Source: a virus. From it: a DNA stretch of 36,865 bases. The DNA lies in IMG/VR virus record IMGVR_UViG_3300009008_000117, positions 1 to 36,865 of that record. One strand, 5' to 3'. Shown here piece after piece: positions 1 to 36,865 of the stretch. Both the position numbers and the translations under genes were made by a program. Below the pieces are notes generated by a model. The model did no database searches, was not told the origin of the DNA, and saw only the letters and a list, made by a program, of their open reading frames with translations. Position 1 is the first letter of the stretch; every line of letters begins with the position of its first letter.

Positions 1-2994
1 ATTATACACTGTGGGGATATTGCCCACACCAAGACACAGATCTCACCAGAGTTTGTTGAGATGTGTTCTGATTTTTTTCGCAGTCTCGCTGAGATTGCGC
101 CAACCTATATCATTCTAGGAAACCATGACGGCAACCTAAAGAATAGCAGTCGCCAGGACGCGCTGACACCGATTGTCGATGCGCTTGACTTGTCGACACT
201 GCACCTCTTAAAGAACTCTGGTGAGGAGCACCTAACAGATGATTTCTGTTTGAACGTTCTCTCTGTTTTTGATAGAGATAATTGGATTCCCCCGAGCAAT
301 CCTGATAAAATTAACATCGCGCTCTACCACGGCTCTATCTCCAATTGTAAAACTGATACAAACTGGACAATGAGTTTCGGTGAAGACGACCTTTCTATCT
401 TTGATGAGTTTGACTTCGCCATGCTTGGCGACATTCATCGTCGTCAGTATCTTGACGAGGAAGGACGCATTTGGTATTGCGGCTCGACTGTGCAACAAAA
501 CCATGGCGAGAGCAACGATAAAGGTATGTTGATTTGGGAGATTGACTCTAAAGACGAATGGAACATTGAGCCATTGGTCTTTAAAAACCCCAAGCCATTC
601 TTTACGATTCCTCTCACACTAAAAGGACGAATGCCCCGCAAGATTCAGGTGCCCATGGGCGCCCGCTTGCGCTTGGTGAGTGTCAACAACCTTCCGCTTA
701 ATACTATGCGACGAGCAATGGATATTGCCAAACATCGATTTAAACCCGAGAGTATTGTGTTTCTTAACCGCGCCGAAGGAATTCGAGGTAGCGTTGAAGA
801 TCTCACAGATGGTATTAAGACAGAAAACCTGCGAGATATTAAGGTTCAAGAAGAGCTAATCGATGAGTTTCTTTCTGATTATCAGTCAGATTCGGAGACG
901 TTGGAGAGAGTGTTTGCTCTTAATCGCAAATACAACAAAATCATTGAGGATGGAGAAGAGATTTCTCGGAACGTAAACTGGAAGATCAAATCCTTTGAAT
1001 GGGATAATCTTTTCAACTATGGTACGGATAACTCTATTGACTTTGAAAAGCTAAATGGAATCGTCGGAGTTTTCGGAAAGAACTTCTCCGGCAAGTCCAG
1101 CATTATAGACGCGGCTCTCTACACGCTGTTTAATACGACCAGCAAGAACGAGCGCAAAAACCTTAACGTTATTAATCAACATCAAGAATCGTGCAAGGGT
1201 AAATTAGAAATCGAGATCGGTCACAAGAAATATACAATCGAGCGCATTTCTGAAAAATACACAAAGCGCTTAAAGGGAGTCGAGACTTTGGAGGCCAAAA
1301 CGGATTTGAACTTTGAAGTTTACGATCCTGTTACAGATGAAACCACATCCTTAAATGGCACCACACGCAATCAGACCGACGCAAATATTCGAAAGCACTT
1401 CGGGTCCATGGATGATTTTCTGGTGTCCTCACTGGCCAGCCAGCACGGCGCATTGGGCTTTATTGATGAGGGTTCGACCCGTCGCAAGGAAATCATTGCT
1501 AAGTTTTTGGACTTGGAGTTGTTTGAACAGAAGTTTAAGATGGCCAAAGATGACTCTGTGGAAGCGAAAGCACTTCTTAAGAAATATGAAAATCGAGATT
1601 ATAGCACAGAGCTAAACGATCTTTCTTTAAATCTTGAAGGCTTGCGATTAGAAGCGCAGACAAATCAAGCAACATGTGAAAAGTATCGCAAAGAGCTAAA
1701 GATTTTGAATGAAGGCGCGCGCCGTCTTGATGATAAAATTAATTCTATCCCTGGTAAGCTTGTGGATATTAGTAAAACCCTGAGTGCACAAAAAGAGAAA
1801 GAAAATCTTTCCAAGATGTTGCAAGAAAAGATTGCTATTCAAGAAACAGATATCGATCTTAAACGACAGAAGATTGAGATATCTGAAGGTCTTCTAGAAC
1901 TTATAGATTTGAGCCAACTAACTGAAGACAAAGCAGAGATTGATGTGCTAGACCACAGCATTGCAAACCTTCGAGATGAACTAAGAAAGATTACCAAAAA
2001 GGAACAGCTTCTTAAAAGCATCCCTTGTGGCGATCAGTACCCTTCTTGTCATTTTATTAAAGATGCCTATATCGATGTTGCCAATAAGCCGGGTATCGAG
2101 GAAGACCTTCACGTCGCGTTGCAACGCTTAGAGAAATTAGATCCCCCTGAGAATGCAGAGAAGATTGAAGAATATCGTCTGATGCAAGAGTTGATTCAAG
2201 AACTAAAGACTGAAGTGGCCGAACTATTGTTAGAGTGCGAGCGCAACAAAAGCACAAAAGCCTCCACAGATTTAGAGTTGGCCGAGACAAAGGCCAAGGT
2301 GAAAGAGTACAAGCAAAACAAAAAGGTTATTGATGGACTAGAAAAATTGATTAACGATCACAAGACTTATGAGAATAAGATCGAGACCAAAAAGAATAAA
2401 ATTCAGGACTGTGATGAAGAGACCCTAGAGCTTGTGAAACAGATCGGTTCTTATGAAGAAAAGGTGACCTCTCTGCAGAACCAGGAGCAAGAGTATAAAG
2501 ACTTACAGAACGACTACGCTGCATATGATATGCTGATGCAATGCATGCACCCGAACGGAATTGCTTACGATATTATTAAGAAAAAGATTCCAGTGATTAA
2601 TCAAGAGATTGCAAAAGTTCTTGCCAACATTGTTGAGTTCGAAGTATTTTTCGAGACAGGTGGTAACAAACTTGACATATTTATTAAGCACCCCAAACAC
2701 GACGAAAGACCCATTGAAATGGCGTCAGGCGCCGAAAAAACAATGGGCGCTATGGCCATTCGGTTGGCCTTATTGAGTGTTTCTTCGCTTCCAAAGTCGG
2801 ACTTGTTTATCCTCGATGAGCCGGGCACCGCATTGGACGAAGAAAATATGGAGGGTTTTATTAGGATCTTGGAACTAATTAAGGTATATTTTAAGAATGT
2901 TCTATTGATCTCGCATTTGGACTCTCTGAAGGATTGTGTTGATATGCAGATTGTAATAGAAAAGAAAAAAGGTTACGCAAAAGTTAATCAGTAA
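1..2994 (+). CDS. Fused gp47-gp46 recombination endonuclease (SbcD/Mre11 + SbcC/Rad50), 5' partial
   Basis: The reading frame is open from base 1, so the start lies upstream; 997 residues are visible. The first part is a calcineurin-like phosphoesterase of the Mre11/SbcD/gp47 type: HCGDIAH (nt 10-30), GNHDGN (about nt 118-135), YHGS (about 325) and GDIHRRQ (about 427). Without a stop the chain continues into a Rad50/SbcC/gp46 ATPase: Walker A GKNFSGKSS (about nt 1075-1101), long coiled coils, a CGDQYPSC zinc-hook-like turn (about 2026-2049), ABC signature SGAEKT (about 2725) and Walker B LFILDEP (about 2803-2823). In T4 these are two proteins that resect DNA ends for recombination-dependent replication; here they form one polypeptide. 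The joint is near nt 940-1000. Family assignment is very secure; a single-chain function is inference. Confidence 0.93.
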   Translation: MIHCGDIAHTKTQISPEFVEMCSDFFRSLAEIAPTYIILGNHDGNLKNSSRQDALTPIVDALDLSTLHLLKNSGEEHLTDDFCLNVLSVFDRDNWIPPSNPDKINIALYHGSISNCKTDTNWTMSFGEDDLSIFDEFDFAMLGDIHRRQYLDEEGRIWYCGSTVQQNHGESNDKGMLIWEIDSKDEWNIEPLVFKNPKPFFTIPLTLKGRMPRKIQVPMGARLRLVSVNNLPLNTMRRAMDIAKHRFKPESIVFLNRAEGIRGSVEDLTDGIKTENLRDIKVQEELIDEFLSDYQSDSETLERVFALNRKYNKIIEDGEEISRNVNWKIKSFEWDNLFNYGTDNSIDFEKLNGIVGVFGKNFSGKSSIIDAALYTLFNTTSKNERKNLNVINQHQESCKGKLEIEIGHKKYTIERISEKYTKRLKGVETLEAKTDLNFEVYDPVTDETTSLNGTTRNQTDANIRKHFGSMDDFLVSSLASQHGALGFIDEGSTRRKEIIAKFLDLELFEQKFKMAKDDSVEAKALLKKYENRDYSTELNDLSLNLEGLRLEAQTNQATCEKYRKELKILNEGARRLDDKINSIPGKLVDISKTLSAQKEKENLSKMLQEKIAIQETDIDLKRQKIEISEGLLELIDLSQLTEDKAEIDVLDHSIANLRDELRKITKKEQLLKSIPCGDQYPSCHFIKDAYIDVANKPGIEEDLHVALQRLEKLDPPENAEKIEEYRLMQELIQELKTEVAELLLECERNKSTKASTDLELAETKAKVKEYKQNKKVIDGLEKLINDHKTYENKIETKKNKIQDCDEETLELVKQIGSYEEKVTSLQNQEQEYKDLQNDYAAYDMLMQCMHPNGIAYDIIKKKIPVINQEIAKVLANIVEFEVFFETGGNKLDIFIKHPKHDERPIEMASGAEKTMGAMAIRLALLSVSSLPKSDLFILDEPGTALDEENMEGFIRILELIKVYFKNVLLISHLDSLKDCVDMQIVIEKKKGYAKVNQ

Positions 2995-3007
2995 AATGGA
3001 GATTTAA

Positions 3008-4135
3008 ATGAGCAACCCTGACGATTTTGATTTTGCCGAGACAGCTAGCGAAGTAAACCCGCCTGCTCTCGACACCCCCACAACCACCACAACTGACGAT
3101 TTTGATTTCGTCGATCATTATGGTGACGATGAAGAAGTAACACACGAGAACTTGCTTCCGGAGAACACTGTTCCCGCATCGCTGAACTGCGCAGTTATTG
3201 GCGTAGGGGGAGGTGGGGGCAAGATGGCCAAAGCCTTTCTCGATCTTGGTTACAATAGGACTTTGCTTGTCAATACCACTGCTAAAGATGTTCCTAGCGA
3301 TGTGGATGATAAGCATGTGGTTTTGATTCCCGATGCCGATGGCATTGGAAAAGATGTGAATTTAGGAAAAGCTGTGTTTGATGCAAACAGTACGGTCGTA
3401 GAAGATGCCCTCCGCACAAAATTAGGCAAAGTTGACTGGCTGTTCGTTTGCGCTGGGGGCGGCGGTGGAACTGGTTCTGCCGTCGCTTCCCTACACGGCG
3501 TGTTTGAACGATATCTGAAATCTGTTCAAGCCGAAGGGGAAGTTGTGTATCTCACCTCTTGGCCGACCGCACAAGAATGCTTGAACCCGACAATTAGCAG
3601 AAATGCGCTCGCACTCCTTAATGATGTTTCAGAGCACACGCACGTTGTATTAGATAACGAGCGTCAAGTTAAGTTGCTCCGCGGCAAAGTTGGAATGCTT
3701 GGATTGTTTCCCGCAGCCAATACCGCATTCGCAAAGCTGTGGACACAAGTATTAAAGCTATCTTCAGATAAGTCACCGATTCAATCTTTTGATTCAAAAG
3801 ATCTCGAAAGATGTTTGCGAACGCCACAAAGAATGTTTATTGGTTCGACAATGGTTAAGGATCCTGCCACTCCCAACCTGGGTTCGATGATTCTTCAGAA
3901 TTGCATGAAGCGTTCACCGTGCCCCCCGGCGAAAGGAAAGCCAAAGACAGGCGCACTGCTTCTGGTTGTTTCGTCTGCAATGGCAAACGATCCAGAAATC
4001 AGCAAGCACATGGATGCTGCGATTGGATATGTCGGCGGAAGAACCGAGACACTTTTTTCAGGCGTTTACATTAATGATAACGTACCTGGGCTCGTTGCCA
4101 TACTATGTATGAATGGGCTACCCAAAGGAAAATAA
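3008..4135 (+). CDS. Tubulin/FtsZ-superfamily GTPase of phage
   Basis: A 375-residue protein starting 13 bases after the nuclease fusion. The nucleotide-binding pattern of FtsZ/tubulin is clear: glycine-rich GVGGGGGK (residues 65-72, where FtsZ has GVGGGGGN), NTTA (89-92, FtsZ NTDA), the tubulin signature GGGGGTGSA (150-158), VVLDNERQ (213-220, FtsZ VIPNDR-like) and FDSKD (261-265), a plausible T7 loop. Residues 1-58 are an acidic, Thr/Pro-rich tail containing the motif DDFDF twice (5-9 and 30-34). Known phage tubulins (PhuZ, TubZ-like) form filaments that position or move phage DNA and capsids; a similar role is inference here. The placement next to the recombination nuclease suggests work on replicating DNA. 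It is too divergent to name as PhuZ or FtsZ. Confidence 0.85.
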   Translation: MSNPDDFDFAETASEVNPPALDTPTTTTTDDFDFVDHYGDDEEVTHENLLPENTVPASLNCAVIGVGGGGGKMAKAFLDLGYNRTLLVNTTAKDVPSDVDDKHVVLIPDADGIGKDVNLGKAVFDANSTVVEDALRTKLGKVDWLFVCAGGGGGTGSAVASLHGVFERYLKSVQAEGEVVYLTSWPTAQECLNPTISRNALALLNDVSEHTHVVLDNERQVKLLRGKVGMLGLFPAANTAFAKLWTQVLKLSSDKSPIQSFDSKDLERCLRTPQRMFIGSTMVKDPATPNLGSMILQNCMKRSPCPPAKGKPKTGALLLVVSSAMANDPEISKHMDAAIGYVGGRTETLFSGVYINDNVPGLVAILCMNGLPKGK

Positions 4136-4138
4136 CAA

Positions 4139-4297
4139 ATGAGCCCGAGAGATTTAATGAGAATGACGTGGGAAAGAGCCACACAGCTTATGTTGTTAAG
4201 AGGCACGCTAGAAGATTACGTTTTATTCGCCGCCGCTAAAGGCGCCTCGTTCGCGATTGGCGTGGGTCTAGGCTGGTATTTATGGGGAGCAGTGTAA
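4139..4297 (+). CDS. Small single-span membrane protein, 52 aa
   Basis: A short open frame that fills the gap between the tubulin-like gene and the next gene. The ATG lies 3 bases after the previous stop, and the stop (4295-4297) directly touches the ATG at 4298. The product begins MSPRDLMRMTWERATQ and ends with a hydrophobic, Gly-rich helix (about residues 29-51, AAAKGASFAIGVGLGWYLWG) that looks like one membrane span. The tight spacing on both sides argues that it is a real gene. I do not recognise the family; it sits at the head of a run of small membrane proteins. Confidence 0.6.
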   Translation: MSPRDLMRMTWERATQLMLLRGTLEDYVLFAAAKGASFAIGVGLGWYLWGAV

Positions 4298-4606
4298 ATG
4301 AAACTATCCAAATCCCAACTTAAACAGATTATTAAAGAAGAGCTTGAAGAAGCATATGGCGGCGCTTCAGGACCATTTCCAGATAGGTACGGTGATGCTC
4401 ACGAGAAGAGTCAGAAAACTAATATGAATCGCAGCCTTGGTGAGTTTGCTCAATGGGTCTCCCGCATCGACGGACACATCGAACAGATTACAGGAGAAAG
4501 TATAACAGCAGATAAGATGCCCTCTGATATTAATCTTTATGATATGTGGCTCCTTGGATTGTCTCCTGGTCAGGCTGCACAAGATCTTACGACGAGAGAC
4601 TATTAA
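4298..4606 (+). CDS. Small protein with MKxSKxxLKxII N-terminal helix (candidate capsid-targeted protein)
   Basis: A 102-residue protein whose first 18 residues, MKLSKSQLKQIIKEELEE, form a charged amphipathic helix shared with other short proteins in this window (5223, 7559, 8436, 16330). The helix contains IKE, which fits the (Leu/Ile)-x-Glu pattern cut by T4-type gp21 protease, a homologue of which is encoded at 14894. The remainder has no recognised domain; it contains Trp residues and a YDMWLLGLSPGQAA segment. In T4, internal head proteins carry an N-terminal capsid-targeting peptide with this kind of cleavage site. Packaging into the head is therefore a reasonable hypothesis, not something shown. 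The stop overlaps the next start by one base. Confidence 0.7.
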   Translation: MKLSKSQLKQIIKEELEEAYGGASGPFPDRYGDAHEKSQKTNMNRSLGEFAQWVSRIDGHIEQITGESITADKMPSDINLYDMWLLGLSPGQAAQDLTTRDY

Positions 4607-4740
4607 TGAAACTTTGGAATAAACTAAATCACTGGCTCGAATGGCGCGGAATTAAGTGGACCGACATTCTTGGTTCGGGTGTAGCATTTGGAACAATCAT
4701 TGCACTAATTATAGTATTAATATGGGCAGGATTACAATGA
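4606..4740 (+). CDS. Small single-span membrane protein, 44 aa
   Basis: I chose the ATG at 4606, which overlaps the previous stop codon (TAATG), over a longer in-frame start at 4546 inside the upstream gene. The 44-residue product has a basic, Trp-rich N-terminus (MKLWNKLNHWLEWRG) and one strong hydrophobic helix (about residues 23-42, SGVAFGTIIALIIVLIWAG). It overlaps the next start by a few bases, so the genes look translationally coupled. No family recognised; a role in the host envelope or lysis is possible but unproven. Confidence 0.6.
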   Translation: MKLWNKLNHWLEWRGIKWTDILGSGVAFGTIIALIIVLIWAGLQ

Positions 4741-4922
4741 AACAAAAGCTCTTAAAATTATGTCGATTGGATGTGCTGGCTCTTGGGCTAGCATTGCTTG
4801 CTTTAGCAGTCGCGTGTTGTGGACATCACAGAACACATGAAAGGTTGAATGAGATGGAACGCATTGGAATCCCGCATCAACCACACCCGCCCGTTAAATT
4901 AGGAGAAGAGTGCCCATGGTAA
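4737..4922 (+). CDS. Small membrane or lipoprotein-like protein, 61 aa
   Basis: I chose the ATG at 4737, overlapping the previous stop, rather than the upstream in-frame start at 4656. After a basic start (MKQKLLKLCRLD) comes a long hydrophobic stretch (LALGLALLALAVACC, about residues 15-30) followed by a polar His-rich tail. The AVAC segment weakly resembles a lipobox, so this may be a small lipoprotein, as outer spanins are, but the -3 residue is not the usual Leu. The gene lies among other small membrane proteins and overlaps the next start. No family recognised. Confidence 0.55.
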   Translation: MKQKLLKLCRLDVLALGLALLALAVACCGHHRTHERLNEMERIGIPHQPHPPVKLGEECPW

Positions 4923-5221
4923 TTAATGAAGCAAAATTGACAGAAATGGCAACCCAGGAACTTAAAAACGTTCTCTTAGAAAAGTACGCACGGGCTCAAC
5001 TGGCTCAGGTACTAGCAGAACAAGAAATGGTTTCTACCGCAAAGATTGAAGAATTACTGGAAGATGTCGTCGAAGCATTGGGACTCATCGATTTAAGTAT
5101 TGATTATTTGACTGCCGCATTGACCGGCAATGATCCCGCCTCAATCGGCGTGGCGCAACGAGTGTTAGGCCGCGGCAGTCGACGAGCAGCTGATGTCAGC
5201 ATTGGAAAGCCGGGCTCTTAA
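4916..5221 (+). CDS. Hypothetical helical protein, 101 aa
   Basis: The ATG at 4916 is preferred to the GTG at 4910 because AGGAGAAG (about 4901-4908) is better spaced from it. The protein is almost entirely helical and acidic; it begins MVINEAKLTEMATQELKNV and ends in a short Arg/Ser-rich tail. The N-terminus is loosely similar to the MKxSKxxLKxII helices of its neighbours (INE and LLE fit the (Leu/Ile)-x-Glu pattern) but lacks the II-x-EE core, so membership in that set is doubtful. It overlaps the previous gene and is followed one base after its stop by the next ATG. Function unknown. Confidence 0.65.
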   Translation: MVINEAKLTEMATQELKNVLLEKYARAQLAQVLAEQEMVSTAKIEELLEDVVEALGLIDLSIDYLTAALTGNDPASIGVAQRVLGRGSRRAADVSIGKPGS

Positions 5222-5222
5222 A

Positions 5223-6011
5223 ATGAAAATTACCTACGCCACATTAATGAATATCATCAAGGAAGAACTAGAGGAAGCTTTAGATCCTCACAGGTCTTTA
5301 GCTGCACAGGCAGAAGATGAATATGAAGAACCCACCGGAGAGCCGGGCGATATTGAGGCGGACACTGTTTTTCCTGGCGGCGGTCCCGGCGAATGGCAGG
5401 CTGCTAAAGATGCGGAACCAGTCAAGCAACGCCCACCGCGTGAGTATCGTCGTGAAGCCATCAAGCTCCTAGCCAGTTTTAATGTTAAGGTTGGTCCTGA
5501 CGAAATTGATATCGTTGCATGGCAACTCTACAACAATGCCATGGCTTCTGAAACGGAGCCGATGAAAGAGCCGGGCGGCAAGCTTTCGTTCCTCAAGAAG
5601 GCCATGAAAAAAATGGGGTTGTCAGAAGTTACCAACGCAGAGTTAAGTGCCATCCGTTATTTTACGCGTGGACTCTCTTATGAAGTAGAAGCTTTGTTGG
5701 TTCAACTAATGCATAAGCATGATTTTACATTGGATGATGTAGAAGTGATGGCTAAAGAGCTTAGAGGCCTTGGGCAAGGAAGGCTTGATCCTGCGCCACA
5801 GAAACGCATGGCCGAAGGTCCACTCCAAAAATACATTGAAGAAGAGATAGACAAGTATTTAGCCGAAGTCCATTCAGAAAAACAGCGTGCCTATATGTGC
5901 GCGCAAGCAAATTTACCGGATAGTGAAAGAAAAAAGGGCTTATCAAAAGCAGAAGCAGAAGAAATGTGTCATGGCCCGATGAAAGAATCACAAACAAAGA
6001 GAGGAAAGTAA
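5223..6011 (+). CDS. MKxTxxxLxxII-type protein, 262 aa (candidate capsid-targeted protein)
   Basis: The start is placed at the ATG at 5223, just after the previous stop, because it yields the shared N-terminal helix MKITYATLMNIIKEELEEA; an upstream in-frame start (5193) lies in the previous gene. The helix carries IKE, matching the gp21-type cleavage pattern. A low-complexity acidic, Pro/Gly-rich linker (about residues 20-75) precedes a helical middle. Near the C-terminus is a segment with two cysteines, SEKQRAYMCAQ to AEEMCHGPM, of a kind I have seen at the ends of other environmental phage proteins. No enzyme domain is recognised. It could be an internal head protein injected or packaged with DNA; this is inference from the N-terminus only. 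Confidence 0.75.
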   Translation: MKITYATLMNIIKEELEEALDPHRSLAAQAEDEYEEPTGEPGDIEADTVFPGGGPGEWQAAKDAEPVKQRPPREYRREAIKLLASFNVKVGPDEIDIVAWQLYNNAMASETEPMKEPGGKLSFLKKAMKKMGLSEVTNAELSAIRYFTRGLSYEVEALLVQLMHKHDFTLDDVEVMAKELRGLGQGRLDPAPQKRMAEGPLQKYIEEEIDKYLAEVHSEKQRAYMCAQANLPDSERKKGLSKAEAEEMCHGPMKESQTKRGK

Positions 6012-6012
6012 A

Positions 6013-6198
6013 ATGAGTTTATTAACACAAGTATGGGACAGTGTTGTCACTGCAGCCGGCAATGTCGCCAGAGCAGTTTTAGATACCGGCTGGTCCGTCT
6101 GGCACGAAATTACCGATGGCGCTCGGCGCCGTAGCTGGTGGCTGCTCGTAGCTCTAGTATGGCTCGACGGCGTACTCGTTGCTCACTGGTTGCTGTAG
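6013..6198 (+). CDS. Small membrane protein, 61 aa
   Basis: A short protein that starts one base after the previous stop. The N-terminal half is amphipathic (MSLLTQVWDSVVTAAGNVAR), followed by an Arg cluster (GARRRS) and one Trp/Leu-rich membrane span (about residues 40-61, WWLLVALVWLDGVLVAHWLL) that ends the protein. The positive cluster before the span suggests a cytoplasmic N-terminus. It lies just before a holin-like and a spanin-like gene, so a place in the lysis set is possible. No family recognised. Confidence 0.6.
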   Translation: MSLLTQVWDSVVTAAGNVARAVLDTGWSVWHEITDGARRRSWWLLVALVWLDGVLVAHWLL

Positions 6199-6206
6199 GA
6201 GAGAAC

Positions 6207-6401
6207 ATGGAAGAGCAAAGTGGATTCATCGACACTTGGTTGATGAAGTTAACATCACGTAAGCTTCTAGTGTGGCTTACTGCGTCTGCGTTAGCGTTCG
6301 GCGGCTATCTAGCCAGCGCTGACTGGGTTATTATTTCGAGCATCTTTATCGGCACACAAGGGGTCGTAGATGTGGTGGAGAGACTGAAGGGCCTCAAGTG
6401 A
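6207..6401 (+). CDS. Holin-like small membrane protein, 64 aa
   Basis: The ATG at 6207 follows AGGAGAGA with good spacing and is preferred over an upstream in-frame start at 6138 inside the previous gene. The product has two short hydrophobic segments (about residues 18-33, KLLVWLTASALAFGGYLA, and 37-52, WVIISSIFIGTQGVVD) separated by a short turn, then a charged C-terminus (VERLKGLK). Size, two-span layout and neighbours with spanin-like features resemble small phage holins, which form membrane holes at lysis. No endolysin is visible in the window, so the lysis assignment is tentative. Confidence 0.6.
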   Translation: MEEQSGFIDTWLMKLTSRKLLVWLTASALAFGGYLASADWVIISSIFIGTQGVVDVVERLKGLK

Positions 6402-6784
6402 CCACGCAACAGTTAGTAGTGCAATTCCTACTTAAGAATTGGAAAGGCATTTTAATCGCTGTCTTGTCCCTGGTGGTGATGGGAAAGATGCGCTATGACC
6501 ATAAGCAGATGCAAGCAGCATACGAAGCATCCGAACAGTCCCTACAGGCACAAATCGCAGGCCTGCAAGAAATTCACAAGCAGCAACTAGCTGATATGGA
6601 AGACTCGCTACAGGTCTACAAAGATACCTTAGATCAAGTAGAACGAGACTATCGAGAGAGCCAAGAAGAACTGCTAGAAGTGATCGAGAGTCGAAGAGAG
6701 GAATACGGAAGACAATTCTCTCAAGACCCCGAAGAACTAGCGGAGACAATAATGTTAATGTACGGATTTGATTATGTTCCTTAG
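6398..6784 (+). CDS. Inner-membrane spanin-like protein (Rz-like topology)
   Basis: Starts at GTG 6398, overlapping the stop of the holin-like gene (AAGTGA). It is 128 residues with an N-terminal membrane anchor (about residues 13-30, WKGILIAVLSLVVMGKM) and then a long polar coiled coil (about 35-110) rich in Gln and Glu. This is the layout of i-spanins, which cross the periplasm to help disrupt the outer membrane of Gram-negative hosts. No sequence motif defines spanins, so the call rests on topology and context: holin-like gene before it, and a secreted coiled-coil protein overlapping its 3' end. Confidence 0.55.
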   Translation: MTTQQLVVQFLLKNWKGILIAVLSLVVMGKMRYDHKQMQAAYEASEQSLQAQIAGLQEIHKQQLADMEDSLQVYKDTLDQVERDYRESQEELLEVIESRREEYGRQFSQDPEELAETIMLMYGFDYVP

Positions 6785-7193
6785 TCTATTATTAACGTTG
6801 GCCGGGCCCGCTCAAGCAGCCGACACAGGCCAGTTTACCTTTCTGGGGCACCAACAGTGTGCCCCGTTTGAGGGTGTGCTTTTTGACGTGCCGGCATTGT
6901 CCGAAATCATGGCTCGCCAATCAACCGCCAACCTTGCATGCCAAGCACGAATTGAATATGAGCTTTCAGTTGAAGCCGCAAACTATGAGTTACAGCTTCG
7001 CAATTGGGAGATTCAATATACGGCTCTGCACGAGGAAATGACACTGATAATCTTTCAGAAAGATCAAGAAATTGAAGAACTCCAGGCATCCCTACTACGC
7101 CAGTCTCCGAGCAATGGATGGCTGTGGGGCGCAGGTGGAGTAGTGGTGGGTGCAGTTGTTACCTATGGGGCTTACCGAGTGTTCAATGAGTGA
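6774..7193 (+). CDS. Secreted coiled-coil membrane protein, possible spanin partner, 139 aa
   Basis: I chose the ATG at 6774 rather than the TTG at 6768. The start gives a good Sec signal peptide (MFLSLLLTLAGPAQA, cut before ADTG). The mature part has CAPFEGVLFDVPALSEIMA (about residues 24-42) and two cysteines, then a coiled coil (about 55-110), and ends with a Gly/Val-rich membrane span (about 113-133). I have seen similar proteins beside Rz-like genes in environmental phages, without assigned function. With a signal peptide and a C-terminal anchor it would span or line the periplasm. It overlaps both neighbours. A spanin-type role is inference. Confidence 0.6.
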   Translation: MFLSLLLTLAGPAQAADTGQFTFLGHQQCAPFEGVLFDVPALSEIMARQSTANLACQARIEYELSVEAANYELQLRNWEIQYTALHEEMTLIIFQKDQEIEELQASLLRQSPSNGWLWGAGGVVVGAVVTYGAYRVFNE

Positions 7194-7572
7194 AAAAGAT
7201 TTTGACAAAATCGCCGCTATCGAACAAGCCATTGCTAAGAAGTACGGAAGCGAGACTGTTCAAAACCCCCGCGCAAATTGGGACGAGACCAAAGAAAAAG
7301 AATACCTCGAACAGATGCGGGAATTATATAAGAAGAATACCAAGCACGAAGCCTTCCAAGAGAAAATAGATGTAAATGGTATAAAGGTTGCAAAGAAACT
7401 ATTTAATAGAGATTCTTTACGGCATTGTCCTGTTTGTTCTTCTCTCGCTAGAAAAGCGACAGACGATGTTTGTCTTCTCAAATTTGATTGTTGCTATAGT
7501 TGTTATGATCGATACGTAGAAGGCAGAGAAGAAAGATGGGAAAAAGGCTGGAGACCAAATGAGGATAACTAA
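7186..7572 (+). CDS. Conserved phage protein with zinc-ribbon-like cysteines, 128 aa
   Basis: The ATG at 7186 overlaps the upstream gene; longer in-frame starts lie inside that gene. The N-terminal half is helical (MSEKDFDKIAAIEQAIAKKYG, NPRANWDETKEKEYLEQ). The C-terminal half has CPVCSSL (about residues 84-90) and CCYSCYDRYVEGREERW (about 104-120), four to five cysteines that could bind one zinc. The family is familiar from marine T4-like phages but to my knowledge has no assigned function. A regulatory or assembly role would be a guess. It overlaps the next gene by 14 bases. Confidence 0.75.
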   Translation: MSEKDFDKIAAIEQAIAKKYGSETVQNPRANWDETKEKEYLEQMRELYKKNTKHEAFQEKIDVNGIKVAKKLFNRDSLRHCPVCSSLARKATDDVCLLKFDCCYSCYDRYVEGREERWEKGWRPNEDN

Positions 7573-7897
7573 AGCTGACTTGAAGGAAATGATTGTGCAA
7601 CTGCTAGCAGAACAAGAAGAGCCCGCTCGGTTAACACAAAAAAGTATGAGCGCTTCTAGCTTTGTCCGTGCAGGCAAGGAAGGCCGCCAAGATGTAACGG
7701 GAGAATTAACCCCACAAGAGCAGGGAATTATAGATCAGGTCGACCAGTTTTTGTTGAACTTGGCAAAAGTACCCGGCGTGGACATTAATGCTAGCAAAGC
7801 ACTCCTCCAACGCGTGGTTCAACTCCTCCAACGTCAACTGGTCCCCAAACAACAACAGGCAGCCCCCGAAGCCGCTACACAAGGAACACAGAAATAA
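7559..7897 (+). CDS. MRITKADLKxMI-type small protein (candidate capsid-targeted protein)
   Basis: A 112-residue protein starting with MRITKADLKEMIVQLLAEQE, a variant of the N-terminal helix found in 4298, 5223, 8436 and 16330. LAE fits the (Leu/Ile)-x-Glu cleavage pattern of T4-type prohead proteases. The rest is a Ser/Gln-rich linker, a helical segment (about residues 50-95, with QVDQFLLNLAKV and LLQRVVQLLQRQL) and an Ala/Gln-rich tail. No domain is recognised. Its ATG lies in the end of the previous gene and its stop overlaps the next ATG (TAATG), so translation is probably coupled. Confidence 0.7.
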   Translation: MRITKADLKEMIVQLLAEQEEPARLTQKSMSASSFVRAGKEGRQDVTGELTPQEQGIIDQVDQFLLNLAKVPGVDINASKALLQRVVQLLQRQLVPKQQQAAPEAATQGTQK

Positions 7898-8439
7898 TGG
7901 CAAGTATTTATGAAATTGTACAAGGCTTAGCGCAAGCCGCCGCTAATGCATATGATGGCGCTCTGGGTGAAGACTATGAACCCGCTAAACCCGGAATCCT
8001 GCGTCGAGAAGAGGGAGATGCCCTTATCGACCAGCGCGTAATGGACGGCTTTAATGTAAAGTTTTATGGCAACATGATGTGCTTAAGTTATCAATCCGAG
8101 ATTCAACTAAAAGAAGTATACGCTTCTGGCTTTGAGACGGAAATGGAACAACGCATCGCCGACATCGCCGGTTGGTTGAAGAAAGAATATAAAAAGATTA
8201 CAGGCGATTCAGTCACCTTAACAACCGAGGGTGAAATCGACGTACTTGTTCAAAACTCTTCCCGAGTCCGGACGTGGGTTCAAGCGAAACAACACTACAA
8301 AGTAGGCGGCCTGGATGACGAGATGCATATCGAAGCACCCTCTCGTAATAGAGTAGAAAGGACTTGGCAAGAATTTTTAGATTTAGGCGATTGGAAAGGC
8401 AAGCGCCCCAGTAACGATACAAGGAAAAAAGATTCATGA
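7897..8439 (+). CDS. Conserved hypothetical protein of T4-like phages, 180 aa
   Basis: A soluble mixed alpha/beta protein beginning MASIYEIVQGLAQAAANAYD. The middle contains VMDGFNVKFYGNMMCLSYQ and SEIQLKEVYA, then a helix (MEQRIADIAGWLKKEYKKI) and DVLVQNSSRVRTWVQAKQ. I recognise it as a well-conserved gene that lies upstream of the terminase in related environmental phages, but know no function. It overlaps both neighbours by a few bases. A structural or packaging role is suggested only by its position just before a candidate head protein and the terminase. Confidence 0.75.
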   Translation: MASIYEIVQGLAQAAANAYDGALGEDYEPAKPGILRREEGDALIDQRVMDGFNVKFYGNMMCLSYQSEIQLKEVYASGFETEMEQRIADIAGWLKKEYKKITGDSVTLTTEGEIDVLVQNSSRVRTWVQAKQHYKVGGLDDEMHIEAPSRNRVERTWQEFLDLGDWKGKRPSNDTRKKDS

Positions 8440-8783
8440 AGATTTCAATTGCACGACTTAAAGAGATTATTATGGAAGAAGTTGCTCACGCAACCAACGA
8501 GGCTCATGACAAAGATTGGGGAATGGGCAAGGATGAAAAGTCTCGCACTCGACCCGGCGAAGAAGATTATACAGGACACAAGGGAGATGAATCTCACACA
8601 CATCCCGGCGAACTTGATTACGAAGATGAAGGCGAAGATCTTGAAGGAAAGGCTAACCGAGTACTCGCGGATCTCCACGACGTAATGACTGCTGCTGGAC
8701 TCAACGTTGATATAAGTGGCGGCGTGAGCGATGACGTTGAAGACGAAGAGGAAGTCGAAATAGAACTTGCAGATGATGAATGA
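8436..8783 (+). CDS. Acidic MKISxxxLKxII-type protein (candidate capsid-targeted protein)
   Basis: A 115-residue, strongly acidic protein starting MKISIARLKEIIMEEVAHA, the same N-terminal helix type as 4298 and 5223, with IME matching the gp21 cleavage pattern. A short tandem repeat follows: RTRPGEEDYTGHKGDE and HTHPGELDYEDEGED (about residues 36-70). The end is a run of Asp/Glu. Acidic internal peptides are typical of T4-type prohead cores, so a core or internal protein role fits, though it is not shown. It overlaps the terminase start (ATGA) and may be translated with it. Confidence 0.7.
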   Translation: MKISIARLKEIIMEEVAHATNEAHDKDWGMGKDEKSRTRPGEEDYTGHKGDESHTHPGELDYEDEGEDLEGKANRVLADLHDVMTAAGLNVDISGGVSDDVEDEEEVEIELADDE

Positions 8784-10363
8784 GCTTTCAATTAGACAAG
8801 AAGCAACAAGTCCAAGAGATATTGAAATGCGGGAAAGATCCGTCTTACTTTCTTAAAACATATGCGCGCATCTCCCATCCGATGCATGGCCTCATTTTGT
8901 TTGATACATATGATTTCCAAGATGAACTTCTGACTGATTTTAATGATTACCGCTTTAACGTCATTTTGAAAGCCCGACAGCTTGGCATTTCAACTATCAC
9001 CGCTGGCTACGTTGTGTGGATGATGCTGTTCCACCGCGATAAGGCTATCTTGGTTATGGCCACTAAGTTTGCGACGGCCGGAAACCTCGTAAAGAAAGTG
9101 AAGGGTATCATGCGCCAGCTTCCAGATTGGATAAAGATTTCCACTATCAGTGTAGATAATCGTACTTCCTTTGAACTCTCTAATGGTTCCTCAATCAAAG
9201 CAGCTTCTACCTCTGGGGATGCTGGTCGTTCGGAAGCCCTGTCGCTGTTGGTGTTAGACGAGGCTGCCCACATTGAAAACCTAGAAGAACTATGGACCGG
9301 TCTATACCCCACCCTCTCGACTGGTGGTCGATGTATTGCGTTGTCAACCCCTAACGGAGTAGGAAATTGGTTTCACAAGACCTGTATCGATGCCGCGGCC
9401 GGCGCCAACAACTTTAATCTTACAACGCTTCCATGGGATGTACACCCCGAACGAGATGACGTGTGGTATCAAAAAGAAACCAAAAACATGTCACGCCGGC
9501 AAATTGCCCAAGAACTCCAATGCAACTTCAACACGTCAGGTGAAACTGTGATTGACCCCGACTGCATGGAGTGGTTGTTGTCCGGAGTTAGAGAGCCTCT
9601 ACATCGTACTGGTTTTGATCGTAATTTTTGGATTTGGGAAGAGTTTGATCCAACCTGCAATTATTTAATGGTGGTGGATGTCTCCCGCGGCGATGGTGCT
9701 GACTTTTCTACTTTTCATATTATTAAATTGGAGACCCTAGAAATCATCGGAGAGTACCAAGGAAAACTAACACCAGACTTATATGCCAACATGCTCAATC
9801 AAGTCGGCCGAGAGTTCGGAAATGCCATGATGGTAGTAGAAAATAATAATATTGGCTATACAGTACTTGACAAACTCACAGAATACGGTTATCCTAATCT
9901 ATATTACTCTATTAAGTCTACTCATGAATACATTGAGCAACACCAAGCAGAAATTCGCTCTTCTGCTATCGCCGGCTTCACCACCACAATGAAAACGCGA
10001 CCCCTAATAGTTGCAAAATTAGAAGAGTTTATAAGAAATAAACTAATTAAAGTGTATTCATCGCGTCTGGTTAATGAAATGAAAACTTTTATTTGGAAAA
10101 ATGGCAAACCCCAAGCCATGAAAGGTTATAATGATGATTTAATTATGGCCTTGGCGATTGGTTGTTGGGTGCGCGACACGGCTATTCAAGCAAACGCTCG
10201 TGATCTGAACTATCAAAAAGCTTTTGTAGATGCCATCATCACCACCAAGACAACCATGAACACACGCATTAGTGGGCAGCATGGATACAAGAAGGATAAC
10301 GTTTTTGATAAAATGAGCGAAGCAGAAAAACTTTATGCCCAATACAAATGGATTATCAAGTGA
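8780..10363 (+). CDS. Terminase large subunit (T4 gp17-like)
   Basis: A 527-residue DNA-packaging motor. The ATPase domain has a Walker A variant ARQLGIST (about residues 65-72), Walker B LLVLDEAAH (156-164, Asp160/Glu161) and the coupling motif STPNG (189-193). The nuclease domain has VVDVSRGDGADFS (298-310), the usual first acidic residue of RNase H-like terminase nucleases, then VVENNNIG and a late YNDDLIMALA. T4 gp17 is 610 residues, so this is slightly short, as is common in relatives. It uses ATP to pump DNA into the prohead through the portal, encoded next, and cuts the concatemer. No recognisable small terminase gene is visible in the window. Confidence 0.96.
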   Translation: MSFQLDKKQQVQEILKCGKDPSYFLKTYARISHPMHGLILFDTYDFQDELLTDFNDYRFNVILKARQLGISTITAGYVVWMMLFHRDKAILVMATKFATAGNLVKKVKGIMRQLPDWIKISTISVDNRTSFELSNGSSIKAASTSGDAGRSEALSLLVLDEAAHIENLEELWTGLYPTLSTGGRCIALSTPNGVGNWFHKTCIDAAAGANNFNLTTLPWDVHPERDDVWYQKETKNMSRRQIAQELQCNFNTSGETVIDPDCMEWLLSGVREPLHRTGFDRNFWIWEEFDPTCNYLMVVDVSRGDGADFSTFHIIKLETLEIIGEYQGKLTPDLYANMLNQVGREFGNAMMVVENNNIGYTVLDKLTEYGYPNLYYSIKSTHEYIEQHQAEIRSSAIAGFTTTMKTRPLIVAKLEEFIRNKLIKVYSSRLVNEMKTFIWKNGKPQAMKGYNDDLIMALAIGCWVRDTAIQANARDLNYQKAFVDAIITTKTTMNTRISGQHGYKKDNVFDKMSEAEKLYAQYKWIIK

Positions 10364-10371
10364 GATTATAA

Positions 10372-12360
10372 ATGGCAGACCCCAAGAAAAACCCCGCTAA
10401 TAGTAACACCACCCTGTTTAAAGCTCTAACCCGACTTTTCTCAGGCCCTATTGTTAGTTACCGTTCGCAGTCCGGACGCAGAATTAGACGCCAACATCTA
10501 GATAAGTTTTCATCTAGATTCAAGTCAGCGTCGGGACAACAGTTTAAAAAGACGATGCACAACCCGCTCAACGAGTTGGGCGCAAACGCAATCGCAAACC
10601 AGCGCCGTTCTGAGCGCTATGTTGATTTTGACCAGATGGAGTACATGCCGGAGATTGCATCCACTCTAGACATCTACGCAGATGAGATGACCACCTATTC
10701 TGAATTACGACCCATGTTAAACATTCGCTGCCCCAATGAAGAAATTGAAGCTGTGCTCGGTGTCCTCTTTGATAGCATACTTAATCTCAAGTATAACCTT
10801 TTTGGCTGGGCGCGCACCATGTGCAAGTATGGCGACTTCTTTCTCTACCTAGACGTAGATGAAAAATATGGCGTCCAGTCGGTCATCGCCCTTCCCTCTC
10901 AAGAAATTGAAAGGCTCGAAGGACAAGACTCTACCAATCCTAACTACGTTCAATATCAGTGGAACTCTGCCGGCATGACTTTTGAGAACTGGCAAATTGC
11001 CCACTTCAGAGTCCTAGGAAATGATAAGTATTCTCCATATGGTACATCAATTTTGGAACCAGCACGACGCATCTGGAGGCAGCTAGTGCTTATGGAAGAC
11101 GCCATGATGGCATACCGTGTTATCCGTTCGTCTGAACGACGCGTCTTTAAGATTGACGTTGGTGGCATTCCCCCACAAGACGTAGAGCAGTACATGCAAA
11201 AGATTGTAAGTAACCTTAAGCGACACACAATTGTGGATCCCTCCACAGGACAAGTCGACTTGCGCTACAATCCTATGAGCATCGAGGAAGATTACTTCAT
11301 TCCTATTCGTCCCGGTTCCGCAACAGACATTACGTCGCTCGCCGGCGCACAAAACATTACCCAGATTGATGATATCAAGTATTTACGTGACAAGCTTTTC
11401 TCCGCACTCAAGATTCCTCAATCCTACTTAACGATGGGAGAGGGAGGAGAAGAAGATAAAACCACTCTGGCCCAGAAAGACATGCGGTTTGCAAGAACCA
11501 TCCAGAGACTACAACGAGTCATCATCGCAGAACTTACAAAGATTGGAATCATCCATCTCTATACCCTAGGTTTCAGAGGGGACGACTTATTAAGCTTCAG
11601 CTTAACCCTCAACAACCCCTCGAAGATCGCAGAGCTTCAAGAAATCGAAACGTGGAAGCAGAAGTTCGATATCGCGGGAGCCGCTACAGAAGGCTTCTTC
11701 TCTCGCCGCTGGGTTACTGAACACATCTTTGGGATGTCTCACGAAGACTTCATTCGCAACCAACGCGAAATGTATTATGATCGGAAGCACGATGCAGCAC
11801 TTCAACAAGTGGCAGAAGCAGCCGCTGCAGAAGGGGGCATGGGTGGTGGCGACATGGGAGGAGACCTTGGGGGTGATCTTGGAGGAGACCTTGGAGGCGA
11901 CCTTGGAGGAGACTTGGGTGGAGGGCCCGAAGAGATGCCCGCAGCAGAAGCGGGTGGCGACGAAGGCGCCGAAGACACCGCCCTTCTGGCAGTTCCCCCT
12001 GGATCTCGAAATGAACCACGTCTTACACCTGGGGCTAAAGGCAAAGTCTATTATCCTAAGAAGGTCGATCAACGGCCCGCCGGCGCCAGAACGCGCTCTA
12101 ATGCCGCTAAATATAATCGGGAAAAGGGAGGTTCATCCGCTCGGAATATTACCCCTGGAATGGGCGACCTGCAATCATTGGTAAAAATGGGCGGCGCATC
12201 AACAGGTATTTATGAAGAAGAAGAACCTATTTATAAAACAGGAGAGTTGTTAGAAGAAAATCAGCTATTCCAAATAAATGAATCTACGCGTAAACTAATT
12301 ATGGAATTAGAACAAAAGAGTGAAACCCCTACGGAGCAAACACATGAAGACACGACATAA
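10372..12360 (+). CDS. Portal protein (T4 gp20-like)
   Basis: A 662-residue protein directly after the terminase. Portal-type features include LNELGANAIANQRRSERYVDF-type N-terminal region, DEMTTYSELRPM, a long helix-rich stem, and LKIPQSYLTMGEGGEEDKTTL (split here for length) followed by FARTIQRLQ, which is typical of gp20 homologues. Portals form the dodecameric ring at the head vertex that nucleates assembly and passes DNA. The C-terminal fifth is unusual: a run of DLGG repeats (residues about 494-517), an acidic stretch, a Lys/Arg-rich stretch and an acidic tail. T4 gp20 is 524 residues, so this tail accounts for the extra length. It overlaps the next gene by 17 bases. Confidence 0.93.
   Translation: MADPKKNPANSNTTLFKALTRLFSGPIVSYRSQSGRRIRRQHLDKFSSRFKSASGQQFKKTMHNPLNELGANAIANQRRSERYVDFDQMEYMPEIASTLDIYADEMTTYSELRPMLNIRCPNEEIEAVLGVLFDSILNLKYNLFGWARTMCKYGDFFLYLDVDEKYGVQSVIALPSQEIERLEGQDSTNPNYVQYQWNSAGMTFENWQIAHFRVLGNDKYSPYGTSILEPARRIWRQLVLMEDAMMAYRVIRSSERRVFKIDVGGIPPQDVEQYMQKIVSNLKRHTIVDPSTGQVDLRYNPMSIEEDYFIPIRPGSATDITSLAGAQNITQIDDIKYLRDKLFSALKIPQSYLTMGEGGEEDKTTLAQKDMRFARTIQRLQRVIIAELTKIGIIHLYTLGFRGDDLLSFSLTLNNPSKIAELQEIETWKQKFDIAGAATEGFFSRRWVTEHIFGMSHEDFIRNQREMYYDRKHDAALQQVAEAAAAEGGMGGGDMGGDLGGDLGGDLGGDLGGDLGGGPEEMPAAEAGGDEGAEDTALLAVPPGSRNEPRLTPGAKGKVYYPKKVDQRPAGARTRSNAAKYNREKGGSSARNITPGMGDLQSLVKMGGASTGIYEEEEPIYKTGELLEENQLFQINESTRKLIMELEQKSETPTEQTHEDTT
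11851..11922 (+). repeat. 12-bp tandem repeat coding DLGG, six copies, in portal gene
   Basis: Six in-frame units of the form GACCTTGGAGGA, with small variations, encode (Asp-Leu/Met-Gly-Gly)x6 in the portal C-terminal region. The first unit has ATG in place of CTT. A similar but shorter array lies in the scaffold gene at 22333-22386. Confidence 0.9.
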
Positions 12361-13177
12361 TAAAAAACGTAATTCGGCCTTTGTTTATGAAGCTCTGGTT
12401 AGAGAAGCGACAGTAGCAATGCTGAAGAAAGACACTGCACGCTGTAACACAGCCGTGAGAATTATCAAGAAACACTTTAAAGAGGGAAGCCTTTTAAGAC
12501 ATGACTTAGAGTGTCATCGTTCTCTGTATGAAAATCAAAGCTTGGACAAGGAAACATCGGAAAAGATTTTAAGAGAAGCCAAAATGGCCAATCGACTATT
12601 AGACGCTGAAGGTCTCTTCGGCGAACAAAGCGAACTCATCCGGGACATCAATAAAGAATTAGAACCCAGAGTCTTTGGCAACTTTGTTCCTAATTATAAA
12701 TCTTTGGCTTCCATAGCACAAATTTTCTCCGATAAGATCTCTCCCAAACATCAAGTTATATTAGAAAATGAAATCGTTAAGAACATGATGAATGCGTCGG
12801 TTGTCCGCGATAACCAGTCAGAAATAGACCATGTAGTGGTGCGTGCTTTTACTCAAAAGTTTAATAATAAATACGATAAAGATTTGCTAGCCGAACAAAA
12901 GGAACTCTTAACTTATTATATTTCTTCGTTCGCCGACAACGCTCTCGAATTGAAGATATTCTTAAATGAAGAAATCGCGCGCTTAAAGACTCAATTGGAG
13001 GGCGCCCGAACGGTGGAGGATATCAAGAATGACAAAGACATGCTCCAGAAAACTGAAGAGATCATAGGACGCCTTAGCGAGTTCTCTAATGCGCCGGTGG
13101 ATGATGAAGTGCTCTTAACCATTTTAAAAACTCAAAGTCTCGTAAAGGAAATCTATTCAGATGGCAATCACAGTTAG
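12344..13177 (+). CDS. Conserved head-cluster protein, helical, 277 aa (possible prohead core protein)
   Basis: The ATG at 12344 gives the basic N-terminus MKTRHNKKRNSAFVYEALVR, which I recognise from related environmental phages; in-frame starts further upstream lie inside the portal gene. The protein is nearly all helix and contains many (Leu/Ile)-x-Glu sites. In T4 the interval between portal and protease encodes small prohead core proteins (gp67, gp68), so a role in the prohead core is possible, but I see no sequence similarity to them. It overlaps the portal gene by 17 bases and the next gene by 17 bases. Function unassigned. Confidence 0.75.
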   Translation: MKTRHNKKRNSAFVYEALVREATVAMLKKDTARCNTAVRIIKKHFKEGSLLRHDLECHRSLYENQSLDKETSEKILREAKMANRLLDAEGLFGEQSELIRDINKELEPRVFGNFVPNYKSLASIAQIFSDKISPKHQVILENEIVKNMMNASVVRDNQSEIDHVVVRAFTQKFNNKYDKDLLAEQKELLTYYISSFADNALELKIFLNEEIARLKTQLEGARTVEDIKNDKDMLQKTEEIIGRLSEFSNAPVDDEVLLTILKTQSLVKEIYSDGNHS

Positions 13178-13703
13178 AATTGGAAAGGGAGATTCGCCCG
13201 AAGCCACTGTTCGTTTAGAATTAGATGTGCGCAAAAGCATGAACGGCGATTTAATGATTTTTGATCACGGGGATATCGATATTGTCCTTTCTACTAAGAA
13301 CAATAAAATCACGGCCTTCCCTAAAGAGACCATGAACGACTTGGTGTATGGTGCCCAGAACAGATTGTTTGCCCACTTACGCAAAAAAGGCCTTGTTATA
13401 GCTGATTCTATTCAAGGGGGGGCTTTTTATGGTGCTTTCGAGGCACTCATGGAGGAAACTAGTGCTGAAAATCTCAGCACACCCAAGCTGGCATTGATAA
13501 ATATTTCTAATTTTATTGATGAAGAGCGCCCCTACTTCGAATCCACCGAAGCCTTTATCTCTATGGCCGATGATGAGCTTGTCCACCCGGATAAGGCTGA
13601 TTCCACCGAACTTGGAGAGGTGCCACAGCGTTCTGAACAAGGATCTATTCGTCCTGGATATATTAGGGATCCATATTCCTTAAGTTATCTGTATACGATT
13701 TAG
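13161..13703 (+). CDS. Conserved head-cluster protein, 180 aa, unknown function
   Basis: The first two thirds look alpha/beta (VRLELDVRKSMNGDLMIFD, DIDIVLSTKNNKITAFP, MNDLVYGAQNRLFAHLR) and contain AFYGAFEALMEE; the C-terminus is acidic and polar and ends in SLSYLYTI. I recognise the family from T4-like marine phages but know of no assigned role. Its start lies inside the end of the previous gene, and the next gene follows after 9 bases with GGAG in between. The neighbours are portal and prohead protease, so a head assembly function is likely but not shown. Confidence 0.72.
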   Translation: MAITVRIGKGDSPEATVRLELDVRKSMNGDLMIFDHGDIDIVLSTKNNKITAFPKETMNDLVYGAQNRLFAHLRKKGLVIADSIQGGAFYGAFEALMEETSAENLSTPKLALINISNFIDEERPYFESTEAFISMADDELVHPDKADSTELGEVPQRSEQGSIRPGYIRDPYSLSYLYTI

Positions 13704-13712
13704 GAGCCTTCT

Positions 13713-14540
13713 ATGTCTGAAATGAAATTGATAATGGAGAATTGGCGCTCTTATCACACAGACCAGTTACAACTATTGCGTGAAAATGAGGTGGCAGATT
13801 TAGTCAGTGATGCCCTCGAACAAGCAATGAAAGACATTGAAGATAAAGTTGATGCCGAGGTAGAAAAGAGAGACAACGAAGAGGAAGGTGCCCTAGAGAA
13901 AAAAACTTTAGCGGAGGCCGAACAGTTAAACGAATCATTGGCGATGGGCGCTGTTCTTGTCCTTTGGGTTAAGGCGATTGGTCTTTTAACAGCAACAGGA
14001 GTTGTGGCGAAAATTGCTAACTATGTTTTTATTAAGATGGGAATCGCAGGTCGTGAGCGCGAATGGGAACGGGCACTTGATCCAGCTTCTCCTGCTGCTA
14101 ATGTGGAAATCCCACTGGAGAAATTTGCTAGTTTTTTAGAAGAAACCGCCAAGGCATTGGCTACGGGCGGCTTTAATCGGGTGGCCATGAAGTTGGTTGA
14201 TAAACTTGTTACAGACCCAACCAAAAAAGAAGAATTGAAGGAAAAAATTGATCTAATGGCTCGTATTATGGTTTTTATTATTACTGTTGGGGCAGGCATT
14301 AACGAGTTAACCAAAGGTGCAGAGGCTTCTGGTAACGTATCTACATACTTTATGAATCTAGCAAGGGAAGCAGATGTGGCAAATGTTCCTGGTATGGACG
14401 CTATAGGAAATTTGTTTGAAGCCGGCGCAGATAGTATGGAATTTATAAAAAAAACTTCTCAAATTGTATCTAAAGCATTGGCCGGCTCGGGCAACACACA
14501 ACGTTGGACCAGCATTCTTTTTGAGGAGGATTTAATGTAA
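13713..14540 (+). CDS. MEN-WRSY-type protein with hydrophobic segments, 275 aa
   Basis: Begins MSEMKLIMENWRSYHTDQL. The LIMENWRSY core is matched by LLMESWRGY in the gene at 15495, on the other side of the protease gene. IME and LRE in this N-terminus fit the gp21 cleavage pattern. A strongly acidic helix (about residues 35-70) is followed by a hydrophobic region (about 75-110, GAVLVLWVKAIGLLTATGVV) and another (about 190-205, MVFIITVGAGI), so the protein may insert in a membrane. Internal head proteins that are ejected into the host can have such segments. Function is unknown; the N-terminal parallel is the main clue. Confidence 0.7.
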   Translation: MSEMKLIMENWRSYHTDQLQLLRENEVADLVSDALEQAMKDIEDKVDAEVEKRDNEEEGALEKKTLAEAEQLNESLAMGAVLVLWVKAIGLLTATGVVAKIANYVFIKMGIAGREREWERALDPASPAANVEIPLEKFASFLEETAKALATGGFNRVAMKLVDKLVTDPTKKEELKEKIDLMARIMVFIITVGAGINELTKGAEASGNVSTYFMNLAREADVANVPGMDAIGNLFEAGADSMEFIKKTSQIVSKALAGSGNTQRWTSILFEEDLM

Positions 14541-14845
14541 TGGAACTATTATATTTTATACTGTGTGCCTACGGGCTCACTCAAATTCTAGTATACGGAA
14601 AAGTTTTAGACTTGTTACGCCCGACGAAAGGATGGCTGGGCCAACTATTTAGTTGCCCTATGTGTATGGGTTTTCACGTAGGTTGGATTTTAATGCTACT
14701 TTCTCCTTACACAGAACTATTTAATTTTGATGTAACCCCGGTAAATTATCTTCTTTTAGGATCTCTCTCATCGGGCACATCGTATATTTTAAATATGGTT
14801 TTTGGAGACGAAGGAATTAAACATGAATACAAATACATGGATTAG
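14540..14845 (+). CDS. DUF1360-like membrane protein, 101 aa
   Basis: A small membrane protein starting at the ATG that overlaps the preceding stop (TAATG). It has three likely spans (residues 1-18, about 44-58, about 68-85) and the motif SCPMCMGFHVGW (about 37-48), which matches the CPxCxGFW-type signature of DUF1360 proteins found in bacteria and phages. The role of that family is not known to me. Its position between two head genes is common in related phages but does not explain its job. Confidence 0.7.
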   Translation: MELLYFILCAYGLTQILVYGKVLDLLRPTKGWLGQLFSCPMCMGFHVGWILMLLSPYTELFNFDVTPVNYLLLGSLSSGTSYILNMVFGDEGIKHEYKYMD

Positions 14846-14891
14846 CAAATGGAGACTACAACCCGTTCGGCGTTGTTGTAAAGGTTCTTAG
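14823..14891 (+). CDS. Tiny basic ORF, 22 aa, uncertain
   Basis: An ATG within the end of the previous gene opens a 22-residue frame that fills the short gap before the protease gene: MNTNTWISKWRLQPVRRCC. It ends KGS and has a Trp/Arg/Cys-rich composition. The frame could be accidental. I list it because it covers the only gap in this stretch and its stop lies two bases before the protease ATG. Confidence 0.25.
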   Translation: MNTNTWISKWRLQPVRRCCKGS

Positions 14892-14893
14892 CT

Positions 14894-15502
14894 ATGGCTA
14901 AAGTTTTATTGCGTGAATATTATGCCCTCTGCGAAGGCGGCGTATGTCAAGATTTATTAACTGAAGAAGAGAAGAGATTCGTTTCTAATGGCGGGATGAT
15001 GCTTTCTGGCAAACTCCAAGAAGCTGACGTCCAAAATGGAAACGGACGCGTCTATCCCTATAAAGTTTTGATGCGCGAGGTAGGGAATTATAAGAAACTA
15101 GTAAAAGAGAATCGCGCTCTCGGCGAACTAGATCACCCCGATGATTCAGTCATTAATCTTAAGAACGCCTCCCACATGGTAACAGATGTGTGGATGGAAG
15201 ACAAAGCCGTGATGGGCAAAGTCAAAGTGCTTGATACCCCATCTGGCAATATCCTTCGCGGCCTTGTCAACAGCGGCGCACAGCTTGGTATCTCATCCCG
15301 AGGCATGGGATCTGTTAGCGAAGCCCAAGGACAGACAATCGTAGAAGATGACTTCCAACTTATCTGTTTTGATTTTGTATCGGAGCCTTCTACGCCCGGC
15401 GCCTATATGATGAAAGAAGCAAAAGATTTGAGTACCCCTAACGTGTTCACTAAAGCAGATCGCATTAACCGACTGCTCAACGAGGTCTTAGAAAGTGAGT
15501 AA
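14894..15502 (+). CDS. Prohead maturation protease (T4 gp21-like)
   Basis: A 202-residue serine protease of the caudovirus prohead type. The likely catalytic residues are visible: His81 in GELDHP, Ser134/Ser135 in LGISSRGMGS, and an acidic residue in CFDFVSEPS (Asp160). T4 gp21 (212 residues) cuts scaffold, capsid and internal proteins after (Leu/Ile)-x-Glu when the prohead is complete. Such sites occur in the candidate substrates here: capsid protein (LRE, residues 58-60), scaffold, and the N-termini of several short proteins. The conserved N-terminal LSGKLQEADVQNGNGRVYP supports the family. Its stop overlaps the GTG start of the next gene. Confidence 0.94.
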   Translation: MAKVLLREYYALCEGGVCQDLLTEEEKRFVSNGGMMLSGKLQEADVQNGNGRVYPYKVLMREVGNYKKLVKENRALGELDHPDDSVINLKNASHMVTDVWMEDKAVMGKVKVLDTPSGNILRGLVNSGAQLGISSRGMGSVSEAQGQTIVEDDFQLICFDFVSEPSTPGAYMMKEAKDLSTPNVFTKADRINRLLNEVLESE

Positions 15503-16313
15503 AAATTGGTCAAGTTTTGAGAAAGATCAACTTCTCATGGAAAGCTGGAGAGGTTATCTAGAGGAAGAAATAGTATTGGAAGAGCTTAATCAAATGCTGC
15601 TTGATGAAGGCATGAGAGAACAGATCCAGGCTTTTATACAGCGGGTGGGAACTTATCTTAGTAAGTTTTGGAGTAGCCCTGAGTTTAGAGAAGCCGAGCT
15701 AGAAGATGCTGGAGAGGCCTTAGCCGCAACTAAAGAAAAAGTCGGTGCCCAGCTAGAAGATATGTGGGGAGACGGTTTGGAAGGCCTAGCTAAGATAATA
15801 CTCTTGCAGTTAAAAATGCAAAAAAAGGTTGTAAATGAACGTAATTTATATGAGGCCGTCTTTAAGATGGTTCAATATGTTTATAAAAAAGGTGCTCAAG
15901 TAGCCGCCGGCGCGAAAAATACCGCTCGCGTGGCCGCAGCAGGTAGCACCATGGGCACTAGCGCCGGCGCCGAGCTTTTCTTAAGAAAGGTGTTGAAGGA
16001 TGAGATAGCCGGCGCCAAGGCCGTAGCCGAGGAGCTAGCCGGTGACGAGAAGGTAGCACAGATGCTTTTAGCACAACTAATGGAGTTGCCCGAGATCCAG
16101 CAAGCCATGGCGGCCGACAAGTGCCCCGCCAACACTCCCCAGGAAAAGGTATGGCACGAGATGGGGCTAGTGCGCGATCCAGAGGGCAAATGTTATTCTT
16201 CGGAGGATAACGTACCGCCCCGAGAACCCCTGGATGCAGCCGTCGACGCCTACGGAACACCCAAGGCTCAAGCTTTATTGAAAAAGTTCAAAGCTGAACA
16301 AGCCGCCGAATAG
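15495..16313 (+). CDS. MES-WRGY-type helical protein next to the protease, 272 aa
   Basis: Starts at GTG 15495, overlapping the protease stop; there is no better ATG, and the GTG start yields MSKNWSSFEKDQLLMESWRGYLEEE (N-terminus given in two parts: MSKNWSSFEKDQ, then LLMESWRGYLEEE). LLMESWRGY matches LIMENWRSY in the gene at 13713. LME and LEE fit the gp21 cleavage pattern. The protein is helical, with an Ala/Gly-rich centre (about residues 135-165) and a C-terminal segment with CPANTPQEKVWHEMGLVRD and a second Cys. It may be a prohead core or internal protein. Function unassigned. Confidence 0.7.
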   Translation: MSKNWSSFEKDQLLMESWRGYLEEEIVLEELNQMLLDEGMREQIQAFIQRVGTYLSKFWSSPEFREAELEDAGEALAATKEKVGAQLEDMWGDGLEGLAKIILLQLKMQKKVVNERNLYEAVFKMVQYVYKKGAQVAAGAKNTARVAAAGSTMGTSAGAELFLRKVLKDEIAGAKAVAEELAGDEKVAQMLLAQLMELPEIQQAMAADKCPANTPQEKVWHEMGLVRDPEGKCYSSEDNVPPREPLDAAVDAYGTPKAQALLKKFKAEQAAE

Positions 16314-16329
16314 AATCCAAGGAAGATTA

Positions 16330-16749
16330 ATGAAGAAATCAGAACTCAAACAACTTATCAAACCCATTGTAAAAGAATGCATTAATGAAGTTCTTTTAGA
16401 AGAGGGGCTTCTCTCGAATGTGGTAGCAGAAGTAACCAAAGGTTTACAACAGAACGTTATAGTGGAATCTCAGAAAGCCGCTCCCGCCCGGGCACCGTCC
16501 CGTGAGCCGGCTCAACAGCAGCAGCAAGCCCTACAATCACGCACTCAAATGCAACAACACCGCAAGAGTTTAATGGCCTCTATCGGTCGCGATGGATACA
16601 ATGGCATGGACTTGTTCGAAGGCACTACTCCCATGGAAAGTGATACCCCACCCGCTGGCCGAGCAGATCTGGGAGCCCCTACTGATGCGGGCGTAGACAT
16701 TAGTTCTTTGGTGGGCAACTCTTCGGCCATTTGGGAAGCATTAAAATAG
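16330..16749 (+). CDS. MKKSELKQLI-type protein, 139 aa (candidate capsid-targeted or core protein)
   Basis: Begins MKKSELKQLIKPIVKECINE, a variant of the LKxII helix of 4298, 5223, 7559 and 8436. It is followed by VLLEEGLLSN; INE and LEE fit the cleavage pattern. A Pro/Ala/Gln-rich linker (about residues 50-80, with five Gln in a row) leads to a short conserved-looking C-terminal part (SLMASIGRDGYNGMDLFEGT, then VDISSLVGNSSAIWEALK). Its place between protease and capsid genes matches where T4-type phages keep core proteins. The ATG is preceded by AAGGAAG with normal spacing. Confidence 0.7.
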   Translation: MKKSELKQLIKPIVKECINEVLLEEGLLSNVVAEVTKGLQQNVIVESQKAAPARAPSREPAQQQQQALQSRTQMQQHRKSLMASIGRDGYNGMDLFEGTTPMESDTPPAGRADLGAPTDAGVDISSLVGNSSAIWEALK

Positions 16750-16757
16750 GGATAAAC

Positions 16758-17000
16758 ATGGCTCACGGCGCACACGTTAAAGTTACAGCAAAAGAATGTC
16801 GGGGGATCCCCGAAAGAATGATTCGGCGCTTTATTAAAAAAGTGAAGAAAGCTGGCATCATCGATGAAGTTAAAAAGAGGAAGGCTTATAAAAAACCTTC
16901 TGTCGCCAAGAAAGAAAAAAGAATTAAAGCTGCTCGCCGGCGCATGCGCGAAGAGCAAAAACGTCGAAGAGCACAAGAAAGACGTAATAGAAATATTTAG
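16758..17000 (+). CDS. Viral small-subunit ribosomal protein bS21 homologue
   Basis: The ATG at 16758 is chosen over an in-frame start at 16731 inside the previous gene. The 80-residue basic protein follows the bS21 plan: a short beta start (HVKVTAKEC), helix 1 with MIRRFIKKVKKAGIIDEVKK (residues 21-40), the linker RKAYKKPS (41-48, bacterial bS21 has REFYEKPT-like), then a long Lys/Arg-rich helix to the end. Bacterial bS21 sits at the 30S platform near the anti-Shine-Dalgarno. Viral bS21 genes are known from marine phages and are thought to enter host ribosomes and favour phage mRNAs; that effect here is inference. It ends just before a promoter-like box. Confidence 0.85.
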   Translation: MAHGAHVKVTAKECRGIPERMIRRFIKKVKKAGIIDEVKKRKAYKKPSVAKKEKRIKAARRRMREEQKRRRAQERRNRNI

Positions 17001-17002
17001 AG

Positions 17003-17014
17003 ACTATTTATAAT
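17003..17014 (+). promoter_or_regulatory. Promoter-like box ACTATTTATAAT, 39 bases before the ATG at 17042
   Basis: One of about nine related boxes (RCTANTTA plus A/T) ahead of structural genes. The spacing from the first A of the box to the ATG is 39 bases, the same as at 22093. AGGAG follows at 17030. On the opposite strand the same bases read TATAAATA, the T4 late promoter core, so orientation is open. Confidence 0.45.
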
Positions 17015-17041
17015 GAATATTAAAAATTTAGGAGTTTTATA

Positions 17042-17464
17042 ATGGCAATCAAGTGGCCCGAAGTGGGTTTAAATCATGTTGGAGCATACGAGGTGAGTGG
17101 AAAGCCTTGGACCTCTGGAAATATCGATTGTTTAGAAGCTAGCCGTCCCGGAGGTTATGAGCTTAACTTTCCCTATGTGACTCGATGGGTGAAGGTTATC
17201 AATAGGGATACTACTAATGCATGCAAAGTGGCCTTTTCTCTCTCTGGCATGACCGGCTCTAACAACTACTTCACTGTACCGGAGGCAGATACTGCCGATG
17301 GTCATGGGTATGGAGATAGTGGAATCTTAGAATTGAAAGTATCATCTCTGTGGATTTCGGGATCCAATACGGTAGATGTGATAGCAGGGCTTACCTCCAT
17401 TGAACAGCGCCTCACATCCACCGCCGAAGGAAAAAATTGGTCAGGTTCATCAGGGGTAGGATAG
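17042..17464 (+). CDS. Beta-rich virion protein, candidate capsid decoration or fibre base, 140 aa
   Basis: A small Gly/Ser-rich beta protein beginning MAIKWPEVGLNHVGAYEVSG. It contains YELNFPYVTRWVKVINRD, FSLSGMTGSNNYFTV and SSLWISGSNTVDVIAGLT, and ends NWSGSSGVG. I recognise the family from T4-like marine phages, where it recurs near the capsid and fibre genes, without a firm function. The first of a series of beta-rich genes, 4 bases before the next ATG and preceded by a promoter-like box, it is probably a virion surface protein. Decoration protein or fibre attachment are both possible. Confidence 0.65.
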   Translation: MAIKWPEVGLNHVGAYEVSGKPWTSGNIDCLEASRPGGYELNFPYVTRWVKVINRDTTNACKVAFSLSGMTGSNNYFTVPEADTADGHGYGDSGILELKVSSLWISGSNTVDVIAGLTSIEQRLTSTAEGKNWSGSSGVG

Positions 17465-17468
17465 GCCT

Positions 17469-18938
17469 ATGGCATTTGGATGGGCATACATAAACTGCAG
17501 TAGTTCAGCCGGGGCCAATATTTATGGGCCCACCGGCTCTTTGCTATTTTTAAGCGGCTCCCAAGCAGCGACTGGCTCCCAAAGCCTTATTTATTATACG
17601 TCTTCTGCGTATAGTTATGCAGCGAGCACGCTAGTATTAACAGGCGCGCTGCTTGTATCTGGCACCATCACAGCGAGCAACATGCTCGTGGAATCCATCA
17701 CTACGATTGATGCCACAGGATCAACCTACTTTGGTGACACCAACGACGACATTCACATGCGCACTGGTAGTTTGTATATGGTGGGAACTAGTGCCGGTAC
17801 CGGCGACCTTTATGTTTCCGGGTCTACCACACTAGGCGGCGCCTTGTCTAGTTCTAATACTGCCATCGTTGTAGGCAACACCGTTTTAGGAAATGCTTTA
17901 AGCGTGTCGGGCAACGTTGTACTAGCGAGTAAGATTTCTAGTTCTGCTGCCCTTGGCGCCACCATGGCCGGCGCCGTCGTGACATCGGGAATGCTTAAGG
18001 CCACTGGCTCAATTTCAGGTGCTTCTACCCTTCAATCCGTAGGAGCCACCACTCTCGGCGGCGGCCTTTATGTGTCGGGCGCTACCATATTGGCAGGCGC
18101 AGTATCATCTTCGGCCGGCGGAAGATTCGCCGGTTCGCTTTCTTCATCGGGAGATGTGGCAGTAACCGGCGCCGTCCATGCGGCCACCTTTTATGGCAAC
18201 GGAAGCGGTCTAACAGGCATTTTAAATGCCAGTGCGGGCGCCGACACTCGTATAGCAGTATTTTCGGACGGCGATACGATTGTGGGAAATCCTGATTTCG
18301 TATATGATGACGCCGGCGGAATGGTCACACTAGGCAGCACCGTCACCACGGGCATTTCAGCTTCGGGCCCGGCAACCTTTGTAGGCAATACTGTTTTAAA
18401 CAACGCGTTAAATGTATCCGGCGCCGTGAGTCTCGCCTCCACACTTTCGGGGGCCACTGGCTTATCGGTCCAAGGAGGGGTAGTTGCTGAGGGCCCTCTA
18501 TTTGTATCAGGCGCCGCAACTCTGGGAGATAGCATAAGTGACAATCACAAAATCTCAGGAAGTCTTTCAGTGTATCGAGATAATAGTAATGTTATATTAG
18601 CTGTAGATCCCAACACCTACACAACTACTGTCATGGGCCTGAATGTTAGTTATGAAGATGTTACAACCACCCTGCAAACTTCTTCGGAGGCCAGTTATAT
18701 CGTGGGAATTAATGCGGGCGATAGTGATACCGATTATTGCGTTATGAGTGCTTCTACGGCGGGTATCGGAAAGCTGTTGGTTATTAAAGATGAGGTTACG
18801 TCGAGATCTGGCACAAAAATTCATGTTTCTGCCTCAGCAGGAGACACAATTGATGGTCAAGCACACTATGTAATTACAGGCTCCATGGCTTCGATTAATC
18901 TCTATTCAGATGGTGTCGATAAATGGTTTATTTTCTAA
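17469..18938 (+). CDS. Fibre-like repeat protein with C-terminal beta domain, 489 aa
   Basis: Low-complexity, Ser/Gly/Ala/Thr-rich chain with many short beta repeats of the type SGxxxLxGxLSSSGxVxVTG. Residues about 235-252 carry FYGNGSGLTGI, a motif frequent in phage fibre shafts. The C-terminal domain (about residues 385-489) includes KLLVIKDEVTS, DTIDGQAHYVI and ends SINLYSDGVDKWFIF; the same pattern ends the proteins at 18957 and, more loosely, 20016 and 21306. These are features of trimeric fibres. Location inside the head gene cluster leaves open whether the fibre sits on the head or the tail. No catalytic domain or chaperone domain is visible. Confidence 0.75.
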   Translation: MAFGWAYINCSSSAGANIYGPTGSLLFLSGSQAATGSQSLIYYTSSAYSYAASTLVLTGALLVSGTITASNMLVESITTIDATGSTYFGDTNDDIHMRTGSLYMVGTSAGTGDLYVSGSTTLGGALSSSNTAIVVGNTVLGNALSVSGNVVLASKISSSAALGATMAGAVVTSGMLKATGSISGASTLQSVGATTLGGGLYVSGATILAGAVSSSAGGRFAGSLSSSGDVAVTGAVHAATFYGNGSGLTGILNASAGADTRIAVFSDGDTIVGNPDFVYDDAGGMVTLGSTVTTGISASGPATFVGNTVLNNALNVSGAVSLASTLSGATGLSVQGGVVAEGPLFVSGAATLGDSISDNHKISGSLSVYRDNSNVILAVDPNTYTTTVMGLNVSYEDVTTTLQTSSEASYIVGINAGDSDTDYCVMSASTAGIGKLLVIKDEVTSRSGTKIHVSASAGDTIDGQAHYVITGSMASINLYSDGVDKWFIF

Positions 18939-18956
18939 TGGAGGGTCTTGTGCTAA

Positions 18957-19892
18957 ATGGCGTACAATTTATTATCCGGCACAGTGGTCGCCTCCCAAGA
19001 ATATCTTCCGGGTGACTTAATAGTTGAGAACCTTGTCTCGGGTTCTTTTAAAGGCGATGGGTCAGACATTGAATATGTCCCACGCGTATCAAATGCCACC
19101 AACAATGGCATCATCACCAATGTAGGGGGAGATGCCAATACATTAACGTGCGAATCCAATCTCACGTTTGACGGCTCCCTTCTTAATATCACCGGTGATC
19201 TCACAGCCAGTGTGGGAATCTCCGCTTCTTATTTTATTGGGGACGGCAGCGGCCTTACAGGAATAAGCGGGGGAGGCGGCAGCGTGTCAGGCTCCGCACG
19301 GGTCTATTCAGAGACGGGTGTTGAAACCTCTGGCTATTTAAAGGTGACTGGATCGGCTACTTTAGGCGGGGGAATTTCATCATCTGCGGGAGGGAGTTTT
19401 GTTGGGTCGCTTTCTTCGTCGGGAGATCTGGCTGTAACCGGGAGCGTCCATGCCAATCTTTACTTTGGCGACGGCAGCAATCTGACGGGAATCAGTGCGG
19501 GAAATGTTTCCGGCTCTGCGCGCGTTTACACTATCACCGGCTTCGAAACCTCGGGCTTCTTAAAAGTGACAGGCTCCGCTTATTTATCAGGAGGGGTATC
19601 TTATAATCGGCGCACACTAAGCGCTGTGGCCACCGCATCCTCCGCAGATTATTTCCTCGGATTGGACTCTAGCGCCGGCGCCTTCGCTATCGAATTAGCC
19701 GATGCCGCAGCCTTGACCAATGGGCAGACAGTAGTGCTGAAAGATGAAGGAGGCGCCGCGAACAGCAACAATATCACGGTTTACGCTAGTGCATCCCAAA
19801 CAATCGATGGTCAAAATTCGATAGTTTTGGAATCACCTCACGCATCAATTCAGCTTTATTGCAATGGCGTGGATAAATACTACATTTACTGA
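18957..19892 (+). CDS. Fibre-like protein, paralogue of 17469, 311 aa
   Basis: Starts 18 bases after the previous stop, behind GGAGGG. Two copies of a block run FxGDGSxLTGI, then GSARVY, ETSGxLKVTGSA (about residues 90-145 and 165-215). The linker SLSSSGDLAVTGSVHA nearly repeats the segment SLSSSGDVAVTGAVHA of the previous gene. The end domain has VVLKDEGGAANSNNITV, QTIDGQNSIVLES and closes with SIQLYCNGVDKYYIY. It looks like a receptor-binding or fibre-tip beta domain. Paralogy with the preceding gene is plain at protein level and suggests duplication. Confidence 0.75.
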   Translation: MAYNLLSGTVVASQEYLPGDLIVENLVSGSFKGDGSDIEYVPRVSNATNNGIITNVGGDANTLTCESNLTFDGSLLNITGDLTASVGISASYFIGDGSGLTGISGGGGSVSGSARVYSETGVETSGYLKVTGSATLGGGISSSAGGSFVGSLSSSGDLAVTGSVHANLYFGDGSNLTGISAGNVSGSARVYTITGFETSGFLKVTGSAYLSGGVSYNRRTLSAVATASSADYFLGLDSSAGAFAIELADAAALTNGQTVVLKDEGGAANSNNITVYASASQTIDGQNSIVLESPHASIQLYCNGVDKYYIY

Positions 19893-20015
19893 TATTTTAA
19901 CGCCGCCAGAGCACTAATTAATAGCGAGCCCATAGTCTTTCTATGGTGCTTGGGGTGCTTAGTGTATAACAAGCATCCTGCCTAAAAAAAACTATAATAT
20001 GGAGGGTTTTTAAAT
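19893..20015 (+). promoter_or_regulatory. Leader region with two hairpins and a promoter-like box before 20016
   Basis: The gap holds a box ACTAATTAATAG (19913-19924), then hairpin CCATAG/CTATGG (19930-19946, 5-base loop) and hairpin GGGTGCTT/AAGCATCC (19953-19978, one G-U pair, 10-base loop). No T-run follows either hairpin, so they are not typical terminators. They would lie in the 5' leader of the next mRNA and could stabilise it. GGAGGG precedes the ATG. Confidence 0.4.
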
Positions 20016-21158
20016 ATGGCTTATAAATTTCAAGTAGGATCTGGCTCATTAGGCGGATCTATGCGAGTAGGACCGGTCGTTGGTACCGGTTCGGTTACTG
20101 CCGAGGGTTTGATATCCGGTTCAGGCAACCTGAACATTCAAGGTGACGCTGCAGTTGGTGCAGCATTGAATGTTACTGGCGCAGTCTCTGGTGCTGCTAT
20201 TCAAGGTACTGCTGGTACGCTCACTTCGTTAGCACTTCAAACTGGTGGTATTACTGCTGCTGGTTCAATTGCTGGCGCAACAACGATTGCTGCTAGTGGA
20301 TTGGCCAACCTCGATGGCGGTATCGAGATTGACAGCGCTGGTAACAAGTTTACTGTAAGCTCCGCTGGCGCGGTAATGGCGGTTGGCACTTTGGATGTCA
20401 CCGGCGCGGTAAATCTTAATAGCGCATTAGATGTGGGAGGTGCCTTGCGCGCCGACTCCACCATTTCTGGTACGCTTATCGATGGTACCACCATCGGAGG
20501 TACTTCGCTGAATCTGCAAAGTGGAGGTGGTACCGATCTCGGTGCACTTTCTGGTATCTCAACTGTTACTATGACTGGCTTATTGTCGAGTTCGGCTAAA
20601 GCTAACTTTATTGGTAACGCTGCATTCGGTGGAACGCTGAGTGTTACTGGTGCACTCTCTGGTGCGGCAACTGTTGCCGGTGCCACTGGCCAGTTTCGCG
20701 GTTCTGTCGCGGAGACTCCCGCCGTGGACACTGATTCGTTGGCTTGGTTCGAGACAGACGGTACACTCAAGAAAGTGACTTTCGCTCTTTATGCGAACGA
20801 GCTAGCTGGAACGGGTATCACAGCCACCGATGGTGTGCTGAGTGTTGATACGACTGGTGGTGATAGTGTAACTGTTGCACTGCTTGCCGTCAGTGGAACT
20901 GCTGCTGCAGGTATGAACTATATGGCTACTATCTCTAGTTCTGTAAGTGTAAAACTTCCGGCCGGCCCAACCGCAGGAGATGTGGTTTATATCAAAGCTG
21001 GTGCTGGTGTCGATCCGACAGCAACTCCTGTCGCTGATATTACCATTGAGTGTCAAGGTTCTCACAAGGTGGATAACGAGGGGGCTGTAGTACTTGAGTC
21101 ACCTTATGGATCTATTGGTCTTATCTATGTGGATACAAACCTATGGCGAATCATCTAA
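20016..21158 (+). CDS. Fibre-like beta-repeat protein with highly-expressed-type codons, 380 aa
   Basis: A Gly/Ala/Thr/Ser-rich chain of short beta repeats (LNVTGAVSGAA, LDVTGAVNLNSALDVGGAL, LSVTGALSGAATVAG) and a C-terminal domain (about residues 285-380) with ISSSVSVKLPAG, GDVVYIKAG, VVLESPYGSIGL and the end TNLWRII. It is related in layout to the fibre-like genes before it. Unlike those genes, which often use GGC/GCC, it prefers GGT and GCT, as the capsid gene does, which suggests strong expression. It has its own leader with a promoter-like box and hairpins, and a strong terminator after it. A high-copy virion protein, such as a head fibre, fits; this is inference. Confidence 0.72.
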   Translation: MAYKFQVGSGSLGGSMRVGPVVGTGSVTAEGLISGSGNLNIQGDAAVGAALNVTGAVSGAAIQGTAGTLTSLALQTGGITAAGSIAGATTIAASGLANLDGGIEIDSAGNKFTVSSAGAVMAVGTLDVTGAVNLNSALDVGGALRADSTISGTLIDGTTIGGTSLNLQSGGGTDLGALSGISTVTMTGLLSSSAKANFIGNAAFGGTLSVTGALSGAATVAGATGQFRGSVAETPAVDTDSLAWFETDGTLKKVTFALYANELAGTGITATDGVLSVDTTGGDSVTVALLAVSGTAAAGMNYMATISSSVSVKLPAGPTAGDVVYIKAGAGVDPTATPVADITIECQGSHKVDNEGAVVLESPYGSIGLIYVDTNLWRII

Positions 21159-21198
21159 TCTAAACTTTGTTTAGAAGAGCAGATTCTCTTAAAATATT

Positions 21199-21232
21199 GG
21201 GCACCCCTCTTTATGGGGGGTGTCCTCTTTTT
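21199..21232 (+). terminator. Rho-independent terminator after 20016
   Basis: Stem GGGCACCCC (21199-21207 approx.) pairs with GGGGTGTCC (about 21217-21225, with one G-U pair) across a short TCTTTAT-containing loop, followed by TCTTTTT. A strong intrinsic terminator on the + strand. Confidence 0.85.
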
Positions 21233-21238
21233 ATGGAG

Positions 21239-21250
21239 ACTACTTATAAT
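21239..21250 (+). promoter_or_regulatory. Promoter-like box ACTACTTATAAT right after a terminator
   Basis: Member of the RCTANTTA box set, 6 bases downstream of the terminator T-run and 67 bases before the ATG at 21306. Terminator followed by box recurs at 25198/25210, 25784/25818 and 33436/33445. Confidence 0.4.
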
Positions 21251-21305
21251 AGTGAAAACAAACTCAGCAACTCTCTAATTATTAGCAGCGAGGATAAAAT
21301 AGAAT

Positions 21306-22067
21306 ATGGCTTATCATAAGGATGTACATGTCCCATCCGAAATGTTCCTCACAGAGGAAATACAAACCTTAAAAGAACAATTAGAAACAGCGGATACTCG
21401 GATTACCGCGGTACTGGAGGGAGAAGGTGCCGAGTTGCGTCAAGTTCCGGCAGGAAGCTTAATAAATCTCGAAGAGATGAAACTCGATGAATTACGCCAA
21501 TTAACATATGGTGGTCAAACCCTGGCCGACGACGACCTTGTTATGATTTACGATAGCTCTCGTCAGGTAATCCGAAAGACTACTCTAAAAAATATCCATG
21601 AAGGCTATCTTAAAAGCCGATCCCTACACCCGGGAGGCAGTGCAGGTCAAATTCAAATTAAAGGAGTCAGCGGTTTCGTTGCTAGTTCTGACTTGACCTA
21701 CCACTCGCCAACAAAAACCTTACAGACTCCCAGTGTTCAGGTGCACGGGGGTGTGAGAATGCCGATTAAAAAAATTACCACTGGCCCATATACGGTTGCT
21801 GATGATGATTATACCATCGTAGCCGACAGCGCCGAGAATCAGATTACAATAGAATTGCCCGCACCGGGTCTTCATACCGGGCGTATTATTAATGTAAAGA
21901 TTGTGCATGCAAAGAAATACACTCTTAAAACTGAAAACGTTACCATCAAAACACCCAGCGGCACCATCGATCTTTTTACCGACATAGTATTAAAAATGAA
22001 CAACTCTAGTAGAACAGTCCAATCCGATGGAGAAAATTGGTGGATTATCAGCAGCAGAGGTTCATAA
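21306..22067 (+). CDS. Coiled-coil plus beta-domain virion protein, fibre-like, 253 aa
   Basis: The N-terminus (about residues 10-50) is a coiled coil (TEEIQTLKEQLETADTRI). It is followed by DELRQLTYGGQTLADDDLVM and a beta-rich part. The C-terminal domain (about 150-253) has TTGPYTVADDDYTIVADSA, ITIELPAPGLHTGRIINVK, GTIDLFTDIVLKMN and ends SDGENWWIISSRGS, echoing the DG-x-x-WxI endings of the neighbouring fibre-like proteins. It is preceded by a promoter-like box and lies just before the scaffold gene. Probably a surface appendage component; head or tail attachment cannot be told from sequence. Confidence 0.65.
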   Translation: MAYHKDVHVPSEMFLTEEIQTLKEQLETADTRITAVLEGEGAELRQVPAGSLINLEEMKLDELRQLTYGGQTLADDDLVMIYDSSRQVIRKTTLKNIHEGYLKSRSLHPGGSAGQIQIKGVSGFVASSDLTYHSPTKTLQTPSVQVHGGVRMPIKKITTGPYTVADDDYTIVADSAENQITIELPAPGLHTGRIINVKIVHAKKYTLKTENVTIKTPSGTIDLFTDIVLKMNNSSRTVQSDGENWWIISSRGS

Positions 22068-22092
22068 TATTCGTCTTTTTGAAATAATGACG

Positions 22093-22104
22093 ACTATTTA
22101 TTTT
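22093..22104 (+). promoter_or_regulatory. Promoter-like box ACTATTTATTTT before the scaffold gene
   Basis: Identical over 12 bases to the box at 28581 before the sheath gene. Distance to the ATG at 22132 is 39 bases, the same as for the box at 17003. A weak hairpin TCGTC/GACGA (22071-22093) lies just upstream. Confidence 0.5.
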
Positions 22105-22131
22105 GAATTAATGTCATTTAGGAGCACATGA

Positions 22132-23346
22132 ATGTCTAGTTTATTAAGAGATGCTATTGTAGATGCAAAAGCTCTCCGCGAAGCCGCACTCAAAAATGCG
22201 GAAACAAGTGTAATCGATAAGTACTCAGAAGAAGTACGAGAAACCCTTAATAGAATCTTAGAACAAGATGAATTAGAAGTCCCAGATCTTGGAGCCCCGG
22301 AAGGCGACCCAGCCGGCGCCGGAGCAGAAGCTGATCTCGGAGGAGGCTTAGATCTCGGTGGGGATCTTGGTGGAGACCTTGGTGCTCCACCAGAAGAAGC
22401 CGCGGCACAGCCGGCAGAAGTGGTAGCCGCGGATATTCCTTTGGCCGCTACTGATAATCTTTCTGAAAATGATGGTACCAACTTGAGCAAGCTCCCCCAC
22501 GCCGGAGAGGAAATTGATGTTGAGATTAACCTTGATGCGCTTCAAGAAGCTGTGCAGGATTTGCGCGACAACCAAGAAATAGATTTGAGCATGCACGAAT
22601 TGACTGCATTTCTTTCCGAAGGAAGCGGATCCGACAGTGGCCAAGCCCTTGCTGGGAGTGCTGCAGCCACTGCAGCGAGTACTAATGCTTTAGAAAATGA
22701 AGAAGATGAAGATGAGAAAGGGCCCGAAGATCCTGGCTCTTTTGCCGGCGAAGAGACCGGCTTAGGAGAAGAAATTGAAATCTCTGAAGAGCTGATTAAC
22801 GACCTTGTTGAACGACTGGTCGTTGACATGGGGGCTGCTTTATCCGGCTGGGCCGGCCGTCCTGCATATGATATCGAATGGCAAATGAAGAAAGCTTTTG
22901 CACAACGCCGAAGTACCGATCTTGCCAAAGATATGGAAATTTTGAAAAAGGCCAAAGAAGAGTTAGTTTTCGAAAATAAACAACTCTCTGAGACCCTTAC
23001 ACAATACAAGCAAGCAACTGAAGAGCTACGAGAGAATTTGCAAGATGTAAATCTTTCCAATGCTCGCTTGTTATACACGAACCGTGTTTTGAGAAATACC
23101 TCCTTAAATGAGCGGCAAAAAGAAAAAATTGCTGGCGCTATTTCGAAAGCTGGTTCAGTAATGGAAGCTAAGACTATCCATCAAACGCTTGAAAGTACAG
23201 TGGAGTCCACCCCAAATCGTGGACCACAATCGCTGAACGAAGCAATTGGTCGTCGTAGTACTTCTATTATCCGTGCTTCCCGCAAGGAAAGCACATCATC
23301 CGATCCCTTAGCGGATAGGATGAAAAGACTAGCAGGTATCAAATAA
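22132..23346 (+). CDS. Prohead core scaffold protein (T4 gp22-like)
   Basis: A 404-residue acidic, helical protein immediately before the capsid gene, as T4 gp22 is. Begins MSSLLRDAIVDAKALREAAL and has numerous (Leu/Ile)-x-Glu sites (for example LRE, LEE-type and ISE), expected for a scaffold destroyed by the gp21 protease. A DLGG repeat (residues about 68-85) and acidic linkers separate the N-terminus from a C-terminal coiled coil (about 260-310). The end, SDPLADRMKRLAGIK, resembles the C-terminus of T4-type scaffolds, which touches the capsid protein. T4 gp22 is 269 residues; the extra length is mostly linker. The assignment rests on position, composition and C-terminus. Confidence 0.8.
   Translation: MSSLLRDAIVDAKALREAALKNAETSVIDKYSEEVRETLNRILEQDELEVPDLGAPEGDPAGAGAEADLGGGLDLGGDLGGDLGAPPEEAAAQPAEVVAADIPLAATDNLSENDGTNLSKLPHAGEEIDVEINLDALQEAVQDLRDNQEIDLSMHELTAFLSEGSGSDSGQALAGSAAATAASTNALENEEDEDEKGPEDPGSFAGEETGLGEEIEISEELINDLVERLVVDMGAALSGWAGRPAYDIEWQMKKAFAQRRSTDLAKDMEILKKAKEELVFENKQLSETLTQYKQATEELRENLQDVNLSNARLLYTNRVLRNTSLNERQKEKIAGAISKAGSVMEAKTIHQTLESTVESTPNRGPQSLNEAIGRRSTSIIRASRKESTSSDPLADRMKRLAGIK
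22333..22386 (+). repeat. DLGG-coding repeat in scaffold gene
   Basis: Four 12-base units of the type GATCTCGGTGGG, one separated by GGCTTA, code for (Asp-Leu-Gly-Gly/Ala)n. The unit is close to that of the portal gene repeat at 11851-11922. Confidence 0.85.
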
Positions 23347-23380
23347 GATACGAATACATTAATATAGGAGGTATTTTAAA

Positions 23381-25138
23381 ATGGCTGGTATTATTGAACG
23401 GTTAACTGAAGGTGTGGTTAACCGGGACATGCGTTCCGAAGGGCACGCATTGTTACAAAAGTGGGAACGCACTGGACTTCTGGAAGGAATGGACCAGGAA
23501 CGTACCCGCCACACCATGGCTCGCTTGCTTGAAAATCAAGCAAAGGAGCTTCTCCGTGAAAGTTCCACAATGGCTGGTGGAGATGTCGAAGGTTTTGCGG
23601 CCGTCGCTTTCCCCATTGTCCGTCGTGTTTTCGCGGGACTGATTGCTAACAACCTTGTTAGCGTTCAGCCGATGAGTCTGCCTAGCGGTCTCATCTTCTT
23701 CCTCGACTTCACCGTTTCGGAACAGGGCGCAGGTCTTCCCCGCTTGGGTTATGGTGGTCCCACCAGCCAATCGGTAAACGACTCTGGGCGTTCGCTGTAC
23801 GGTGGTAACGTGGTTGGTTCCGAGATCACCGGTGGTGTAGACATTAGTGGTAACGAGGCCGAACTTGGTCCGTACATGTTGAACAATGGCTACTCTTCTC
23901 CGACCGCTTCCGCGACAATTGCTCTTACTGCATTGACGGGTGGTGTGTTTGGTGAAAACGCCGAACTGGATCGTCTCGTTCGTTTCGACCCCGATTTGAC
24001 CTCGGGATCGTCTGAGGTGGCAGTTGCAACTTGGACCGTGAGTGGGCTCACCCGCTTTGAGAAGGACGATTTCCCTGCAGTAACTATTTCTAGTTCTGCT
24101 GGATATAAGCGTTCTTACTTCACTGGGTCAGGCACACCGACTGGCGTTCAGTTGGCTCGTCTCACTCGTTATAGTGGTTCCAGTAATGCTACTGGACTGA
24201 TCGTTGTCGCAGATTATGCGGGCACCGTCAGTTCTTCTGCGTTGTTGAGCACTCTTACGGGTACGAGTGTCGTGCTGTCTTATCCGTTGGCTGATCACTT
24301 CAGTGGCAGTAATGCGCTGGGATCGGTTATTGGTCAGACTTCCTGGGGACTGGAAAACAATCCTAACATCCCCGAAATCGACATCAAGGTCGATAGTGTG
24401 GCTGTCACTGCTAACACCAAGAAGCTCAAGGCTAAGTGGACCCCTGAATTAGGACAAGATCTTAATGCATACCACAACCTTGATGCCGAGGTTGAGCTTA
24501 CTAGCATTCTGTCTGAACAGATTGCTCTTGAGATTGACCAGGAGATCCTTGCGGATCTTATCAATGGTGCTAAGGCGGCAACGCTTTACTGGTCTCGCTC
24601 ACCCGGTCTCTTTGTGAACCGCGTGACGGGTATGGAAGTGGGTGCGTCTGCAAAGGCTCCCGATTTCACCGGTACAGTGTCTGAATGGTATGAGACTCTC
24701 GCTGAAACAATCAACGATGTGTCTGCGGCCGTTCACCGCAAGACTCTCCGTGGTGGAGCAAACTTTGTGGTCTGTGGCCCCGAAGTTGCAAACGTCCTGG
24801 AGTTCACCGCTGGATTCCGCGCTTCCGTGACTCATGATGATGAGCAGGGTAGCATCGGTTCCGTCAAGGTAGGATCTCTTTCCAAGAAGTTCGACGTCTA
24901 TGTTGACCCGTACTTCCCACGGAATGTGGTTCTGGTCGGGCGACGTGGATCCTCTTTCCTTGAAAGTGGATACGTGTATGCACCTTATGTGCCGCTGCAG
25001 ACTACACCTACCATCTTTGGCCCGGAAGACTTCGTGCCCCGCAAGGGCGTGATGACTCGTTACGCCAAGAAGATGGTCCGTCCTGATATGTATGGCTTAG
25101 TCATCGTACAGGGACTGGAAGGTCAGAGTGGTGGTTGA
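23381..25138 (+). CDS. Major capsid protein (T4 gp23-like)
   Basis: A 585-residue protein after the scaffold gene, behind a strong AGGAGG site. The N-terminus (residues 1-60, with MARLLENQAKELLRE) is a helical region that should be removed; LRE at 58-60 followed by SSTMAGGDV is a good gp21-type cut site, near the cut position 65 of T4 gp23. The core shows AFPIVRRVFAGLIANNLVS and VQPMSLPSGLIFFLDF, typical of gp23 homologues, and the C-terminal half has LKAKWTPELGQDL, EVELTSILSEQIALEID, and a final GLVIVQGLEG. It is longer than T4 gp23 (521 residues). Codons are strongly biased (GGT, GCT, CGT), fitting very high expression, and a terminator follows. Confidence 0.95.
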   Translation: MAGIIERLTEGVVNRDMRSEGHALLQKWERTGLLEGMDQERTRHTMARLLENQAKELLRESSTMAGGDVEGFAAVAFPIVRRVFAGLIANNLVSVQPMSLPSGLIFFLDFTVSEQGAGLPRLGYGGPTSQSVNDSGRSLYGGNVVGSEITGGVDISGNEAELGPYMLNNGYSSPTASATIALTALTGGVFGENAELDRLVRFDPDLTSGSSEVAVATWTVSGLTRFEKDDFPAVTISSSAGYKRSYFTGSGTPTGVQLARLTRYSGSSNATGLIVVADYAGTVSSSALLSTLTGTSVVLSYPLADHFSGSNALGSVIGQTSWGLENNPNIPEIDIKVDSVAVTANTKKLKAKWTPELGQDLNAYHNLDAEVELTSILSEQIALEIDQEILADLINGAKAATLYWSRSPGLFVNRVTGMEVGASAKAPDFTGTVSEWYETLAETINDVSAAVHRKTLRGGANFVVCGPEVANVLEFTAGFRASVTHDDEQGSIGSVKVGSLSKKFDVYVDPYFPRNVVLVGRRGSSFLESGYVYAPYVPLQTTPTIFGPEDFVPRKGVMTRYAKKMVRPDMYGLVIVQGLEGQSGG

Positions 25139-25168
25139 TAACGATTAGTTATAGTCACTAAAAACATT

Positions 25169-25198
25169 AAGCCCCTGTCGAAAGATGGGGGCTTTTTG
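25169..25198 (+). terminator. Rho-independent terminator after the capsid gene
   Basis: AAGCCCC (25169-25175) pairs with GGGGCTT (25188-25194); the top of the hairpin closes with a GAAA tetraloop (TCGAAAGA), and TTTTT plus GTT follow. A strong intrinsic terminator. Confidence 0.9.
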
Positions 25199-25209
25199 TT
25201 ATGCAAGGT

Positions 25210-25221
25210 ACTACTTAAAAA
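25210..25221 (+). promoter_or_regulatory. Promoter-like box ACTACTTAAAAA after the capsid terminator
   Basis: RCTANTTA-type box 12 bases after the terminator and 50 bases before the ATG at 25260. Matches the ACTACTTA variant at 21239. Confidence 0.4.
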
Positions 25222-25259
25222 TACCAATAGGGCCCCGCGAGGGTAAGGAGAAAATCGAT

Positions 25260-25727
25260 ATGGCCGTATCACCCAATTTAGCAAGATTAAAGAAATTAAT
25301 GACAGAAATACAAACGTCTGTCCAAATGAACCAAGCAACACTACAAGGTTTGCGCAAGCAGGTAGTTTCGCTGACCGGCGCCGGCGCAACAAAGACCCTG
25401 ACTGCAGATGATTCTGGCGCCATTGTAAAACTGGGCGGCTCTAATGCTTCTACGGTTACACTGCCATCGGTCCAAGCGGGACTAAGTTTTCGTTTTGTGG
25501 CGACGTCTGCGGTTGCGCATGTCATTAATGGTGGAAATTCAGTTATAGAGGGGGGCTACCACCACAATACGAACGGTGCCACCGTTGCGCGTGTAGCAGT
25601 GACGAATAAATCTAGTTTAACATTACACGCCACTAATCCCCTGATCGGTGATACATTAGAAATGTGGAGCGATGGAACCAGCTGGTATGTGAGTGGGATT
25701 GTTAATGATATCATTACACAAGCTTAA
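25260..25727 (+). CDS. Small fibre-like or capsid-associated protein, 155 aa
   Basis: The ATG at 25260 has GTAAGGAG upstream and is preferred to the in-frame start at 25185, which lies in the terminator region. An N-terminal helix (residues about 5-38, NLARLKKLMTEIQTSVQM) is followed by a beta domain with TLTADDSGAIVKLGGSNAST, VTLPSVQAGLSFRFVATS and the end MWSDGTSWYVSGIVND. The DG-x-x-WYV ending resembles those of the fibre-like genes upstream. It forms its own unit, with a box before and a terminator after it. A decoration protein or short fibre is plausible given its position right after the capsid gene; not shown. Confidence 0.65.
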   Translation: MAVSPNLARLKKLMTEIQTSVQMNQATLQGLRKQVVSLTGAGATKTLTADDSGAIVKLGGSNASTVTLPSVQAGLSFRFVATSAVAHVINGGNSVIEGGYHHNTNGATVARVAVTNKSSLTLHATNPLIGDTLEMWSDGTSWYVSGIVNDIITQA

Positions 25728-25747
25728 ATCTTAAAAACAATATTTAG

Positions 25748-25784
25748 AAAACCCTCTATCTTTCCGATGGAGGGTTTTTGTTTT
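25748..25784 (+). terminator. Rho-independent terminator after 25260-25727
   Basis: AAAACCCTC (25748-25756) pairs with GAGGGTTTT (25770-25778), with a small inner ATC/GAT stem, followed by T, G and TTTT. Strong intrinsic terminator on the + strand. Confidence 0.88.
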
Positions 25785-25817
25785 ATGGCTTTCTTGCAGG
25801 AGGTTTGTTGCTGGGCA

Positions 25818-25829
25818 ACTATTTAATGT
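25818..25829 (+). promoter_or_regulatory. Promoter-like box ACTATTTAATGT before the neck genes
   Basis: RCTANTTA-type box between the terminator at 25784 and the ATG at 25847 (29 bases). GGGAGA lies between box and start. Confidence 0.4.
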
Positions 25830-25846
25830 AGCGGGAGATTCTATCA

Positions 25847-27118
25847 ATGCCAACCAACTTAAATCCTATATCAAAAACAAGCGCAATTGTTTTAACATCG
25901 ACTGGTAGTACAGCCCTGGTAGCGGCCGGCTGTCCCTTCGGAGTATACACGGGATCAGCTGATTTTCTAAGTGGCGCCTCGATGCAGGTGGCCTATACAT
26001 ATAAAAAGCTCGGTGGGGATGTTGTTGATATTGAGTTGACTCCCAACAATGTTTATGCAGCATATGAAGAAGCAGTCTTAGAATACTCCTATATCGTCAA
26101 CCTACACCAAAGCAAGAATATGCTGTCGGATGCCTTGGGAAATACCACTGGAACTTTCGATCACAAGGGAGACGCCAAAAGCGGGCCGGCCAACGTTAAT
26201 CTTAAATACCCCCGCTTTAAATTTGAATATGCACAGAAGGTAGGAGATGGCTTATCGGCTGTCGCAGGCATGGGAGGAACAGTTCCTGAATATTCGGCTT
26301 CCTTTAAGCCCACCGAAGACGTGCAAGATTACGATATTCAAGCCATTATCGCTAGCGCGTCTGCTGCCGGCGAAGATGATCGCGGCAGTCCCGTCCCGTA
26401 TGCCGGCAAAGTTGACAATAAGAGGGTTATAGTCCAAAAGGTTTTTTACATGTCACCCAGGGCAGTCTGGCGCTTCTATGGCTATTATGGAGGCATCGGC
26501 GTCGTGGGGAATTATTCTACCTATGGACAGTTTGCCGATGATTCTACTTTTGAGATCATCCCTACGTGGCAGAACAAACTTCAAGCCATTATGTATGAAG
26601 ATTCTATTACCACGCGTACTTCTAATTATTCGTATGAGTTAATAGACGGCAAATTAAGATTATATCCGCCCCCTACTTATTGGGGCTTTGGAGATTTGGA
26701 TAGAATTTGGGTCAGGTTTCGGGTTGAAAGTGACGCCTGGGCAAACACCTCAGATGTGACGGGCAGTATTAATGGAGTGAACAATTTTAATACATTGCCT
26801 TTTACGAATCTTCCCTATAAACATATTAATGCTATCGGAAAACAATGGATTCGGAAGTATGCGCTAGCCGTCTGCAAAGAGATGTTAGGGCAAATTCGTG
26901 GAAAGTTTACTACTATTCCTATCCCGGGCGAAAGCGTAACATTAAACTTCTCCGAGTTACTTACACAAGCCAAAGAAGAGCAAGCGGCCTTGAAAGATAA
27001 ACTTCGAGAGATGTTGAAGGAGATGGAATACACCGAATTGGTTAAGCAAGATCAAGAAAAGGCTAAGGCAACCGCGGAGACGTTTACATACTCTCCGTTG
27101 CCCATTTTTGTAGGATAA
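25847..27118 (+). CDS. Neck / head completion protein (T4 gp13-like), 423 aa
   Basis: A connector-type protein with KLGGDVVDIELTPNNVYAAY and EEAVLEYSYIVNLHQSKN (about residues 53-92), typical of head-tail connector proteins of marine T4-like phages, and a C-terminal helical part with INAIGKQWIRKYALAVCKEM, LGQIRGKFTTIPIPGE and ELLTQAKEEQAALKDKL. T4 gp13 (309 residues) seals the filled head together with gp14 after packaging. The size is larger here. The order capsid, neck, tail completion, sheath, tube agrees with this call. The gp13 label is by pattern memory and context, so the exact T4 equivalent is less certain than the neck role. Confidence 0.65.
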   Translation: MPTNLNPISKTSAIVLTSTGSTALVAAGCPFGVYTGSADFLSGASMQVAYTYKKLGGDVVDIELTPNNVYAAYEEAVLEYSYIVNLHQSKNMLSDALGNTTGTFDHKGDAKSGPANVNLKYPRFKFEYAQKVGDGLSAVAGMGGTVPEYSASFKPTEDVQDYDIQAIIASASAAGEDDRGSPVPYAGKVDNKRVIVQKVFYMSPRAVWRFYGYYGGIGVVGNYSTYGQFADDSTFEIIPTWQNKLQAIMYEDSITTRTSNYSYELIDGKLRLYPPPTYWGFGDLDRIWVRFRVESDAWANTSDVTGSINGVNNFNTLPFTNLPYKHINAIGKQWIRKYALAVCKEMLGQIRGKFTTIPIPGESVTLNFSELLTQAKEEQAALKDKLREMLKEMEYTELVKQDQEKAKATAETFTYSPLPIFVG

Positions 27119-27126
27119 AATAGAGA

Positions 27127-27616
27127 ATGGCTGACGAATGGAAAAGACCGGCTGCACCCCCCCCCGCCTCTCTTCGTAGGTAAGAAAGAGCGCGATCTTG
27201 TAAAACAGGTCAATGACGAATTAATTGAAAAAGTCATTGGCCAGCAAATTTTATACTACCCCATCGATTTGGAAATTACTAATTTTCACGAACTGTATGG
27301 AGAGGCCATAGAAAAAACGTACTTACCTCCCGTCCGTGTGTACGCACTGGTAGAATTTACAGAATATCAAACTTCTTATATGGAAAACGTAGGAGTTGAT
27401 AAGAGTTGGGAAATTCTGATCCACTTCCACCGACGCAGACTAACTGAAGATCAAGATCTGTATGTGCGTGAAGGAGACTTTGTATTATATGGTGACTATT
27501 TTTATGAGATAGTGAAACTGTCGGAGCCCCAAAAGCTTTTTGGGCAGGTAGATCATAGTTTTGAAATCGCCGCCACTTGCAAGCGGGCTCGAAAGGGACT
27601 CTTCGATGCTACCTGA
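27127..27616 (+). CDS. Neck protein (gp14-like?), reading frame broken at a C9 run
   Basis: From ATG 27127 the frame reads MADEWKRPAAPPP and meets a TAA at 27181. In the +1 frame an open frame with no nearby start continues from the C-run: PPLFVGKKERDLVKQVNDEL, then IGQQILYYPIDLE, up to RLTEDQDLYVREGDF, EIVKLSEPQKLFGQVDHS and stop at 27614-27616. Dropping one C from the nine at 27157-27165 joins both parts into a 162-residue protein, with APPPPLFVGKKE at the joint as I recall for relatives. So the gene is either hit by a homopolymer sequence error, truly mutated, or uses a +1 frameshift. The LYYPIDLE region recalls gp14-type neck proteins. It starts 8 bases after the previous stop. Confidence 0.7.
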
Positions 27617-28529
27617 TAATTTTGATTTTGCAATGTTGCCCACTGGGAGTGGTGAATTCCACCTAGAAGAAGTAGGAATGCTAGAGTCTACTATCGAGAC
27701 TATAGACTATGCTTTAATGTCGTGGGTCAAAGAAGATCTTAAACTTTCCACGAGCACCAACGAGGGATTCACAGAGGTGCCAGTTTTATGGCAGGTTCCT
27801 GAGCGCTCTTATCAAATTAAACATGAGAAGTCTTTGCGAGATGATGCCGGCGCCCTAAAGCTCCCTGTCATCAGTGTAGAGAGGACCGGCATTGTTAAGG
27901 ATCCTAATCGCAAAGGAGGCTTCCAGGCAAACTATTATTCTAAAAACAAGAATGGGCGCCCAGGCAGGATTGTAATTGCAAAAAGAATAGTACAGGATAA
28001 AACCCGGAATTTCGCCGTGGCCTCTGGTACTCGGACTTATAGCGATGGAACCGAACAGCGATATTATCCCCGCAAAAATCAGAAAGTCGTCATTCAATCT
28101 TTGTCGGTACCCTTCCCTGTTTATATCAACGTGGATTATAAGATCACTCTTAAGAGCGAATTCCAGCAGCAGATTAATGAACTAATGACCCCCTTTATGG
28201 GACGCACCGGGCAGATAAACTCCTTTGTGATGCGTCGTAATGGACACTTGTACGAAGCCTTCATCGATCAGAACTTTACCTTAAGTAATAATGTTAATAA
28301 CCTGAGCGAAGATCTTCGCATGTTCAGTACTGAGATTAGTATTAAAGTACTTGGATATTTAATGGGCGAGAGCAAGAATGACGATAGGCCTATTGTGCGT
28401 GTGGATGAAAATACTGTGGAAATCTCCTTTCCCCAAGAACGCACCGCCTTTCCGGGTGAGCCAAACATCTTTGGAATCACCTGGGATGGAAGCACACCCC
28501 CTAAAGGCGGCCCAGGCAGCAGTTCCTGA
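27606..28529 (+). CDS. Tail completion / sheath-terminator protein (gp15-like?), 307 aa
   Basis: The ATG at 27606 overlaps the end of the previous gene by 11 bases and is preferred over the in-frame start at 27561. The protein has GALKLPVISVERTGIVKDP, YYSKNKNGRPGRIVIAK, then VVIQSLSVPFPVYINVDYKI and FQQQINELMTPFMGR, followed by SEDLRMFSTEISIKVLGYLM. A beta-sandwich with a helix, as in tail-terminator proteins that cap tube and sheath (T4 gp15), would fit these segments and the position just before the sheath gene. I am confident it is a neck/tail junction protein, less so of the T4 name. Confidence 0.6.
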   Translation: MLPDNFDFAMLPTGSGEFHLEEVGMLESTIETIDYALMSWVKEDLKLSTSTNEGFTEVPVLWQVPERSYQIKHEKSLRDDAGALKLPVISVERTGIVKDPNRKGGFQANYYSKNKNGRPGRIVIAKRIVQDKTRNFAVASGTRTYSDGTEQRYYPRKNQKVVIQSLSVPFPVYINVDYKITLKSEFQQQINELMTPFMGRTGQINSFVMRRNGHLYEAFIDQNFTLSNNVNNLSEDLRMFSTEISIKVLGYLMGESKNDDRPIVRVDENTVEISFPQERTAFPGEPNIFGITWDGSTPPKGGPGSSS

Positions 28530-28561
28530 ACAAAACCCCAAGTTTTCTTTTCAGTTCAGGA
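28524..28561 (+). other. Hairpin at the end of 27606-28529, possible weak terminator
   Basis: TCCTGAAC (28524-28531) pairs with GTTCAGGA (28554-28561); inside it AAAAC/GTTTT (28532-28546) forms a smaller hairpin followed by CTTTTC. No T-run follows the outer stem. The outer stem includes the stop codon of the upstream gene. A weak terminator or mRNA structure. Confidence 0.4.
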
Positions 28562-28580
28562 GCCGTTTGGTATTAGAAAT

Positions 28581-28592
28581 ACTATTTATTTT
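28581..28592 (+). promoter_or_regulatory. Promoter-like box ACTATTTATTTT before the sheath gene
   Basis: Twelve bases identical to the box at 22093 before the scaffold gene. It lies 62 bases before the ATG at 28643, in a 113-base gap that holds nothing else recognised besides the hairpin and a GAGGGA site. Confidence 0.48.
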
Positions 28593-28642
28593 ATGATTGC
28601 AGCACCGCATATTCCATACTTTATTATGAGGGAAAAAACAAT

Positions 28643-31606
28643 ATGTCAGTAAAGAACTTTAAATTTGTATCTCCAGGAGTGTTTATCAACGAGATTGATA
28701 ACTCCTTTATTCCGAAGACCCCCGCCGATATCGGCCCAGTAGTAATTGGGCGCTCTTCAAGGGGCTTGGCGATGCAACCCGTCCGAGTCGAATCTTATGC
28801 AGACTTTGTTGGCGCCTTCGGCGACACCGTGCCAGGACGTGGCGGCGGTGACATTTACCGCGATGGCAACACGCAGTCTCCCATGTATGGAACGTATGCT
28901 GCTAAAGCGTTCTTAAATTCTGGTGTTGCGCCGCTTACTTATATCCGCCTTCTGGGCCAACAGGAAGTTGGAGCCACCGGCGATGGTATTGCTGGATGGC
29001 AAACCACCAAAGTCACCCCTCAAGCGGCCTCAGCTACAGACGCTCAAGATAATAATGGAGGGGCATTCGGGCTCTTTCTTTTCCCCAGTCAGTCGGTAGG
29101 GACCACTCTTGGAACCGGCTCGTTAGGGGCGGTGTGGTATCTTAATTCTTCCGCATCTATCGCTTTGAGTGGAACGATTCACATGGGTGCGGCCACCACT
29201 GCCTCTGTGGGCACAGTGATTGGTACCGACTCTAACAAATTATTCACAGTTCTGCTTTCAAGTTCAGCAGAGGGAACCCAAAAGTTTAAATTTGGCTTTG
29301 ATGATGATGCCGATACCTTTATTCGGAAGCGGTTTAACACCAATCCCCAATTGGCTTCCACTGCCGGCAGTTTTTATAACAGCAACTCGGCCACTAATTA
29401 TTGGCTCGGGGAGTCCTACGAACAATTCCTCCGCGACTCGGGCAGCTTAGCTTCCTCGACCGCATTGGGAGTTATCCTCCCGCTGCAACGCGGCACCCAG
29501 GATTCTAGAGGGACCGCCACCGAAGGCCCACAACAGATGCGCCAAGCTTCCCGCGAAGCTATCGCAGGCTGGTTTATCGGTCAAGATGCGCAAGGAGATC
29601 CCGCGAGTTTTAATCCTTTAACTACCACCAAAAAATTGTTTCGACTGGTGGGCCGCGGCCATGGCGAATGGCTTACCAAGAGCCTTAAGGTGTCTATCGA
29701 CAAGGTTAGACAATCTACTTCCACTAGCACTGATTACGGAACGTTCTCTGTAATTTTGAGAATGCTGGTAGATACCGATAATGACGTACAAATTGTAGAG
29801 AGGTTTGACAATCTCAATATGGACCCCGCTTCTCCTAACTATATTTGCCGGCGAATTGGGACCAAGTTTACACAATGGGATTCGACCAATCGTCGCTTGC
29901 GATCATATGGCGAATATGACAATCTATCCAACTTTGTACGCGTGGATGTTAATGAGGACTTGAGCAGCAATGATGCCCCCCTCCTTCCCTTCGGCTATTA
30001 TGGGCCTCCTCGCCTGAGAAACTTGGGATTGGTGGGCAACACTACTCTCTCGGGAAATTCTGTCCCCGACACTGGAAGTGGCGGCTCCACTCTTTATTGG
30101 CCCAGCACCGGGCTTATTAAGAGCCCCGCGATGCTTTTCCGGAGTGGTAGCGTAACGGCCCCAGGAGCCTTTTTATCAACGTTTGCCGGCACAACTAACG
30201 CCTCTGGTACTATCGACTGGGTGAGCGCCACTGGCGCCGTCAAGTTCCCCCAAGTGCGACTGCGCAACTCCGCATCTGACGGTGGATTATCCAATGCTTC
30301 CGATGCCTTCTGGGGCATGAGCGTTCGCAGATCTGCTGCTAGTTCTCGCGCAGCACTCGGATTGGGCGATGTTCACCGTCTTCCCTATAGGGATTTTCCA
30401 GATGATCCTATCGGACAAACTGATACTCAGCTTTCGGGTGCAACTGCGTTTGCATATGTTTTTAGTATGAATGATATCTGTAAGTCTGGAAGTGCTTATT
30501 ACTATCAGTCTGGATCACGACGTGCCGAGAACAGCAATAACGTCTCTAATTATCAGACTTTGCTTAATGCTGAAATTAACAGCTTCACTGCTCCATTCTG
30601 GGGTGGTTTCGATGGTTTCGACATTAAGGTGCCCGATCCCATGTGGAATGGTGGAATGACTGTTGGCAGTTCGACCAACCTTAATAGTTCTATCTATTAC
30701 ACTTGGAAGCGAGCCATTGATACCGTGGCAGATCCCGAAGCGTTAGACATGAACTTGTTAGTTGCCCCTGGTCTCACCATGAACGACTTGACACAGCACA
30801 TGATTAATGTCTGTGCGGACCGCGCAGATGCAATGTCTATTATTGACTTGCCTGATGTGTATATTCCGGCTGCCGAAGCTTATAAATCCGACGTGACCAA
30901 CCGTATTGGTACCACTCCGGTTAATGCTTCCAATAATTTGAAGGCCCGCCGAATTGATTCCAGCTACGGTGCCACATTCTATCCATGGGTCCAAACCCGA
31001 GACGCCAATACTGGACGCCTCGTCTGGATTCCGCCCTCGGTAGCAATGCTGGGCGTCTTAGCTAGCTCCCAGAAGTCCTCCGAACTTTGGTTCGCACCCG
31101 CAGGTTTTAACCGCGGTGGCTTAAGCGAAGGTGCCGCAGGCATTCCCATTACAAATGTATCGGAACGCCTTACGTCCAAGGAGCGCGATACGCTCTATGA
31201 AGCACGGATTAATCCGATTGCCTCTTTCCCCTCTAGCGGGATTGTAGTGTTCGGACAGAAGACGTTGCAAGAGCGGCAGTCTGCACTGGATAGGATTAAC
31301 GTGCGAAGGCTCGTTATCTACTTGAAGAAGCAAATTTCGGTCCTCGCCACGCAGGTTCTCTTCGAACAGAATGTCCAAGCCACTTGGAATAGGTTCAAGT
31401 CGCTCATCGAGCCGCTGCTGGCCAACACCAAGGTCAACTTTGTTATCACAGATTATCGATTGATTCTCGACGAGTCTACCACGACTCCCGATCTTATCGA
31501 TCAGAACATCCTGTACGCCAAGATCATGGTCAAGCCTGCACGCGCCATCGAGTATATTGCGATTGACTTTGTGATTGCTTCTACGGGAGCCTCATTCGAT
31601 GATTAA
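28643..31606 (+). CDS. Contractile tail sheath protein (T4 gp18-like), 987 aa
   Basis: The N-terminus FKFVSPGVFINEIDNSFIP and PVVIGRSSRGLAMQPVRVES are classic for gp18-type sheaths, as is FLNSGVAPLTYIRLLG. The C-terminal part has ALDMNLLVAPGLTMNDL, YGATFYPWVQTRD, PPSVAMLGVLASSQ, SSGIVVFGQKTLQERQSALDRI-type sequence (split: SSGIVVFGQKTL, QERQSALDRINVRR) and LVIYLKKQIS, matching the conserved sheath core. Copies polymerise around the tube and contract to drive it through the host envelope. At 987 residues it is far longer than T4 gp18 (659); the extra mass lies in the middle (about residues 130-600) and should be surface domains. The tube gene follows. Confidence 0.93.
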   Translation: MSVKNFKFVSPGVFINEIDNSFIPKTPADIGPVVIGRSSRGLAMQPVRVESYADFVGAFGDTVPGRGGGDIYRDGNTQSPMYGTYAAKAFLNSGVAPLTYIRLLGQQEVGATGDGIAGWQTTKVTPQAASATDAQDNNGGAFGLFLFPSQSVGTTLGTGSLGAVWYLNSSASIALSGTIHMGAATTASVGTVIGTDSNKLFTVLLSSSAEGTQKFKFGFDDDADTFIRKRFNTNPQLASTAGSFYNSNSATNYWLGESYEQFLRDSGSLASSTALGVILPLQRGTQDSRGTATEGPQQMRQASREAIAGWFIGQDAQGDPASFNPLTTTKKLFRLVGRGHGEWLTKSLKVSIDKVRQSTSTSTDYGTFSVILRMLVDTDNDVQIVERFDNLNMDPASPNYICRRIGTKFTQWDSTNRRLRSYGEYDNLSNFVRVDVNEDLSSNDAPLLPFGYYGPPRLRNLGLVGNTTLSGNSVPDTGSGGSTLYWPSTGLIKSPAMLFRSGSVTAPGAFLSTFAGTTNASGTIDWVSATGAVKFPQVRLRNSASDGGLSNASDAFWGMSVRRSAASSRAALGLGDVHRLPYRDFPDDPIGQTDTQLSGATAFAYVFSMNDICKSGSAYYYQSGSRRAENSNNVSNYQTLLNAEINSFTAPFWGGFDGFDIKVPDPMWNGGMTVGSSTNLNSSIYYTWKRAIDTVADPEALDMNLLVAPGLTMNDLTQHMINVCADRADAMSIIDLPDVYIPAAEAYKSDVTNRIGTTPVNASNNLKARRIDSSYGATFYPWVQTRDANTGRLVWIPPSVAMLGVLASSQKSSELWFAPAGFNRGGLSEGAAGIPITNVSERLTSKERDTLYEARINPIASFPSSGIVVFGQKTLQERQSALDRINVRRLVIYLKKQISVLATQVLFEQNVQATWNRFKSLIEPLLANTKVNFVITDYRLILDESTTTPDLIDQNILYAKIMVKPARAIEYIAIDFVIASTGASFDD

Positions 31607-31633
31607 AAGATGTAAGAGTTTTTTCTTCACGAC

Positions 31634-31645
31634 ACTAATTAAAAC
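31634..31645 (+). promoter_or_regulatory. Promoter-like box ACTAATTAAAAC before the tube gene
   Basis: Variant of the RCTANTTA box, 36 bases before the ATG at 31670, followed by AAGGAG. No terminator hairpin is seen between the sheath and tube genes. Confidence 0.35.
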
Positions 31646-31669
31646 TAGACAATAAGGAGTTTCAACATA

Positions 31670-32263
31670 ATGCCATTTTGGTCTCAAAACTTTGCTGAAG
31701 ATAGCACCCTCAACGATCCTAAAAGACAATTTAGGTTTCTGGTCGAATTCCAAGGAATCGACGCAGCCAATGGAGGCGCTGCTTTGTGGTATGCCAAGAG
31801 CGCCCAAAAGCCTTCTTTCGAGATCAACTCGGCTGAACACAAGTATCTGAATCATACCTTTTACTATCCAGGTAATGTGTCATGGCAGACTCTTGATGTA
31901 ATCGTGGTCGATCCGGTCAACCCTGATGTGACTGCGACCATTGCTGACATTGTAGCCCAATCAGGCTATAGCCCGCCCGCTACCGCTAATGACCTGGGGA
32001 GTATTTCTAAAGCCCGGGCAGCCGGAGCGCTCGGCACTGTGATTATTACGCAATTGGATGCGATGGGAGACCCGTTGGAGACGTGGACTCTTTGGAACTC
32101 TTATGTTAAGACTGTGAAGTTTAGCGACCTGACCTACGGAGAAGATGGATTAAGTGATACAACGATCACTCTTCAGTATGATTGGGCTCGCGTAGAAACC
32201 GCGAACGGCTCCTCTGCTGTCGCCGGCGCAGGAGGCACCAGCTTCTTTGGAGTGGCCTCCTAA
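31670..32263 (+). CDS. Tail tube protein (T4 gp19-like)
   Basis: A 197-residue protein directly after the sheath, the standard gp18-gp19 order. It begins MPFWSQNFAEDSTLNDPKRQ and contains FRFLVEFQGID, WYAKSAQKPSFEINSAEHKY, FYYPGNVSWQTLDVIVVDP and DTTITLQYDWARVE, a beta-sandwich pattern typical of gp19 tube proteins (T4 gp19 is 163 residues). Hexamer rings stack to form the inner tube through which DNA passes. The C-terminus is a short Ala/Gly-rich tail (SSAVAGAGGTSFFGVAS) that may be disordered. Confidence 0.9.
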   Translation: MPFWSQNFAEDSTLNDPKRQFRFLVEFQGIDAANGGAALWYAKSAQKPSFEINSAEHKYLNHTFYYPGNVSWQTLDVIVVDPVNPDVTATIADIVAQSGYSPPATANDLGSISKARAAGALGTVIITQLDAMGDPLETWTLWNSYVKTVKFSDLTYGEDGLSDTTITLQYDWARVETANGSSAVAGAGGTSFFGVAS

Positions 32264-32291
32264 CAACTATAAAGCATAAACAACGAGGTGA

Positions 32292-33161
32292 ATGTTGTCC
32301 AGAAATAAAGAACGTGTCGGGGGCACGAAGCAGCCTACTGCCGCACCCCCTCCACAACAATTAACACAAGACCAAGGCACAGATGCCGGTCATTTTTCCT
32401 TTGTCGTTCCGACAGAGTTTGTAGAACTGCCCTCACAGGGCAAGTATTATACCGAAGGGCACCCGCTGCACAATCAAGAGAGTATTGAAATCCGCCAGAT
32501 GACGGCAAAGGAAGAGGACATATTAACGTCCCGCACTCTCTTGAAGAAAGGCGTAGCCCTAGATCGAGTTATCCAGAATTTAATAGTGGATAGGAGAATC
32601 AATCCTGATACACTGTTGGTGGGTGATAGAAACGCTATCATTGTGGCAACCCGAGTTTCGGGCTATGGAAATCTGTATGGAACACAGATTGGCTGTCCGA
32701 ATTGTGGGGTTACTCAAGAGTATGAATTCGATCTTAATGAAGCAGATATATACACGGCCGAGAATATAAGTAATCATGATATCGTCACTAACCACGATGG
32801 AACTTTTGATACTATACTGCCTAGAACACAGGTAACAGTAACCTTTCGGCTTTTGCGGGGAATTGATGAGAAGCAACTTGTGAACGATTTGCAAGCAGAA
32901 CGCAAGCGCAAAGGTCATGAAAGAAATGTTACCAAACAATTGGCCAATATTCTTGTGGCCGTGAATGGTGATGACACCCCCCAAGCCTTGCAATACTTTA
33001 TTGAAAATGTGCCCTCCATAGACTCCCGGCACCTACGCACCGCCTATAATTTGGCGACTCCCAACATTGATTTAACACAAACGTTTGTTTGTAACGAGTG
33101 CGACCACGAAGCGGACATGGAGGTTCCGCTGTCTGCGGACTTTTTTTGGCCTGACCGATGA
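32292..33161 (+). CDS. Baseplate hub protein (T4 gp26-like) with zinc-ribbon cysteines
   Basis: A 289-residue protein starting at ATG 32292 behind GAGGTG. A polar N-terminal tail is followed by FVELPSQGKYYTEGHPL (about residues 42-58), a signature of the T4 baseplate gp26 family, then IEIRQMTAKEEDILTSRTLL. Two cysteine pairs, CPNCG (about 135-139) and CNECD (about 271-275), probably bind zinc. It ends VPLSADFFWPDR, as I recall for relatives. T4 gp26 (208 residues) takes part in building the central hub of the baseplate. The next gene follows after 4 bases. Confidence 0.8.
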   Translation: MLSRNKERVGGTKQPTAAPPPQQLTQDQGTDAGHFSFVVPTEFVELPSQGKYYTEGHPLHNQESIEIRQMTAKEEDILTSRTLLKKGVALDRVIQNLIVDRRINPDTLLVGDRNAIIVATRVSGYGNLYGTQIGCPNCGVTQEYEFDLNEADIYTAENISNHDIVTNHDGTFDTILPRTQVTVTFRLLRGIDEKQLVNDLQAERKRKGHERNVTKQLANILVAVNGDDTPQALQYFIENVPSIDSRHLRTAYNLATPNIDLTQTFVCNECDHEADMEVPLSADFFWPDR

Positions 33162-33165
33162 ATAT

Positions 33166-33411
33166 ATGGAGAACGTGTATGAGCAGTTCTTCTTTTTAAA
33201 ATACTCCGGCGGCTGGTCATTCTCCGAAGCTTATAATTTGCCCGTAGGATTGCGGAAGTGGTTTGTTGAAAGATTGATCCAACAAATCCAAGATGAAAAC
33301 AAGGCCGTTGAAGAGGCTCGCGGTGGTGGGGGAGGTTCGAGCACCCAAACCTTAACAGCTAATAACTCGCCCACAATGCCGCCGCACATGATGAAGAAGC
33401 CCAAAGAGTAG
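33166..33411 (+). CDS. Small tail assembly protein upstream of tape measure, 81 aa
   Basis: I chose ATG 33166 (MENVYEQFFFLKYSGGWSFS), 4 bases after the gp26-like stop; the frame extends upstream into the gp26-like gene. It continues EAYNLPVGLRKWFVERLIQQ, a pattern I recognise from small proteins that lie between gp26-like and tape measure genes, and ends in a Gly/Ser-rich then Pro/Met/Lys-rich tail. The location fits a tape-measure assembly chaperone or a T4 gp51-type hub assembly factor; function unproven. A T7 run upstream could allow a +1 frame change from the previous gene. Confidence 0.65.
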   Translation: MENVYEQFFFLKYSGGWSFSEAYNLPVGLRKWFVERLIQQIQDENKAVEEARGGGGGSSTQTLTANNSPTMPPHMMKKPKE

Positions 33412-33436
33412 AGTTTATAAGAACTCTATTTTTTTT
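33409..33436 (+). terminator. Rho-independent terminator starting at the stop codon of 33166-33411
   Basis: TAGAGTT (33409-33415, including the TAG stop) pairs with AACTCTA (33422-33428) over a 6-base loop, followed by eight T (33429-33436). Confidence 0.82.
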
Positions 33437-33444
33437 GGCTCGCC

Positions 33445-33456
33445 GCTATTTATTGT
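33445..33456 (+). promoter_or_regulatory. Promoter-like box GCTATTTATTGT before the tape measure gene
   Basis: RCTANTTA-type box 8 bases after the terminator T-run and 34 bases before the ATG at 33479. TATAAT also occurs just downstream (33456-33461). Confidence 0.4.
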
Positions 33457-33478
33457 ATAATACCCCGAGGGTTTTTTT

Positions 33479-35914
33479 ATGGCCGACGAATCTGACGTTA
33501 AAGCACTAGAAGATCTCAAAAAGCTTAGTGATGAATTATTGCTTGTAGAGATGGAGCGACTAGCCACGTCCAACTCCCAGCTCGATGCGGACCGACAACG
33601 CTTCATGGCGATCTCGGAAGAGCTGATAGCCAGGAAAGGCAATAAGAAAGAACTCGAAGAGCAGATCAAGCTTGATGAAATAGCCTTAGCTAGCGCAAAG
33701 GCGAGAGCATTGGCTGCCGAAGGCACTTATGAAAAACTCCAGCTTCAAAAGGAAGTCAAAGAACACCAAGAGTCTCTTGACAAAAAAGCACTCGAATTAA
33801 TTCAGCTTAAGTTGCTGGCCAGCGAGAGCCTAACCAAAGAGGAAAAGGAGCGTCTCAACCAGCTTAAAGACATAACGGACGAACTCGAAGAACAAGAAGA
33901 GGCCATGAAGGCCATTGTGGCAAAAGGTTCCGAACTGGGCAAGAAGATGGCAGTCTATGGCCAGCATGCCCAATTGAATGTTGGAAAGATCGCCGAGCTT
34001 GGCAAAGCAATTGCCGAAGGACCGCTGGCATTCACCAAGGGGCTCTTCCTGGGTGCCGTAACCGGCATTATTGACACCATTATTAACTTGGCCCTCCAAG
34101 TTGATGCAATGGAATCCAAGTTCCGACAAGCAACAGGTACTTCTGAAGCTTTTGCCCGCAACCTTACGAGTGTATATGACGAAACACGTAAATATGGCGT
34201 CACTGCTGAAGAGGCCACCGCTGCGAATACCGCGCTGGTCAATAGTTTTACCGACTTCACTTTAATTCTCCCGAGCGCCCAGCGCCAAGTAGCGGCTACC
34301 ACACAAATTCTTGGTGAGTTCGGCGTCGGCGCCGGCGATGTAGCCACCGGTATGCAAACGGCCACCAAGGCCTTTGGACAGACCGCAGAACAGGCCGCCG
34401 ACTCCGCTTTGGAGATCAATGCTCTCGCACAAGATTTGGGAGTAATTCCCCAGCAGATGGCACAAGATTATGCCACAGTAGGCACGCAGTTGTCGAAGCT
34501 TGGCGACCAAGGCACAAAGGCTTTTAAAGATTTGGCCCTCGTTTCTAAGATTACTGGTATGGAAATGCAGAAGGTGCTGACTGTCACCGATAAGTTTGAC
34601 ACGTTCGAAGGTGCTGCAGAACAAACTGGTAAATTAAATGCTGCACTCGGTGGCAACTTTGTAAATGCGATGGACCTTATGATGGAAACGGATCCCGCCA
34701 CCAGATTCAACATGATCCGGGATTCAATCAAGGATGCTGGACTATCGTTTGATAGTATGTCTTATTACCAGCGGAAGTATTTCGCGGACGCCGCTGGTCT
34801 TGATAGTGTGAGCGATCTTGCCATGATGCTCTCCGGAAACTATGATGACTTAACCGGCGAGGTTGGCAAAACATCGGCGGAATTGATCGATCAAGCAAAG
34901 AAAGCCAAAGAGATGAAAGATCTCATGGAACAGTTGACTCTTTCTTTGCAAAAAATGATTCCTATTCTCATTCCTCTCATTGATTGGCTGCGCGAAATGG
35001 CAGAAAAGATCGATAAGAACATCGAGAGTGTTACAAAATGGGCTAAATGGATTGGAATAGCTGCTGCAGCATTCGCAGCATGGAAAATATTTGGTCCGCT
35101 GATCATGTTGATAGGGAAGATGACTCTAGGTACCTGGGCCTGGGCCGCAGCGCTAATTGCCAAAGCCGGCGCAGATACAGCGGCAAACGGCCCAATGGCT
35201 GCTTCGATTCCTCTCATGAATCTCGCTTGGAAACAAATGCTTGCCCTCGGTGCAGCCGCATTAATGATGGGAGTAGGAATAGGCGCGGCAGCATATGGCG
35301 TCTCCTTCCTCGTTAAAGCTTTTGGAGAACTCGAAGGCGGTTGGGAAATCCTAGCAGCCGGCGCGGCCATCGGGGCGTTTGCTACTTCTCTATATTATCT
35401 TGTCCCTGCCCTCGCCGCACTCTCTGTTGGGGGATGGGGCGGCGTCCTCGTACTTGGAGCAATTGCTGTTGCAGCCATGGGGATAGGCTTCGCCATAAAA
35501 ATGGCCGGCGATTCCATCAGCGGAATGATAGATTCGATGGCCGCGCTGGCCGGGACTAACAGCCCCTTTAGAGGTTTGGTAGCTGGCCTTAAAGATATCA
35601 GGACAGAGGTGAACGAGATCGACAAGGGCAAAACTAAAGCCCTTACTAAGCTTATGAAAGAGGCACGCAAGGCTGAAGTGAATGTTTCCGCCACCGAGGC
35701 GCTTCAAATAGCTACCCTCAACAGGGAAACCGTGCGCCACATGGTCACCGTCAACCCTGATTTAGATATGAGTTTCCGGCACGACCCCACAGGCCTCCGG
35801 GGCCTCCGGGAGTTACCGTCTGCAACTATTCTGGTTCAACTAGACGGCCCAGCCACTACACGCGTGCTGCAAGGTGAGATAGGTGAAGGCGCCATTAAGG
35901 CAGTGGCACCCTAA
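33479..35914 (+). CDS. Tape measure protein, 811 aa
   Basis: Long helical protein with a coiled-coil N-terminal third (about residues 1-165, rich in Glu/Lys/Leu), then a hydrophobic segment (about 183-205, GLFLGAVTGIIDTIINLAL), a repeat-rich middle (TGTSEAFARNLTSVYDETRK, FGVGAGDVATGMQTATKAFG) typical of phage tape measures, and several hydrophobic segments near residues 520-690 (WIGIAAAAFAAWKIFGPLI, MLALGAAALMMGVGIGAAAY, VLVLGAIAVAAMGIGFAI). Tape measure proteins set tail length and leave with the DNA, where the hydrophobic parts can enter the host membrane. T4 gp29 has 590 residues, so the tail may be longer than that of T4. The next ATG is 3 bases after the stop. Confidence 0.88.
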   Translation: MADESDVKALEDLKKLSDELLLVEMERLATSNSQLDADRQRFMAISEELIARKGNKKELEEQIKLDEIALASAKARALAAEGTYEKLQLQKEVKEHQESLDKKALELIQLKLLASESLTKEEKERLNQLKDITDELEEQEEAMKAIVAKGSELGKKMAVYGQHAQLNVGKIAELGKAIAEGPLAFTKGLFLGAVTGIIDTIINLALQVDAMESKFRQATGTSEAFARNLTSVYDETRKYGVTAEEATAANTALVNSFTDFTLILPSAQRQVAATTQILGEFGVGAGDVATGMQTATKAFGQTAEQAADSALEINALAQDLGVIPQQMAQDYATVGTQLSKLGDQGTKAFKDLALVSKITGMEMQKVLTVTDKFDTFEGAAEQTGKLNAALGGNFVNAMDLMMETDPATRFNMIRDSIKDAGLSFDSMSYYQRKYFADAAGLDSVSDLAMMLSGNYDDLTGEVGKTSAELIDQAKKAKEMKDLMEQLTLSLQKMIPILIPLIDWLREMAEKIDKNIESVTKWAKWIGIAAAAFAAWKIFGPLIMLIGKMTLGTWAWAAALIAKAGADTAANGPMAASIPLMNLAWKQMLALGAAALMMGVGIGAAAYGVSFLVKAFGELEGGWEILAAGAAIGAFATSLYYLVPALAALSVGGWGGVLVLGAIAVAAMGIGFAIKMAGDSISGMIDSMAALAGTNSPFRGLVAGLKDIRTEVNEIDKGKTKALTKLMKEARKAEVNVSATEALQIATLNRETVRHMVTVNPDLDMSFRHDPTGLRGLRELPSATILVQLDGPATTRVLQGEIGEGAIKAVAP

Positions 35915-35917
35915 CAA

Positions 35918-36865
35918 ATGGCATTCTTCAATTCTAAAAAATATTTAGGCCCGCGGGTGTGTTCTGATACAGAGGGCAACCGAGTCAAATGCGATGGCAA
36001 CGAGGCTAGGAACGATCCGGCTCCAGCCAGTGGTCCTTTCGTTGATGGTTCCGACGCTCTCGCCAACGCAAATCAAATCATTACTTTTTATCAAGTTAAT
36101 GGTGATCGCTCTATTCCCTTTAAAGCATTCATCACCATTTACAGTGAAACCTGGAATTCAGACTGGGCATCGGAGCCCGTATACGGACGGTCTGATCCCA
36201 TTTACATGTTTAAGCAAAATCAGCGACAAATTACTCTGGCCTTTAAGCTTCCTGCCGCCACCGCCGGCGAAGCTTACGAGAACCTCACCAAGGTCCAGCG
36301 CCTTGTTCAGTTTATTTACCCTTCCTATTCGAGCGTGAGTACTGGCAACATCCCCGCACAAACCATTTCCCGGTCTCCGCTTGTGCGCCTTAACGTCTTG
36401 GGATTTACTCAAAAACAACTCCCTAGTACTGCTGTGCGCGGCATCACTGAAAAGAATTCCAGTACCGCGCCACCGGTGCCGATGAACCTCGGCGACTTCT
36501 CGTTGGCCGGCAAACAGGGCCTCCTTGGGGTTATCCAAAACTTAACCGTTAATTACAATTTAGAGAACACCGACTATGGTGTCTTTCAACCACCCGAAGT
36601 TAAAGGCATGATCCTTCCCAAACTCATCGAGGTTAATCTTTCCTTCGACGTCATTCATGAATTCACTGTCGGCTGGGGCGACGACAACGACTTTGCTTCA
36701 AAGACTTATCCCTTCAACGTTAATATTCTCGAAGATGGTTTCTATCCTGATCCGCCAGATCAGAACCAATCGGCCGATGGCGCGACTAGCGGCAATGGCA
36801 CCGGAGAGAGTCTTGAGGCCTCCACCCAGGATGCACCCGGAACAGAAGCAGATGCGGAGGAAGCG
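35918..36865 (+). CDS. Baseplate / tail tube-associated protein, 3' partial
   Basis: Open from ATG 35918 to the end of the window (316 codons, no stop). Begins MAFFNSKKYLGPRVCSDTEG. Contains AFITIYSETWNSDWASEPVY, GRSDPIYMFKQNQRQITLAF, LTKVQRLVQFIYPSY, SPLVRLNVLGFTQKQ, LLGVIQNLTVNYNLENTDYG and ILPKLIEVNLSFDVIHEFTV. These are typical of beta-rich baseplate proteins that lie after the tape measure, in the position of T4 gp48/gp54 (tube cap and tube initiator). The visible C-terminal part becomes acidic, Gly/Ser-rich and probably disordered. I cannot decide which T4 protein it matches. Confidence 0.7.
   Translation, partial: MAFFNSKKYLGPRVCSDTEGNRVKCDGNEARNDPAPASGPFVDGSDALANANQIITFYQVNGDRSIPFKAFITIYSETWNSDWASEPVYGRSDPIYMFKQNQRQITLAFKLPAATAGEAYENLTKVQRLVQFIYPSYSSVSTGNIPAQTISRSPLVRLNVLGFTQKQLPSTAVRGITEKNSSTAPPVPMNLGDFSLAGKQGLLGVIQNLTVNYNLENTDYGVFQPPEVKGMILPKLIEVNLSFDVIHEFTVGWGDDNDFASKTYPFNVNILEDGFYPDPPDQNQSADGATSGNGTGESLEASTQDAPGTEADAEEA

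Follow-up and report, generated by a model that had tools for sequence, protein, structure and literature searches.

In phage T4, the internal proteins and Alt carry an N-terminal capsid-targeting peptide, which loads them into the head and is then removed by gp21. The T4 internal proteins are basic, and one of this handful is a proven anti-restriction inhibitor; injected phage proteins are normally identified phage by phage through proteomics. In T4 IPII and IPIII (YQEFIAE), as well as in the shell protein gp24 (INELLRE), a φ-x-x-φ-φ-x-E motif (φ, hydrophobic) is found at residues 4-10, and mutants of IPIII assign residues 4 and 7 to targeting and residues 8 and 10 to processing by gp21 (PMC9026906). 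The same motif is present in the gp21-removed propeptide of the other shell protein, gp23 (FGSFLTE). The φKZ-like phage SPN3US makes gp47, gp53 and gp54 with long propeptides, and the N-termini of gp53 and gp54 are shared (PMC5694885). Lastly, phages and conjugative elements encode polyvalent proteins with diverse enzyme domains, for which injection at the onset of infection has been predicted (PMC5512222).

The window analysed here is a stretch of 36,865 nucleotides from a virus (IMG/VR record IMGVR_UViG_3300009008_000117) that belongs to a clade of marine relatives of phage T4. An earlier note on this DNA had claimed that five genes, at 4298, 5223, 7559, 8436 and 16330, begin with one common helix containing (Leu/Ile)-x-Glu. 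With a profile from which the sequences of the window had been left out, we recovered this helix, leader A (MKITKSQLKQIIKEEL type), in the genes at 4298, 5223, 7559 and 8436 with scores of 14.7-32.6 bits, against 10.4 bits for the top of 200 shuffled sets (Table 1). The gene at 16330 is only a weaker relative; its score is marginal, and its product was rejected as shuffled-leader cargo since the family is conserved over the whole length (~75 related sequences, roughly E 1e-60), which makes it a conserved head-cluster protein. The (Leu/Ile)-x-Glu element is present as claimed, with the qualification that residue 14 of gene 7559 is Q and the cleavage-like motif lies four residues further on (IVQLLAE, residues 12-18). 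Family searches with the product of gene 4298-4606 gave no notable match, and the C-terminal segment SEKQRxxMCAQ...EAEEMC of the 5223-6011 protein is also present in other leader-A proteins. For the latter gene an alternative start at 5193 is possible, and the start at 5223 is favoured by the relatives.

Table 1. Leaders, leader-bearing genes, prohead protease and capsid propeptide in the window.
Feature	Positions	Strand	Evidence
Leader A of gene 4298-4606: MKLSKSQLKQIIKE, then E; motif LKQIIKE at residues 8-14	4298..4339	+	32.6 bits, motif
Leader-A protein, 102 aa, body unknown	4298..4606	+	ORF
Leader A of gene 5223-6011: MKITYATLMNIIKE, then E; motif LMNIIKE at 8-14	5223..5264	+	18.9 bits, motif
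Leader-A protein, 262 aa	5223..6011	+	ORF
Variant leader A of gene 7559-7897: MRITKADLKEMIVQLLAE, then Q; motif moved to residues 12-18	7559..7612	+	14.7 bits, motif
Leader-A protein, 112 aa	7559..7897	+	ORF, 42 homologues
Leader A of gene 8436-8783: MKISIARLKEIIME, then E; motif LKEIIME at 8-14	8436..8477	+	28.7 bits, motif
Leader-A protein, 115 aa, acidic; 4-base overlap with terminase start	8436..8783	+	ORF, relatives
Leader B (MKLIMENWRSYHTD) of gene 13713-14540, starting three residues inside; residue-14 glutamate absent	13722..13763	+	28.7 bits, leader-B profile
Leader-B protein, 275 aa	13713..14540	+	relatives
gp21-type prohead protease, Peptidase S77	14894..15502	+	PF03420 9.5e-30, phrog_207 3.2e-53
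Extended leader B of gene 15495-16313: MSKNWSSFEKDQLLMESWRGYLEE, then E; motif WRGYLEE at 18-24	15495..15566	+	23.0 bits (leader-B profile), motif
Leader-B protein, 272 aa, immediately downstream of protease	15495..16313	+	relatives
Leader-A-like start MKKSELKQLIKPIVKE of gene 16330-16749	16330..16377	+	11.8 bits (marginal)
Predicted major capsid protein propeptide, ending ...KELLRE, then SS, at residue 60	23381..23560	+	phrog_138 4e-69

A second leader, B (MKLIMENWRxFLxE), which had been overlooked, is carried by the genes at 13713 and 15495 in the same region. In the relatives, the locus of 13713 keeps the leader and has its body replaced, and at the locus of 15495 the bodies range from 184 to 914 aa. 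Conservation of leader B ends at the predicted scissile glutamate, with an information content of 3.45 bits at E14, 0.97 at position 15 and less than 0.75 beyond; the search pattern left positions 9 onward free.

Both leaders recur in front of different bodies throughout the relatives. Among 82 protease-centred sequences, 96 of the 97 leader-A hits of at least 20 bits start exactly at the start codon, and shuffled N-termini reached a maximum of 9.5 bits against the same profile. The claim of unrelated bodies behind one leader holds, as an initial collection of 113 leader-A proteins from ~80 relatives falls into 42 unrelated cargo clusters; leader B heads ~100. Profile matches of leader-B bodies include DnaJ/J-domain (5.9e-16), M23 peptidase (3.3e-18), C5 DNA methylase, zeta-toxin, kinase, CTP-transferase and HAD. 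The bodies also include a 2H-phosphoesterase-like family, for which a fold search returned CNPase-type folds throughout, none at E 0.001 or better, and is only supportive. In about six cases homologous cargo carries leader A in one phage and leader B in another (for example, L029:744-1145 and L140, 63% over 115 aa). Some phages of the clade possess a third leader family of ~18 residues, each large record encodes about 7-16 leader genes, and a few leader copies are located at C-termini or within fused proteins. Leader-A-like and related leaders are present in an isolate, Flavobacterium phage immuto, and the leader-A pattern matched only one bacterial-genome contig in GTDB, which also has two leader-B genes. 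A tblastn search of phage records with the bare leaders found no match and is uninformative, the query being probably low-complexity; a literature search found no phage paper mentioning QIIKEE or MENWR. The genes of the clade lie largely on one strand, and because of this the agreement of leader A with the protease strand (116/116) says little.

Among cluster representatives, φ-x-x-φ-φ-x-E ends at residue 14 in 39/42 for leader A and in 72/100 for leader B, compared with 1.8% of other N-termini, although the leader-A count is partly built in, the sets having been gathered by profile or pattern. The third family likewise has φφxE at or near the end of its conservation. The leaders contain, at the spacing known from T4, the φ-x-x-φ of targeting and the φ-x-E of processing; within the window gene 13713 is an exception, where φxxφφxE was looked for and is absent. 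Residues 5-14 of leader B (MENWRKFLNE) match the T4 peptide MKTYQEFIAE at M, two aromatic positions, an aliphatic one and Glu. The agreement with T4 is limited to spacing and residue class, and a 14-residue stretch is too little to establish common ancestry.

The protease at 14894 had been called a gp21 homologue, and this is borne out by its Peptidase S77 match, by 32% identity to T4 gp21 over 173 aa and by conservation of GEL(D/N)HP and (I/V)SSRG(M/L)GS. In the arm of the capsid protein φφxE stands immediately ahead of the conserved core in 27/27, and this φφxE core is common to the leaders. All 17 leader-bearing records of at least 115 kb encode a gp21-type protease; S77 was detected in 25/34 long records, and the remaining nine also lack a capsid gene. 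The leaders have not turned up in phages shown to lack such a protease, and the refuting condition that the earlier note had set on this point was not fulfilled. This co-occurrence is confined to one clade and the evidence is thus not independent; 2,529 of 50,697 phage records match the protease, a rough background rate, and a control peptide pattern of like composition (MKLITEGW) matched no viral contig and gave no random long-record background.

Taken together, the leaders common to unrelated bodies, their shared motif and register, leader exchange, conservation at the protein and not the DNA level, and protease co-occurrence make it probable that leaders A and B are T4-like capsid-targeting propeptides specific to this clade that mark a far larger cargo set, with targeting, cleavage, packaging and injection being inferred. 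The earlier note had read the helix in this way, and that reading was supported in every test run (T4 spacing, capsid φφxE, E14 boundary and protease co-occurrence). We propose that a short amphipathic segment at the N-terminus (φ8-x-x-φ11) would dock onto the scaffold core in the prohead and carry the attached protein inside, where the gp21-type protease would cleave behind the glutamate of φ11-φ12-x-E14 and free the mature protein within the head; at least the enzymatic cargoes may then be injected along with the DNA. For loading a large cargo set that changes rapidly, these phages would rely on at least two interchangeable leaders, with a third in some of them. Like the peptides of IPI, IPII, IPIII and Alt, the leaders are short N-terminal segments on otherwise unrelated proteins in genomes that encode a gp21-type protease. 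They differ in sequence and in length (14 residues for A and B or ~18 for the third, compared with 10-19 in T4), and the clade has at least two leader families and about 7-16 leader genes per large record, whereas T4 has about four. The propeptides of gp24 and gp23 share the motif but belong to shell proteins and not to head cargo. The φKZ-like propeptides are also N-terminal, on inner-head and ejected proteins, and cut by a gp21-related protease, but they mostly exceed 100 residues and occur on few proteins; polyvalent proteins fuse many domains in one long chain, whereas here single domains each have a short common leader.

Several observations count against capsid targeting. No alignment with the T4 peptides extends beyond the hydrophobic/Glu spacing, gene 13713 lacks the residue-14 glutamate, and leader A has a conserved Glu at P1' and a hydrophobic residue at P2', which exceeds what a mere cleavage site needs. 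The C-terminal and internal leader copies also count against it, although T4 Alt and gp21 are cut at their C-termini as well (PMC9026906). The cargo is enzyme-rich and, unlike that of T4, acidic (median pI 4.8 for leader A and 5.0 for leader B); because of this pI it was not filed as homologous to the T4 internal proteins, and DNA binding of their kind was rejected as a general cargo rule. No virion proteomics or N-terminal data for the clade were found in the material searched.

One alternative, which we regard as live though not the expected outcome, is that leader-A proteins are mainly prohead core or scaffold proteins like T4 gp67, gp68 and gp22, and not injected cargo, the leader being a core-assembly helix and the proteins being degraded by the protease. 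With a median of 107 aa their bodies are small, 59% have a pI under 5, several are position-conserved families by the terminase and protease, T4 gp67 is itself acidic with LIKE followed by E, and gp21 cuts T4 core proteins into fragments (PMC9026906). However, the number and turnover of the bodies and their swaps with leader-B cargo are unlike a fixed scaffold, and the leader-B enzymes are left unexplained. It is unlikely that the leaders address proteins elsewhere, such as the host membrane, a phage compartment or a tubulin-based structure, with the φφxE spacing as a by-product of an amphipathic helix. The helical moment is high for leader B (not decisive for leader A) and a tubulin/FtsZ-type GTPase is encoded in the window (3008-4135, PF00091 6.4e-8), but three unrelated leaders converge on φφxE, a feature not required of a helix that addresses a membrane or compartment, and the capsid protein has this core at its predicted cleavage site as well. 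That the shared N-termini reflect a recombination site, promoter or translation enhancer, and not a peptide signal, appears very improbable. The first codons of many genes are occupied, as with a translational element, and codon 4 of leader B shows a strong ATA bias; yet third codon positions of conserved residues vary (0.09 and 0.10 bits at leader-B codons 3 and 12, respectively), the bases 5' of the start are not conserved, and the extended forms (13713 and 15495) place the same peptide several residues past the start codon. A DNA-level element was rejected, being largely refuted by the codon variation.

With capsid targeting as the preferred reading, we lean towards viewing the interchangeable leaders as the phage equivalent of a secretion signal, by which ~7-16 different proteins would be loaded into each phage's head, released there by a single protease and injected during infection. 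If this is true, the T4 capsid-targeting peptide would be one case of a general, exchangeable packaging code, and since immuto is an isolate the claim is directly testable. The tags may flag proteins that are injected into bacteria, possibly including counter-defence proteins, and would allow these to be listed from genomes alone; metagenomes would then yield an effector repertoire of kinase-like, methylase, 2H-phosphoesterase-like, J-domain and zeta-toxin-like proteins together with about a hundred unknown families.

The earlier note had observed that five window genes share an N-terminus of the type MKxSKxxLKxII(K/M)EE (leader A), and had read it as a candidate capsid-targeting peptide removed by a gp21-type (S77) prohead protease. 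Scored with a leader-A profile from which the window's own sequences were left out, the five N-termini gave 32.6, 28.7, 18.9, 14.7 and 11.8 bits, against at most 10.4 bits in 200 shuffled sets. The observation is sound, and four members of the family are clear, but the fifth and weakest, gene 16330, belongs to a family that adjoins the protease in about 75 related sequences and is conserved over its full length. Genes 13713 (28.7 bits) and 15495 (23.0 bits) carry a different shared start, MKLIMENWRxFLxE (leader B), the former without the motif φ-x-x-φ-φ-x-E (φ, hydrophobic).

The window spans the whole of a 36,865-base IMG/VR virus record and is a fragment of a T4-like myovirus. Its gene order terminase-portal-protease-capsid recurs in Flavobacterium phage immuto, an isolate, and in Microcystis phage Mel-JY01. 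This T4-like phage also encodes a Tubulin/FtsZ-family GTPase (3008-4135, plus strand; PF00091, 6.4e-8), which weakly matches the phage tubulin PhuZ (phrog_4733), and, within the head-gene cluster, a ribosomal protein bS21 homologue (16731-17000, plus strand; PF01165, 2.4e-10); RpsU is annotated at the corresponding place in Mel-JY01.

Window genes, leader-bearing proteins and their matches (L-numbers, related sequences)
Feature	Location	Match
Terminase	window 8780	
Portal	window 10372	
S77 protease	window 14894	
gp22-position gene	window 22132	
Capsid protein	window 23381	
Sheath	window 28643	
A/B homologous pair	L029 with L140	63% over 115 aa
A/B homologous pairs	L114 and L225 with L088	~32% over 180 aa
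A/B homologous pair	L203 with L283	33% over 183 aa
A/B homologous pair	L256 with L144	49% over 88 aa
A/B homologous pairs	L117 with L156; L265 with L157	
Leader-B body, DnaJ		5.9e-16
Leader-B body, M23 peptidase		3.3e-18
Leader-B body, PGDYG		7.5e-13
Leader-B body, kinase-like		5.4e-6, below Pfam's cut-off
Leader-B body, zeta toxin		1.4e-5
Leader-B body, C5 DNA methylase		1.2e-5
Leader-B bodies, cytidylyltransferase, HAD/5'-3' deoxyribonucleotidase, 2H-type phosphodiesterase		matched
Third-leader proteins	L372:16822-18258, L255, L136, L143, L252, others	

Among 80 relatives of the window's protease, 96 of 97 strong leader-A matches lie at start codons. Leader A is on the protease strand in 116/116, although coding in these phages is nearly all single-stranded, and occurs in all 24 sequences of at least 15 kb. 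The leader-A DNA pattern and the leader-B pattern each had at least 120 matches in viral contigs, where a control peptide pattern with a make-up like leader B had none. The only leader-A match in GTDB genomes was a 15.9-kb MAG contig, also bearing two leader-B genes, which is most simply viral. Six large records examined (154-200 kb) each hold 2-9 leader-A and 3-8 leader-B genes, often in tandem.

Leader A has L8 in 110/113, I/L/M11 in 111/113, I/V/L12 in 113/113 and E14 in 108/113 sequences, with P1' and P2' also conserved; the leader-B counts are W8 89/89, F/Y11 74/89, L/V/I/M12 89/89 and E14 78/89. Residues 9-14 of leader B are unbiased, because the search pattern fixed residues 1-8 only, and its information is 3.45 bits at E14, then 0.97, then below 0.75. 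The motif ends at residue 14 in 39/42 leader-A and 72/100 leader-B cluster representatives, versus 1.8% of other N-termini. Eighteen proteins share a third leader, M-(x)6-8-KRIDPRYF(L/M)xE (forms MAIRKNKKRIDPRYFLHE and MPKFYGQNKKRIDPRYFLEE), in which RIDPRYF is invariant and is followed by L or M, one position that varies, and E, again an F-L-x-E core. The φφxE core is also kept in the N-terminal arm of the capsid protein (27/27 relatives), immediately before the conserved core, the equivalent position to that at which T4 gp23 is cleaved. It is the peptide that is conserved: bases at third codon positions vary, and those upstream of the start do not agree. The leader-B Ile4 codon is ATA in 52 of ~57 relatives' cases, a strong and unexplained preference.

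T4 IPII and IPIII begin MKTYQEFIAE|A and gp24 MAKINELLRE|S, while gp67 contains LIKE|E (the last two cut marks inferred from motif). The gp21 motif is L/I-x-E, and T4 mutants assign residues 4 and 7 to targeting and 8 and 10 to processing (PMC9026906); the new leaders have this same spacing, four residues further in. T-even internal proteins are diverse and keep only the capsid-targeting sequence (CTS) in common; one of them, IPI*, is injected to act against GmrSD (PMC3012670). In ten other S77 phages (T4, KVP40, RM378, S-WAM2, Melnitz, HTVC008M, phiM12, Cr30, D484 and Mel-JY01) leader B was absent and the leader-A pattern had at most one stray match. Immuto genes _175 and _190 have shorter leader-A-like starts; _190 also gives a RegB-like match, but a weak one that misses the cut-off (E 0.0056). 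Genes _178, _193 and _194 have their own shared leader of NFDLKKFLVENKLT type. The leaders thus appear clade-specific and the motif common. Possible further cargo with other leaders includes a 5'-nucleotidase-like protein (L315:3155-3754, start ...DLLLEES) and, in immuto, a protein with a kinase-like loop, GEGDYGAVFLV (L339:43323-43763, start ...NILKE).

A first set of 113 leader-A proteins fell into 42 unrelated clusters and 145 leader-B proteins into 100; the identity of most bodies is unknown, and several Pfam matches are weak. Leader-A bodies are small and acidic, and core proteins may be among them. A 2H-like leader-B family (n=5) has invariant leader columns M1, K2, E6, N7, W8 and E14, a variable stretch, then two H-x-T motifs; in its predicted structure (pLDDT 74.8) the leader is a separate low-confidence helix, and a fold search found CNPase-type 2H enzymes (best E 2.5e-3). 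Some bodies that follow leader A in one phage have homologues behind leader B in a different phage, so the two leaders most likely do the same job.

Leader copies at C-termini or internally are rare and need explaining; T4 Alt and gp21 are precedents for C-terminal cuts (PMC9026906). C-terminal leader-A-like helices occur at L019:4972, in L153 (161-aa ORF, minus strand) and in L147 (222-aa ORF), one of these proteins also having an N-terminal leader. In L052:579-1103, L138, L185 and L137 another protein ends in a fused leader plus SDYLSNIYKWCP domain, possibly making polyproteins cut by the protease; in L045:553 this leader and domain form a separate 46-aa gene. Lys-rich proteins on the minus strand of L254 and L301 have leader-like EELxxxLEEK helices between their PSAYASGALVKCR and SLxDWFGRKG segments, and could be multi-cut basic head proteins.

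Common occurrence of the leader in phages lacking the protease would have counted against the capsid-targeting proposal. S77 is encoded in 25/34 long leader-bearing records, including all 17 of at least 115 kb. The refutation does not arise, because the other nine also lack a capsid gene (one edge-truncated portal only), which is present in 12/12 protease-positive records tested; the phages examined are, however, related. While packaging, cleavage and injection have not been shown, capsid targeting is the best-supported interpretation. It widens T4's CTS to leaders that are exchangeable and specific to a clade, and that have a far broader range of cargo.
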